This document shows, in pieces, positions 1 through 54,063 of a stretch of 54,063 bases of DNA; the stretch's first letter is position 1, and the number at the start of each line of letters is the position of its first letter. The notes beneath the pieces were generated by a model. The model worked only from the letters and a program-made list of their open reading frames with translations, was not told the DNA's origin and made no database searches. Made by a program: the position numbers and the translations under genes. This DNA comes from Anaerolineae bacterium (lineage in GTDB: Bacteria > Chloroflexota > Anaerolineae > Aggregatilineales > Phototrophicaceae): positions 1 through 54,063 of the forward strand of contig JAHDWN010000044.1 in the NCBI GenBank assembly GCA_023382675.1, in the 5' to 3' direction.

Positions 1-594
1 TGCGTTCACGTCCTGAGTGGCGGCGGTAGCGCTGATACGCTGAACGGCGCGCTTAATGCTCACATGCGCTTTGTCGGCTAACAGATCGTAGATCGTGCGA
101 GTTGCCACATTATTGGGTGTCAGCAGACTTCCCAGGGCGTAGGGCAGATCGATAATCGCCAGCGCCACCGGACGCCCATGGATCACATGCCGCCGCCGAA
201 TGCGCAGAATGCGATCCTCACCGCTCAGATGGAGCAACTGCGCCACGGATTTGGGCACTGCGATGACCTCGAAACCCTTGATCTCCATCACCTGACTGGG
301 ATGCTGCTCGATCATCAGCTCGGCAAAACCGCGCAGCGATTGCAGGTTTTCCTCGGTTTTCCGAGCGTTGATGTACGTTCCCTTGCCGGGCTGCCGGATC
401 AGCAGTCCTGCATCGGTGAGCAGTTGCAGCCCTTTGCGCGTCGTCACCCGGCTAATACCATAGGTTTCAGTAAGCTTTTCTTCAGTGGGTAGGGGATCAC
501 CAACCTTGAGCACACCGGCGTCAATTTGTTGGCGCAGCATGTCATATAGCTGACGATAGAGCGGTACAGGGCTGTCACGGTTGATCTCTGACAT
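1..594 (-). CDS. GntR/HutC-family transcriptional regulator, 3' end cut by window edge
   Basis: Reading the minus strand from the ATG at 594 gives 198 codons with no stop, so the C-terminus lies outside the window. The N-terminus (MSEINRDSPVPLYRQLYDML) and the segment PTEEKLTETYGISRVTTRKG form a GntR winged helix-turn-helix at about residues 10-75. From about residue 85 onward the protein resembles a UTRA (HutC) effector-binding domain, with LRIRRRHVIHGRPVAL near residues 134-149. Members of this family are usually repressors of sugar or amino-acid catabolic genes and are released by a small ligand. The target is not evident, because the downstream neighbours lie outside the window. AT-rich repeats just upstream may be its own operator. 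Family confidence is high; ligand unknown. Confidence 0.85.
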   Translation of the reverse strand, partial: MSEINRDSPVPLYRQLYDMLRQQIDAGVLKVGDPLPTEEKLTETYGISRVTTRKGLQLLTDAGLLIRQPGKGTYINARKTEENLQSLRGFAELMIEQHPSQVMEIKGFEVIAVPKSVAQLLHLSGEDRILRIRRRHVIHGRPVALAIIDLPYALGSLLTPNNVATRTIYDLLADKAHVSIKRAVQRISATAATQDVNA

Positions 595-619
595 ACCCAA
601 CCCCAGGGAAGTGCAGACA

Positions 620-649
620 ATAAGACACAATATAAGATGTTATAAGACA
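620..649. promoter_or_regulatory. Three ATAAGAYR-type direct repeats upstream of the GntR gene
   Basis: ATAAGACA, ATAAGATG and ATAAGACA start at 620, 632 and 642, in an AT-rich stretch 26-55 bases upstream of the regulator start. GntR-family proteins often autoregulate through short repeats at this position. That this is the operator is inference. Confidence 0.35.
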
Positions 650-720
650 TATCGCATTGTATATTTCATACGAATCTAGCTGTGGGGGCTACTTTGCTCA
701 TCTGAGGGAGAAACAATGCT

Positions 721-1590
721 TTAAGCGCTGCGTCGATAGTCGTGATGTAAGCCGCCCAAAACAGGAAAAGCAGTGATGCTATTCCTCATTGGCTGAAGCT
801 CGTCTTGCACAGGGAGTGGAATCGGAATCCGGCTCCCAATGCCTTGATGCGGTCGGGCAGAATTGAAATACGCCACATAGGCTTTGATCACCCGCTGCAA
901 CTGCTTCTGGTTGAGTATCAGCACGTGATCCAGACACTCACGTCGGACACTCCCCAGAAAGCGTTCACAGACCGCATTCGCTTTGGGTGCACGTATCGGC
1001 GTGCGCACAACGTCAATGCCGCTGGCAGCCCGCGCGAACGCAGCACCGTACTTGCTGTCGTTGTCACGGATCAGGAAACGCGGGCGCGTGTCGAAAGGTG
1101 TCGCTTCCCGGAGTTGCTGGGCAACCCATGCGTCGCTAGGGGAGCGAGTGACGGCAAAATGTACGACGCGGCGGGAACTCAACTCGATGACGAAGAAGAT
1201 GAAGCTGGCGCGAAACCACAGGTCGTAGGTCTGAACGAAATCGCACGCCCAAATGTCCTGTGCGTGATTGTTCAGAAAGGCAGCCCAGGTCTGTCCACCT
1301 TTCCGGGGTGGTCGGGTAGGACGAACCTGCCGGATGTACTTGGCAACGGTGCGCTTACTGAGCGGATAGCCCAACTTGCGGAGTTCATCGCGAATGCGTT
1401 TGATGCCCCACAAACGATTGTCGAGCGCCATCGAGTGGATCAGGTTGATCACGTCCTGGGGAACGCGCGGTGGCCGCGTTTTCGGCCTCGACTTCTGTCG
1501 CCAGAATAGGCGAAAGCCCTAGCGATGCCAGGGCAGAAGCGTATCCGGTTTGACAATCAGCAGGGCTTCTTTTGCTGGCTGGCAAATCGC
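721..1590 (-). pseudogene. Decayed DDE integrase/transposase (rve family) with in-frame amber stop
   Basis: The longest open part starts at a GTG at 1452 and encodes 243 residues of an integrase core. Asp lies in DIWACDFVQTYD, Asp in FLIRDNDSKYG and Glu in NAVCERFLGSVRREC, so the DDE triad is kept, and the typical ARPHQGIGSRIP tail follows. Translating upstream in the same frame recovers family sequence (LIVKPDTLLPWHR, stop, GFRLFWRQKSRPKTRPPR). A TAG at 1521-1519 therefore interrupts the gene, and two TGA codons at 1591-1596 close the frame before the usual N-terminal 70-80 residues. No terminal inverted repeats were found. It is a truncated and probably inactive insertion-sequence remnant, unless the stop is a sequencing error or is read through. 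The adjacent small HTH gene has a second copy near 12.1 kb. Confidence 0.8.
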
Positions 1591-1675
1591 TCATCACCAG
1601 GTACAACGAGTGTATGGGCTTTCAGATCCTGAATCGCAGAACAGAGTAATGCAAGATGATATTCTGAGCACTCGC

Positions 1676-1930
1676 TCATTTGAACTCACATGGATCATTT
1701 CCTTGATCATGTACCTGCTCGCGGTCGCGGATAATCTGATGTATCCGCTGCGGAGAAACCCCGAGTTCGCGGGCGAGATTGGATAGGCTTTCTCCTTGCG
1801 CATGACGTTTTCTAATGAGTTGATCCCGGCTGACCTTGCGTCCATGGGTCTTGAGACCCGAAGTCAATAACAACCATTGGACGATTTCTGGCATTGATCG
1901 TCGTCTGAGTTCGAGTCTCGTTGGGGTCAT
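1676..1930 (-). CDS. Small helix-turn-helix protein (copy 1 of a duplicated gene)
   Basis: The 84-residue reading from ATG at 1930 ends in a clear helix-turn-helix (GESLSNLARELGVSPQRIHQ, about residues 46-65), of the kind found in sigma-70 region 4 and MarR/LuxR-like DNA-binding modules. About 55 of 69 residues match the product at 12,070-12,360, judged by eye. This copy lacks the N-terminal 24-residue leader of that gene and has an unrelated C-terminal extension (EQVHDQGNDPCEFK). The frame stays open upstream to 2221, but that part resembles nothing recognised. The conservation of protein sequence suggests selection on at least one copy; this one may be a fragment. No function is assigned beyond probable DNA binding. 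Confidence 0.5.
   Translation of the reverse strand: MTPTRLELRRRSMPEIVQWLLLTSGLKTHGRKVSRDQLIRKRHAQGESLSNLARELGVSPQRIHQIIRDREQVHDQGNDPCEFK
1724..1930. repeat. Dispersed repeat, copy 1 (matches 12,082-12,288, same orientation)
   Basis: About 207 bases correspond to the shared coding part of the two small HTH genes. The stretch around 1834-1872, which includes CCATGGGTCTTGAGACCCGA, is identical in both copies; elsewhere differences are scattered substitutions without gaps. The flanks are unrelated. This indicates dispersal of the HTH segment rather than one long duplication. Confidence 0.8.
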
Positions 1931-2261
1931 ACGACAATCATCAATACCATACACGATGACGAAGAACAATTCGCATTGCGGATCGGGACACGCATATCTG
2001 TCATCGACTACACTGCCTTGCGCCAGCGCGGACGCCTTAACATGATGTTGAGGAGCAGAGAAACGCTGATGGGGCGCATTTCCTCCGGATGGGCTGAAAT
2101 GCACGCCCCAAATCCATCGACCGCCGCTTCCTGGCCAAGCACGAATTCTCGGAGATTTCTGTGAGCAGTACCCACCCGCTTGCCATAAACGTTGCGCCAG
2201 CGCACCCTTGAGCAGGTTCATGCCATCTGCTCAGGCGAATGTCGAGCCGTGAGGCTTTCGC
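1931..2261. other. Intergenic stretch with a strong hairpin at 2071-2109
   Basis: No convincing gene is seen. The only structure noticed is an inverted repeat. GGGGCGCATTTC at 2071-2082 pairs with GAAATGC plus GCCCC at 2096-2109, with a 2-base bulge and a 13-base loop. There is no T-run on either side. It may be a terminator-like element downstream of the minus-strand kinase gene or a leftover of mobile DNA. Confidence 0.5.
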
Positions 2262-3791
2262 TCAACCACTCCAACGCCCGACGAACTCGCTGAGACTCCG
2301 GTACAGCGGCAGCGAAGAGCGATAGCTCTCCTTGAATAAGGCATAGCCCTCGGCGTAAACGCCGTGATTCCTTGAATCCGGGTGGATGGTTTTGACAATC
2401 GTTACCATCTGCGCGGCGGCTTGCGCGTGGTCACGATAGTAGCGAACGCCGACGGCGGCATTCATGGCAGCGCCCAACACGCCTAACTCTGTCGCCTGCG
2501 GAACGTCGAGATCAAGCTCCAAAATGTCCGCCAGAATCTGAAGCCAGAGCGGGTTACGTACGATGCCGCCGGAAATCCGAACCTCGTCGACGGGTGTGTG
2601 CTCGTGCACTAAGTTCTCTTGGTGAACTTCAAAGCAATCTTTGAGTTCGTAGGCAACGCCCTCCATTACAGCACGCGCCAGATCCGGCAGCTTGTGATTG
2701 AGGCTCAATCCGAAGAACGAGCCGCGCGCCTGCGCGTTGTAGTACGGCGAACGCGACCCGGCGAGATAGGGGAGAAACAGGACGCCACGTGCCCCCGGCG
2801 GCGAAGCAGCAGCGTCGGACATGAAGCGTGCATAGCGTTCCGCCTCGTCGAGTTCGCCGTAGACCGTGTTGGTATACCAACGTGCCGCTTCGCCGGACGT
2901 GTTGGTCGCCGTTACCAGATACCATTGATCGGGGATGGGGTGTTTGAATAGCAGGCAGCGCTGCTGTTCATCTGCCACGAACGATGGCGAGGTGGACATC
3001 AACACGCCCGCTGTCCCGACTGTTATGCCTACCTGACCGGGACGGATAATCCCCAGCCCCAAAATGGTCGAGACACCGTCGCCGCTGCCCGTGACGACCG
3101 GGATGCCAGCAGGCAAGCCGATCTCGGCCGCAACGGCGTCGGTGATTAGCCCGACAGGTTGCGCCGATGCAGCAAGTTCCGGCAGGATAGCGGATGGGAT
3201 GCCGAGCAGTTCGGCAACATCAAGGTTCCATGTGCCTTTGCGGTTATCGAGCAGCAGTGTCGCCGAAGCGTCGGTGAAATCGGTGCGGATGTCGCCCGTC
3301 AGCCGATAGCGCAGGTAATCTTTCGAGAGGATGACGCGGCGAATCCGCTTGAAATTCTCCGGCTCGTTCTCGCGTACCCAGAGTAGCGGCAGCACCGTTT
3401 GCGACGGCGAGAGTGCCGTGCCCGTGGCGGCGAACATCGGTTCGTCATAATGGTTGCGCTTGATCCACTCCAACTGCGGCAGTACACGCTGATCGAGCCA
3501 ACTCAGGGTCGGGCGAACCGGGTTGCCCTGCTCGTCGAGCATGACCGCCATCATCATCACGCCGCACACGCTGAGCGCCTTAACGTCGTTGGCGTCAATT
3601 TGGCTCACGACCTCTGCCAACGCGGCGCAGGTGAACTTCCACCACTTGTCGGGATGAATTTCCAGCCAGCCCGCTTTGGGCGAGTCGAAATCATAGGTGC
3701 GCTCGGCTTGCGCTACCTGTGTCCCGCGATCGTCAATCGCCGCGCACTTGACACTCGACGTGCCTAAATCAATTCCAATAAAGACTGCCAT
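2262..3791 (-). CDS. xylB: FGGY-family carbohydrate kinase, xylulokinase-like
   Basis: The 509-residue product has the length and layout of FGGY sugar kinases, which phosphorylate a pentulose or related sugar with ATP in the cytoplasm. The N-terminal phosphate-binding motif is FIGIDLGTSSVK (residues 4-15). The central region has VTGSGDGVSTILGLGI, and the C-terminal ATP-binding region has RISGGIVRNPLWLQILADIL. Xylulokinase (D-xylulose to xylulose 5-phosphate) is the best guess, from WLEIHPDKWW near residue 42 and the pentose-type importer upstream. Other FGGY kinases (ribulokinase, erythritol or gluconate kinases) cannot be excluded. It is the last gene of a minus-strand set with the ABC importer, separated from the permease by 135 bases that hold a hairpin. 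Substrate confidence is moderate. Confidence 0.85.
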   Translation of the reverse strand: MAVFIGIDLGTSSVKCAAIDDRGTQVAQAERTYDFDSPKAGWLEIHPDKWWKFTCAALAEVVSQIDANDVKALSVCGVMMMAVMLDEQGNPVRPTLSWLDQRVLPQLEWIKRNHYDEPMFAATGTALSPSQTVLPLLWVRENEPENFKRIRRVILSKDYLRYRLTGDIRTDFTDASATLLLDNRKGTWNLDVAELLGIPSAILPELAASAQPVGLITDAVAAEIGLPAGIPVVTGSGDGVSTILGLGIIRPGQVGITVGTAGVLMSTSPSFVADEQQRCLLFKHPIPDQWYLVTATNTSGEAARWYTNTVYGELDEAERYARFMSDAAASPPGARGVLFLPYLAGSRSPYYNAQARGSFFGLSLNHKLPDLARAVMEGVAYELKDCFEVHQENLVHEHTPVDEVRISGGIVRNPLWLQILADILELDLDVPQATELGVLGAAMNAAVGVRYYRDHAQAAAQMVTIVKTIHPDSRNHGVYAEGYALFKESYRSSLPLYRSLSEFVGRWSG

Positions 3792-3843
3792 CTCGACATA
3801 ATCCTTAAATACACCAGCGCACTAAATCATGGTTTTGTCCTCA

Positions 3844-3879
3844 CTCCAGCCCTCTCCCTATTGGGAAGAAGGGCCGGAG
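3844..3879. repeat. REP-like palindromic hairpin (CTCC-GCCCT-CCC / GGG-AGGGC-GGAG)
   Basis: The interrupted inverted repeat CTCCaGCCCTctCCC ... GGGaagaAGGGCcGGAG lies between the permease and kinase genes. It resembles the CCCTCTCCC/GGGAGAGGG intergenic palindromes that are common in Chloroflexota genomes. It could stabilise the upstream transcript or attenuate expression of the kinase. Confidence 0.5.
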
Positions 3880-3926
3880 ACAGCGACAATCGCAAGTCAC
3901 CGAAGCCACAGTTTTTCCGCAGCCCA

Positions 3927-4937
3927 CTACGTCCCTCGCCGCCGATTCATATCAATGGCGACAGCGACGAAGATGACGAGCCCCTGCACGAGCTGCGTGT
4001 AGTAGGGCGAGACGTTGAGCAGATTGAGCGTGTTTTGGATTAACCCAAGAATGGCGACGCCGAGCAACGTTCCCCAAACGCCGCCTTTGCCGCCCGATAG
4101 GCTGGTGCCACCTATGACGACCGCCGCAATCACGTCGAGTTCTAGCCCGGTGCCGATGATGGTCGGCGCAGAGCCGAGACGCGCGACGAGAATCAGACCG
4201 CCGAACGCGGACAGCACGGCGGAAATGACATAGACCGAAATCTTGATCTGATTGACTTTGATGCCGACGATCTGCGCCGCGCGCTCGTTACCGCCGACAG
4301 CGTAGATCTTGCGCCCGAACGAGGTACGGCTCAGAACAATACTGGCGATGACGTACAGCCCGAATAGCAGGACGATGGGGACGGGGATAGGACCGATCGT
4401 GCCGCGACCGAGAAAGTTGATGTCCGAACCCAGGCCTGTCACCGTGACCGCGCGACCGTAGATCAGTTCTAGCCCGCGCGCTACACTCAACATTGCCAGC
4501 GTCGTAATCAGCGGCGGCACACGCAGCTTAGTGATCGCTATCCCATTGATCAACCCGATGATGATGCCAATGCCGACGGCGATGAGGATGACGACGACGG
4601 CAGGGCTGCCGGACTTCGAGTAGGTGGCAGCGATTGTGGCCGCCAGCGCCATCGTCGAGCCAACCGAGAGGTCGATCCCGCCCGAAAGCATCACGAAGGT
4701 CATCCCGACAGCGACGATGCCGGTCGAGGTCATCGTGATGATCACGTTGACGAAGTTGCCGACGGTCAGAAAGTAGGGCGAGAGGATCGAGAGAATGATG
4801 CCGAAGCCGATAAGGATGATCAAGAGACCGGTTTCGTCGGGGAGGCGTTTGAGAAACTTGAGGTTGGGCAGCCTCGCCGGAGCATTCCAGGCACGCGCAA
4901 CGTGATTTTCGGGTTCGGAAATGGAATTAGGTTTCAA
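3927..4937 (-). CDS. Ribose/xylose-type ABC transporter permease
   Basis: The 336-residue, very hydrophobic protein belongs to the RbsC/AraH/XylH (BPD_transp_2) family, the membrane channel of CUT2 sugar importers. Family signatures include ILSPYFLTVGNFVNVI, the segment MLSGGIDLSVGSTMALAA, FGRKIYAVGGNERAAQIVGI and AAVVIGGTSLSGGKGGVWGT. About nine or ten membrane segments begin at residue 37 or so. Translation appears to start at a TTG that overlaps the last 11 bases of the ATPase gene, which suggests translational coupling. With the ATPase and binding protein upstream it forms a complete importer. The substrate is probably a pentose or other monosaccharide, judged from the neighbouring kinase. 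Confidence 0.9.
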   Translation of the reverse strand: MKPNSISEPENHVARAWNAPARLPNLKFLKRLPDETGLLIILIGFGIILSILSPYFLTVGNFVNVIITMTSTGIVAVGMTFVMLSGGIDLSVGSTMALAATIAATYSKSGSPAVVVILIAVGIGIIIGLINGIAITKLRVPPLITTLAMLSVARGLELIYGRAVTVTGLGSDINFLGRGTIGPIPVPIVLLFGLYVIASIVLSRTSFGRKIYAVGGNERAAQIVGIKVNQIKISVYVISAVLSAFGGLILVARLGSAPTIIGTGLELDVIAAVVIGGTSLSGGKGGVWGTLLGVAILGLIQNTLNLLNVSPYYTQLVQGLVIFVAVAIDMNRRRGT

Positions 4938-6435
4938 GAGAAATACTCTCCGTCACAAGTGCGATCAATTCATTGCGGGTGACTTCACCGCGCGCGATTT
5001 GACGGCTGATCCTGCCGTCGTACATCACAAATATGCGATCGCTCAAATCGTAGACTTCGTCAATCTCGGAAGAAATGAGCAAGATTGAGGTGCCTTCCCC
5101 CGCGAGACGTTGCAGAATCCGGTAAATTTCGCGCTTGGCACCGATGTCGATGCCGCGCGTTGGCTCGTCTAGGATCAAGATGGTGGAATTCAGGAGCAGC
5201 CATTTGCCCAAAACCACTTTTTGTTGGTTGCCACCGCTTAAGTACATGATGTGCTGTTCCTGGCTGGCAGCACGCACGCCCAGGTCAGCGACCATTTCGC
5301 CTGTCAGTTGCCGTTGCGCACCACGATCGAGGAGTCCGAGCCAGTTGCTCAGCCGGTCAAACAGCGTGACGGTCGCGTTTTCGCGCACCGATAGTCCGCC
5401 AATGATGCCTTCGACCAGGCGGCTCTCGGTGACAAAGCCCATGCCTCTGCGAATCACGTCGCGCGGGCTACGAACGTGAACGGCCTCGCCGTCGATAACG
5501 ACGGTGCCGGAGTCATAGGGCAGCAAGCCAAACAACGCCTTCGCCAACTCGGTCTTGCCTGCGCCTAACAGCCCGCAAATACCGACAATTTCACCGCGTC
5601 GCAGATCGAAGCTGATGTCATGCAGGACGTCGTGAACCGTGAGCGCGCGGACGGACAGAATCGTGTCGCCGGCGTGCGTCTGGCTCTGGCCTTCGCCGAT
5701 TTCGAGGCCGTGCCCGACCATCTTCAGAATCAAGTCTGACTTGGTGATTTCCTTCGCCTTGTGGGTGCTGACCTTCTTGCCATCCTTAAGCACCGTGATC
5801 CGGTCGCAAATCGCCAGCACCTCGTCAAGGAAGTGCGAGACATAAATGATCGAGACACCTTCCGCCTTAAGCGATTCGATCAGCTTAAAGAGCGAGTGCT
5901 TCTCGGATTCGGTGAGCGAGGATGTTGGCTCGTCCATGACGAGGATGCGCGCGTCCAACGAAATCGCACGCAGGATTTCAACCATTTGCGCCTCGGCAAG
6001 GCGTATGTCACCGACGAGCGCTGAGGGGTCGATCTCCAAACTCATCCGCGCCAGCAGTTGGCGCGCCGCCTGCTTCTGATCGGCCTTGCTGACCAGCCCC
6101 CAGCGATTGAGGCGCGGATGCCCGGCGAACAAGTTCTCTGCGACCGAAAGATTCGGAAACAGGGTCGGTTCTTGATGAATGAATGCCATCCCCAACGCCG
6201 CCGAGTCGCGCGGGTTGGCGATGACACGCGGCGCCCCGTCGAGGCTGATGACGCCGTCATCGGGGTTGACGATGCCATTCAGGACTTTAATGAGGGTTGA
6301 TTTTCCCGCGCCGTTTTCGCCCACCAACCCGTGAATTTCGCCCATTTGTAGCGAAAAGTCGACGTGATCGAGCGCGAGGATCCCCGGATAGTGTTTGGTT
6401 ATGCCGGACAACTCTAAAAGGCAGTCTTGTTCCAT
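4927..6435 (-). CDS. Ribose-type ABC transporter ATP-binding protein (two nucleotide-binding domains)
   Basis: The 502 residues contain two ABC cassettes, as in RbsA/XylG/MglA. In domain 1 the Walker A motif is GENGAGKST (near residue 40) and the Walker B is ILVMDEPTSSL, with a degenerate signature (IRLAEAQMVEI) that is usual for this family. In domain 2 the Walker A is GLLGAGKTE, the signature is LSGGNQQKVVLGKWL, and the Walker B is ILILDEPTRGID. It energises import through the permease encoded immediately downstream. The gene for the binding protein lies upstream across a 172-base gap containing a hairpin that could reduce read-through, which would fit the excess of binding protein normally needed. 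Confidence 0.93.
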   Translation of the reverse strand: MEQDCLLELSGITKHYPGILALDHVDFSLQMGEIHGLVGENGAGKSTLIKVLNGIVNPDDGVISLDGAPRVIANPRDSAALGMAFIHQEPTLFPNLSVAENLFAGHPRLNRWGLVSKADQKQAARQLLARMSLEIDPSALVGDIRLAEAQMVEILRAISLDARILVMDEPTSSLTESEKHSLFKLIESLKAEGVSIIYVSHFLDEVLAICDRITVLKDGKKVSTHKAKEITKSDLILKMVGHGLEIGEGQSQTHAGDTILSVRALTVHDVLHDISFDLRRGEIVGICGLLGAGKTELAKALFGLLPYDSGTVVIDGEAVHVRSPRDVIRRGMGFVTESRLVEGIIGGLSVRENATVTLFDRLSNWLGLLDRGAQRQLTGEMVADLGVRAASQEQHIMYLSGGNQQKVVLGKWLLLNSTILILDEPTRGIDIGAKREIYRILQRLAGEGTSILLISSEIDEVYDLSDRIFVMYDGRISRQIARGEVTRNELIALVTESISLET

Positions 6436-6497
6436 CTACAATCATCCAAACGTTCAAAACAAGCCTAGCTCACGTATTCAAAGTTTCAAGTTGTCGG

Positions 6498-6523
6498 TAC
6501 GGACGACCCGTAGGCCGTCCGTA
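6498..6523. promoter_or_regulatory. Intercistronic hairpin between binding protein and ATPase genes
   Basis: TACGGACG at 6498-6505 is a perfect inverted match to CGTCCGTA at 6516-6523, with a 10-base loop. It lies between the stop of the binding-protein gene and the start of the ATPase gene. No T-run follows. A role as partial terminator or mRNA-stabilising stem is inference. Confidence 0.45.
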
Positions 6524-6607
6524 TGTCGCGGTTCCCCCAGATGAGCTATGTGCAGACAGCGAAGTGATTGTCGATCTCACTCCAGCAACTTGACTCGGCG
6601 ATACTAC

Positions 6608-7603
6608 TTACTGAGCGATGTCCTGGCTAAATTCGATGTCACCCCAGAGGGTTGGGAAGCTCGCGATGTTATCGGGAGTGACCACGTCGCCGCCAAAGAA
6701 CAGGCCGCTCGGAATGGTATCGCCCATGCCCTGGAGTGCGTAATCGATGGCGCGCGCTGTCCAGACGCCCTGCATGTACGGGTACTGCGAGAAGGATGCA
6801 TCAGTCGTGCCTTCGCGGATTTGTTGGAGCGTCTCGCCGTTACCGTCAACGCCAATGATCCAGATGTGCGCAGGATCGGAGGCCGGAACCATGCGCCCTG
6901 CTTCCGTTACTGCCGCAATCGCGCCGGAATTCGTCAGATCGGTCACTGAGTAGATGACGTTGATTTCGGGATTCGATTGCAGGTAGGTGGTCACAATCGA
7001 GAGAGCGGTGTTCGGGTCAACTTCGGCGTCGGGCGTGCCAACCAGCGTGAAGCTGTCGTCATCCTGGAAGGCGCTCAGGAAGCCATTCAGGCGGTCGACG
7101 AAGGGGACGACGCTGACGGGGCCATAGAGGACGAGTGCGTGAATCGGTCCGTCAATCCGATCGCGGACGTACTGCCCGAGCGACTTGCCTGCAACGACGT
7201 TATCGGTCACCAACAAGGCAGTGACGGGGCCGCGAATGTCACGGTCGATGGCGAAGAACGGGTGCCCATCTGCCATGTACGCTTCAATCGCCGGAACGAG
7301 CGCATCGGCATCGAGAGCAATCGCGGCAGCGCCGACGACGTTCGTCACGCGGTAGTTGTCGATGTGACCCACCTGCCGTTCGATCGAGTTTTCGGCATTG
7401 TTGACGACGACGTTGTAACCAAGACGTTCACCTTCGTCCTTGAAACCATGCGCCGCAGCCCAATAGAAGGGCGCGCCCGCGAACGGAATCGTCAGAGCGA
7501 TGGTCGGCGTATCCTGTGCAAGAAGCCGGGCTTGGGGGACTGGGGCGCTGATCGCGAAGAAGGCGATCAAAACGACGACAAATAAGAAACTACGGCCTTT
7601 CAT
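6608..7603 (-). CDS. Sugar ABC transporter substrate-binding protein (Peripla_BP_4/RbsB type)
   Basis: The 331-residue protein begins with a signal peptide (charged MKGR, hydrophobic SFLFVVVLIAFFAISAPV, likely cleavage before QDTPTIAL). No lipobox cysteine is present, so anchoring is unclear in a single-membrane cell. The mature part has the periplasmic-binding-protein type I fold. FAGAPFYWAAAHGFKDEGER is the usual first strand-helix; IALDADALVPAIEAYMADGHPFFAIDRD and IWIIGVDGNGETLQQIREGTTDAS are typical later landmarks. It should bind the imported sugar outside the membrane and deliver it to the permease. It is first in the minus-strand operon and carries a long 5' leader with a hairpin and a palindromic operator. 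Confidence 0.88.
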   Translation of the reverse strand: MKGRSFLFVVVLIAFFAISAPVPQARLLAQDTPTIALTIPFAGAPFYWAAAHGFKDEGERLGYNVVVNNAENSIERQVGHIDNYRVTNVVGAAAIALDADALVPAIEAYMADGHPFFAIDRDIRGPVTALLVTDNVVAGKSLGQYVRDRIDGPIHALVLYGPVSVVPFVDRLNGFLSAFQDDDSFTLVGTPDAEVDPNTALSIVTTYLQSNPEINVIYSVTDLTNSGAIAAVTEAGRMVPASDPAHIWIIGVDGNGETLQQIREGTTDASFSQYPYMQGVWTARAIDYALQGMGDTIPSGLFFGGDVVTPDNIASFPTLWGDIEFSQDIAQ

Positions 7604-7742
7604 CTAATCCTCTTTCTTTAGAATTTAAGACTCTCCAACGACAAGCGATAGCCTTCACATACCTGGTTCGACAGGCATTCCAAAGGCTGTGCACACTCTG
7701 TAGCCCGCAGACTCCCTCCTTTCAAGACTTGTAAGGGAAACA

Positions 7743-7761
7743 CAGTGAGGCACCCTCACTG
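7743..7761. promoter_or_regulatory. Small perfect hairpin in the leader of the ABC-importer operon
   Basis: CAGTGAGG and CCTCACTG form an 8 bp stem around the 3-base loop CAC. It lies between the predicted minus-strand promoter and the binding-protein start. It could be a second operator or an mRNA stem. Confidence 0.4.
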
Positions 7762-7772
7762 ACGTCCTAATC

Positions 7773-7836
7773 ATTGTGGAAACACTTTTTAAGTTTGTCA
7801 ATATGTATTGACAAACTTTGTAGGCTATTCTAAAGT
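7773..7836. promoter_or_regulatory. Divergent promoters around a perfect 13+13 bp palindromic operator
   Basis: AAGTTTGTCAATA (7791-7803) is followed after TG by its exact reverse complement (7806-7818). Each arm contains TTGACA. On the plus strand TTGACA (7808-7813) is 17 bases from TAAAGT (7831-7836) and faces the GntR gene. On the minus strand TTGACA (7801-7796) is 17 bases from CACAAT (7778-7773) and faces the ABC-importer operon. A dimeric regulator bound here would cover both -35 elements. The obvious candidate is the adjacent GntR/HutC protein, acting as repressor of the importer and of itself. Confidence 0.75.
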
Positions 7837-7898
7837 GGATAGTAAAATTGGGAATTGAGAAGACGAGTTCCATGCGTCAGTAGAGAGTTTGTATTACT

Positions 7899-8642
7899 TT
7901 GCCAATCCTAAAGCAAAACGGTATCCCACTTTACGTCCAGATCGAGGAGATCTTGTCTGAACGCATCGCTATCGGCGAGTGGGCGGTCAATGAAACGATT
8001 CCAAATGAGATGGCGTTGTGCCAAGAGTTTGGCGTGAGTCGCGGGCCCGTGCGGCAGGCATTGGATCAACTGGTGCGCAGAGGGTTGTTGAATCGCAAGC
8101 AGGGCAAAGGCACGATTGTCTTGCCGCCCAAAGCCGAAAATCCCCTGAGTGATGTTTACAGTTTTACCCGATTGATTGAGCGTCGGAACAAGCGCCCGTC
8201 GATCCGGTTGCTGGCGTTCGACGTGGTTCCGGCAGAAAAATACGCCGTCACCTATTTGAACCTGCAGCCGGGCGCGAAGATTTTCAAGATGCGGCGCTTG
8301 CGGTTGGCGGACGACGAACCGTTGATCATCGAAACGGTCTACTTGCCACATGAGATTTGCCCGGAGTTGACTGCAAAAGAAGTGGCAGGCCCTTCGCTTT
8401 ACACGCTCTTGCGAGAGCAGTACGGTGTCAACCTTGTCCATAGCAAACACTACTTTGAGCCGACGGTAGCGAATGAATTTGAGGCGGGCGTCTTGGGCAT
8501 TGAAAAGAAGGCGCCGATGCTCCTGCAAGAGACGATTACTTATACCTTTGGAGATAATCCGGTTGTCTTTAGCAAAGCCGTGATGCGAGGCGATAGGGTA
8601 CGTTATTACGTCGAATTAATTGCACCTATCGTCTCTCCGTAA
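7899..8642 (+). CDS. GntR/HutC-family transcriptional regulator
   Basis: The 247-residue product has a GntR winged helix (GIPLYVQIEEILSERI, then NEMALCQEFGVSRGPVRQAL and GKGTIVLPP, residues 8-80) and a UTRA domain (about 95-240, with KMRRLRLADDEPLIIETVYL). It starts at a TTG; no upstream ATG in frame fits the family N-terminus better. Proteins of this type repress catabolic operons until a sugar phosphate or similar ligand binds the UTRA domain. The gene diverges from the ABC-importer operon across a perfect palindrome, which makes it the likely local regulator. The dehydrogenase genes follow on the same strand 143 bases later and may share its control. Confidence 0.88.
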   Translation: MPILKQNGIPLYVQIEEILSERIAIGEWAVNETIPNEMALCQEFGVSRGPVRQALDQLVRRGLLNRKQGKGTIVLPPKAENPLSDVYSFTRLIERRNKRPSIRLLAFDVVPAEKYAVTYLNLQPGAKIFKMRRLRLADDEPLIIETVYLPHEICPELTAKEVAGPSLYTLLREQYGVNLVHSKHYFEPTVANEFEAGVLGIEKKAPMLLQETITYTFGDNPVVFSKAVMRGDRVRYYVELIAPIVSP

Positions 8643-8785
8643 GCATGTTTGCAATCGAAATGATGGATGAACCAACCCACGAAACGACTGGGACGGTTGT
8701 GTGCGCCTTCAGTGCGAATGGTGTGATGTTGCACGCTGGCATGGTCAAGGGATGCTATTCATGATGTCGTCGAAGAGGTTTCGTG

Positions 8786-9823
8786 ATGGATATTGAAATA
8801 AAGATGCCGGATCTCGCGACTACGGAAGATGAAGTCAAAATCCTGCGTTGGCTCATCGAGGTCGGCAAACCAGTAAAGTTGGGGCAGCCGCTGGTCGAAA
8901 TCGAAACCGACAAGGCGACGATGGATGTGGAGTCGGTCGCTGCCGGGACGCTCAGAGCTGTCCTGGTGAACGAAGAGGAGATGGCGGCGGTCGGGCAGGT
9001 GATCGCTATCATCGAGAGCGCCGCCGTGAGCAGCCCACCAACCGTGCTCGCCGCTGCGGCACCCGAGGCCGCGCCGGTCGTCGTGGCTGCGGCAGCCCCG
9101 GTGGCGAAGCGCGCCGAATCGATGTTCGCGCGCAATCAGCAGGCGCGGCAAGCCGCTAAGCCAGACGAGATCGCACTCAACGCAACGGAACAGGAACTGG
9201 CGCGCCGCCTGCAAAAGAGCAAGCAGACCATCCCGCACTACTACTTGACGACCTCGGCGAACGCCGAGCGCATGGTCGAACTGCGCGCGGCTGCGCGCGA
9301 ACAAAACCCGCCACAGACGCTTGTCTGGGATGCCTTCTTCGTCGTCGCCATCGCCCGCGCGCTCAAGGATTTCCCGCGCATGGCCTACCAGTTTGACGAA
9401 GCCCGGCTGGTCAGCGCGGCGACGGGCGCGATTGGCGTTGCCGCCGAGATCGATAACGCGCTCTACGTAGTCGCGGTCGATAACCCGCTGTCGCTCACGA
9501 TGGAGCAGGTATCCCAACAAATCACAGGCAAGGTCGCGCGTATCCGCCAGGCCGATCCAGCATCCAAAAAGCTCGTCCCGACCGCGATCACAGTGACCAA
9601 CCTGGGGGCGGAAAACATCGAATCGTTCGCGGCAATCATCAATCCCGGTGAAGCGGCGATCCTCGCCATCGGGAAGGTCACGCCGACCGTCCAGGTAGTC
9701 GGCGGCGAGATCGTCATTCAACAACGCGTCCACATGACCCTGTCTGTTGATCATCGGGTTGCGAACGGCAAGTACGCTGCCGGATTTCTGAGCAAGATTA
9801 TGACTGAGCTTGAGTCCTTATGA
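8786..9823 (+). CDS. Dihydrolipoamide acyltransferase (E2) of a 2-oxoacid dehydrogenase complex, short form
   Basis: The 345-residue protein has an N-terminal lipoyl domain with the lipoylation motif ETDKATMD (Lys43), an Ala/Val/Pro-rich linker, and a C-terminal acyltransferase domain ending in SVDHRVANGKYAAGF. E2 transfers an acyl group from lipoamide to CoA and forms the complex core. Two things are odd. The usual peripheral-subunit-binding domain (about 35 residues, which would hold E1/E3) is not recognisable between residues 105 and 145. The active-site HxxxDG motif reads H323-RVA-N327-G, with Asn for Asp. Start ATG 8786 is preferred over GTG 8783 because GAAGAGG lies 7 bases upstream of it. 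The E1 genes follow directly. No E3 gene is in the window. The substrate could be pyruvate, acetoin or another 2-oxoacid. Confidence 0.85.
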   Translation: MDIEIKMPDLATTEDEVKILRWLIEVGKPVKLGQPLVEIETDKATMDVESVAAGTLRAVLVNEEEMAAVGQVIAIIESAAVSSPPTVLAAAAPEAAPVVVAAAAPVAKRAESMFARNQQARQAAKPDEIALNATEQELARRLQKSKQTIPHYYLTTSANAERMVELRAAAREQNPPQTLVWDAFFVVAIARALKDFPRMAYQFDEARLVSAATGAIGVAAEIDNALYVVAVDNPLSLTMEQVSQQITGKVARIRQADPASKKLVPTAITVTNLGAENIESFAAIINPGEAAILAIGKVTPTVQVVGGEIVIQQRVHMTLSVDHRVANGKYAAGFLSKIMTELESL

Positions 9824-9833
9824 AAGGTCGCTA

Positions 9834-10841
9834 ATGGAAATTGAGCTAACGAACTCTATTGAGGTTTCCCAAACCTACTCGCGGTCGTTCCTGTTGGGAT
9901 TGTACGAACGGATGGTGACGTGCCGTCAGTTTGAAGACCGCGTGAAACTCCTGTTTCTCGAAGGCACGATGCCCGGAACCATTCATCAGAGTCAAGGTCA
10001 GGAGGCAAGTGCGGTCGGCGTTTGTGCCGCCTTGAACCAAGATGATTTCATCACGTCGACGCATCGCCCCCACGCTCACGCGATCGCGAAGGGGCTGACG
10101 CCGGAAGAGATCATGCTTGAACTGTTTGGCAAGTCGGCGGGCTGCTCAAAAGGCAAAGGCGGATCGATGCACATCGGCGACATGAGCAAAGGGATGGTTC
10201 CTGCGATCGCCATTGTCGGCGGCGGTATCCCGCTCGCAGCGGGGATGGCGCTGTCGTTCAAGATGCGCAAGCGCAGCCAGGTCGTCGCTTGCTTCTTCGG
10301 CGAGGGCGCAACCAACGAAGGCGCCTTCCACGAGGCTGTCAACCTGGCAGCGATCTGGTCGCTGCCCGTGATTTTCGTCTGCGAAAACAACCTCTATGGC
10401 GCGTCGACCGCGTACTCCAAGACCACACGCGTGCCGCGCCTCTCACAGCGTGCCGACGCCTACGGCATACGTGGCGAAACGGTCGATGGCAATAACGTCG
10501 TCAAGGTCTACGAAGCCACGTTGCAAGCGGCAGAAGAATGCCGTCATGGGGAAGGTCCCGTTCTACTCGAACTGCTGACGTATCGCCGCGTCGGTCACTC
10601 GCGGCGCGACCCTGCGCACTATCAAGATAAGGATGAGCAAGCCTTCTGGTTTGCGCGCGATCCGATCGCGCTGCTGGCGAACAGCCTGTTGAACAGCGGT
10701 GACGTGAACGAGGCGGATCTCCGCGACATTGATGCGCGCGTCGCGCAGACGATTGAAGACGCCGTCACAGTCGCGCGCGCTGCGCCCTTACCGACCGAGG
10801 CGGATCTGACGACAGACGTTTATGCGATGGAGCTAACGTAA
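9834..10841 (+). CDS. 2-oxoacid (pyruvate/acetoin-type) dehydrogenase E1 component, alpha subunit
   Basis: The product of about 335 residues is a thiamine-diphosphate enzyme subunit. The substrate-channel segment ITSTHRPHAHAIAKGL and the conserved CSKGKGGSMHIGD precede the ThDP motif, which begins FFGEGATNEGAFHEA and ends ENN in the expected spacing. The first motif has GEG rather than the commoner GDG, a variant seen in acetoin-type E1-alpha proteins. Phosphorylation-loop-like residues occur in YRRVGHSRRDPAHY. Start ATG 9834 is chosen because AAAGG lies just upstream; an in-frame TTG at 9810 lies within the E2 gene. Its stop overlaps the start of the beta-subunit gene (TAATG), which indicates translational coupling and a heterotetrameric E1. 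Confidence 0.9.
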   Translation: MEIELTNSIEVSQTYSRSFLLGLYERMVTCRQFEDRVKLLFLEGTMPGTIHQSQGQEASAVGVCAALNQDDFITSTHRPHAHAIAKGLTPEEIMLELFGKSAGCSKGKGGSMHIGDMSKGMVPAIAIVGGGIPLAAGMALSFKMRKRSQVVACFFGEGATNEGAFHEAVNLAAIWSLPVIFVCENNLYGASTAYSKTTRVPRLSQRADAYGIRGETVDGNNVVKVYEATLQAAEECRHGEGPVLLELLTYRRVGHSRRDPAHYQDKDEQAFWFARDPIALLANSLLNSGDVNEADLRDIDARVAQTIEDAVTVARAAPLPTEADLTTDVYAMELT

Positions 10842-11851
10842 TGAAGCATCAGAGCATTGCCGAAGCGTTGCGCGAGGGGATTGCGGAAGAAATGGAACGC
10901 GACCCCGACGTGTTTTGCATCGGTGAAGACATTGGCGTTCCCGGTGGGTTTGGTGGCGCGTTCACCGTGACGCTGGATTTGGAGAAGCGCTTCCCGGATA
11001 GGATTCTCGACACGCCGATCTCCGAGCTGGGCTTCATTGGCGCGGCGGTTGGCGCGGCGATGATGGGGATGCGCCCGATTGCCGACGTGCAGTACAGTGA
11101 CTTTCTCTATCTGGCGATGGATCAGATCGCCAATAATGCCGCGAAACTTCGTTATATGTCCGGCGGAACGATCAAAGTCCCGCTCGTCCTGCGCGCACCC
11201 GTCGGGGCCACCGGACGCGGCTCACAACACGCGCAGAACATGGAACGCTTCTTTATCGGCGTGCCTGGTCTCAAGATCGTCGCGCCGTCGAATGCCTATG
11301 ACGCTAAAGGGCTGCTCAAGGCGGCGGTGCGCGACGATGACCCGGTGCTGATCTTCGAGCATAAGCTGCTCTATGGCTCAAAAGGTGCACGCGCCGAGAC
11401 GGGCACAACCAACGCCAGCAGTGATGTTCCCGACGAAGACTACGTCGTGCCGCTCGGCACGGCAAGCGTTCGGCGCGAAGGCAGCGATGTGACGGTATTG
11501 GCCTGGCTGTTGATGCTGCACGAGTCCCTGGCGGCTGCGTCACTGGCCGAGCCGGGCATCAGCGCCGAAGTCATTGACGTGCGCAGTCTCGCGCCGTTCG
11601 ATTGGCAGACGATTGGCGACTCGATCGAAAAGACGGGACGCGTCATCATCGTCGAGGAAGGCCCGAAGACGGGTGGCGTCGGCGCGGAACTGGCCGCGGG
11701 AATTATGGAGCGCTTTCCCGACAAGCTGATCGCGCCCGTGACCCGTGTGGCGTCGGCGGACATCCCCGTGCCCTTCTCGCCCGTGCTGGAAAATCTCTAT
11801 CGTCCGGATAGACAGCGCATCACTGCAGCGATACGTGAGATCACCGCGTAA
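10841..11851 (+). CDS. 2-oxoacid (pyruvate/acetoin-type) dehydrogenase E1 component, beta subunit
   Basis: The 336-residue protein is the transketolase-like beta subunit that completes the ThDP site with the alpha subunit. Landmarks are FCIGEDIGVPGGFGG, the segment RILDTPISELGFIGAAVGAA, VQYSDFLYLAMDQIANNAAK, and the phosphate/K+-site segment LRAPVGATGRGSQHAQNMER. The C-terminal half contains IDVRSLAPFDWQTIGDSIEK, as in other E1-beta proteins. It is last in the E2-E1alpha-E1beta group, whose order is the reverse of the common E1-E1-E2 arrangement. A hairpin follows 22 bases after the stop. Family assignment is very secure; the oxoacid is not known. Confidence 0.93.
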   Translation: MKHQSIAEALREGIAEEMERDPDVFCIGEDIGVPGGFGGAFTVTLDLEKRFPDRILDTPISELGFIGAAVGAAMMGMRPIADVQYSDFLYLAMDQIANNAAKLRYMSGGTIKVPLVLRAPVGATGRGSQHAQNMERFFIGVPGLKIVAPSNAYDAKGLLKAAVRDDDPVLIFEHKLLYGSKGARAETGTTNASSDVPDEDYVVPLGTASVRREGSDVTVLAWLLMLHESLAAASLAEPGISAEVIDVRSLAPFDWQTIGDSIEKTGRVIIVEEGPKTGGVGAELAAGIMERFPDKLIAPVTRVASADIPVPFSPVLENLYRPDRQRITAAIREITA

Positions 11852-11873
11852 CGACGAACGGCAACCCAGTGAG

Positions 11874-11901
11874 TGAGCATAGGCCACTTGGCTGATGCTC
11901 A
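11874..11901 (+). terminator. Hairpin downstream of the dehydrogenase genes
   Basis: TGAGCAT pairs with ATGCTCA and an inner GCCA pairs with TGGC across an AG/TG mismatch. The hairpin begins 22 bases after the E1-beta stop. Only a weak T-rich tail follows, so it is a possible terminator rather than a certain one. Confidence 0.5.
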
Positions 11902-12069
11902 TTCATTGCGCGAGGACGTCTGACAGTGAGCAGGCTGTAGATGATGCAGTCCAAAAGCCCGTTGGCCCCGCCCACAACGTATAAAACTAGCTCAGCCGGT
12001 TATGTGCCTGCATCTTGAAGAGCTGAGCGCAAGCGATGAAGACTCCACTTTGCTCAAAACGATACGCAG

Positions 12070-12360
12070 CTAAAATTCCCCACCCTTCACAATTTGATGT
12101 ACTCTCTGTGGCGAGACGCCGAATTCGCGGGCAAGTTTGGATAGGCGTTCTCCTGCTGCATGACGCTTTCTGATGACCTGATCCCGGTTGACCTTGCGTC
12201 CATGGGTCTTGAGACCCGAAGTCAATAATAACCATTCGACGATTTCTGGCAGTGATCGTCGTATGAGTTCGAGTCTCGTTGGGGTCAAACTCTGTGGTGA
12301 CCCTAGGTTTTCCATGATTTGCTCATAGGACCGCTCCTCAAATAAGGTATCCTTGTTCAT
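12070..12360 (-). CDS. Small helix-turn-helix protein (copy 2 of a duplicated gene)
   Basis: The 96-residue product has a distinct N-terminal leader (MNKDTLFEERSYEQIMENLG) followed by the segment shared with the protein at 1,676-1,930, which ends in the helix-turn-helix GERLSKLAREFGVSPQRVHQ (about residues 70-89). AAAAGG lies about 8 bases before the ATG, a plausible ribosome-binding site, so this copy looks complete. The surroundings hold no partner gene; it stands alone between the dehydrogenase cluster and the PAP2 gene. The final residues happen to read GGEF, but this is not a diguanylate cyclase domain. It is probably a small DNA-binding protein. It may once have belonged to a mobile element, because its twin sits next to an integrase remnant. 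Confidence 0.6.
   Translation of the reverse strand: MNKDTLFEERSYEQIMENLGSPQSLTPTRLELIRRSLPEIVEWLLLTSGLKTHGRKVNRDQVIRKRHAAGERLSKLAREFGVSPQRVHQIVKGGEF
12082..12288. repeat. Dispersed repeat, copy 2 (matches 1,724-1,930)
   Basis: Same orientation and no gaps relative to the first copy. The coding frame is preserved in both, and most protein differences are conservative. Confidence 0.8.
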
Positions 12361-12524
12361 AGATGATGCCTTTTTCGCTCTTTGTGTTCTGCTTTTAGCT
12401 CAAAAGGTGTCATCGACATTTCCACTGTCAACTTGTTCGTAGTCCCGTCGCCGACAAGGTATGTGTGCCAAGCGAGAATAATCGGGTATCCTACAGAGCG
12501 CGTGTAGGCCTATGATGTCCCCAC

Positions 12525-13250
12525 ATGCCTGCCTTCATGAGTTACTTGCCCTTTATTCTAGGAATGAATATTGTGAATTGTCTCTTACCGCAGATTCATT
12601 CCCGCGTATCGCTGCTGCCCTATCTTTTGGGTAGGTTTCTTGTCCTTATTAGCGGCATTGCATTCTTCATTCTGGTTGCTAGAAACATTTCTGACGGCAG
12701 CCAATTGACTCAGGTTGACCAGAAAATAGCGACCGAGTTGCATGATCGGGCAACGCCCCTGCTCACCTTGATTCTGAGCCTAATCACCTTGCTAGGCTAC
12801 TCAGTATTGTGGGGGATCGCAACTCTAATTGGTATTGTGCTAGCAAGACAGCGGAAATGGATCCATCTTGTTACTTGGACATTCGGATGTCTTGGTGGCG
12901 AACTCTTGAACCGGACATTGAAGCAGATCTTCTTGCGTTCACGCCCCGTTTTTGACGACCCGCTGCACACGGTGTCAGATTACAGTTTTCCAAGCGGTCA
13001 TGCGATGTTCGCAGTGATCGGCTATGGACTGTTAGCATACTTTGTCTCGCTCGGTACAAACTCGTTGCTGGCTCGCATCGCTGTTTGGCTTGGGGCACTA
13101 TTGCTGATGCTGCTCATCGGTTTCAGCCGAATGTATTTGGGCGTTCACTACTTAAGCGATGTCGTTGCAGGCTATGCGATGGGCTTGGTGTGGCTCAATG
13201 TCTGCATCATCGGCATGACGACCGCTCGGCGACATCTGGAGAGGAAGTAG
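12525..13250 (+). CDS. PAP2-family membrane phosphatase
   Basis: The 241-residue polytopic membrane protein has all three phosphatase motifs of the PAP2/acid-phosphatase superfamily: KQIFLRSRP (near residue 137), YSFPSGHAM (near 152) and SRMYLGVHYLSDV (near 198). Five or six hydrophobic segments surround them. Such enzymes remove phosphate from undecaprenyl pyrophosphate, phosphatidic acid or phosphatidylglycerophosphate at the outer membrane face. Which lipid is used cannot be read from the sequence. A small inverted repeat (CCTACA/TGTAGG, 12,490-12,508) lies just before the start. The gene converges with the GH99-like gene, with 53 bases between their ends. Confidence 0.88.
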   Translation: MPAFMSYLPFILGMNIVNCLLPQIHSRVSLLPYLLGRFLVLISGIAFFILVARNISDGSQLTQVDQKIATELHDRATPLLTLILSLITLLGYSVLWGIATLIGIVLARQRKWIHLVTWTFGCLGGELLNRTLKQIFLRSRPVFDDPLHTVSDYSFPSGHAMFAVIGYGLLAYFVSLGTNSLLARIAVWLGALLLMLLIGFSRMYLGVHYLSDVVAGYAMGLVWLNVCIIGMTTARRHLERK

Positions 13251-13303
13251 CGCCATTGAGAGCCATCGCGCGGCATTGATCTCCAGCATGCCATGTATCT
13301 GGA

Positions 13304-14908
13304 TCAGGGATACTGGTTGATGAGCTCAGCAGCATTTACTTCAACGACCTGGGCATTGCGTGCTCCAGGATTGATGCCATCCCAGGTGAAGCTCTGGTGA
13401 CCGGCCAGGGCTTCACCCGCATAGATGGATAACTCCACGGTCGTCGCACCGATGTGGCCACGCTCGATCTCAAACACCAGTGTAGATTCCGAATCGACAT
13501 TGGCGAGAGAGACCTCGACAGACATCTCCACCTGCTCGCCGGATTGTGCACGTTCGATGGGCTGCTGCAAGAGAAAATGATCGGCTTCCAAACCAGCGAA
13601 AGTTGCCGTTTCGCTCGCGGCGATGCTACTTGGCCGCATCCAGTCAGCACCACTGACAAGGCGAAAGGTCGTCCAATCCGAACTCGTCACGATACGATAG
13701 CGAACGCGCACTGTTGTCGGCCAAGAAATCGCGAGAAAACGGTCTACCCAATTCGCCGTCTGTCTCAAGTAGCCTATTGGCGAGAGCTGACCATAATTCA
13801 AATAGTCAAAACCAAGACCGTTATCGGCTCTGATTGCTGCCGGTTCGATCTGGGTGCCTTCGTGCCACTCATTGAACGATGTGATGGTAACAAGGGCAGG
13901 CTCTACGCCCACTTCGAGTGCCGCAGCCCATTGCGCGTCAAACATTTCGCCATCGCAGCGGCACACGGTGGTTTCTTCAGGATATTGGATGCGCTGGGCA
14001 GAGAAGCCAGGAATTACACTGGGGACGTACCACGCGTCCGGCGGGAGGCTTCTGGCCCAACGGAAGCCATCGCTCTCAGTTAGATCGAGCGTGGCGTAAT
14101 TGTAGAGGCCATCGAAGTGGCCCGCGTCGATAGCCTCGCTGGAAGTAGTATTTGCGATAACAATGCCGCCGTCGGGAAATGCGTGTATTGCGTTCAATCC
14201 CGGCTGCCAATAGTCAGGGCTAACGGCATCTCCATCCGGTCCCGCAGACGCGATTGACCAGAGAAAGAACAGCCCCTTGGACCGGTCGTTCGTACTCCAG
14301 CGGCTGCTCGCCGTCGTACGATAGAAAGCGCTATGATCGCCATAACGATCGTATAGATAGCGGATATCGTTGACTAGTTGATCGCGGTTGCGGCTGCGAT
14401 AGGGTTCGATATGAAAGGCCACTTTGATGTCATATTGCGCGGCGACATCCAGCAGCAGAGGAATGGCCTCATCTTCGAAGCTACCGCGCCCCCACCATGA
14501 ACTGATGATCAGGCCCACTCGCGCCTGACGCAGCCAGCGGAAATGTTGTGCGAGAATTGAAGGATCGAGCACACTGTAGGCTCCCAGGAGCGGGTAATAG
14601 TCGCTGCTGATGTCCAGCGGCGGATGAAAACCTCCTTCTTGCCAGTGCACCCAATCTCCTGACAGCTCCGGCATGCTATACCAGGGATAGTAAAAGGCGG
14701 CTGCCCGGTCCGTCGGCTCGGATGCAGCGGAGGACATCCAATCAACAGCGGCAGGCACATCGATCGGAGACTGATCGGTGGATTCGCTGCTCGCATGCGG
14801 CATTGCAATGGCCGCCTCTGCCGATGACGCACTTACCAGTGCTGGGGAAATCAGAAGCAGACAGAGAGAAAACCATGAGATAGATCGCGAAATGGTCTGC
14901 ATCATCAT
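13304..14908 (-). CDS. Secreted GH99-like glycoside hydrolase
   Basis: From ATG 14908 (GAGGA lies 7 bases upstream; an upstream in-frame GTG is less likely) the product has 534 residues with a signal peptide (SWFSLCLLLISPALVSASSA). The catalytic part starts with AAFYYPWYSMP and VGLIISSWWGRGSFEDEA, typical of GH99/GH71-like (beta/alpha)8 barrels. It contains the ExxE pair in SFNEWHEGTQIEP (E347 and E350), which matches the catalytic region of GH99 endo-alpha-mannosidases/mannanases. The final 130 residues form a beta-rich domain of unknown fold. It probably acts on an alpha-linked extracellular glycan. A second GH99-like protein is encoded at 46,408-47,541. The exact substrate is unknown. Confidence 0.75.
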   Translation of the reverse strand: MMMQTISRSISWFSLCLLLISPALVSASSAEAAIAMPHASSESTDQSPIDVPAAVDWMSSAASEPTDRAAAFYYPWYSMPELSGDWVHWQEGGFHPPLDISSDYYPLLGAYSVLDPSILAQHFRWLRQARVGLIISSWWGRGSFEDEAIPLLLDVAAQYDIKVAFHIEPYRSRNRDQLVNDIRYLYDRYGDHSAFYRTTASSRWSTNDRSKGLFFLWSIASAGPDGDAVSPDYWQPGLNAIHAFPDGGIVIANTTSSEAIDAGHFDGLYNYATLDLTESDGFRWARSLPPDAWYVPSVIPGFSAQRIQYPEETTVCRCDGEMFDAQWAAALEVGVEPALVTITSFNEWHEGTQIEPAAIRADNGLGFDYLNYGQLSPIGYLRQTANWVDRFLAISWPTTVRVRYRIVTSSDWTTFRLVSGADWMRPSSIAASETATFAGLEADHFLLQQPIERAQSGEQVEMSVEVSLANVDSESTLVFEIERGHIGATTVELSIYAGEALAGHQSFTWDGINPGARNAQVVEVNAAELINQYP

Positions 14909-15062
14909 GCGAGCGTCCTCATTGCACACCTGGCAGCATAATGATTATGCCTCGATATGTCGCCTGAAACCTCCACCATCGGGTCGATCTCCGCGCCAAT
15001 CAATGCCGGTTGAGTTCATCTAGCAGGGATCGGCTAAGTGAGCGTGATCAGATGAAAGAAAG

Positions 15063-15095
15063 CTTCATGATGATTTCATGATGACTTCATCTCGC
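15063..15095. promoter_or_regulatory. Tandem 11-bp direct repeats upstream of the ABC exporter operon
   Basis: CTTCATGATGA, TTTCATGATGA and CTTCATCTCGC lie head to tail with an 11-base period. OmpR/PhoB-family response regulators bind direct repeats with this period. A regulator of that family is encoded about 3.3 kb downstream (18,422), which makes it a candidate. The rest of the 14,909-15,233 gap shows no gene. The strong ribosome-binding site AAGGAGAG lies at 15,219-15,226. Confidence 0.5.
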
Positions 15096-15233
15096 TGCAC
15101 ATATGCTGATTCTGGCGATGTCGCTCGATCGATACTTCAGATTTGGACATGAATATATTGATTTCAAGCGAATGCCCACCAATGAGTACGGTTCAATTGG
15201 GTTATCGATATCACCTACAAGGAGAGTCGAACG

Positions 15234-16241
15234 GTGATGCAAAGTAATGACCAGAATGGGTCGGATTCTAGCACACAGCCGTTGTTATTGGCTCAGGGTC
15301 TGCGAAAGTCGTATGGCCCCAGACTGGCTCTTAGAGGGTTGACGTTCTCATTGAAAGCCGGACACATCTTGGGTTTTCTGGGTCCCAATGGAGCAGGTAA
15401 AACGACAGCCCTGCGTATCCTCACCACGATGCTGGAGCCTTCTTCGGGACGGTTTGAAGTGGATGGTATCAGTTCCGAACATCCTGAGAAAATTCGCCGT
15501 AAGATTGGCGTTCTTCCGGAGGGACTAGGATTTCCCAGGCACAGCACCGGCATTGAGTATTTGACTTTTTTCGGTCAGCTCTATGGGCGAACAGCTGCAG
15601 AAGCGAAAGAGTATGGTCTGGAGCTTCTTAAAGAGGTGGGAATGCAGCAAAGAGCAATATCCTTGATCAGTACCTACAGTCACGGGATGCGACAAAGATT
15701 GGGAATCGCGCGCGCGCTCGTCAATGATCCAGTGGTCGTCTTCCTGGATGAGCCGACTCTGGGTCTTGATCCGCGAGGTCAACAAGAGTTGCTTACGCTC
15801 ATACAGCGGATTGCGCGAGAGCGAAACACCAGCATCGTTTTGTGCAGCCACATGCTGTCAGAGATCGAAAGCGTTTGCGACGATGTTGTTATCATGAACT
15901 TAGGACAGGTTGTTGCCTCTGGATCCGTAGCCGAAGTTCTTGGGCAGGCCGAGCGCAACATCATCCAGGTACGTGTCCCTGCCTCATCACTTGATAAAGC
16001 TCAACAAGTCATGATGGCTGTACCAAAGATCAAGCAGGTGACTCGGACAGACGAGTTGACAGGTCAGTTGGCGGTTGAACTCGTGGACTTGGCCAACGGA
16101 AATGGATCGGAGGAATCCCTCATTAGAAACCAAATCCTGGGGGCTCTTATTGATGCCGAAATTCCCGTCACCAGCTTTGGGTTCGCAGGCAACCGATTAC
16201 AAGATCTTTTCCTCCAAGTGACTGACGAGGCAATCTCATGA
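15234..16241 (+). CDS. ABC transporter ATP-binding protein (ABC-2 exporter type)
   Basis: The 335-residue protein has one ABC cassette: Walker A GPNGAGKTT (near residue 53), signature YSHGMRQRLGIARAL, and Walker B VVFLDEPTLGLDPRGQ, followed by the switch segment SIVLCSHMLSEIE. A C-terminal extension of about 100 residues is typical of CcmA/NatA-like exporters. Translation starts at GTG 15234 or ATG 15237, 7 or 10 bases after AAGGAGAG. The stop overlaps the start of the permease gene (ATGA), so the two proteins form one exporter. The substrate is unknown. The copper-binding domain on the partner hints at a link with metals or redox components. Confidence 0.92.
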   Translation: MMQSNDQNGSDSSTQPLLLAQGLRKSYGPRLALRGLTFSLKAGHILGFLGPNGAGKTTALRILTTMLEPSSGRFEVDGISSEHPEKIRRKIGVLPEGLGFPRHSTGIEYLTFFGQLYGRTAAEAKEYGLELLKEVGMQQRAISLISTYSHGMRQRLGIARALVNDPVVVFLDEPTLGLDPRGQQELLTLIQRIARERNTSIVLCSHMLSEIESVCDDVVIMNLGQVVASGSVAEVLGQAERNIIQVRVPASSLDKAQQVMMAVPKIKQVTRTDELTGQLAVELVDLANGNGSEESLIRNQILGALIDAEIPVTSFGFAGNRLQDLFLQVTDEAIS

Positions 16242-18253
16242 CCGAGAATACCAGTCAACTGAGCAGTATACGGCAACAAAGTCGGGTTGAAGCATCCAGT
16301 TCGGCGTCGCCTACATGGTGGGTTGTCTTCCTCAATGAAGCCCATGGATTGTGGGTTGGAGGGAAAGCGCCTATCCTCATTCTCCTTTTCAGTATCGTGC
16401 TGGGATTTCAATCCTTTGTGACCGCATATAACGTCGAATTGAGTCTCATGCCCCCTAAGGAAATGGTCTACGAGACACTGAAGACCGCTATCTCCGTCGG
16501 CCTGTTTATAGGCATGATCATCGGTGCAGATATGCTTAGCGGTGATCGAGAACGAGGTACTCTCGAATCGCTTCTGCTTACGCCGACGAGGCGGAGGCAG
16601 ATGGTTGTCGGCAAGTTCCTTGCCGCCCTTACCCCCTGGCCTGCGGCTCTGGTTTTGTCTATTCCTTACATGGCTGTACTCGCCCAAGGTGACGAGGTCT
16701 TAGCACCAGCTGTGCTTTGGGGTGCCTTACTCGGGACGATACTAACCATTGCCTATACAGGTACGGGGATGTTCGTGAGTTTTTGGGCTAATTCAAATCG
16801 CACCAGTTACTTGGTGAGCCTGGGCATTTTCGTCCTTATTCTCGTTCCGGCGCAGTTGCCCGGGCGTGCCCAGACGGGAGCCGCGGGACAATTTTTGCAG
16901 CAATTGAACCCACTCGCAGCCCAGAATCACTTTCTTTCGAAGATCCTCGTGAATAACCGAACGTTTGAGGAATTTGGGAGCTGGCTCTGGTCGCCGATTG
17001 TGTTTGCAGTCCTGATGCTGATACTACTCCTCGTGTATGCCGCCCCAGGTCTTCGCATTGAGGGAGGGAAAGCACGCTTGTTTCCGTGGAAGTCAGGTCG
17101 TCTAACAAGCGTGCTCGTACTTGTAACTACCGGCCTCATCCTTGTCCTGAGTACATTCGTCGCGTCGGCTCAGGAAAATCCATCGCAAATTGAACAGCCC
17201 GCGAACCCAGAAACACCCCTGGGTATATCCATCGATATGGCTTACCAGACAGTGAAGACAGGAGACCCGATCTTTTTCGATACGGTGGTGACAAATCTAC
17301 AAGGGGAGACGGCTCCCCCTACGATTGTAGCGATGAACATTATCAATCTCGACCAAGAGGGCGATGTGGTCGATCCAGAGGATTGGTCGCCAGAGCGGAC
17401 CCAATATATTGACCAGTTGTCACCAGGCGACTCCTCTACGCTTTCGTGGAGGGTCAATGCAATTCTGGATGGTGATTACATTGTGTATATGGTCGCCATG
17501 CCTGAACCCGCCAGCCGGGATGATACTAGCCAGGCTGTCGCTAGTTCAGGTATCCACCTGACGGTGATGCCGTTTACCCGACTTAATCCAAGAGGCATAG
17601 TTCCACTTGTAATAGGAGCGCCACTTGTATTGGGGCTGGGTACGCTGGCTTCATTTGTGATCCGACGTCGGGAAACTCAGGGTGTTGGTTCCAATACCGG
17701 TCCCTTGCGGCTCAGTTTCGTGGTCATTGGCGTGGTACTAGGGCTGGCTGCCCTCGCCATTGTAGCAGTAGCTTCCCAATCTGATGGGACCAGCCCGGTG
17801 TCCGAACCAGCCCTGGCTGCTGAGGCGACTTCTGCGACTGAATCGAGCCAGGCTAGCTCAACAGCCTCAGAATCTGTATTGCTCGAAATTGATACGTCAA
17901 CTGATGCCACAGATTTCTCCTATGTCCAGGAAGCTTTAGAAGCACCGGCTGGTTCAACGATTACGCTCACATTCAACAATCGGACAGACCCGGATGACGA
18001 AGTTGGACACAATTGGGTGTTGGTAGTGCCCGGCCAAGAAGAGAGCGTCATTGCCAATGCCATCGCTGCGGGTGACAACAAGGACTGGTTGGATGTCAAT
18101 GACCCCGGCATCATCACACATACCCGATTGATTGAGGGCGATGAAAGCGATTCAGTAACGTTCGATGCGCCTGCCCCTGGCACCTACACCTATCTGTGCA
18201 CCTTTCCTGAGCATTATGAAGGCGGCATGAGAGGAACGCTCACGATCAAGTAG
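16238..18253 (+). CDS. ABC-2 permease fused to an auracyanin/plastocyanin-like blue-copper domain
   Basis: The 671-residue protein has an N-terminal ABC-2 permease part (about residues 45-320). It includes IGADMLSGDRERGTLESLLL, the usual NatB/ABC-2 signature, and several membrane segments. An extracytoplasmic beta-rich domain (about 325-440) and two more membrane segments (about 450-515) follow. The last 115 residues form a cupredoxin domain. H591 (GHNWV), C654, H659 (CTFPEH) and M664 are spaced as the type-1 copper ligands of auracyanins (Cys+5 His, +5 Met). The domain should lie outside the membrane. Auracyanins are Chloroflexota electron carriers. Fusion to an exporter permease is unusual and suggests copper delivery, copper sensing or redox coupling, all inference. 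Confidence 0.88.
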   Translation: MTENTSQLSSIRQQSRVEASSSASPTWWVVFLNEAHGLWVGGKAPILILLFSIVLGFQSFVTAYNVELSLMPPKEMVYETLKTAISVGLFIGMIIGADMLSGDRERGTLESLLLTPTRRRQMVVGKFLAALTPWPAALVLSIPYMAVLAQGDEVLAPAVLWGALLGTILTIAYTGTGMFVSFWANSNRTSYLVSLGIFVLILVPAQLPGRAQTGAAGQFLQQLNPLAAQNHFLSKILVNNRTFEEFGSWLWSPIVFAVLMLILLLVYAAPGLRIEGGKARLFPWKSGRLTSVLVLVTTGLILVLSTFVASAQENPSQIEQPANPETPLGISIDMAYQTVKTGDPIFFDTVVTNLQGETAPPTIVAMNIINLDQEGDVVDPEDWSPERTQYIDQLSPGDSSTLSWRVNAILDGDYIVYMVAMPEPASRDDTSQAVASSGIHLTVMPFTRLNPRGIVPLVIGAPLVLGLGTLASFVIRRRETQGVGSNTGPLRLSFVVIGVVLGLAALAIVAVASQSDGTSPVSEPALAAEATSATESSQASSTASESVLLEIDTSTDATDFSYVQEALEAPAGSTITLTFNNRTDPDDEVGHNWVLVVPGQEESVIANAIAAGDNKDWLDVNDPGIITHTRLIEGDESDSVTFDAPAPGTYTYLCTFPEHYEGGMRGTLTIK

Positions 18254-18346
18254 AAGTTCGATGAAAACTGTGTACAAAGGATGCTGCTCTGCAACGTCGA
18301 GGCCTTCTTGCCGGACTTAACGCCCCGCGTCGTGACTCAGCGAATG

Positions 18347-18375
18347 GGAGTGGCGGTACAACAGTGCCGCTCTCC
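18347..18375. promoter_or_regulatory. Imperfect hairpin between ABC exporter and two-component operon
   Basis: GGAG and GCGGTAC pair with GTGCCGC and CTCC across a small internal loop. It may terminate the exporter operon. It ends just before the -10 element of the next promoter. Confidence 0.3.
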
Positions 18376-18384
18376 AGAGAATAG

Positions 18385-18390
18385 TATAAT
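18385..18390 (+). promoter_or_regulatory. Perfect -10 box (TATAAT) upstream of the response-regulator gene
   Basis: TATAAT lies 31 bases before the ATG. No good -35 hexamer is found 17 bases upstream (CAGTGC), so activation by a regulator is likely. It probably drives the five-gene operon ending at 25,091. Confidence 0.55.
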
Positions 18391-18421
18391 TCGACGAAGG
18401 GTGACAGCCAGGACGGATTGA

Positions 18422-19102
18422 ATGCGTGTTCTCATTGTCGAGGATCAGCCGAACGTATCAAACTACGTCAAACGGGCGCTGGAAGAGCAGGGCTATGCTG
18501 TCGATCTGGCGCATACCGGACGTGAAGCCCTAGACTGGGCTGATGTAGTTGAGTACGACATTATTGTTCTGGACATCATGCTGCCAGAGATCGATGGCAT
18601 CACGGTTTGCCGCCGCCTGCGCAGCCAGGATAATCAGGCGGCGATTTTGATGCTGACGGCGCGTGACACGGTTGACGATCGCGTTATCGGGTTGGACGCG
18701 GGCGCGGATGATTACCTCGTCAAGCCTTTCAACCTGCGGGAATTGTTGGCACGCCTACGTGCGCTCTCCCGTCGTAGTACGAATAAGAACCCGACGCTGC
18801 GAATCGCAGACCTGACCCTTGACCCGCGCACGCGCGTCGTGATGCGAAACGATACGCTCATCAAGCTGACATCCAAGGAATACGCCGTTCTAGAATGTCT
18901 TATGCGCGATCCCGGAAGCGTTCTCACTCGAACAGAGATTGCCGAATCCGTGTGGAATTACGACGCTTTTAGTCAGTCGAATGTCGTCGATGTTTACATC
19001 CGCAACTTACGTCGCAAGATTGACGATCCATTTGAGTTGAAGCTCATACATACCGTGCGAGGAGCTGGCTATCGTCTATCGGATCAGGACTTAGATGAAT
19101 GA
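18422..19102 (+). CDS. OmpR/PhoB-family response regulator
   Basis: The 226-residue protein has an N-terminal receiver domain with phospho-acceptor D51 (IIVLDIMLPEIDG) and the conserved Lys in DDYLVKPFNLREL. A C-terminal winged helix (about 125-222) ends in VVDVYIRNLRRKIDD and HTVRGAGYRLS. When phosphorylated by the kinase encoded next, it should bind direct repeats with an 11-base period. Such repeats occur upstream of the exporter at 15,063. Its stop overlaps the kinase start (ATGA). The operon context suggests that it controls the MacAB-like efflux genes behind it. Confidence 0.95.
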   Translation: MRVLIVEDQPNVSNYVKRALEEQGYAVDLAHTGREALDWADVVEYDIIVLDIMLPEIDGITVCRRLRSQDNQAAILMLTARDTVDDRVIGLDAGADDYLVKPFNLRELLARLRALSRRSTNKNPTLRIADLTLDPRTRVVMRNDTLIKLTSKEYAVLECLMRDPGSVLTRTEIAESVWNYDAFSQSNVVDVYIRNLRRKIDDPFELKLIHTVRGAGYRLSDQDLDE

Positions 19103-20514
19103 AGGGACTGAAAACACTTCGGGTACGCTTCAGTCTCTGGACAGCAGGCCTGCTCCTCGCTGGTTTGGTGATTTTCGGACTCTTTGTCTATGCGAACATG
19201 TCTTACAGTCTCTCGGCAGCCGTCGATGAGACACTACGGGTCGTCACGGTTCAATTATTGGCGGAGGTCGAAGTCAGGCGTGGTGAGCTGATCTCCATCG
19301 AACACTCAATCGATGATCCGCAGTATGAGGATCTGCGCGAGCAGGGATTGAGCATATTGGTCTGGAATCAGAGCGGCGACCTGGTGCAGCGGTATGGGCC
19401 GTACTCCGACTTGCCACCTCCCCGCGTCGATACCGGCGTATCCAATAACGTGGGAGAATTCAGCACCGTGACTGACCCTACCACGAAAGATCAAATCCGA
19501 ATCTTTGACTCACAGATTATTGCCGATAACGAGATCGTTGGCACACTCCAGGTCGCCCAAAATCTGAATAACGTGCGGCGCGTCTTGGATAGGCTGAGCA
19601 TTGCGCTTCTCATCGGTGGGCCACTGGTCGTGATGATGGCCGGCGTTGGTGGTTATTTCCTGGCTGCACGCGCCCTCGCCCCCGTCGACAAGATCACGAG
19701 TACGGCCCGCCAGATTTCGGCTCATGATCTATCCGCTCGCTTGAGTCTGCCGGAGACCGAAGACGAGGTGGGGCGTTTAGCCGCCACCTTCGACTCGATG
19801 TTGACCCGGCTGGACGACGCGTTCCGGCGGGAGCGCCAGTTCACCGCCGACGCTTCTCACGAACTGCGCACGCCTTTGGCCGCCATGCAGACCATCATCG
19901 CGAGTACGCTGACGCGTCGGCGTGACGTCACAGAATATGAACAGGCACTCTCCGATTTAGGGCAGGAAGCTGAGCACATGACCTTGTTGACCCAGGGATT
20001 GCTGCAATTGGCGCGCCAGGATTCAGCGCTGCAGCCAGCAAAACTTGAACGGATTGATCTGGCAATTCTTCTCAAGGATGTGCTGGCCTCGCTCGCTCCG
20101 TTGGCTGAAGACAGAGGGCTCAGGCTCGTCGATCGGCTCCCAGATGACGGCCTCATCATGATGGGTGACCGCGATGGGCTGATCCGGTTGTTTGTGAATC
20201 TGATCGAAAACGCCATCAAATACACGACGAAGGGCACGATTGAAATATCGGCACTGCCCCCAACCAATACACATGAATCGATGGCCATCACTGTCAGTGA
20301 TACGGGTGTTGGCATTGCACCGGAGCATCTTCCTCACATCTTCGACCGCTTCTATCGCATCGATAAGTCACGCAGTACAAATGGCACGGGCCTGGGTTTG
20401 GCAATCGCCAAGACCATAGCCCGCGCTCACGGTGGCGATATCGCCGTGCAAAGCCAGGTCGGAGAAGGAACAACGTTTACAGTTCAATTATCAACGAGAG
20501 GGAAAACAGGATGA
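19099..20514 (+). CDS. Membrane sensor histidine kinase
   Basis: The 471-residue kinase has a membrane segment at about residues 12-35, an extracytoplasmic sensor region of about 140 residues, a second membrane segment (about 170-193) and a HAMP linker. The phospho-acceptor His254 lies in FTADASHELRTPLAAM. The ATPase domain has the N box LFVNLIENAIKY, the G1 box VSDTGVGIAP, the F box HIFDRFYRID and the G2 box GTGLGLAIAK, all intact. It belongs to the class usually paired with OmpR-type regulators. It overlaps both neighbours by 4 bases, so it is translated with them. The signal is unknown; envelope stress or a transported compound would fit the exporter genes downstream. Confidence 0.95.
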   Translation: MKGLKTLRVRFSLWTAGLLLAGLVIFGLFVYANMSYSLSAAVDETLRVVTVQLLAEVEVRRGELISIEHSIDDPQYEDLREQGLSILVWNQSGDLVQRYGPYSDLPPPRVDTGVSNNVGEFSTVTDPTTKDQIRIFDSQIIADNEIVGTLQVAQNLNNVRRVLDRLSIALLIGGPLVVMMAGVGGYFLAARALAPVDKITSTARQISAHDLSARLSLPETEDEVGRLAATFDSMLTRLDDAFRRERQFTADASHELRTPLAAMQTIIASTLTRRRDVTEYEQALSDLGQEAEHMTLLTQGLLQLARQDSALQPAKLERIDLAILLKDVLASLAPLAEDRGLRLVDRLPDDGLIMMGDRDGLIRLFVNLIENAIKYTTKGTIEISALPPTNTHESMAITVSDTGVGIAPEHLPHIFDRFYRIDKSRSTNGTGLGLAIAKTIARAHGGDIAVQSQVGEGTTFTVQLSTRGKTG

Positions 20515-21539
20515 TGAAAACTGTACGAAACGTTGTACGCTTGCGTCGCATTCAGGACGTCGCGGTTGCATGGCGGCGGGTCAATCTGCTGGCTTTCAGC
20601 CTCGTCCTTGTCGTCGTCCTGATCGGGTGCAGCAGCGACGTGACATCATCCGCGTTGTCTGCCAACGCGCCGAACGCGAGCAAAGACAATGCGGCCAGCC
20701 AGGAAGTACAGGCGGCTTCTAATCAGGGCGGTACGAGAGAGCAAACCGCCTTGCCCGGCTCAGAGGAGTTCGGCCTTTCCAGAGCGGAGCTTGTGACAAG
20801 CATCGAGGAGGTCGAATCGCTGATCGCCGAATGCATGAGTGAAGCCGGGTTCGAATACATAGCCGCCGATTACAATACCGTGCGTACAGCAATGGTATCT
20901 GACAAGTCACTGCCGGGATACAGTGAAAGCCAGTATATGGAGCAGTTCGGCTTCGGTATCTCGACGCTCTATACCGGCCACCCACCGCAGCAAGCTCAGG
21001 CAGGAACGCCGGCCCGCACTGGCCTGGGCGAACAAAACGTTCAGATCTTTAGCAACCTCTCCCCAGCCGATCAGGTCGCTTATAATCGTACCCTCTTGGG
21101 CGAGAACACCGATGCCACGTTCGCCGTTGCCATCGAGACTGAAGACTTGACACGAACGGGCGGCTGCACGCGCAGGGCCATCGAGCAGGTCTTCACGCCG
21201 GAGCAGCTCACCACGACCTATGTCAACCCAAAGGACGCGCTCATCGAGCAAGATCCGCGGATGATCGCCGCACTTGCTGAGTTCGGCCAATGTATGCGTG
21301 ATGCAGGCTTTGACTACAACCTTGAGCGCGAGATCGAGCCGGACCTCAGGCGACGAGTCCATGAACTCACAGGTGGCGCTCCGATCGAGTCGCTGTCGGA
21401 GGATGCCAGGGCAGCACTGGCAGCCCTGCAAGAGGAAGAGCGCGCGCTCGCCGTCGTCACGTTCCGCTGTGAGGACCGCATTCTCGATCCGGTTGAAAGC
21501 CAGGTTGAGCGCGAATTATATGCCGGTCGGCAAGGCTAG
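20511..21539 (+). CDS. Lipoprotein of unknown function
   Basis: The 342-residue product has a long charged N-terminus, a hydrophobic stretch and a lipobox (VVVLIGC, Cys40), so it is probably lipid-anchored outside the membrane. The mature protein carries two copies of a C-M-x-x-A-G-F-x-Y motif (ECMSEAGFEY near residue 108 and QCMRDAGFDY near 262) and two further cysteines (GGCTRRA and FRCEDR), suggesting disulfides. I do not recognise the family by name; similar small CM..GF lipoproteins occur in Gram-positive envelopes. It lies between the sensor kinase and the efflux adaptor and overlaps the kinase by 4 bases. It may act as an accessory to the sensor or the pump; this is inference from position only. 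Confidence 0.75.
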   Translation: MMKTVRNVVRLRRIQDVAVAWRRVNLLAFSLVLVVVLIGCSSDVTSSALSANAPNASKDNAASQEVQAASNQGGTREQTALPGSEEFGLSRAELVTSIEEVESLIAECMSEAGFEYIAADYNTVRTAMVSDKSLPGYSESQYMEQFGFGISTLYTGHPPQQAQAGTPARTGLGEQNVQIFSNLSPADQVAYNRTLLGENTDATFAVAIETEDLTRTGGCTRRAIEQVFTPEQLTTTYVNPKDALIEQDPRMIAALAEFGQCMRDAGFDYNLEREIEPDLRRRVHELTGGAPIESLSEDARAALAALQEEERALAVVTFRCEDRILDPVESQVERELYAGRQG

Positions 21540-21627
21540 CTCGGCATCTGAGTGGCATTGGAACCGGTGTTCGCGCCAGCTCGGATGAGTGCATTGTCCG
21601 GCCCAGCGACCACAACGAGAGGAAACC

Positions 21628-23136
21628 ATGAGCAGAAACCGGATGGTAACGTTGTTCCTTGTCCTCGCGCTTGTGATTGTTGTCGCGGCGGTGAGTTGGA
21701 TTGCCGGATCGACGATCATGTCTCCGGCGGAGGCCGCCGCGCGCACAGCGCCCCCCACGCCGTCGCCGATCCTGGTCCCGGTTGAGGAGCGCGTCCTCAC
21801 CTCCGATGTCATCGCGCGCGGCACGGCCCGCTTTGGCTCGCCCCTGGCGATCTCGGTCGTTCCGTCACCCCTGAAATCAGAGATGGGTGTCATCACCTCC
21901 CTGCCTGCACCGGCGGCACAGACGGATGAAGGCGATGCGCTGCTCGGCATTTCGGGACGGCCGGTCTTCGTCCTGCAGGGTGAAGTTCCCGTATTTCGCG
22001 ATCTTGTCCCCGGCACTTCCGGCGATGACGTGCGCCAATTGGAGCAAGGGCTGCAGAGACTCGGCTATGATCCCGGCCCGGCTGACGGCATCTATGACGA
22101 TCACACCAGCGAAGCCGTGTCCGATTGGTATGTCTCGGAGGGGTGGCAGCCCTACGGGCCGACAGACGAGCAGCTTGCTGTCATCAGGGCCCTCGAACAT
22201 GAGTTGGCAGAGGCCGCCAACCGTCAGTTGACAGCGGAAGATGCCGTCGCCGCGGCTCCGCTGCTGGTGGATGCGGCCCGTGCCGACGCGGAAAGCGCTA
22301 ACATGAGCGCGGATGCCCAGGTCGCTGCACGGGTCGCAGACCGGGACTCGCTGCGACTCGATGCGAACGCGACGGAGGCAGAGATCGCAGCTGCGGAGGC
22401 GAACGTCGCTTTGGCCGAGGCAGCAGCGAGAGCTGCGCGACTGGCCGGCGAAGTGGCGCTTCAGACTGCCCTCGATGCTCAGAAAGCCGCCGAACGCGAT
22501 GCGCTGACCGCTGCTGGGGCAGTCGAACGTATCAGCGCGGATCTGGAGGCGGCACGACTGGAGGTAGGCGTACAGGTGCCCGCCAACGAGATTGTGTTTC
22601 TACCGATCCTGCCGGTTCGCATCGATCAGGTTAATGTGGTGATTGGCGATGAAGCGGCTGGGTCGTTGTTAACAGTGACCAACAATCAACTGGTGATCGA
22701 CTCGTCTCTGCCGCTCGATGAAGCGCCGCTTGTTCGCCCCGGGATGGAGGTCGCAATTGACGAGCCAGACCTGGGTATTGATGCGTCAGGCGTCGTTGGC
22801 CTCGTCGCCGACACACCCGGCACGTTCGGTGTCGATGGGTTTCACATCTATTTTGAAGTTCTGGTCGATGAGACGCCGCAATCGCTGGCAGGCTTCTCCC
22901 TCCGACTCACGATCCCTGTCGAGTCGACTGACGGGGCGGTCATGACGGTCCCGATCAGCGCGCTGTCGCTCGCTGCCGACGGGACTTCACGTGTGCTGTT
23001 TGAGAACAACGGTGCGTTTGAGTTTGTCGCTGTTGAACCGGGGTTGTCTGCTGATGGCTTTGTCGAAGTAACTGCGCTCGACGGATCGTTGACTGCTGGT
23101 CAAATGGTTGTCATCGGGTTCGAGACCGCATCATGA
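21628..23136 (+). CDS. Membrane-fusion (HlyD/MacA-like) protein with peptidoglycan-binding domain
   Basis: From ATG 21628 (GAGAGGAA just upstream; an in-frame GTG at 21589 is less likely) the product has 502 residues. An N-terminal membrane anchor (LFLVLALVIVVAAVSWIAGS) is followed by a barrel-like segment. A PG_binding_1 motif (GDDVRQLEQGLQRLGYDPGP, then DGIYDDHTSEAV) follows at about residues 130-170, and an Ala/Glu-rich coiled coil at about 185-300. The C-terminal half is beta-rich, with ISALSLAADGTSRVLF as in HlyD-type adaptors. Adaptors with a peptidoglycan-binding insert are typical of single-membrane bacteria and link an ABC exporter to the cell wall. The stop overlaps the start of the MacB-type gene by 4 bases. 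Confidence 0.85.
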   Translation: MSRNRMVTLFLVLALVIVVAAVSWIAGSTIMSPAEAAARTAPPTPSPILVPVEERVLTSDVIARGTARFGSPLAISVVPSPLKSEMGVITSLPAPAAQTDEGDALLGISGRPVFVLQGEVPVFRDLVPGTSGDDVRQLEQGLQRLGYDPGPADGIYDDHTSEAVSDWYVSEGWQPYGPTDEQLAVIRALEHELAEAANRQLTAEDAVAAAPLLVDAARADAESANMSADAQVAARVADRDSLRLDANATEAEIAAAEANVALAEAAARAARLAGEVALQTALDAQKAAERDALTAAGAVERISADLEAARLEVGVQVPANEIVFLPILPVRIDQVNVVIGDEAAGSLLTVTNNQLVIDSSLPLDEAPLVRPGMEVAIDEPDLGIDASGVVGLVADTPGTFGVDGFHIYFEVLVDETPQSLAGFSLRLTIPVESTDGAVMTVPISALSLAADGTSRVLFENNGAFEFVAVEPGLSADGFVEVTALDGSLTAGQMVVIGFETAS

Positions 23137-25091
23137 CAGCAGCACCTGACAGGACCGAGCATGTCCTTGAACTGAAGCAAGTTAGCCGGCAGTATGGGCG
23201 TGAAGTCACCATCGAGGCGCTGCGGGAAGTCAATTTGAGTCTTGAGCCAGGGGATTGTTTGGCGATTACGGGGCCGTCGGGTGCCGGAAAATCGACTTTG
23301 CTGAACATCATCGGCTGTCTGGATCGCCCCACCAGCGGCAACTACTTCTTTGAAGGCATCGACACCACTACGCTGAGCGATCACGAACGCGCCGGTCTGC
23401 GGAGTCAGCGTATCGGCTTCGTGTTCCAGTCATTTCACCTGCTGCCTCACCGGAGTGTGCTGGAAAACGTCATGCTGGCAGACGTTTACCGCAAACAATC
23501 CCAGCGCGGTAGATGCGAGCGCGCTCTGGCGGCAATTGAGCGCGTCGGCCTCGCGCATCGTGCGGACTTCTTGCCGTCGAAGCTATCCGGTGGTGAGCGC
23601 CAGCGAGTGGCGATTGCGCGGGCGCTGGTTGGGTCTCCGAGTCTGCTCCTATGTGACGAGCCAACAGGCAATCTCGATTCAAAGTCGGCTGCCGAGATTC
23701 TCGATTTCCTGGAGCAGCTCAATCTACAGGGCATGACCCTGATCATTGTGACGCATGACGAGAATGTCGCCAGGCGAGCCGCTCGCCGCGTCCACATCAT
23801 CGACGGAACGTTGACAGACATTACTGATCAGACGAGCAGCCGTATTCCGGCAGAAGCCGCCATGAAGAGTGACGCGAGAGGTGCGCCGCTGCCGTCTGGA
23901 ATGGCGTTTCGCGACCTCCTGGAAGAAGCGATCGCAGGCATGTTCGCCCGCCCACTGCGGACTCTGCTGACCATGTTGGGCGTCGTCATTGGGCTGACGG
24001 CGCTTGTCGCAACCGTCGGACTGTCCTTTACCGCCAACAATCGCATCATCAGCCAGTTTGATGAGTTGGCCGCGACCGAGGTTATCGTCACCGGGAAGTC
24101 CGGCCTGACAGGTGTCGATCCGCTTGCCCTTCCCTGGGATGCTGCTGAGCGTCTTCTGCGTTTGAATGGCGTCGTCGCCGCCGGTACGATGAGTGCCGTG
24201 GATACAAGCGAGGTGTTGGTGAGCGCCTCTCCAGTGAGAGATCCGCGCCGGCAGACGGCTTTCAATCTGGCGATCCACGCCGCGTCGCCCTCACTATTCG
24301 CGGCGGTAAGGGCCGATCTCGAATCGGGACGGTTCATGGACGAGGGGCATTCGCAGCGTATGGATCGGGTCGCGGTGCTTGGACCGACGGCTGCCCAACG
24401 GCTCGGAATCGTCAGCGTTGAGCATTTGCCCGCGATCACGATTGGAGACTATCGCTATCTGGTCATCGGCATCCTGCGCGGCGTTGCCCGCCAGCCCGCG
24501 CTGCTTGGCTCCGTGATCATCCCCGAAGGCACTGCCCGCCACGACTTCGGCCTGCAAAGACCTCTTTCAGTTGTGATTGAGACTCGGATTGGCGCAGCCT
24601 CGCTCATCGTACAGCAAAGCCCACTAGCGCTGCGCCCTGATGATCCTTCGGCGCTCCGAGTGGAGTTTCCGCCAGAACCGCAGCGTGTGCGTGATGCGGT
24701 GCAAAGCGATCTCAATGCCATGCTGCTGCTGCTTGGAGGACTATCGCTGATCGTCGGCGCCATTGGCATCGGCAATATCACGCTGGTGTCGGTCATGGAG
24801 CGGATCGGCGAGATCGGGCTGCGCCGTGCTATCGGCGCTACTCGCAAGCACATCGCCATACAGTTTCTGCTGGAGAGTGCCACCATGGGCATTGTCGGCG
24901 GAATTCTTGGCGCCAGTCTCGGCGTTCTGATCGTGGTTGCGGTCTCTGCCTACCAGGTATGGACGCCGGTGCTCGATCCGGCGGCTCCGATCCTTGCCCC
25001 AGTCGTCGGCGGCGCGATCGGGTTGGTATCCGGTACGTATCCAGCGCTGCGAGCGGCGCGCCTGGAACCGGTTGAGGCACTGCGAAATTGA
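23133..25091 (+). CDS. MacB-type ABC transporter, fused ATPase and FtsX-like permease
   Basis: The 652-residue protein begins with an ABC cassette: Walker A GPSGAGKST, FVFQSFHLLPHRSVLENV (Q-loop), signature KLSGGERQRVAIARAL and Walker B LLLCDEPTGNLDS. A membrane segment near residue 270 (LRTLLTMLGVVIGLTALVA) follows. Next come a MacB-type extracytoplasmic domain (about 295-510) and three C-terminal FtsX membrane segments, including MERIGEIGLRRAIGATRKHI. This matches the four-segment topology of MacB, a mechanotransmission pump for antibiotics, peptides or lipoproteins. With the adaptor upstream it forms a MacAB-like exporter, probably under the control of the two-component system at the head of the operon. 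Confidence 0.92.
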   Translation: MTAAPDRTEHVLELKQVSRQYGREVTIEALREVNLSLEPGDCLAITGPSGAGKSTLLNIIGCLDRPTSGNYFFEGIDTTTLSDHERAGLRSQRIGFVFQSFHLLPHRSVLENVMLADVYRKQSQRGRCERALAAIERVGLAHRADFLPSKLSGGERQRVAIARALVGSPSLLLCDEPTGNLDSKSAAEILDFLEQLNLQGMTLIIVTHDENVARRAARRVHIIDGTLTDITDQTSSRIPAEAAMKSDARGAPLPSGMAFRDLLEEAIAGMFARPLRTLLTMLGVVIGLTALVATVGLSFTANNRIISQFDELAATEVIVTGKSGLTGVDPLALPWDAAERLLRLNGVVAAGTMSAVDTSEVLVSASPVRDPRRQTAFNLAIHAASPSLFAAVRADLESGRFMDEGHSQRMDRVAVLGPTAAQRLGIVSVEHLPAITIGDYRYLVIGILRGVARQPALLGSVIIPEGTARHDFGLQRPLSVVIETRIGAASLIVQQSPLALRPDDPSALRVEFPPEPQRVRDAVQSDLNAMLLLLGGLSLIVGAIGIGNITLVSVMERIGEIGLRRAIGATRKHIAIQFLLESATMGIVGGILGASLGVLIVVAVSAYQVWTPVLDPAAPILAPVVGGAIGLVSGTYPALRAARLEPVEALRN

Positions 25092-25116
25092 CGAGCCTTC
25101 GCTTTCACAATGAAAG

Positions 25117-25145
25117 ATGCTCGGTATCGGAATGACACCGAGCAT
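25117..25145. terminator. Hairpin between convergent genes
   Basis: ATGCTCGGT and ACCGAGCAT form a perfect 9 bp stem, with two further pairs (TC/GA) possible inside after a one-base mismatch. The hairpin begins 25 bases after the MacB-type stop and could serve both converging genes. No T-run follows. Confidence 0.6.
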
Positions 25146-25181
25146 TAGGTAGTCAGCTATCGAAGTATTGCGACGGACGTG

Positions 25182-26069
25182 TTAACCCTCCAGCGCCATC
25201 GCTTCCGAAGGTTCCGTCAGTCCATATATATCCGGACTGATTTCATAGGCGTGTGCTTCCAGCGCGAGCGCCTCGGCCCGTATCGCTTCCAGTGCATCGG
25301 GGTCAAGCACTCCATACTCGACCAACTCCAATTCTTCTTGAGTTGCGTCTGCACCTCTCCAGCTCGTTCGAATGTTCCCGACACTTCGAGCATAATATTT
25401 GAGCTGGTAGGCGTCCGGCTCCGACTCGCTTGTTTCAGCAATCACCAGAACGTCTTCGTAACAATCCACAGGCACACAAACTTCCTGGCCCACCTGATCA
25501 ACCCGTCCGCGATCCGTCCAATCGACAGCGGGGGCAAACCCTTGCATGATACTGGGTGTCCCCAATTGGGGATCAGCCAGCATTTTTACGCCGGGCAATG
25601 CATCCTCGACCCCCGCTATCCAGGTGGGTGCCACGACAAATTCGCCGTTCTCATATTCCTCCGGATGCTCACCAAAATACCACACGTTGCCGTCGTCATC
25701 CTGCGCGTAAAAGGCGATCTCTTTTTCGACCACCTCGTCATCGCTGATGTCGACTATCCAGGCGACAACCGTGTTCACGCCTTCAATCCGTTTTATCAGG
25801 TCGGTAACAGTGAATTCAATCCTATGTGGGATTTCTTCGCCATCTTCCACTGTGATCCCCTCAAAGGCCGAAAAGGTACCTGGCTGCATGGGGTGCCATG
25901 CGTTGTCAATGGTGCTCGAATTGCTAAAATTCTCTGGAAGGAAATCCACAAACATGACTTCAGACGACTCGTCAGCGGCGGCATCTGACTGGCTGTGGAC
26001 ATGCGCGGCAGTAGCAACCATCAGCATGAACACGATTGTCGTTAACCAAACTCTCCAAAAACGACGCAT
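25182..26069 (-). CDS. Secreted protein of unknown function
   Basis: From ATG 26069 (AAAGGAG about 9 bases upstream; an in-frame start at 26096 is less likely) the product has 295 residues. A signal peptide is evident (MRRFWRVWLTTIVFMLMVAT, then AAHVHSQS). The mature part is acidic. It holds WHPMQPGTFSAFEG, a segment about an unstated interaction (VVAWIVDISDDEVVEKEIAF), the sequence NVWYFGEHPEEYENGEF, and one Cys pair in EVCVPVDCYEDVLVIAET. The phrase YYARSVGNIRT near the C-terminus resembles the 'arrives-at-conclusion' strand of a small secreted beta-barrel family common in soil bacteria, but I cannot name it. It is monocistronic, between a terminator hairpin and the RND operon. No function assigned. 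Confidence 0.75.
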   Translation of the reverse strand: MRRFWRVWLTTIVFMLMVATAAHVHSQSDAAADESSEVMFVDFLPENFSNSSTIDNAWHPMQPGTFSAFEGITVEDGEEIPHRIEFTVTDLIKRIEGVNTVVAWIVDISDDEVVEKEIAFYAQDDDGNVWYFGEHPEEYENGEFVVAPTWIAGVEDALPGVKMLADPQLGTPSIMQGFAPAVDWTDRGRVDQVGQEVCVPVDCYEDVLVIAETSESEPDAYQLKYYARSVGNIRTSWRGADATQEELELVEYGVLDPDALEAIRAEALALEAHAYEISPDIYGLTEPSEAMALEG

Positions 26070-26205
26070 CACATTCTCCTTTGATTGAAGCGGCACGAAG
26101 TATCAGGCGTCAAAGAGCATTCTTGAATGAAGCTGGGTCAAATTCAGGGACTTGACTCGCCGCCGTTATGTTCGTCTCAAAACTTCAAACCGCAATAACG
26201 AACGA

Positions 26206-26255
26206 TCATCAAAATCGCGGTTGAACCACTGATGGCTTTCCCGCGATTTTGATGA
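26206..26255. terminator. Perfect 15 bp inverted repeat after the RND operon
   Basis: TCATCAAAATCGCGG and its exact reverse complement are separated by 20 bases. The stem is GC-rich at the loop end and has AAAA/TTTT within its outer half. It lies 67 bases beyond the stop of the last RND gene and upstream of the secreted-protein gene, so it probably ends the RND transcript. Confidence 0.65.
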
Positions 26256-26322
26256 ACAACGCTAGGAAGGGTTTGACACGCTTCTGTCGATTGGCGTTTT
26301 CAATACCCCATCGCTAGCTCGC

Positions 26323-29300
26323 TCAAGATGCCTGTGGCGCACCATGCACTTCTACATGATGATCGCGTCGTCTACCGAAGCGCAGGTAGAGTGTCGGTAT
26401 CACAAACAGGTTGAGCAATGTTGAAGTCACCAGGCCGCCCAGGATGACGATAGCCATCGGGTGTTCGATCTCATGACCCGGAATACTGCCAGCGATCACC
26501 AGCGGCACCAACGCCAACCCAGCGGTCAATGCCGTCATCATGATCGGAGCGATACGTTCGCGCGACCCGCGAAGAATAAGCTGCGGGCCAAAGGTTTCGC
26601 CTTCAAAGTCCTCAAGATGCTGGTAATGGCTGATCAGCATGATGCCATTTCGGGCAGCGACGCCTAAGATCGTGAGGAAGCCTACCAGTGAGCCGAGTGA
26701 AAGAATGCCACCACTGGCGAAGTACGCCGCCAGGATGCCGCCCACCAAGGCCATCGGTAGACTCAGGAAGGACATGACTGCCAGACGCAAACTGCCAAGG
26801 GATACCCGCAGAAGCGCGAAGATAACCAGCGCGGCAACAATTCCGGCGACCAGGATGCGCTGCTGGGCGGCTTCTCGTTCCGCGTATTCTCCCAGGAGCT
26901 CAGGGTGGTACCCGTGCGGAAACTCAACCTGTGTGAGCGCCTGTTTGACATCGCCCACGACTGAGCCCAGATCCCGCCCAACCACCTCAGCTTCGACGTT
27001 GATACGTCGAGCCAGATTCTCACGATTGATGGCGTTCGGAGCTGGAGCGATGCGCACATCGGCCACCTCCGACAGAGGCACCTGGCCGCCGCTCGGCGTG
27101 TCAATCCGCAGGTCGTAGAGGCTCGTCATGCTTACACGGTTTTCTGGAAGGCTCCACACATTCACGTCATATGTCCGGTTGGACGTGTGAATATCACCGA
27201 CCTCCCAGCCTGCGATCAGGTAGGCCGCGGCGCGCCGAACGTCACCCGGACTCAGGCCATAGCGTTCAGCCGCAGCAAGATTCACCTCAATCTCTATTTG
27301 TGGAATGTCTACCAGGAATTCCACATGGAGGTCAGTGATACCCTCGATTTCCGCGAGTTTCGCCTCTACCTCATTCGCCTTGGCTCGGAGTACGTTGAGA
27401 TCTTCACCGTAGATACGAATGACGATCGGATGGCTTGAGCCGGTCAGCACCTCTCTGATTCGCTCCTTCAGGTAGGTCTGAACGTCACGATAAAGCCCGG
27501 GATAGCCGTCTACAAGTTCCTGCACACTGGCGAGAGTCTGGTCGTAGTCAACCGAAGGATCGACGCTGATCCAGTTCTCACCGAAGTAGATACCGTAGAC
27601 CTCGTCCATCAACAGGGCTTGTCCAATGTGCGAGCCGCAGTTGCGCACCCCCGGAATTGTCCTTAATTCTTGACAGGCCAGGGTCGAGATACGAACCATT
27701 TCAGGATGCGACGTGCCTGGTTTGGTCAGCCAGTGCATCAGGAAATCCCGTTCCTTGAACGACGGGAGGAGTTCCTGACCGAGCAATGGCCAGATCAAGA
27801 TGCCCAACACCAGGATAACGACAGAAGTCGCGTAGGCCAGAGATGGCACTTTCAGGCTTCGCGACAGCAATGCGTGGTAGATACGGTGCAGCGGCGGCAC
27901 GATCGGTGACAGGCGGTCACGAATCGGAGCAGCAGACAGGAGAATCATGATGAGCGCCGGCGTAACCGTCAACGCGATCAGTGGGGATACGAGCGTCGCC
28001 ACCACATATGCCTGGGCAAGCGGACGGAAGAATGCGCCGGACAGGCCTTCCAGGAAGAAGACCGGCACCAGGGCACTCATTTCGATCAACGAGGCGTTGA
28101 CAATCGCGCTGCGCACTTCAAGCGATGCATCGAGGACGATGTTCACTGTCGGCACTTTGCTCCCCGCCTGGCGAAATTGCCGGAGGCGGCGCACGATGTT
28201 CTCCACATCGACGATGGCGTCATCGACCACGGCGCCGATGGCGATCACCAGCCCTGCTAAAACCATCACGTTCAGGGTCGTCCCAAACAGCGAGAGAATG
28301 AGCAGGGTGACCACCATCGTCAGCGGGATGATCGTGGCGCTGATGAGCGCGATACGCCAGTCCCAGAGGAATACCAACAGCACCACCACAACGAGACCAG
28401 CGCCGATGAACAACGAACTGACCAGGTTTTCGAGCGCCAGTTCGATGAAAGTCGCCGGACGGAAGATGGTGGTATCGATGTCTATCCCGGGAAGGCCGGG
28501 TCTCATATCCTCAATAGCGGCTTCTACTCCGTGCGTCACCGCCACCGTGTTGGCCCAGGGGAACTTTTCAACGATGAGCAGCAGACCGGGGCCATCGTTG
28601 ATGACGGCATCGCCGATCATGGGCCAGGTACCACGTTCTATGGTGGCAATGTCACTGAGTCGCAGCGCAGTGCCGTCATCTTTCAGCTCATCGTTCACTG
28701 GTATGTGTATTAGGTCAGACGGCTGCGAAATGGACGCGACGTGCCGAATGGGAATTAGTTGATTGGGAGTCTCAAGGAACCCACCAGTACCAACTTCCGA
28801 TCCATTTGAATATTGGATCAAACCAACGTCCAGAGCATCAGATGTGACCTGAATCACGTCGTCAACCGATACGCCATACTCCGCTAGCAGCTCCGAATTG
28901 ACCTGAACCAGCGGTATGTCAATCTGCTCGCCCCAGATGGCCACATTCGCCACACCAGGTACGCGCAGTAGCTCCTGTCTGATCTTCCAGTAGGTGATCA
29001 TGGACAGATCGATTACGGACAGCTCTTCCGACGAGATCCCAATCTTGATCGTGCGCGCAGTGGACGAAAGAGGCGGCAGCATAAAAGGTGGTGCGGCCCA
29101 GGTTGGCAACGTCGGCGTGACCAGTGACAGACGCTCCTGGACCAACTGCCGCGCCTCCATCAAGTCGGTTCCCTGGTCGAAGATGAGGAGGATTGACGAC
29201 AACTGCTCAACCGATTTGGAGCGCATGATGTCAAGTCCTGGAAGCCCATTAAACACCTGTTCCATCGGAATGGTGACCAGGGCTTCCACCTCACCAGCCG

Positions 29301-29475
29301 ACAGACCAAGGCTTGGTGTCTGAATTTCGACCCGTGGCGGTGCGAACTCGGGGAATACATCCACCGGGATGGTGCGGATCGCAGCGATGCCAAAGATCAT
29401 CAGCACCGCACCAACAAAGACCACCAGGTATCGGAATCTCAGGCTGGTTGCAACAATCCATTGCATTTCACTCAT
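26323..29475 (-). CDS. RND-family efflux transporter (heavy-metal/CusA-like), second copy
   Basis: The 1050-residue protein has the standard RND plan: 12 membrane segments in two halves and two large extracytoplasmic loops. Membrane segment 4 carries the charged proton-relay motif [19 protein letters not shown]. The N-terminus reads RFRYLVVFVGAVLMIFGIAA, followed by VFPEFAPPRVEIQTPSLGLS, which is characteristic of the CusA/CzcA (HME) group. It overlaps the adaptor gene by 4 bases (ATGA). It exports metal ions or another solute using the proton gradient. A second, non-identical RND protein precedes it in the same operon, so the two could form a heteromeric pump as MdtBC does. No outer-membrane channel gene is present, as expected for a single-membrane cell. 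Confidence 0.9.
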   Translation of the reverse strand: MSEMQWIVATSLRFRYLVVFVGAVLMIFGIAAIRTIPVDVFPEFAPPRVEIQTPSLGLSAGEVEALVTIPMEQVFNGLPGLDIMRSKSVEQLSSILLIFDQGTDLMEARQLVQERLSLVTPTLPTWAAPPFMLPPLSSTARTIKIGISSEELSVIDLSMITYWKIRQELLRVPGVANVAIWGEQIDIPLVQVNSELLAEYGVSVDDVIQVTSDALDVGLIQYSNGSEVGTGGFLETPNQLIPIRHVASISQPSDLIHIPVNDELKDDGTALRLSDIATIERGTWPMIGDAVINDGPGLLLIVEKFPWANTVAVTHGVEAAIEDMRPGLPGIDIDTTIFRPATFIELALENLVSSLFIGAGLVVVVLLVFLWDWRIALISATIIPLTMVVTLLILSLFGTTLNVMVLAGLVIAIGAVVDDAIVDVENIVRRLRQFRQAGSKVPTVNIVLDASLEVRSAIVNASLIEMSALVPVFFLEGLSGAFFRPLAQAYVVATLVSPLIALTVTPALIMILLSAAPIRDRLSPIVPPLHRIYHALLSRSLKVPSLAYATSVVILVLGILIWPLLGQELLPSFKERDFLMHWLTKPGTSHPEMVRISTLACQELRTIPGVRNCGSHIGQALLMDEVYGIYFGENWISVDPSVDYDQTLASVQELVDGYPGLYRDVQTYLKERIREVLTGSSHPIVIRIYGEDLNVLRAKANEVEAKLAEIEGITDLHVEFLVDIPQIEIEVNLAAAERYGLSPGDVRRAAAYLIAGWEVGDIHTSNRTYDVNVWSLPENRVSMTSLYDLRIDTPSGGQVPLSEVADVRIAPAPNAINRENLARRINVEAEVVGRDLGSVVGDVKQALTQVEFPHGYHPELLGEYAEREAAQQRILVAGIVAALVIFALLRVSLGSLRLAVMSFLSLPMALVGGILAAYFASGGILSLGSLVGFLTILGVAARNGIMLISHYQHLEDFEGETFGPQLILRGSRERIAPIMMTALTAGLALVPLVIAGSIPGHEIEHPMAIVILGGLVTSTLLNLFVIPTLYLRFGRRRDHHVEVHGAPQAS

Positions 29476-29921
29476 TTTCCGACTCCGGTGTCAATACCGT
29501 ACAGTTCGGCGACGCCAACAGTCGCAACGAGGGTGCCCACGGGCGGCCCATCATCAAGCACGACCAGATCGCCGTTGATGCGGTCAATGCTGATCACCTC
29601 TCGAACAAAGGTCAGAGGCGCAGAGCTAACGTAGATCCAGGTCTCCCCATTCAGGCCATAGATGATCGCAGAGTACGGGATGACCCTTCGGGTCGCTCCA
29701 TTTACCACTTCCTCACTAACTTCAGCTGTCTGAATATCGAGCCGTTCGGCGGCACGTTCGGTCAAGGCGACGCGATTGAATTCCGATCCGTCGACTTTTT
29801 CGACGCGTGCAGGTTCTTCATGCTCGACCGCTGTGGTTGTTTGTGCCGGCGCACATGCCACAATCTGAATGCCAACCAGGACAAGGACAATCGCACAGAT
29901 CAGGCGTTTATTGCGGTGCAT
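29472..29921 (-). CDS. Short lipoprotein, RND adaptor-like (no coiled-coil hairpin)
   Basis: From ATG 29921 (GGAGGG 8-9 bases upstream) the product has 149 residues. A signal sequence with a lipobox (IQIVAC, about Cys23) is followed by a beta-rich segment. RVIPYSAIIYGLNGETWIYV and FVREVISIDRINGDLVVLDD match the last beta domains of HlyD/CusB adaptors, the part that contacts the pump. The lipoyl and alpha-hairpin regions of a normal adaptor, which reach an outer-membrane channel, are absent. The small size fits a cell without an outer membrane. It lies between the two RND genes and is probably an accessory subunit of both. Family placement is by resemblance, so moderate. Confidence 0.7.
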   Translation of the reverse strand: MHRNKRLICAIVLVLVGIQIVACAPAQTTTAVEHEEPARVEKVDGSEFNRVALTERAAERLDIQTAEVSEEVVNGATRRVIPYSAIIYGLNGETWIYVSSAPLTFVREVISIDRINGDLVVLDDGPPVGTLVATVGVAELYGIDTGVGK

Positions 29922-29971
29922 TCCAACTTCCCTCCGCTTCAGGCAGTTAATACGGTCAGAATTCATCGAGA

Positions 29972-32900
29972 CTAGTCTCCCCCAACACCGGGCTGCGTGA
30001 TGAGCTGCGGCATTGCCTCAGGCACGACTTCAAACCCAAATCGCAGGTACAAGGGGGGGAGGATGAACAGATTGAACAATGTTGAGGTTACCAACCCGCC
30101 CAGAATGACGACCGCCATCGGGTTCAATAACTCGTTACCGGCAACACTGCCGTACAGCACCAGCGGGATGAGGGCAACGCCGGTTGCCAGCGCCGTCATA
30201 ACGATCGGTGCCATTCGGTCTGCTGCGCCGCGCAAAACGAGCTCTTGCCCAAAGGGCACGCCATCATATCGCGCCAGGTGCTGGAAGTGGTTGACCAGCA
30301 AGATGCAGTTGCGTACCGCGATAGCCAGCACGGCCAGGAAACCAAAGAGTGAGCCAATCGAGAGCGTGCCGCCGGTGGTGAGGTACGCTATCAGTACTGC
30401 ACCGGCTTGCGCAGCCACGGGCAAGGTCAAGACGGTGAGAAATGCCAGGCGCCAGCTATTGAAGCATGCTTGCAGCAGCAGCAGGCTTCCGATCACCAGT
30501 GTGGCAACGACTCCCACCATGAGCTGCTGAGAGGACTGCTGTTCAAGAGACCCTGCAATTATCTCCGCGTGGTATTCGAGCGGGAACTCAACCTCGCCGA
30601 GTCTCGACTCGATGTCGGCAGCTACCGCACTGAGTGATCGTCCTTCAACCGAGGCAACAACATCGGCGTAACGCGAGACGGCGTCACGTCGAATGATGAT
30701 CGGAGTCGGCGCGATTCGCACGTCAGCAACATCACCCAGCCGTACCTGGTCGCCATTGGGCGTGTCGATTAGCAGTTCCTGGATGTCCGTGAGATTGTGG
30801 CGTATTTCAGGCGCACCCCAGACGACCACATCGAACACCTTCTGTTCTTCGTAGAGATCGCCGACACGCAGGCCAGACAATAACGTCGTCGCCGCCCGGC
30901 GCACATCACCCGGCAGGATGCTGTGGCGTTCAGCCGCCTCAAGGTCTACCTGGATTTCAACTTGTGGGCGTTCCTCTGGCAGCGCAGCCTGCACGTCAAC
31001 AACGCCGTCGATCCCGGAGACAATTTGGCTCACTTCCTGCGCTTTCTCGCGCAGCACGCCCAGATCATGGCCATAGACGCGAACGACCATATCCTGTTCG
31101 GTACCGACCAGCGCCTCATCAAGTCGTTCAGGTTGGAACGCCTGGACATCGCGAAGCAGCCCGGGGTAACCGTCAATCACTTCCTCGATCTGAGCCACGG
31201 TCGCCGCATAGTCGGCTGCAGGGTCGAGGTTGATCCAGAGTTCACCTGAATTGATGGCAACCACCTGGTCGCCCGTAATCGCGCGCCCTACGTGGGACCC
31301 AACGTTACGAACACCGGGAATGGATCGCAATTCGGCAATAGCTTGTGACATCGTCCGGATCATGGCTGCGCGTGACGTGCCGGGCGCCCCCTCCCATTGC
31401 ACGCGCAGATCTGTTTGCCTGAATTCCAGTTGCAATGACCGGTTCAGGGCCGGCAGCACGAGGAGACCAATCAGCACAATCGCGCCGGCGACGATGAGCG
31501 CGCGCGTTGGCGAGTGAATCGTTCGCTTGAGAATGCTTGTGTAAATGCGCTTGAACGCATTCACAAGCGGGGATTCCCAGCGACCAACGGGCGCATTTGC
31601 CAACAGAATCAGACTCAGTGCCGGGGTGACAATCAGTGCCACAAACAGAGATGTGACGATCGCCACAATGTAGGAGATGGCTAGCGGTCTGAAGAAGGTG
31701 CCAGACAAGCCCGGCAAGACGAACACCGGCACGACAGCCAGCAAGATGATAAACGTCGCGTAGAGAATGGGGCCGCGCATTTCCATCGCGGCTTCCAGGG
31801 CAGTAGACAGGGCACTTTGCTCGATACCCTGTGCGCGACGTTCGCGCAGACGCCGGGCGATGTTCTCAACATCGACTATGGCGTCATCGATGATGACACC
31901 GAGAGCGATGACCAACCCTGCCAGGGCCATCGTATTGAAGGTAGCTCCGGTCAGGTAGAGCACGAAAACGGCCGTGATCAGTGAGATCGGGATCACCACA
32001 ATACTGATCAACGCCGTACGCCAGCTAAAGAAGAAGGCTATCAGAACGATCAGTACGAGAGCGCCACCGACAAGCACCGCTGTCGAAAGGTTCCCGATCG
32101 CCTGCTCGATGTAGTTCGCGGGTCGGAAGATGTTCGTGTCAATTTCGATGCCGGCCAGACCGGGCCGCATCGCGTCGAGGGCTTCTTCCACACCACGGGT
32201 CACGTCGAGCGTATTGGTGCCCGGGAAGACTTCGACCACCAACAAGAGGCCGGCGCCATCATTCAGGAGGGCATCACCGATAAGTGGCTGATGATCTGCG
32301 ACGATGTTGGTCACATCACCTAGACGCAAAGGGCCTTCGGTATCGACCACTGGCACTTGGGCCAGGTCTTCGGGTGACGTGATGGGCAAGATGTGCTGAA
32401 TGCCGAGACGCTGGTTCGGAGTATCGATCCATCCGGCGGTACCCGGGCTTGACGATTTCAAGTAGCTTAAGGGTGAAACCCACAATGCTTCCCCAGTCGT
32501 CTCGATGATTTGATCGAGCGTGACGTCGTTGGCGTGCAAGCGCTCCGGATCGACCTGCACCTGGAGCTGCCAGTCGCGCCTGCCCCAAATAGACACGTTG
32601 GCGACACCTGGAACGCCCATCAAGCGTGGTTGAACCGTCCAGCGGGCAAGGACGGACATGTCGATCAGGGAGAGTTCGGTCGACGACAGGCCGATGGTCA
32701 TGACGCGGTTGGTGGCCGACAACGGCTGAAGCATCACAGGCGGCTGCGACACATTCGGCAGCGCGTGCGCCTGTGTCAGGCGTTCCTGCACCATCTGCCG
32801 CGCACGTATCGGATCAGTGCCTGGCTCGAAAATCATCTCAATCGACGACAACCCGTTGACCGACTCGGAACGAATCGCGTCAAGCCATGCCACCCCATTC

Positions 32901-33118
32901 AGCAGGTCCGCCTCCATGGGAACCGTGATCAGGGCTTCAACTTCTTCAGCAGACAGCCCCAGTGCTTCAGTCTGAACTTGGACGACAGGTGGGCCAAATT
33001 CGGGAAAGACAGCAACTGGCATAGCACCCAATTGCGAAATGCCGAAGATGATCAAAGCTGCCGCAAGAACAACTGCAAGAAAACGAATTTGTAGAGACTT
33101 GTTGATGATCCAACGCAT
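29972..33118 (-). CDS. RND-family efflux transporter (heavy-metal/CusA-like), first copy
   Basis: Start ATG 33118 is chosen because GAGGAGG lies 9 bases upstream; the frame is open to 33145. The 1048 residues have the RND layout with [20 protein letters not shown] near the N-terminus and the relay motif [19 protein letters not shown] in membrane segment 4. The C-terminal half has [20 protein letters not shown], where NC replaces the usual NG. It resembles the downstream RND protein over its whole length, but the two have clearly diverged, so they are old paralogues. It is first in the RND-adaptor-RND operon. A dyad (33,251-33,275) upstream could be its operator. Confidence 0.9.
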
Positions 33119-33247
33119 CGCTCCAGACCTCCTCTTTGGCTGCATTGCAAACCTGGACTCGGAACCGATCTGAGTATTTGACCGGCTTCAGCGAGATGAG
33201 AGCGTGGTGCGTGGTGTCCTATTTGGATGGTCGCGACTGGCCGACTA

Positions 33248-33280
33248 TTGACCTTGCCTCCCCTTTTAGCAAGGTATGCT
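33248..33280. promoter_or_regulatory. Dyad ACCTTGC-N11-GCAAGGT upstream of the RND operon
   Basis: Perfect 7 bp arms lie at 33,251-33,257 and 33,269-33,275. On the plus strand they are framed by TTGACC and TATGCT, 21 bases apart, which recalls MerR/CueR-type promoters. On the minus strand TTGCTA and AATAGT are 17 bases apart and would serve the RND operon. The rest of the 33,119-33,432 gap shows nothing. Confidence 0.4.
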
Positions 33281-33432
33281 CTGTGTCGGAACGGGCCAGT
33301 CGTTGCGATGGAAGGCTGCGATGAATAGCGCTGCACCTACCATGCGACTTGTTTGATGGGCTACTCCTTTCTTCGTCAGCAGAGTGTATGGTCGCTGGAT
33401 TTGGACGTCTGCCAATAGCGATGACGACCGCA

Positions 33433-33918
33433 TCATGACGATGGATAGTTATGCTGTGCCAAAAGACGTTCAGCAAAAGTGAGTTCGACGGATTGCCCGC
33501 AAGCGCCTGGGCCTTGCTGAACTCCACCGCTGGGGTTCACGCTAGGATACGCTCTGACTGAAACCACTTTCCTCTTAAGCTGGGCGCGTCGAAATAAAAG
33601 AGGAGGATGCCCCAGATTGCCAGGCAAACTATTGACAACACTCACACTGTTGCGTTCTGGAAGCCGGTGAACGGTTGTAACGGTGGAAACGAAAAACCGT
33701 TTCCAGGCTCTGTGGATTGTGCTCAAAGCGTCGGCGACGGTGGTTGCCGATTCTCTCGAAACAAAAGCCTTTTTGAGGCGTTTCGAGAGTGGCGGGACGT
33801 TCTGGACTTCGTACTTCGTGGCTATGAGGATGGACAACGATGCATTAATGTGCTGTGAATCAAGTCCGTTGGCTCGAACGTCAGGTATCCTCCCGTCGCC
33901 CACCATCTGGTAGGGCAT
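33433..33918 (-). pseudogene. Decayed 5' fragment of the GT2 glycosyltransferase gene at 38,449
   Basis: The first 58 residues closely follow the N-terminus of the intact glycosyltransferase: VGDGRIPDVRAN against VGDGRAPDVRAN, and VQNVPPLSKRLKKA against AQNVLPLLKRLESA. Homology then breaks and appears to resume after deletions (GNLGHPPLLFRRAQ against GDLQHPPELIPQLLQ). The residues of the nucleotide-sugar site are lost (ATKYE for PTKNE), and the catalytic remainder is missing. Similarity continues upstream of the ATG, including a CAGGAA..GGGG ribosome-binding region and paired TTTTTAGG/TTGTTAGG repeats. It is therefore a duplicated and inverted promoter plus 5' end, now non-functional as an enzyme. 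Confidence 0.75.
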
Positions 33919-34249
33919 GGCGAGACCCCCCTGGTTTCCTGACTTGCAAGGGCTTACGCAGCTTCACACCAGAACCTAAAAATTTTTTATGTGTATTTTA
34001 ATTGTTATTGTATCTTTCAAGGTTTACCTAACAAATGCCTAAAAATATCGCCACATTAGGTTATAGATTTGTAACAAAATTAGTCGACAAGATGTGTTTG
34101 TTAACAACACAATGTCATGGGACAACGTTACAGACGCTGAACAACTTTTTATTAACTATCGACTTAGGTAGTTCGCGCTTTTTGCCTCTCTCCGTCTGCA
34201 GAGGCGGCAGTTTGGCGCAGGTTATAGACATCGGCTAAATGCAGGTACA
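33919..34249. other. AT-rich non-coding stretch with duplicated promoter region
   Basis: On the minus strand TTTTTAGG (34,045-34,038) and TTGTTAGG (34,034-34,027) repeat with an 11-base period, and a further TTTTTAGG lies at 33,982-33,975. The arrangement matches the region 38,309-38,380 in front of the intact glycosyltransferase. A 67-codon plus-strand frame here has no ribosome-binding site and is not called. Confidence 0.6.
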
Positions 34250-37069
34250 TCAGGTCGAAGGCATGAATGTGGCCGCCGGAATTGGTGACGCCTCCGGCGG
34301 CTCCAACGCTGGCGTATTGGTAGGATAATTCGGTCCAATGGTCGGCTGTTCCAGTGTTGTCGTCGACATCGGGATGGCCATGTCGGGCGTAGCTTCCTCC
34401 GGCGGAATCATCGTCGAAGGTGGTGAAAGAGTCTCCGTCGGCGGAACGACTGTCGCACTCTCTGTCTCCGTCACCATCAGTGGCGGCGGGGATGGCTTGC
34501 GCCCTGCTGCCTCGGTCGCCGTCGGTTCGATAGCGTCTGTTGGCCGTATGGTCGCCGTCGCACCGACAGGACTCGACGGGTCGAGCGCGAACTTGAGCAG
34601 GTCCTCCAACGAATAGGCCGCCCCCAGGCTGTTGAGCGTCTGGTTGACACGATCCCAGTCGTCGCTAAAAGTCATCAACCCAGCAGGAAATGACCCTGAC
34701 CCGTTCCAATCACCGGAAACCGGTATTCCCCAACTACCTCCATAGCTGAAGCTAATATCGGGCGACCCATAGCTGTTGCTGTTGCGCAGCAGCCACAGCC
34801 CAGTCTGGTAGGCGAACAGCCCAATCGTGTCACGCCCGTCGCCATCCCAATCCCCGGCAATTGGGAAACCCCACCAACCCCCGTAACCGCCGACGACTGC
34901 ATCGGCGCCTCCACCCGAATTGCTGTTGCGCAGATACCAATCCCCGTTCGTCGGGTTGTAGATGCCAATCGTGTCGCGACCATCACCGTTCCAGTCACCA
35001 ACCACCGGGTATCCCCATCCACCGCCATAGATGAAGCTGACGTCCGGCGCGCCATAGCTGTTGCTATTGCGTAGAAGCCACTCGCCTGTGCTCGGTACGA
35101 ACAGCCCGATGTTATCGCTACCGTTGCCATCCCAGTCGCCGCTGATGGGCAGACCCCACCAGCCGCCATAGCTGCTCACCGTGATGTCCGGCGCACCTCC
35201 ATTACTTGAATTGCGCAGATACCAGTTGCCGTTCGCTGAGTCGTAGACCCCAAGACTATCCGCGCCATCCCCATTCCAGTCACCAGCGACCGGCGCAGCC
35301 CATCCTCCACCATAATTTGCCTCATAGTCCGGTGCTCCCGGCGATGCCGAGTTGCGCAGATACCAGGCCCCGGTCGCCCGCGCGTAGATCCCAATTCCGT
35401 CGCGCATGCTGCCTGCAATGGGCGACGGTGTCGGCGGCACCGTTGGTACTGCGTCGATGATTAGCTGCGGTGGATTGGCACCTTCCCGACTAGAAAAGCG
35501 CACCTGCGTTGTGTCCGCAGATGCCAGCGCAAGATCATACTGTCCTGCAGCAGTAACCAGTCCAGTTACATCCACGGTCGTCCATGTATTGGCGGCAAAC
35601 GCGGCAGAACTCCCGAAGGAACTGCCGAGGGCTGGAGCATTTGTGAAGTTGATAGTGGATTCATCCCACCCCCCGCCGGTCACGTATACCTGGTAGCCGC
35701 CTCCAGAACTCGTTTCGGCAAACACACGCAAAGTAGCGCGGGCAATGTTGCCAGAGAGGGCAGGCACCTGAAAGCGAAGGTAGCTGCGAATGACCGGTGA
35801 GGCGTCCGTCCGCAGAGCGTCGCTAGAACCAAAATTCTCACCTGGAGTCGCTTCATGGACGTATGCATCCGCGACCGGGTTCAGAGTAACGACTTCGCCA
35901 CCAGGAGGATTTGTAGGTGCAACTGTGGGAGTTACGACCGGTGTTGGGGCATTCCCGTTGATGATGGAGAAGGAATCGTAGAACGGCTCCCCAGATCCGG
36001 TTACTTCGTACGTCATGAGGAATTGTGCGTCAATTCGATCTGGACTGACGGTGTAGACCGTTATTCCTCTGCCCACGCGGCGCGTACTGCAACTCCCGTC
36101 GCGCCAAACTGATCCGTTGCCTCCCATGGCACTCGCAAAATAATTACGTTCACTATCGTTGCAGTCAATTGACGTGAAGCCGCTCCCGCCAAATGCGCCG
36201 TTAATCAAGAATAGGGTGCCCGCGCCGCGGGAATACACGTTGTCGGCACCATCGTCGGCGACACAGCTTGCGTCAAAGACGCCGGCGTTGGCGCAGATCA
36301 ACTGCTTGCTACGCTGATAATCGTGGTCGTGGCCCTGTAAAACCAGATCTACACGCTTGGCGATCAGCAGATCCATCAGGGCTTCCCCGATTTCGCAGCT
36401 CTTGTTGCCTATCGTCAAGCAGTTCTTGTGCATGCCCACGATCACCCAGGGAATATTGCTCCCCCGCGCGGCATCGATAGTTGCCTCCAGCCAGGCATAG
36501 TGTGCATTGCCAGGTTCGTAGTCGTATTTCACACCATTTACGTCGTTCCCAGCCCCGATCATGATGAACCGTGCGTATGGATTGGGTTGGGGATAATCAG
36601 AGTAGTATTCCGCGGCGTACACGCCCGTGGAGTTCATCCGGTCGGGCAGGCAGACGGCAAAGTTGTTGATGAATCCGTCAACAAAATCGTCATCCTCATG
36701 GTTACCCACAATCAACTGAAACGGAAATGTCTCACCGATAGTCAGCCTGATATTCCTGTTCGGATCGGTACCACTACACCAGGGCGATGGTGTGACGCCG
36801 TCAGTCGGTTCGGGCCCGGAATCTGAATAGCTCAGGTCGCCAAGTGCCAGATGAAAGACTGCGCCGCTGTTGGCAATAGCCTGTAAACTGCTGCGTGTAT
36901 CCGCCTCATTGGGCGCGCCGTGATCGCCGCCAGCAGTGAAGATGAACGATTGGTTCTGCGCGACAGCGATGGAATCGAGGGATGAAGCAACAAAGTGAAG
37001 GCCGAAAACAAATATGGTCAACCAGATAGGCGTCGCCAAACGCCTCTCTTTCGCACCCAGCTCCTTCAT
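34250..37069 (-). CDS. Secreted calcineurin-like metallophosphoesterase with CBM96/DNRLRE-like domain and five repeats
   Basis: The 939-residue protein has a signal sequence near residues 14-37. Its phosphoesterase domain (about 40-365) carries AGGDHGAP, LALGDLSYSD, IVGNHEDDDF and LQGHDHDYQRS, the metal-ligand motifs of calcineurin-type enzymes. A Thr-Pro linker leads to a DNRLRE/CBM96-like beta domain (about 390-540, ending [14 protein letters not shown]). Five repeats of about 47 residues follow (about 555-795), each with WYLRNS or WLLRNS and GDWNGDG, probably an FG-GAP-like propeller. A low-complexity Pro/Thr tail ends the protein. GGGGGAG directly before the ATG supports the start. It probably hydrolyses phosphate esters at the cell surface, held by its carbohydrate-binding parts. 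Confidence 0.85.
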   Translation of the reverse strand: MKELGAKERRLATPIWLTIFVFGLHFVASSLDSIAVAQNQSFIFTAGGDHGAPNEADTRSSLQAIANSGAVFHLALGDLSYSDSGPEPTDGVTPSPWCSGTDPNRNIRLTIGETFPFQLIVGNHEDDDFVDGFINNFAVCLPDRMNSTGVYAAEYYSDYPQPNPYARFIMIGAGNDVNGVKYDYEPGNAHYAWLEATIDAARGSNIPWVIVGMHKNCLTIGNKSCEIGEALMDLLIAKRVDLVLQGHDHDYQRSKQLICANAGVFDASCVADDGADNVYSRGAGTLFLINGAFGGSGFTSIDCNDSERNYFASAMGGNGSVWRDGSCSTRRVGRGITVYTVSPDRIDAQFLMTYEVTGSGEPFYDSFSIINGNAPTPVVTPTVAPTNPPGGEVVTLNPVADAYVHEATPGENFGSSDALRTDASPVIRSYLRFQVPALSGNIARATLRVFAETSSGGGYQVYVTGGGWDESTINFTNAPALGSSFGSSAAFAANTWTTVDVTGLVTAAGQYDLALASADTTQVRFSSREGANPPQLIIDAVPTVPPTPSPIAGSMRDGIGIYARATGAWYLRNSASPGAPDYEANYGGGWAAPVAGDWNGDGADSLGVYDSANGNWYLRNSSNGGAPDITVSSYGGWWGLPISGDWDGNGSDNIGLFVPSTGEWLLRNSNSYGAPDVSFIYGGGWGYPVVGDWNGDGRDTIGIYNPTNGDWYLRNSNSGGGADAVVGGYGGWWGFPIAGDWDGDGRDTIGLFAYQTGLWLLRNSNSYGSPDISFSYGGSWGIPVSGDWNGSGSFPAGLMTFSDDWDRVNQTLNSLGAAYSLEDLLKFALDPSSPVGATATIRPTDAIEPTATEAAGRKPSPPPLMVTETESATVVPPTETLSPPSTMIPPEEATPDMAIPMSTTTLEQPTIGPNYPTNTPALEPPEASPIPAATFMPST

Positions 37070-38448
37070 GACTCCCCCTTTTGCCCGTGCGGCAACCTAA
37101 AGAAGTAGGGACTGATTGCATTTCAGGGTAGTCATGCTTTCACATGAAGTCAACTAAGTCGTCACATGAATAGGTTGGATCGGGGCGCGCGAGCCATGAC
37201 GCTGGGATGATGGTACCACTAGCACTTGGCTTGGCCAGGGAGCAACCAGCACGAGACGGCAAACGTGCTGACCGCAGCGCAGATATGGAGAATACACGTT
37301 TGAGACATCGCTTCTTGTGAGTAACAGGGGTGGTCCAGGGGAGTAGTGAGAGCGAAGTCGTGATTGTCGATCAGGAGTCCGTCTTATCCTGTGCCTGCTC
37401 AGAGCGTACAAACACAATGAGAGGTGTTTTTGAAAGGCGCATACGAATCAACGTTGTTAGGGTCTTCCAGCGCTTGCTGAAAAACCTCAAGATGGACATA
37501 CCGTCGACCTCGTGGCCCAAGCTAACAGCGATCTTCTTCTCAAGATCGGTTAGCTCATTTGATCGCTTCGTCATCGTTAACATGCACCCGCCCAGTTACG
37601 CTTTGCTTATGATTTCTCGTGTTTACAGCCATCAATCCGTCTGCTGAACTCTCGGTCTGACCATAAACACAAATACCGGTTCATAGATTTCTGCAGCAAT
37701 CAATGTTAACTTCATTATAAATACCATTTGGCAAATCGAAAACTTGAGGCGTATTCACCCAAACGAATAGATTTGCTCAATTCTAAGATTCTTTCCAGTC
37801 AGTTACATTACTCCAATCCTCTATTATACATCAGAAGATGAAGCCCTGGTTGTGAACAGGTAAAGAGGTCATTAAAGGATGACCAAATCGGCTGCATCGA
37901 GATGCCCAATACCGATCATGTTCTCCTACATCGGACAATCGCACGGCATATCCGGCGGCAGAGCGCCGCCGACAGCATATATATTTATATATTACATTAG
38001 AACTACTATACAACTAGTATATATGAGACTTTCATTGACCTAACACGCGCAGATCGACCCATCGGCATACGGAAATGAATATTATCAATTAACACAGCAT
38101 TGAGTTACATTATTGCAAGATATGAACGGCCACACGCTAGCTTTAATCAACCCCGCGATTACCACCCAATCTGGCAATATTTGTGGTCCTCATAAATAAA
38201 TGGAAAATTGTACTAAGGTCGTAATGTTCAGAAATTGTCTCGTACATATTAATCCATTAGGCCCTATTGCGCGGTTATGCTCTACGGCTCTATAACCAGG
38301 CTTTACAGTTTTTAGGCAATTGTTAGGGGATTGTGAAAACCTTTTAACAGAACTTAAATATTCCTAAAAATTCTGTTAGGTAGCTCACGTCGCTGGAAGC
38401 CGCAGTTAGCAGTACGAAACGTATCAGGAATGCATGGGGAGCCTCACT
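37070..38448. other. 1.4 kb AT-rich intergenic region upstream of the glycosyltransferase
   Basis: No convincing gene is seen. A 70-codon minus-strand frame (37,371-37,583) lacks a good ribosome-binding site and any recognisable family. The right half is much richer in A/T than its neighbours, with TATATATTTATATATTAC near 37,977-37,994. TTTTTAGG-type repeats lie at 38,309-38,380, close to the glycosyltransferase start. It probably holds promoters for both diverging genes. Its base composition is unlike the flanking genes. Confidence 0.6.
38309..38380 (+). promoter_or_regulatory. Direct repeats TTTTTAGG / TTGTTAGG (11-base period) upstream of the glycosyltransferase
   Basis: TTTTTAGGCAA (38,309-38,319) is followed at once by TTGTTAGGGGA (38,320-38,330), and CTGTTAGG lies at 38,373-38,380. 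The first pair is conserved in the inverted duplicate at 34,027-34,045, although the surrounding sequence has diverged. The period suits an OmpR-type regulator. Confidence 0.5.
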
Positions 38449-40737
38449 ATGTCCTACCAGAAGGTGGGCGATGGGAGGGCACCTGACGTTCGGGCCAACC
38501 GACTTTCTACACAGCAGACCGCACTCACACTGTCCATTGTTGTACCCACCAAAAATGAAGCCCAGAATGTCTTGCCGCTTCTAAAACGCCTGGAGAGCGC
38601 TGTCGTTTCCGAAGACATCGCCGCCAAAGACGTGGAAGTCATCTTCGTCGACGATAGCGATGATGATACACCGGCTAAAATCGAAGAAGCCGGCCGTCAA
38701 TCCTCTTTTGCCATCAGTTCAATAGTGCGACCACGGGAACGACGAAACGGCCTAGGGATGGCCGTCGTTGAAGGCATGCAAATTGCGCGTGGAACATGGG
38801 TCGTCGTTATGGATGGCGATTTGCAGCATCCACCAGAATTAATACCTCAGCTATTGCAGAAAGCCCGCTCTACTGAAGCGGATCTTGTCGCTGGCAGCCG
38901 TCTGGCTGAAGGTGGCAGCGCCGACTCGCTTGGCTGGCGGCGTAAACTGCTGTCGCAGGCACTGGCACAGTTTTCGCGTTTCATCTTCTCGAAGAACCTG
39001 CGGTCAATCACTGATCCTTTGACTGGTTTCTTCCTCTTTCGTCGCTCGGCCGTCAATCCGGATTATCTGCGTCCAAAAGGGTTCAAAATCCTTCTGGAAA
39101 TCCTCGTCCGCTGCCCAAAACTCAAGGTGGCGGAAGTTCCATTTGAGTTCGGGCAACGCCTAAGCGGTAAAAGCAAAGCCAGCCCACGCGAAATGATCGC
39201 GCTGTTTGAACAGATGGCTGGGCTGCGCTTTGCCCCACACGAGCATTTGTTCCGTTTCCTCATGGTCGGACTGTCCGGCCTGGTTGTAAACACTTTGCTG
39301 ATGTTTGTGCTCGTCGATTTCCTCGGGTTCCATTACGTTCTTGGTGCGATCGCGGCTACACAAGGCTCAACCCTGTGGAATTTCGAGTGGACGGAGCGAT
39401 GGGTATTTGGGAACCGGGAACTCCCCGGCCGGCGTTTGTGGGTACGCATGCTGAGTTTCTTCGTGGTCAACAACTCGATGCTGCTCCTGCGCGGTCCGAT
39501 GCTCATCTTCTTTGTCGCATCGCTTGGCATGCACCATCTGCTCGGTAACTTCGCGTCGTTGGTGGTAATGACCGCGCTGCGTTTCCTGATTGCCGACCGG
39601 TTCATCTGGGGTTCAGGCAACAAAAGCAGACAGGACATCTACTATTACAACATCCACGACATCATTCGAGTGCGTTCTATGCGGCGACTGCCGGAACTGC
39701 GCTACTTCTCAGTCAGCGAAGTCATTGCAGAACCTGACATCGACGTAATCGTTACGACGAATCTCGACGGCTACCTGAGCGACAAGTCAATCACCTATGA
39801 AGAAATGTTGGGTTCGCTGGGATTCAGCATTGTCATCAACCAAAAAGAGACGCGCACAGATGTGATTGCGTCGCCACTGATTGGCATGTCGCCGCACGTT
39901 CTTTATACCAACGTGGTTGAGCCATTGCTCCGGTGGACCTTCGTCCGTAAGGGCTACGCGCTAATGCACGGAGCCTGCCTGGCGATTGATGGTAAAGCGT
40001 TGTTCGTCACAGCGCGCACCGACACGGGCAAGACCACGACGATTCTGCAGACGATGCGGAATAACCTGGACAAAGTCACGTTTCTATCGGACGACATGAC
40101 GATTGTCAGCCGCGATGGTCGGGTGATGAACTATCCGAAGCCGCTGACGATCAGCCTGCACACACTTCGGGCTGTCACGGAGGCACCGCTGACGATCTCA
40201 CAGCGCTTGTTCTTGCAGGTTCAAAGCCGTCTGCATTCGCGGGGAGGGCGCAAGGCTGGATTGTGGTTGAGCCACAACTCAGTTCCGGCTGCGACGCTCA
40301 ATGCCATCGTTCAGAAGTTGATCCCGCCACCCAAATACATGATCGATGAGCTGATCCCGAGAGCACGTCACACAAGCGAAGCCCAACTGAGTCACGTCGT
40401 TCTGATTGAGCGTGGGCCGGATTTCGAGGCAACGCTAGACGAAATCGAGAAAGCTAGGGTGCTGGTCGAGAACGCCGAAGACGCATACGGATTCCCGCCC
40501 TATCCTACACTGGCGCATGCGCTTTGCCATTGGAACGGCATCGATCTGCATGTATCTGAAGCCGAAATTGTGACAGCCGCGACCCAGAACCTTCCGGCGA
40601 TCCACCTCAGAAGCCCGCGCTTTGACTGGTATCGCCGGCTGCCTCACTTCTTGCAGGAGCCGGTGATAGAGCTTCCGACCAAGAGTGAGGTCCTGGATTG
40701 GCCTGCACCTGGATTACGACCATCCGGCTCGGCATGA
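38449..40737 (+). CDS. GT2 glycosyltransferase - GtrA membrane domain - HprK-like P-loop domain fusion
   Basis: From ATG 38449 (GGGGAG 7 bases upstream; supported by the duplicated copy) the product has 762 residues. Residues 25-245 form a dolichyl/undecaprenyl-phosphate sugar transferase: LSIVVPTKNEAQNVLPLLKR, VEVIFVDDSDDDTP, MDGDLQHPPELIPQLL and DPLTGFFLFRRSA. Residues 265-390 form a GtrA-like domain with four membrane segments (RFLMVGLSGLVVNTLLMFVL at its start). The last 350 residues contain a P-loop related to HPr kinase (LFVTARTDTGKTTTI, Lys528) and FLSDDMTIVSRDG as a Walker-B-like site. Transfer of a sugar to a lipid carrier and its flipping would feed the GT39 enzyme encoded next. The kinase-like part is unexpected. 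Confidence 0.85.
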   Translation: MSYQKVGDGRAPDVRANRLSTQQTALTLSIVVPTKNEAQNVLPLLKRLESAVVSEDIAAKDVEVIFVDDSDDDTPAKIEEAGRQSSFAISSIVRPRERRNGLGMAVVEGMQIARGTWVVVMDGDLQHPPELIPQLLQKARSTEADLVAGSRLAEGGSADSLGWRRKLLSQALAQFSRFIFSKNLRSITDPLTGFFLFRRSAVNPDYLRPKGFKILLEILVRCPKLKVAEVPFEFGQRLSGKSKASPREMIALFEQMAGLRFAPHEHLFRFLMVGLSGLVVNTLLMFVLVDFLGFHYVLGAIAATQGSTLWNFEWTERWVFGNRELPGRRLWVRMLSFFVVNNSMLLLRGPMLIFFVASLGMHHLLGNFASLVVMTALRFLIADRFIWGSGNKSRQDIYYYNIHDIIRVRSMRRLPELRYFSVSEVIAEPDIDVIVTTNLDGYLSDKSITYEEMLGSLGFSIVINQKETRTDVIASPLIGMSPHVLYTNVVEPLLRWTFVRKGYALMHGACLAIDGKALFVTARTDTGKTTTILQTMRNNLDKVTFLSDDMTIVSRDGRVMNYPKPLTISLHTLRAVTEAPLTISQRLFLQVQSRLHSRGGRKAGLWLSHNSVPAATLNAIVQKLIPPPKYMIDELIPRARHTSEAQLSHVVLIERGPDFEATLDEIEKARVLVENAEDAYGFPPYPTLAHALCHWNGIDLHVSEAEIVTAATQNLPAIHLRSPRFDWYRRLPHFLQEPVIELPTKSEVLDWPAPGLRPSGSA

Positions 40738-40753
40738 AGCGACGAAGTGCAGC

Positions 40754-40794
40754 GTCACAGAGTGAATGTTGTTTGGTGACGTTCGCTCTGTGAC
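40754..40794 (+). terminator. 13 bp hairpin between the two glycosyltransferase genes
   Basis: GTCACAGAGTGAA (40,754-40,766) pairs with TTCGCTCTGTGAC (40,782-40,794) with a single U-G wobble and a 15-base loop. No T-run follows directly. It may terminate or attenuate transcription into the next gene. Confidence 0.55.
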
Positions 40795-40854
40795 TCTGTG
40801 GCGCCTATTCCCTGAAATCCGACGCCAGCACAGAAGAGGTCTACCCAAAGCTAG

Positions 40855-42441
40855 ATGAGTTCTGAACCTGCAGCCATAACCATTTACGACACGAAGACCG
40901 CGCGCGGTCGCTCAACCGCCAGATGGGCAGGATTTGCGACTGTTTTGGCGCGAATTGGCGCCATCGTAGCTGTGCTGGCGATCGCTGCGGTGATGCGTGT
41001 CCTATTCCTGAACGAGCTCGGATACAACAGCGATGAAGCTGTATATGCTGGGCAGGGAGCCGCCATGGCTCAGGTTCCCGTCCTCAAAGATATCTTCCCC
41101 GTTTTCCGTGCGCATCCATTACTGTTTCAGTTTTTGCTTGCGCTCTCCTTTTCGGCTGGAGCCTACGATTGGCTCGGCCGCCTAGTGTCAGTTATCGTCG
41201 GAGTGGCAACCGTCTACGTGGTCTTCATTGCAGGTAAACGACTGTATGGACGACGCGCAGGCCTGATTGCTGCACTAATACTCGCGCTGATGCCATATCA
41301 CGTCATCGTCACACGCCAGGTTCTGCTCGATGGCCCAATGGTCTTCTGTGCGACGCTGACGCTACTTATGATGATACGGTTCGCAGAGACTGAGCGTGCT
41401 ATTTGGCTCATCAGCGCTGGCGTAGGCATGGGGCTCTCGTTTCTTGCCAAAGAGACAAGCATCTTGCTTGTAGGGGCAATCTATGCCTTCCTGGCCCTAT
41501 CCCCAAAGATCCGCGTGCGCATCATTGATATCGTCCTCTCGCTCGTACTGATGGCAGCGACGATGGCCCCATTTCCGCTATCGGTATCACTTGCAGGTGG
41601 CGGGGGCGGCAGCAAGACCCAATCGTATCTTGTCTGGCAGTTGTTTCGACGCCCCAATCATACGTTGGATTTCTATCCGACCGTGGTGCCGCCTGCAGTG
41701 GGCATCCTCGTCATCGTCGCCGCGGTGATTGGTCTGTGGGCGCTCCGTAGTGAAAATGGGTGGCGCGAGCGGCTGCTGGTCTTATGGATTCTCGTTCCGT
41801 TTGCGTTCTTCCAGCTCTGGCCCACCAAAGGCTTCCAATATCTACTTCCCACCGCCCCGGCAATTGCCCTCCTCGCCGCTCGCACGCTGACGAAGTGGCC
41901 CCTGAAGCCTGTGCGCTTCCACCGGTGGCAGATACCAGCGGCGTCCGTATCTTTCACATTCTTCGTGATGATACTCGTCACGCTTTTCACCAGGAGTTGG
42001 GATTCGATCTCTCCATTTCAGTCAGATCAATTCCTTGCAGGTTCTGGCGGTCTACCTGGCGGTCGCGAAACCGGTCTGTGGATCAGGGATCATGTGCCTG
42101 AAGGGGCAACCTTCATGACCATTGGTCCATCCATGGCAAACGTGATCAAATTCTACGGACACCGTCAGGCGTACGGATTATCCGTCAGTCCGAATCCTTT
42201 GCATCGCAACCCGTCGTACGAACCTATCTCAAATCCGGATTTCAAGATACGCACCGGTGACCTGCAATACCTTGTATGGGACTCGTTTTCCGCTGCCAGG
42301 TCGTCTTTCTTCTCGGACAAGCTGTTGGAATATGTCCGCCGGTACAACGGTCGTGCGGTGCATACGGCAACAGTCACCGTGAATGCCTCCGGCGAATCTG
42401 TAGAAAGGCCGGTCATCATCGTTTACGAGGTTCACCCATGA
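40855..42441 (+). CDS. GT39/ArnT-like membrane glycosyltransferase
   Basis: The 528-residue polytopic protein belongs to the PMT/ArnT (GT-C) superfamily, which moves a sugar from a polyprenyl phosphate carrier to a lipid or protein on the outer membrane face. The first extracytoplasmic loop carries the acidic catalytic motif YNSDEAVYAGQGAAM (about residues 60-74). It is followed by AHPLLFQFLLALSF, the segment YGRRAGLIAALILALMPYHV and the stretch GLSFLAKETSILLVGAIYAF, all typical of the family. A soluble C-terminal domain covers about residues 390-528. The polyprenyl-phosphate sugar made by the preceding GT2 protein is its likely donor. The stop overlaps the start of the phosphoesterase gene (ATGA). 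Confidence 0.88.
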   Translation: MSSEPAAITIYDTKTARGRSTARWAGFATVLARIGAIVAVLAIAAVMRVLFLNELGYNSDEAVYAGQGAAMAQVPVLKDIFPVFRAHPLLFQFLLALSFSAGAYDWLGRLVSVIVGVATVYVVFIAGKRLYGRRAGLIAALILALMPYHVIVTRQVLLDGPMVFCATLTLLMMIRFAETERAIWLISAGVGMGLSFLAKETSILLVGAIYAFLALSPKIRVRIIDIVLSLVLMAATMAPFPLSVSLAGGGGGSKTQSYLVWQLFRRPNHTLDFYPTVVPPAVGILVIVAAVIGLWALRSENGWRERLLVLWILVPFAFFQLWPTKGFQYLLPTAPAIALLAARTLTKWPLKPVRFHRWQIPAASVSFTFFVMILVTLFTRSWDSISPFQSDQFLAGSGGLPGGRETGLWIRDHVPEGATFMTIGPSMANVIKFYGHRQAYGLSVSPNPLHRNPSYEPISNPDFKIRTGDLQYLVWDSFSAARSSFFSDKLLEYVRRYNGRAVHTATVTVNASGESVERPVIIVYEVHP

Positions 42442-43934
42442 TCCGCGTAAGCCTACATGTCTTCAGCGTGAACCGGCGCAACCAGTGGATGATCTGGACG
42501 GGCGTCTCGTTGCTGGCATGTCTGTGCCTGGTCTCACGGTCGGTGTCCGCGCAGGCAGTTACCAGCTCTGCAGAGCCGCCCGAGCCAAATACCCCCATCG
42601 AGCATTTCATCTTCCTGATGCAGGAGAATCATTCATTCGACAATTACTTTGGGACATACCCGGGTGCCGACGGCATTCCGCCTGACACATGTATTCCTTA
42701 TGATCCATCGATAACTACTCTGGCGCGCATCCTTGTGCCAATGGCATTACGCGGGACGGAAGTGTTCCCTGTAAACCATCTTGACCTCACAACCACTGAT
42801 TGCGTTGAGCCATTTCATTTTAGTGAAGGCGACGTGCAGCCGGATGACCCCGATCACTCGCGGGAAACGTTTCAGCTTCAATACAACGACGGCGCGATGA
42901 ACGGTTTTGTCTATGCACTGGAGCAGCGCAACCAGGATGGACGATTGGCGATGGCGTACTACAACGACCAGGATCTGCCCTACTACTGGAATATCGCGGA
43001 CGAATATGTGCTGTTCGATAATTTCTTTACCTCAGCGGGTGACGGAAGCTTTATCAATCATCTCTATTGGATCGCGGGCACACACGATGAACCTCCAGAA
43101 GGCCAGAGTTTGCAGGAGTATCTCGCCGGTGTCACCACGATCTTCGATGTGCTCGAAGCAGAGGGTATATCCTGGAAATTCTATATCCAGAATTATGAAC
43201 CGGACTTAACCTATCGCACCCGCCATCTCTATCCTGGCGATCGACAGTCTCAGGTGACGTGGGTTCCGTTACTCAGCTTCGATCGGTTTATTGACGATCC
43301 AAACTTGAATTCGAAGATGGTGAACCTTGACGAATACTACGAGGACCTCAATCGCAACACACTGCCAAACGTCGCCTTCATGGTTCCCTCAGGCCCAAGC
43401 GAGCATCCGCCGTCCAGCCTCATGTCCGGGCAGCGCTTCGTTCGCATTCTGATCCAATCCCTCATGCAGAGCGATTATTGGGACAAATCGGCATTCATCT
43501 GGACTTATGACGATTGGGGCGGCTGGTACGACCATGTTCCCCCGCCTCAGGTCGATCAGCACGGATTCGGGCCACGTGCCCCCGCTCTGCTCGTCAGCGC
43601 ATACGCCAGGCGCGGTCTTATCGACAGCACGCTTCTGGATTTTACTTCCGGCTTGAAGTTCATTCAGGAGAATTGGAATCTTCCTTCACTGGCAGAGCGT
43701 GATGCGAATGCCAACGGTCTCATGAGCGCGTTTGACTTCACTAGCCCACCACGCCCTGCAAGAATCATCTCGATGGAACGTGAAAGCGGTGCGGCACGCC
43801 CTGAGCCGAAGAGAGAGGTCATTTACATGGCCTATGGTGCGGCGCTCGTGCTGGCTTCGGTGGTTATCACAACGGCAGTGGTGACGACCAGAACTTCAAC
43901 GCGCGCCGGAAACAGACATGGAGAGCAAACGTGA
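42438..43934 (+). CDS. Secreted, membrane-anchored phosphoesterase (phospholipase C/acid phosphatase family)
   Basis: From ATG 42438 the product has 498 residues; an earlier in-frame start lies inside the previous gene. After an N-terminal signal (MIWTGVSLLACLCLVSRSVS) comes a phosphoesterase domain (PF04185-like). It has IEHFIFLMQENHSFDNYFGT, a metal site in the phospholipase C/AcpA family, then DNFFTSAGDGSFINHLYWIA, IWTYDDWGGWYDHVPPPQVD and PALLVSAYARRG. A C-terminal membrane segment (YGAALVLASVVITTAVVT) with a basic tail anchors it. It would cleave phosphate esters or phosphodiesters of lipids or surface polymers. It overlaps the next gene by 4 bases, so it is co-translated with the Ig-integrase protein. 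Confidence 0.85.
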   Translation: MIRVSLHVFSVNRRNQWMIWTGVSLLACLCLVSRSVSAQAVTSSAEPPEPNTPIEHFIFLMQENHSFDNYFGTYPGADGIPPDTCIPYDPSITTLARILVPMALRGTEVFPVNHLDLTTTDCVEPFHFSEGDVQPDDPDHSRETFQLQYNDGAMNGFVYALEQRNQDGRLAMAYYNDQDLPYYWNIADEYVLFDNFFTSAGDGSFINHLYWIAGTHDEPPEGQSLQEYLAGVTTIFDVLEAEGISWKFYIQNYEPDLTYRTRHLYPGDRQSQVTWVPLLSFDRFIDDPNLNSKMVNLDEYYEDLNRNTLPNVAFMVPSGPSEHPPSSLMSGQRFVRILIQSLMQSDYWDKSAFIWTYDDWGGWYDHVPPPQVDQHGFGPRAPALLVSAYARRGLIDSTLLDFTSGLKFIQENWNLPSLAERDANANGLMSAFDFTSPPRPARIISMERESGAARPEPKREVIYMAYGAALVLASVVITTAVVTTRTSTRAGNRHGEQT

Positions 43935-46327
43935 CCATGCGCAACGCGAACCATGCGAAAGCATTTGTCATCATTCTGGTCGTGATCTGTATGGCGATCA
44001 TGATCACCCCACTCCATGCTCAAGGCGATGAGCAACTCGACAGCGTTCTCACGATGGATCCGTTAGCGCCACAACCAGTTGGAGCGCGAACAGAGATCAC
44101 GGCTCGGCTGTCCAACGTTGAAGGCCGTGGCAACCCCAACAAAGTGTTGATCTTCTACCTCAATGGTGAGTCCTTGCGCCGAATTCGCACCGATGAAAAT
44201 GGCGTTGCGACGGTTCTACTGCCAGAACTGCGCATTGGCATGTATACCGTCCAGGTTGTTTTTGAAGGCACCCAGGCCTATAGAGCAGCGATTGTGTCGA
44301 TGGATTTCGAGGTGCGCGGAGCCACACTCAGCATCGTTTCTATCCCGCCGCTGCCAAATATCGAGTTTTCGTTGGATGGAGAGCTGTTTGCGACCGGAGA
44401 AGACGGTATCGCGCGGATTCAAGTAGCCGACATGGGCACGTACTCGCTTGAAGTGCTGCTCCCGCCAGATACGGAGGTCGTGGAGAATACGCGCGCAACG
44501 TTTGACCGTTGGAAAGACGGTTTCCAACCTCAGCGTTCGGTGACTATTCACGGGGATATTTCACTGGAAGCAGGCTTTGCGATCAGTCATCCAGTGAGTC
44601 AGACCTTCATCGATTTGCAGGGACAACCGGTCGAACAAGAGCGAATTGAGGCAATCTCGCTCAAAGGCACCGATGGATCGCGCTTTACGTTTCCTGATGG
44701 CGAAGAGCGATGGCTGCGGGCAGGGCGGGTCGCACGCCGATCATTTGGATTGGAATTGGCTCCTATTCAGTATTCGATCGAGAGTGTCATGATCACGGGG
44801 TCGAACGTGGTCAATCAGTATCAACAGAGATTCTTTGTTGAACCGAGGGAAGTGTGGCCGATTCAACTCTTGCTCTATCATGCGGTCCTTCGAGCCAAGG
44901 ATGCGCTTTTCGGTTTCTCTTTGGGCACTGCTCTCCGACTGGAGTACCCAAATGGGTATGTTGAAGAGCTACCCTTTAACGACAACAATGAAGTAGTCAC
45001 AGGCAAATTGGCCCGCGGCGTTTATCGAGTCCAGGTTCTAGGTGTCCCAGGAATGGCCCCAGTAACGCCCATGGCCTTGTCGCGCGATCAGGATGTCGAC
45101 CTCAAGGTTCTAAGCGCACTTGACATCGGACTAGGCGCGGTTCTTGGAGTCGTTGGTGCGCTTGGCTTGCTCCTCTACGGACGTCCGCACCTTCCACGTG
45201 TCGCCCTGCAAACATCCGTTGACATTCTGCTCCTGCGTTTTTTGCGGAAGCCAACTGCTGTACCCGAGACCGCGGCGAACCCGGCTCCCCGCCCAATGCC
45301 TGCCCGGGCAGCGTCTGTCCTCATTCCACAGCCAGTACTTGCCTTGGATAGCGCGCCCAGCGCAGGAGTATTGTACGGGAAGGAAGAAAGCAGCCCAGCA
45401 GTATCGAACGGGGCGCACGACGACCTCGTCTCCGCGATTATCGACGTGTCAGTCAAGAACCCCTGGCTTGGACGCAGACAGGTGGCCGAAGCGTTGCAGA
45501 AGGAAGATATTTCGATCTCACCGTCCCGCGTTCGCGCCGTTCGCCTGCGCTACAAACTGGAGACATTTGATCAGCGGGTTGTCTGGCTCAAGCGCTACAT
45601 CATTGCCAATCGAAAGAGGCATCTAACCAGCGCCCAACATGCGGCGCTTGACCGGGTGCATGAACAGCACAAATTGGAAGCAGAGACATTCGCACCCTAC
45701 CCTGGGTACCTGGGCACACAAGATAGTTTCTATGTTGGTCACCTGGAAGGTCTCGGTCACGTCTACCAGCAGACCTTCATTGATGTGCACAGCGGTCTTG
45801 CTTTCGTGCGCGTATACAATGCGCGCAATGCACAGACCGCCATCGACATGCTTGAGCATCATGTTCTGCCTTGGTTCCGCAGGCGACGAATGCCCATACG
45901 GTGCATCCTGACAGATCGGGGTAAAGAATACACCGCGCTTCAAAAGGATGAGGCCTACACTGACTTCCTGGCGACTTGGGGCATCAGTCACAGCAAAACG
46001 GTAGCCAAAAGTGCTCAGCATAATCGCATTTGTTCACGGTTCCATCGCGAAATGCGAAAACGCTTTTACACGGTCATTCTCGAAGATAATCAGTTCCAAT
46101 CGTTGGGCGCTTTGCAGCAGGAGATCGATGTATGGATAGATGGGTGCAACTCCGAATTCGTTAGCAAGGAGAGAAATGGCCTTACACCAGTACAGGCATT
46201 CCTTGCGGGAGAAACGCCGCTTCTCGGCAACCGGCGTAAAGCGGCGTCTCAGCAAGTCGGCAATGGGACGCATGCCCAGCAACCGGATGAGATTGTATCG
46301 ACGACTTTTGCGGAAGTGTCCAAGTGA
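43931..46327 (+). CDS. Membrane-anchored Ig-like protein fused to a cytoplasmic integrase-type (IS481/IS3) domain lacking the catalytic Glu
   Basis: The 798-residue frame is continuous. Residues 1-35 form a signal sequence (AFVIILVVICMAIMITPLHA). Residues 40-390 are beta-rich, with Ig-like features (VLIFYLNGESLRRIRTDENG). A membrane segment (about 397-416, IGLGAVLGVVGALGLLLYG) is followed by basic RPHLPR, placing the rest in the cytoplasm. After a Pro/Ala linker comes an HTH (WLGRRQVAEALQKEDISISP, near 508) and an integrase fold with D598 (GTQDSFYVGHLEG) and D662 (ILTDRGKEY). The third acid, expected 40 residues later as in ICERFH, is S702 (ICSRFH). Cut-and-paste activity is therefore unlikely. 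No IS ends or target duplications were seen. It is probably a domesticated, membrane-tethered DNA-binding protein; its role is unknown. Confidence 0.85.
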   Translation: MTMRNANHAKAFVIILVVICMAIMITPLHAQGDEQLDSVLTMDPLAPQPVGARTEITARLSNVEGRGNPNKVLIFYLNGESLRRIRTDENGVATVLLPELRIGMYTVQVVFEGTQAYRAAIVSMDFEVRGATLSIVSIPPLPNIEFSLDGELFATGEDGIARIQVADMGTYSLEVLLPPDTEVVENTRATFDRWKDGFQPQRSVTIHGDISLEAGFAISHPVSQTFIDLQGQPVEQERIEAISLKGTDGSRFTFPDGEERWLRAGRVARRSFGLELAPIQYSIESVMITGSNVVNQYQQRFFVEPREVWPIQLLLYHAVLRAKDALFGFSLGTALRLEYPNGYVEELPFNDNNEVVTGKLARGVYRVQVLGVPGMAPVTPMALSRDQDVDLKVLSALDIGLGAVLGVVGALGLLLYGRPHLPRVALQTSVDILLLRFLRKPTAVPETAANPAPRPMPARAASVLIPQPVLALDSAPSAGVLYGKEESSPAVSNGAHDDLVSAIIDVSVKNPWLGRRQVAEALQKEDISISPSRVRAVRLRYKLETFDQRVVWLKRYIIANRKRHLTSAQHAALDRVHEQHKLEAETFAPYPGYLGTQDSFYVGHLEGLGHVYQQTFIDVHSGLAFVRVYNARNAQTAIDMLEHHVLPWFRRRRMPIRCILTDRGKEYTALQKDEAYTDFLATWGISHSKTVAKSAQHNRICSRFHREMRKRFYTVILEDNQFQSLGALQQEIDVWIDGCNSEFVSKERNGLTPVQAFLAGETPLLGNRRKAASQQVGNGTHAQQPDEIVSTTFAEVSK

Positions 46328-46407
46328 ACAGCGCACATTCTCCTCGATCGGTAACACGTCTTCAAGCGCAATCACGTTCCTGTTTGTTCAGGCACAAGTC
46401 TCTGGGT

Positions 46408-47541
46408 ATGTCAGACGCTTTGCCCCGCACTTGTAAGCGGATTACCATCAAACGAACCATCCTCCTGCTTGGCCTTTTCATTGGCCTCTTTTTTGAACGT
46501 CCAGCAGTCGTGTTGGGGCAAGTCGATTCGCGAGATCCCGTTCCCTTTATGGCGTACTACTACATCTGGTATTCACCCGCATCCTGGGATCGAGCGAAGA
46601 CCGATTATCCAATCCTGGGCCGTTACAGCAGTGACGACCGCGCAGTGATGGAACAGCATGTACGCTGGGCGCAGGAAGCCGGTATCGATGGCTTCATCGT
46701 GAGTTGGAAAGCGACGCCGCAGCTCAACAGGCGTCTCCAGTTGTTGATAGACGTTGCCACAGAGGCAGATTTCTCGCTCTGGATCATCTATCAGGGACTC
46801 GATTTCGACCGCAATCCGCTGACTATTGACCAGATCGATCACGATTTGGCTTTCTTTGTATCGAACTATGCCCATAATCCCGTTTTTCACATGTATAACC
46901 AGCCGGTTGTGATCTGGTCTGGCACGTGGGAATTCACAGCCGCCGAGATTAGCACTATTAGCAGCGGCTACCGCCGCGAACTCCTGATATTGGCATCCGA
47001 ACGCAGCGTCGAAGGCTACCAGCGACTTGCACACGCCGTTGACGGCAACGCTTATTACTGGTCATCCGTAGACCCATTCAACACACCAAACTACGAAACG
47101 AAGCTGATTGAGATGGGTGAAGCAGTCCATCAACGCGACGGGCTCTGGGTCGCTCCAGCAGCGCCGGGCTTTGATGCGCGTTTGGTCGGCGGTACCCGCG
47201 TCATTTCGCGCAACGGCGGCGATACATTCAGGCAGGAGTTGAACGCCGCTGTCCGATCAAGTCCCGATGCGATTGGCATCATTAGCTGGAATGAATTTAG
47301 CGAAAACAGTCACATTGAGCCTAGCGTTAATTACGGAACAGAAGCACTCAATATGCTGATAGGGGGGGAGCTTAATCTGGCGACGCCAATAATGGATTTC
47401 GACTCCAGCGCGCCGGGCACAACTGATTTCAACGACTCCTATAACATTATTGTCTTTACAGGTGTGTTTCTGTTCATGGGCGTAATGATTGCGGCCACGA
47501 TCGTGCGCCGCGCCAAACACAGCGCGGTATCAGAAGGGTAG
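46408..47541 (+). CDS. Membrane-anchored GH99-like glycoside hydrolase
   Basis: Translation probably starts at ATG 46408, giving 377 residues with a signal sequence (ITIKRTILLLGLFIGLFFER); a GTG at 46324 overlapping the previous gene is less likely. The domain begins VPFMAYYYIWYSPASWDRAK and has AQEAGIDGFIVSWKATPQLN. The ExxE pair of GH99-type enzymes lies in SWNEFSENSHIEP (E296 and E299), where the other GH99-like protein has NEWHEGTQIEP. A C-terminal membrane segment (YNIIVFTGVFLFMGVMIAAT) and basic tail anchor it with the catalytic part outside. It may trim or remodel the glycan made by the neighbouring transferases. Substrate unknown. Confidence 0.75.
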   Translation: MSDALPRTCKRITIKRTILLLGLFIGLFFERPAVVLGQVDSRDPVPFMAYYYIWYSPASWDRAKTDYPILGRYSSDDRAVMEQHVRWAQEAGIDGFIVSWKATPQLNRRLQLLIDVATEADFSLWIIYQGLDFDRNPLTIDQIDHDLAFFVSNYAHNPVFHMYNQPVVIWSGTWEFTAAEISTISSGYRRELLILASERSVEGYQRLAHAVDGNAYYWSSVDPFNTPNYETKLIEMGEAVHQRDGLWVAPAAPGFDARLVGGTRVISRNGGDTFRQELNAAVRSSPDAIGIISWNEFSENSHIEPSVNYGTEALNMLIGGELNLATPIMDFDSSAPGTTDFNDSYNIIVFTGVFLFMGVMIAATIVRRAKHSAVSEG

Positions 47542-47713
47542 CTCGCGTAATGTTGGATTTTGGGTTGCAAGATGTGCAGTGGTTTGTGGCGATCTTCCCC
47601 CGGATAGAATCGCCGTTCGATCTGTTTGTGGTTTCGGAACACAGGTTCATGACCGATCACGCTGCCGTCGGTTCTGATGAGAACCCAATGGGTCGAGAAA
47701 GGAATGATGACCT

Positions 47714-48394
47714 GTGAAGAGCGATAACCTGCGAGACGTTGTGAAGAAGGCAGATGATCTCATAAAGGCAGGGCAATACCAGAATGCCTGGAATGTGCTT
47801 GTGCCATTCAAGAACGAACCGGCCGTCCAGAAGCGCCTCCAATGGTTGCGGCAGAACCGTGAACGAACCATGCAGTCAGGGAGTTTTCAGACTTTAGCAT
47901 CAAAGAGACGCCCCGGCTACCGACTGTTCTTGCTTGGGACATTTGTGGTCATCGTCGGGCTTGGGCTGGTCGCGCTGTACCGGATGTCGATTCAGAACGT
48001 GGCAGACACTTCACCCGGCGACACATCAGCGAACGCGCTTCTTAGCCCGGCAGCCACGATTGTCCGGCCGACCGAAGACCCTACAGAAGTGGATTTGCAG
48101 CAAGAATTGCGGGATTGGTTCATGACAGTCGATGGCGTTGAAAGCGTTCTTTCGCTGGATGTGGACGTACCGGGCGATCAGCCGCCACTGATCTTTGCGG
48201 AGATCATCGTCGCGGACGGTTTCAACGATACCCGCATCCCGGATACTTTCATGCACCGACTGAATGAGGCGCTGAGCACGACGCAGTACAGCGATTTTGT
48301 GATCATCGTCAAGGATCAGATGAAAGCGGTTGAATACGGGCTTGATACCGAGAGCCTGTCCTGGCATCAGACGGAACTGGCATCGGTTGGTTAG
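47714..48394 (+). CDS. Single-pass membrane protein of unknown function
   Basis: The 226-residue product starts at GTG, with AAAGGA about 10 bases upstream. Residues 1-70 are charged and helical and look like one TPR-type hairpin (ADDLIKAGQYQNAWNVLVPF). A membrane segment follows (about 73-94, LFLLGTFVVIVGLGLVALYR). The extracytoplasmic part (about 95-226) begins with a Thr/Pro linker and contains an alpha/beta domain (VDLQQELRDWFMTVDGVESV and LIFAEIIVADGFNDTRIPDT). I do not recognise the family. Position between the GH99-like gene and the beta-helix genes suggests a role in surface assembly, but the gaps on both sides leave it unclear whether it shares a transcript. Confidence 0.7.
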   Translation: MKSDNLRDVVKKADDLIKAGQYQNAWNVLVPFKNEPAVQKRLQWLRQNRERTMQSGSFQTLASKRRPGYRLFLLGTFVVIVGLGLVALYRMSIQNVADTSPGDTSANALLSPAATIVRPTEDPTEVDLQQELRDWFMTVDGVESVLSLDVDVPGDQPPLIFAEIIVADGFNDTRIPDTFMHRLNEALSTTQYSDFVIIVKDQMKAVEYGLDTESLSWHQTELASVG

Positions 48395-48429
48395 TCAATG
48401 CGAGGAACGGAGAGGTATTGCGACTCATG

Positions 48430-48524
48430 TAGTCTACATCGCATCAAACTCAGTGGACCGGGTTTGCTTTGAAGTGTTCTAAGTCGCGAGACGCGGGCCT
48501 CCTTTTTTCAGGAGATTTACGGTT
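48430..48524 (+). promoter_or_regulatory. Leader conserved between the two beta-helix genes (copy 1)
   Basis: Upstream of this gene and of the one at 51,965 the same landmarks recur in order: ATCAAA, TCGCGA, GCGGG and TCAGGAG, then a GTTATG start context. TCAGGAG is the ribosome-binding site. The leader was evidently duplicated together with the gene. Confidence 0.5.
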
Positions 48525-51500
48525 ATGAGCAAAAGTACACGGGCAGCCAAATTCATCTTCAGCGGGATCTCATTGCTCCTTGCGCTGCTTGCATTTGCAC
48601 CTGTCTTTGGTCAACCCACGCTGAGCTTTGACGTCACGCGCGATGGGAGCACCAGCACCTACCACGCCATCTCGCAGACCACCTCCTCGTCCTACACCGG
48701 GACGCTCAAATCTGTGGTGGAGAGCGCTGTCAGCGAACTTGTCTCGTTTGGCGGAGGCAACATCTTCTTCGCGGCCGGCGATTTCGACCTGGGATCGGAC
48801 TTCTTCAAGCTCTACGACCCGACCGACATTGTGTTCGCCGGTCAAGGGATCGACGTCACGATCATCCGCAACTTCTCGAGTGCGTCAGCGGATACCGAGC
48901 CGTTCAATTGCTCCAATTGCGACAGGCTCACGATCCGAGACATGACGATCTCTGCTGGCGGCCCGGTGCGTACCACCAGCGATGCAATCGACCTGGACGA
49001 TGGCGATGATAACCTGATCGAGCGGGTCAAAATTACGAATTCGCGTGGTCGCGGCATCGTCTTCGATGGCAAAGGACCGGGTGGACACGCAGATGGAAAC
49101 ACCGTGCGCGACTGCATCATCACCGGCCCGATGGATCAGGATGGAATCCAGATGTTGGCCTCCAGCAACAACCGCATCGAAAACTGTCATATCTCCGACG
49201 TGGGTCGGCACGGCATCTATGCCAACAAATCCAGTTCCAGCGCTGCCCAACCCAACAAACCATCAGACGATAATGTTATTAGTGGCAACCTGATAGAACG
49301 GGCTGGCAGCAGTGGCATCTCGGCTAACAGCGGCAACCGTAATCTCATCACGGGCAATACCGTTCTGAGCAGCGCAGTCAATGGTATCTTGATCACCACC
49401 AGCTCATCGCTCCCCTGCAATGACAACGTCGTGGAATTTAACACAGCGACCGCGAATCAGACCTATGGACTCAACATCACAAGCGCGTCCTGCAACCGCA
49501 CCGTGGTGACGGATAACAACTTTGCGGACAACGGTACCGGCGCCATTCGCGATATGGGGACGAATACAATCTACAGCCAGTCCGGTACGCCGACGAATAC
49601 GCCCGTAATACCGCCCACAGCGACGGGTATTCCACCGACGAGCACGCCGGTGCCGCCGACCAACACGCCCGTCAGCGGAGGAACGCTGACACTAACCGCG
49701 ACGGCGGACACTTACGTCAACAGTTCGAGTACGGGCAGTAACTATGGCACCAGCTCATCGCTCCGGACAGACAACTCGCCGACGATCAATACCTACCTGC
49801 GTTTCCAGGTGCCCAACCTCTCCGGCAATATTCTCGGTGCTACGCTGCGGGTCTATGCCAACTCAGCATCGAGCATGGGTTACGAGGTGCGCGGCACGAC
49901 CGGCGCCTGGGACGAGGTGACTATCACCTATAGCAATGCGCCCGCCTTCGGCGGCAGTGTCGGCAGCTCGGGCGCAATCACCAGCAATAGCTGGACCCAG
50001 GTGGATGTGACCGCGCTCGTAACAGGCAGTGGTCAGGTCAACTTCGTGATGACCTCGACCAGCAACACAGCGACGAGTTTCTCGAGCCGAGAAGGCGCCA
50101 ATCCACCAGAGTTGATTGTCGAGGTGATTGACGGCCCACTGCCGACGAATACGCCGCTGCCAGCGACGAACACACCGCTGCCCCCTACCGATACGCCGCT
50201 CCCACAAACCCACACACCACTGCCACCGACGATCACGCCATTACCACCAACCGATACACCCATACCACCGACGAGCACACCGATACCGGCGACCAACACG
50301 CCCGTCAGCGGTGGGACACTCACACTGACCGCAATGGCAGACAGTTACGTCAACTCCTCGAGCTCCGGCAGCAATTATGGGAGCAGCACGGCGATCCGCA
50401 CGGACAACTCTCCGGTGATCAACAGCTACCTGCGCTTTGAGGTACCCGCACTTTCTGGCAGCATCACTAGCGCCACGCTGAGGGTCTATGCCAACTCATC
50501 ATCCAGCGTCGGTTACGCGGTGCACGGGACGACCGGCGCCTGGGACGAAGTGACTATCACCTATAGCAATGCGCCAGCCTTCGGCACTAGTGTCGGCAGT
50601 TCGGGAGCTATCACCGCCAAGACCTGGACGCAGGTGGACGTGACGGCGCTGTTGATCGGTGGTGGTCAGGTCAATTTCGTGATGACCTCGACCAGCAATA
50701 CAGCGACGAGTTTCTCCAGTCGCGAAGGTGCCAATCCGCCCGAGCTGGTTATCAGCGTTGCTGGTTCCCCATCGGCGAATGTCGTGAGCGATCCGGTCAC
50801 GGGGGCCGTGCCACTACCCGACACACTGGTGCCAGCGACGGTCACGCCAGAGTCACCGACACTCACTCCACTGCCGCCAACCAACACACCAGAACCACCG
50901 ACGGTTACACCTGTGCCAGCGATCGACACTCCGCTGCCACCAACTAAGACTCCGGAGCCACCGACAGTCACGCCGGAACCGGCGACGATCACACCTGTGC
51001 CAGCGACCGGGACGCCGCTGCCACCAACCAGCACTCCGGTGCCACCGACGGTCACGCCGGAATCGGCGACGATCACACCTGTGCCAGCGACCGAGACACC
51101 GCTGCCACCGACCAGTACCCCGGTGCCGACGCTGCCGCCGTTCGCCACACCAACACCGGTTCCACCCACTGACACACCTGTGGCGACGCTGCCGCCGTTC
51201 CCGACGCCAACGCCTGTGCCGTCAACAGACACGCCGACACCGCCGACTGTCACGGCGATCCCACCAACGAACACCCCACTCCCGACTGGGCCGACCTTCT
51301 ACCGGGCGATCAATCTCAATGGCAATCCGGTCGTGGTTGATGGCAACAGCTGGGACGGTAGTGGTGCCGCGAATTTCACCACCAACGGTATGCCAGCGTG
51401 CAATCCGTGGATGCCAACAGTGCCATCGACCGACGCGGCACGCACGACGATGATCCAGTGTTACGTCCAGCATTGGGCGCACAACATGGTCATGACAAAT

Positions 51501-51746
51501 GTGCCCGAGGGTACGTATCAGGTGTACCTGTATGTCTGGCTCGACTGGGCGGACCCGAATCCGCAGCCATTCAATGTCCAGATCGAAGGGCAGACGGTCG
51601 CTACAGGCATCCTGGTGAGCACGTCAGGTGAATGGCAGCGGATAGGACCGTACACAGCAAGCATCGCCGATGGCAGCATAGACGTCACCACAAGCGAGGG
51701 ATTGCCCAATGTGTCGGGTCTTGAAGTCTGGAGGGCGGGAAGTTAG
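48525..51746 (+). CDS. Secreted beta-helix protein with two CBM96/DNRLRE domains, Thr-Pro linkers and a malectin-like domain
   Basis: The 1073-residue protein has a signal peptide ([20 protein letters not shown]). A right-handed parallel beta-helix (about 60-350) follows, made of N-x-I/V ladders such as [20 protein letters not shown] and [20 protein letters not shown]. Two DNRLRE/CBM96-like domains (about 385-530 and 600-745) each end [12 protein letters not shown]. They are separated and followed by Thr-Pro-rich linkers with TNTPLPP-like units. The last 150 residues look like a malectin-type sugar-binding domain ([20 protein letters not shown]). Such beta-helices often bind or cleave acidic polysaccharides, but no catalytic site was identified. 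It is probably a surface carbohydrate-binding protein. A tandem paralogue follows. Confidence 0.88.
50818..51290 (+). repeat. Thr-Pro linker repeats in the first beta-helix gene
   Basis: About 470 bases encode imperfect 6-7-residue units of the PPTNTP/PATITP type. Shorter runs of the same kind lie at 49,590-49,675 and 50,130-50,310. They act as extended linkers between surface domains. Confidence 0.85.
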
Positions 51747-51769
51747 ACCCATAATCATAGCTCACGTGC

Positions 51770-51811
51770 GCGGCTGGTGCCCGCCAGAACCTATAAGCGA
51801 GCACCAGCCGC
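51770..51811 (+). terminator. Perfect 11 bp hairpin after the first beta-helix gene
   Basis: GCGGCTGGTGC (51,770-51,780) and GCACCAGCCGC (51,801-51,811) enclose 20 bases. The hairpin begins 24 bases after the stop. No T-run follows. It probably terminates or attenuates transcription before the paralogue. Confidence 0.6.
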
Positions 51812-51869
51812 AAATGCCTGAGACAGTGTCGTCTTGAGCAGCATCAAAGCAACAGAGCATGTGATTAGG

Positions 51870-51964
51870 GTCGGATCAAATTGGCTCGGCGGGAACAAGG
51901 TTGCACTCTTGCAAGGAACGATATCGCGATGAGCGGGTCCCGTTATTTCAGGAGGCAGACAGTT
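51870..51964 (+). promoter_or_regulatory. Leader conserved between the two beta-helix genes (copy 2)
   Basis: Carries the same ordered landmarks as the leader at 48,430 (ATCAAA, TCGCGA, GCGGG, TCAGGAG, GTTATG), with the intervening bases diverged. Confidence 0.5.
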
Positions 51965-54063
51965 ATGATAAAGAGTATAAGCACCTCCAAATCCATCCTC
52001 ATCGGGATCTCATTGCTCCTTGCGTTGCTAGTTTTCGCTCCCGTTTTTGGGCAGTCCACGCTGAGCTTTGACGTCACGCGTGACGGGAACACCAGCACCT
52101 ATCACGCCATTTCGCAGACGACCTCCTCGTCCTACACAGGGACGCTCAAGTCTGTGGTGGAAGACGCCGTCGCCGAACTTGTCTCGGTTGGCGGAGGCAA
52201 CATCTTCTTCGCGGCCGGCGACTTTGACCTGGGGTCAGACTTCTTTAAGTTGTATGACACGACCGACGTTGTGTTCGCCGGTCAAGGGATCGGCGTAACA
52301 TTCATCCACAACTTTTCGAACGCGGCGGCGGATACTGAACCCTTCAACTTCACCAACTGCGATCGCTGCACCATCCGAGATATGACCGTCGCGGCGGGGG
52401 GAGCAGATCGTACCACCAGTGATGCGCTCGACTTCGACGATGGCGACATGAACCTCGTCGAACGGGTCGAAATCACGGATTCACGTGGCCACGGCATCGT
52501 CTTCGATGGCAAAGGGGCGGGTAGTCACGCCGACGGAAACACGGTGCGTGACTGCATTATCACCGGCTCGATGCCCTTAGACGCCATAGAATTTTTGGCC
52601 TCCAGCAACAATCGTGTCGAAAACTGCCACATTTTCGGTGCGGGTATAGGTCGCTATGGTATCTATGCGAGCAAGTCAAGTTCCAGCGCAGCCCAACCCA
52701 ACAAACCGTCAGACGACAATATCATCATCGGCAACTTGGTGGAAGATGTTTCCAACAGTGGCATTGCGGTGCTTGGGAGTAATCGCAACATCATTACGGG
52801 CAATACCGTCCTGAACAGCGCCAACAATGGCATCATCATCAATACCTCTAATTCGATCGCCTGCAATGACAATGTCGTCGAATTCAACAGTGCCAACGGC
52901 AATGGGAGCTGGGGGCTCAACATAACGAGTGCGCTCTGTAACCGCACCGTAGTCACCGACAACAATTTCACCGGCAACGGGAGCGGTGAAATCCGCGATC
53001 TTGGAACAGACACGATCTACACCACAACGGGCACGCCGACCAATACCCCAGACATATCGCCAACAAACACACCGCTGCCTGCTACCAGCACGCCGATCTC
53101 ACCGACCAACACACCTGTCAGCAGCGGAACCCTTACACTTGTCACGACCGCGGACAGTTACGTGAACGGGGATACTCTGACTCAGGACACCAATTATGGA
53201 CTGAGCAACGCATTACGCACAGACAACACGCCGATAGTTAACAGCTACCTGCGCTTCGAGGTGCCGAACCTATCCGGCAATATCCTCAGCGTCACGCTAC
53301 GGGTGTTTGCTAACACTGGATCTGCTATTGGCTACTCAGTGCACGGGACGACCGGGGGTTGGGGTGAGACCACTCTGACCTTCAACAATGCGCCATCCTT
53401 CGGCGGGAGTGTTGGAAGTTCCGGTAACTTCGGTGCCGGTACATGGACACAGGTGGACGTGACAGCACTCGTGACAGGCAGTGGTCAAGTCAATTTCGTG
53501 ATGACCTCGACCAGCAACACGGCGACCAGTTACTCTAGCCGTGAAGGTGCAAATCCGCCCGAGTTGATCGTCGAGGTGATTGACGGCCCGCTGCCAACCG
53601 ACACGCCCGCCCCAGCAACCAACACGCCGGTGCCACCGACGAATACGCCGGTGCCGCCAACCGATACACCCTTACCGACGAACACGCCAGTGCCGCCGAC
53701 CAACACGCCGGTACCGCCAACCGATACACCCTTACCGACGAACACGCCAGTGCCGCCAACCGATACACCCTTACCGACGAACACGCCAGTGCCGCCGACC
53801 AACACGCCGGTACCGCCGACAGCCACCCCCGAGCCGCCGACCAACACGCCGGTGCCACCGACCAACACGCCAGTGCCACCGACGAACACGCCAGTGCCAC
53901 CGACGAACACACCGGTGCCGCCTACCAATACGCCGGTGCCGCCGACCAACACGCCAGTGCCGCCAACGGCTACGCCGGTGCCGCCGACCAACACACCCGA
54001 GCCGCCGACGAACACACCGGTGCCGCCGACGAACACACCCGAGCCACCGACCAACACGCCAGT
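51965..54063 (+). CDS. Second secreted beta-helix/CBM96 protein with Thr-Pro linker, 3' end cut by window edge
   Basis: Reading from ATG 51965 stays open to the window end (about 699 codons). The order matches the preceding gene: signal peptide ([20 protein letters not shown]), parallel beta-helix (about 60-350, with NSGIAVLGSNRNIITGNTVL), a short Thr-Pro linker, and a single DNRLRE/CBM96-like domain (about 385-535, ending [16 protein letters not shown]). A long run of TNTPVPP units then leaves the window. The helix part is highly similar to the upstream protein. In the CBM96 domain the differences are greater, and the linker has grown more regular. It is a tandem duplicate with its own leader. 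Probably a cell-surface carbohydrate-binding protein. Confidence 0.88.
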   Translation, partial: MIKSISTSKSILIGISLLLALLVFAPVFGQSTLSFDVTRDGNTSTYHAISQTTSSSYTGTLKSVVEDAVAELVSVGGGNIFFAAGDFDLGSDFFKLYDTTDVVFAGQGIGVTFIHNFSNAAADTEPFNFTNCDRCTIRDMTVAAGGADRTTSDALDFDDGDMNLVERVEITDSRGHGIVFDGKGAGSHADGNTVRDCIITGSMPLDAIEFLASSNNRVENCHIFGAGIGRYGIYASKSSSSAAQPNKPSDDNIIIGNLVEDVSNSGIAVLGSNRNIITGNTVLNSANNGIIINTSNSIACNDNVVEFNSANGNGSWGLNITSALCNRTVVTDNNFTGNGSGEIRDLGTDTIYTTTGTPTNTPDISPTNTPLPATSTPISPTNTPVSSGTLTLVTTADSYVNGDTLTQDTNYGLSNALRTDNTPIVNSYLRFEVPNLSGNILSVTLRVFANTGSAIGYSVHGTTGGWGETTLTFNNAPSFGGSVGSSGNFGAGTWTQVDVTALVTGSGQVNFVMTSTSNTATSYSSREGANPPELIVEVIDGPLPTDTPAPATNTPVPPTNTPVPPTDTPLPTNTPVPPTNTPVPPTDTPLPTNTPVPPTDTPLPTNTPVPPTNTPVPPTATPEPPTNTPVPPTNTPVPPTNTPVPPTNTPVPPTNTPVPPTNTPVPPTATPVPPTNTPEPPTNTPVPPTNTPEPPTNTP
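53588..54063 (+). repeat. 21-base tandem repeat encoding TNTPVPP units
   Basis: Near-perfect 21-base units (7 residues each), interspersed with shorter TDTPLP units, run to the window edge. Recent expansion is likely, because synonymous differences between units are few. The opposite strand shows a Gly/Val-rich open frame that is only a shadow. Confidence 0.9.

Follow-up and report, generated by a model that had tools for sequence, protein, structure and literature searches.

ToxR and CadC belong to the transmembrane transcription regulators surveyed in PMC10269533, in which a single protein combines a transmembrane region and a predicted DNA-binding domain; the main text of that survey contains neither the word transposase nor the word integrase. 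Capture of transposase domains is documented for eukaryotic genes, where parts derived from a transposase have been added to host proteins or factors (PMC12062965, PMC10027918). The open frame considered here differs from these captures in belonging to a bacterial membrane protein and in the transposase family involved. No paper on a membrane-bound bacterial regulator derived from a transposase was found among the matches listed in open-licence literature. By prediction, the protein resembles ToxR and CadC in carrying a transmembrane (TM) helix (aa 396–416) and a helix-turn-helix (HTH2) in one chain, and differs from them in that its putative DNA-binding part is the HTH of a transposase placed at the C-terminal side. 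The topology of ToxR and CadC is the reverse. A winged-helix domain Trans_reg_C was absent among the 7 Pfam families listed up to E 1. The ToxR/CadC-like regulatory role proposed in the initial annotation is hypothetical.

Two other groups are related to it by sequence. With IS481 transposases (NF033577) the C-terminal tail shares the second HTH, the RNase-H core, the spacing and both Asp residues, but it has Ser in place of Glu, lacks the first HTH, stands behind a membrane protein and has no visible IS ends. With Ig-TM proteins of a gene cluster found in Thermomicrobiaceae and others the open frame shares ectodomain, TM helix and gene order, while those proteins have other tails, with no integrase in those read.

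The window, i.e. the whole 54,063-nt stretch analysed, is contig JAHDWN010000044.1 of assembly GCA_023382675.1 (Anaerolineae bacterium, Phototrophicaceae). The genes and protein parts described lie on its forward strand. As the initial annotation stated, positions 43931–46327 form a single open frame, which comprises 798 codons without a stop. It begins with GTG, preceded at a distance of 5 nt by the Shine–Dalgarno-like GGAGAG; ATG at 43937 is an alternative start. The suggestion that both ends of the frame are packed against neighbours was justified for the start, which overlaps the stop of a phosphoesterase gene. At the other end the GH99 frame may begin either with GTG at 46324, overlapping the stop, or with ATG at 46408, so that tight packing is likely there, but not proven. 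Inspection by eye revealed no clear ribosome-binding site for an internal start of the tail; with this and the stop-free frame, a frameshift remnant or two separate genes were rejected.

The N-terminal half begins with a signal peptide (aa 1–30; 43931–44020), marked by a hydropathy peak at about aa 9–30, a helix at 5–24 in the AlphaFold model and the hydrophobic N-termini of close homologues; cleavage presumably occurs after LHA. It is followed by an all-beta extracytoplasmic ectodomain (aa 31–395; 44021–45115), 25–42% identical to its homologues, with a Big_3_5-like first domain (Pfam Big_3_5 at aa 49–121, E 6.7e-6, 27 bits, which is below the cut-off of 35.5). Across aa 41–410 its 10-residue blocks were modelled at pLDDT 76–95, and Foldseek matched it to multi-Ig-like chains with low TM-scores (TMq ≤0.21) and no function named. 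A single TM helix (aa 396–416; 45116–45178) is predicted by hydropathy and by the AlphaFold model, and is aligned in homologues. In close homologues GRPxL stands directly after this helix. The Pro-rich linker (aa 417–488; 45179–45394) is distinguished by composition (12 Pro, 8 K/R and 5 D/E in aa 417–490) and low pLDDT, and beyond its first residues has no counterpart in the homologues aligned. It is probably located on the cytoplasmic side, since hydropathy, charge and the AlphaFold model suggest a topology with the Ig part outside and the tail inside. Homology, hydropathy and model thus agree with the initial description of an Ig-like surface protein with a signal peptide and one TM helix.

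The surface-glycan setting proposed for this protein was also supported. Upstream lie genes for a GT2 glycosyltransferase with a GtrA-like domain (38434–40737), a PMT_2-type membrane glycosyltransferase (40855–42441) and a PF04185 phosphoesterase (42276–43934 as the longest frame, E 1.4e-70), whose true start is probably downstream of 42276; a GH99-like glycoside hydrolase with a C-terminal hydrophobic segment follows (46324–47541). All four were assigned by Pfam and synteny. The order PMT_2–phosphoesterase–Ig/TM–GH99 was registered in 12 of 15 cluster loci, and the GH99 orthologue still stands behind the fusion frame. Homologues of ectodomain and TM helix were found with E down to 2.6e-92 and identity up to 42%, so that by homology and neighbours the N-terminal part is a conserved protein of a cluster (GT2-GtrA, PMT_2, phosphoesterase, Ig-TM, GH99) distributed over several classes. 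Its inner end is different. The tails read in 19 homologues consist of a second TM helix with LGFP-like repeats, carry a zinc-ribbon-like motif or are short; none is an integrase, so that none can be a recently inserted IS with its DDE residues intact. The 19 do not include matches such as G203 and G334, partial second copies of G375, G429, G534 and G535, or G579, whose contig ends. Searched with the tail, the 15 cluster loci contained no match at E 1e-5, and L208, L210 and L216 had none even at E 1. Since all 19 homologues have something else at this place, the inner end of the cluster protein is a variable, modular tail site; in this lineage an integrase occupies it, in a gene that is otherwise normal.

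The distribution of the N-terminal part is patchy. It is present in only one of 98 genomes of the family; the only other good match in the order, in G579, is cut off within the gene by the end of a 3.6 kb contig, and plasmids gave none at E 1e-5. A contig scan, whose outcome depends on short patterns, returned six records with a close alignment of the N-terminal part and nothing with the whole protein. The cluster has probably been transferred horizontally.

The IS481-type character of the tail, claimed initially for the inner side of the membrane, follows from profile match, alignment and model. NF033577 matched aa 490–757 (E 7.7e-38, 130.6 bits); the score is below the curated cut-off of 224, so that IS481-derived homology of HTH2 and core is established by E-value, alignment and fold, while membership among IS481 transposases by curated score is not. 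Pfam rve at aa 598–689 scored 31.6 bits, slightly below its cut-off of 32.6, and 35.9 bits, above it, in the genome-wide search. The tail comprises HTH2 (aa 489–552; 45395–45586), with helices at 32–44, 50–58 and 66–75 of the tail model, and the integrase/RNase-H-like core with the C-terminal part (aa 589–757; 45695–46201; rve, NF033577, VIA-align). The HTH is not complete, contrary to the first description: the match starts at position 54 of the 284-position profile, and in the alignment nothing corresponds to the first IS481 HTH, of which the family has two. AlphaFold modelled an HTH and an RNase-H-like fold with 10-residue blocks mostly at pLDDT 80–93 and dips to 52–74; aa 664–672 (after D662) and 690–695 (before S702) are modelled poorly. 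VIA-align gave Z 15.5–18.8 in the 50 rows listed, matching IstA over 224–225 residues (Z 17.6–17.9) as well as retroviral integrases. Thus the tail is predicted to fold, and one HTH is kept. Its identity to the plasmid IS481 members compared and to the best relatives in the order is 34–37%. With a net charge of +2, its HTH2 region lies low in the range of 45 relatives (−1 to +10).

The catalytic positions were compared with 51 relatives kept of 95 matching frames after removal of near-duplicates. Both aspartates noticed earlier are in place: D598 (GAT, 45722–45724), with D in 49 of 49 relatives having a letter there, and D662 (GAT, 45914–45916), with D in 49 of 51. The other two have G and H, so decayed IS481 copies occur elsewhere too. 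The third residue, 40 positions after D662, is indeed Ser (S702, TCA, 46034–46036), whereas all 49 relatives with a letter have Glu (2 more rows are gapped); TCA is two substitutions away from GAA and three from GAG. The DDE triad is therefore incomplete. E707 as an alternative third acid was judged unlikely: it is five residues further on and replaces a conserved Thr. Among columns conserved in at least 90% of 45 relatives (6 of the 51, L035, L036, L037, L039, L199 and L202, being left out as fragments or distant), the tail keeps 5/6 in HTH2 and 20/26 in the core between the two Asp, but 5/14 in the Glu helix and 7/13 after it. The Glu helix differs from the core with Fisher p 0.017, for groups picked after the data had been seen. 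At the 80% level HTH2 retains 7/14 columns, the same as the C-terminus (7/14). Losses thus gather around the catalytic Glu, in its helix, and at the C-terminus, while the core and, at the 90% level only, HTH2 are better kept. Without the third acid and the residues around it, the tail should no longer perform DDE chemistry, as judged from the sequence.

As to the origin of the tail, no IS ends were seen, in agreement with the initial annotation: no inverted repeat of at least 14 nt brackets it in 44900–46700, though ends that are shorter than this or have diverged could escape such a search. No near donor was found. Over most of the tail, identity reaches at best 39% in relatives and 38% in plasmids (42% over parts only), and in the own genome three rve places (C18, C82, start of C44) and 20 slices gave no match at E 1. 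In the tree of 47 rows including this tail it forms a long separate branch of 1.02 amino acid substitutions per site without a stop; the branch has no support value displayed, and its deep placement is weak, as the midpoint root rests on the very long outlier L037. From one sequence set six that had been tried were left out (L157, L169, L184, L186, L195, L198), L195 for a stop. With neutral drift, 270 tail codons would stay stop-free with a probability of 0.06 at 0.22 substitutions per site and 0.0005 at 0.55. Since this outcome is so improbable, most of the branch was under constraint, and the branch may predate the fusion. Constraint after the fusion is inseparable from that before it, because the fusion is present in only one genome searched. 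No second example of the Ig-TM-integrase architecture, which it had been proposed to look for elsewhere, appeared among the matches listed. Among the matches listed from the NF033577 search of 154 genomes of the order, a selection that could miss fusions of smaller size or weaker score, no open frame was longer than that of the fusion (840); the three places following it in length (reported as 693, 550 and 506) contain integrase frames of 293, 550 and 506 aa in the slices, with no Ig-like or signal-peptide part recognisable by eye. The whole-protein search, which in each of 400 genomes scored no more than two candidates, could also miss a fusion. The fused form is a singleton in the genomes searched.

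Based on these data we consider as the best mechanism, with a probability of roughly 40%, that a captured, catalytically dead transposase serves as a membrane-tethered DNA-binding module. An ordinary conserved membrane Ig protein of a surface-glycan cluster would have gained an IS481 piece (HTH2 and RNase-H core) as its inner tail; the outer Ig domains may hold or sense an envelope glycan as a putative ligand, and the tail may bind DNA from the membrane, perhaps the promoter of its own cluster. Counted for it are the intact frame in a conserved cluster, the varying tail of the homologues read, the fold, the better preservation of core and HTH2 (90% level), the stop-free branch and the similar GC3; counted against it are the singleton status, the missing first HTH, HTH2 with 7/14 at 80%, its low charge, decayed IS481 copies elsewhere, the two poorly modelled stretches of the core and the lack of an identified target site. 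Around the binding site proposed at 38.3–38.4 kb, the DNA contains a 21-nt direct repeat pair (37796/38098, 81% alike), which may be chance. That the protein is a one-component signalling device obtained by transposase capture, with an Ig glycan receptor and a dead IS481 integrase as output that binds DNA and controls its own glycan cluster, is rather doubtful.

It is quite conceivable that the Ig-TM gene became fused at its end to a transposase gene by accident and that the tail is idle, its catalytic end decaying, so that only the outer part matters. Homologues manage without an integrase, no second fusion was found among the matches listed, and the tail has already lost its Glu helix, its C-terminus and the first HTH. 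The long branch free of stops and frameshifts, the absence of a near donor and the better kept core speak against such idleness, with less weight if the branch predates the fusion. An improbable option is a tail that does not bind DNA, its RNase-H fold and C-terminal helices serving instead to cluster the surface protein or to dock a partner in the cytoplasm. Integrase cores dimerise, and the zinc-ribbon-like and LGFP-like tails of homologues fit such a role, but the 90% columns of HTH2 are largely preserved, though half are lost at 80%. A chimeric join or foreign contig is very improbable. The assembly consists of 110 contigs and the N-terminal part is rare in family and order, but patchiness is expected under horizontal transfer, the GH99 orthologue follows, GC3 is alike in the tail (0.595) and N-terminal part (0.570), and GC has no step except a richer linker (0.60–0.61). 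Composition speaks against foreign origin of the contig: the tetranucleotide distance of its nine slices to the own genome is 0.151–0.212, and that of 35 own slices to the rest averages 0.167 (sd 0.081). Finally, in favour of an active element inserted recently and read through in frame, IS481/IS3-type matches are common in the order (NF033577 in 114 of 154 genomes, 21 above its cut-off; 10 matches in the own genome), but with HTH1 and Glu missing, no bracketing repeats of 14 nt or more and no near copies in the own genome, a simple recent insertion was rejected and this scenario is practically negligible.

What the analysis adds to the initial annotation is a conserved Ig-TM protein in a defined cluster with an integrase as lineage-specific tail. 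If the tail binds DNA, a bacterium would have made a membrane-bound regulator out of a transposase by exchanging a single tail of a conserved surface protein; such capture is better known from gene fusions in eukaryotes. Should it not bind DNA, the tail still marks the inner end of the cluster protein as variable and modular and draws attention to a defined gene cluster.

The fused gene is read as one frame at 43931-46327 (+), where 798 codons are open throughout, just as the initial annotation had claimed. Its GTG start lies 5 nt behind GGAGAG and overlaps with the stop of the upstream phosphoesterase gene, so that it reads as a coupled gene. The downstream GH99 gene may begin either at GTG 46324, overlapping the fusion stop, or at ATG 84 nt further. 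The possibility that the fusion is an artefact is unlikely. Two strong hydrophobic segments were registered in the product at approximately aa 9-30 and 393-417. The Pfam scan placed Big_3_5 at aa 49-121 and the integrase core rve at aa 598-689, both under the cut-off, a little or well; in the genome-wide rve search the same place in the fusion protein was over it. The NCBIfam IS481 transposase profile matched aa 490-757 (E 7.7e-38, under cut-off).

Direct reading of the sequence confirmed D598, D662 and S702, the latter two being separated by 40 residues. Position 702 is Glu in 49/49 IS481 relatives with a letter there (two further rows are gapped); D598 is kept in 49/49 and D662 in 49/51, so the second Asp has been lost in two other copies. 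Missing from the fusion protein are also Pro695, Thr697 and Gly699 around position 702, and several C-terminal residues. As predicted from established DDE chemistry, Ser at 702 should not support catalysis. The HTH and integrase part had been described as complete, yet according to profile match and alignment only the second IS481 HTH is present, the first one having no counterpart in the tail.

Of the columns that reach 90% conservation in 45 relatives, the tail keeps 5/6 in the second HTH, 4/7 in the linker, 20/26 in the core between D598 and D662, 4/8 from there to the Glu helix, 5/14 in this helix and 7/13 after it. At 80% the values are 7/14 for the second HTH, 28/42 for the core and 7/17 for the Glu helix. 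The contrast between Glu helix and core gave Fisher p 0.017 for groups picked after seeing the data. The AlphaFold model of the N-terminal part (7 sequences, mean pLDDT 80.7) shows strands all along the ectodomain and a helix spanning aa 396-416, while that of the tail (32 sequences, mean pLDDT 71.4) has HTH helices and an RNase-H-like core. In the latter, model quality is poor where the second and third catalytic positions are adjoined by residues 199-201, 203-207 and 225-230 of the tail (aa 664-672 and 690-695). Compared by VIA-align, the tail matched IstA with Z 17.6-17.9 over 224-225 residues (rmsd 5.8-8.7), and the 50 matches listed (Z 15.5-18.8) consisted mainly of retroviral integrases and included TnsB-type transposases. 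When the PDB was searched by sequence, the integrase matches were no better than marginal (best E 0.021). The fold in common shows ancestry, not function.

A five-gene cluster (GT2-GtrA, PMT_2, PF04185 phosphoesterase, Ig-TM, GH99-like), which occupies 38434-47541 in the window, is common to several families of the phylum (fetched loci L055-L069). PMT_2, phosphoesterase, Ig-TM and GH99 matches follow in that order in 11 of the 15 fetched loci, including L069 with ~4 kb between Ig-TM and GH99. In L067 three of these genes were found by match and the Ig-TM frame by reading, giving the ordered set in 12/15 loci. L068 runs into the end of its contig. In L062 and L063, GT2 and a PMT_2-like gene are present, but neither phosphoesterase nor GH99 was matched. 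Since the gene order recurs in 12/15 loci and the window, the Ig-TM gene belongs regularly to this cluster, which is an old one.

Several other features were registered in the window. A pair of 21-nt direct repeats (37796-37816 and 38098-38118, 81% alike), which may be chance, lies in the 1.36 kb before the cluster. Three large CBM96 proteins flank the cluster (34250-37069 (-), 48525-51746 (+) and 51881-54061 (+)), one with a metallophosphoesterase and two with beta-helices. GH99 is matched a second time, and more strongly (E 8.6e-60), at 13304-14929 (-), two AcrB-type RND transporter genes stand close together at 26323-29475 and 29972-33145 (-), and near the contig end, at 721-1452 (-), there is an IS3/IS481-like transposase piece below the IS481 and IS3 cut-offs.

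Matches to the N-terminal part were confined to the window in its own family (1/98 genomes). In the order they were found in 3/154 (the window, a contig of genome G579 and a weak match that extends over an Ig-sized region), and in the class in 9/396, the window plus eight weak ones. With the whole protein as query, 32/400 genomes of the phylum draw matched in some part, including long N-terminal matches in other families, as did 11/61 genomes in the order of genome G429, in the class of which the N-terminal part matched in 15/158. Thermomicrobiaceae, one of the families having the cluster, belong to Thermomicrobiota in NCBI taxonomy and to Chloroflexota in GTDB taxonomy. Of the cluster copies detected in the window's order, the closest one (L104, contig C39 of G579 with 3627 bases, PMT_2 64-65% identical) ends within the Ig-TM gene, leaving the tail unreadable. 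Such sporadic occurrence of the Ig-TM gene in the window's order suggests its acquisition there by horizontal transfer; tetranucleotide usage of the window now fits its own genome.

Inner ends were read in 19 homologues: 14 from cluster loci, plus L031, L208, L210, L216 and L067. A second TM segment with LGFP-like repeats was found in L055-L063, another hydrophobic segment and a low-complexity terminus in L208, and short tails in L031, L064, L066, L067, L068, L069, L210 and L216. In the homologue of genome G159 (L065, 5515-7500 (-)) a Pro/Ala-rich stretch ends with a zinc-ribbon-like motif, another module on the same protein. LGFP and zinc-ribbon matches were below Pfam cut-offs. Thus, none of the 19 tails is an integrase, all being of other types, and the integrase tail as a query gave no row at E 1e-5 against the 15 cluster loci and none at E 1 against L208, L210 and L216. 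These data indicate that in one lineage the integrase was either added to the inner end of the Ig-TM protein or took the place of an earlier tail.

In the tree the tail has no close relative among 46 others, and its branch is 1.02 aa substitutions per site long. The own genome has 10 matches to the IS481 profile NF033577; at E 0.001 the tail query matched nothing there but itself, and tblastn of the tail against the three other rve places fetched and 20 own slices gave no match at E 1. A fresh IS insertion is very improbable. When neutral drift was simulated on 270 codons of the tail, the probability of staying free of stops came to 0.06 for 0.22 substitutions per site and to 0.0005 for 0.55, so the tail sequence was constrained over most of its branch. 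The domestication reading has its main weak point here, as any share of that branch may predate the fusion.

A survey (PMC10269533) reports transmembrane transcription regulators widely and finds more than a hundred DNA-binding domains in these proteins; neither transposase nor integrase occurs as a word in its main text. Among the matches listed in the open-licence literature no bacterial membrane-bound regulator derived from a transposase was found. A role of the tail in protein interactions fits the variable tails of homologues and is a rather doubtful, though conceivable, option. An inert tail is a closer contender, coming as a close second to the reading ranked highest (probability of about 0.4). 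According to the latter, which is favoured by the retained HTH and fold, the lost catalysis and the position of the gene within an intact cluster, the integrase-derived tail would serve as a membrane-tethered DNA-binding module.
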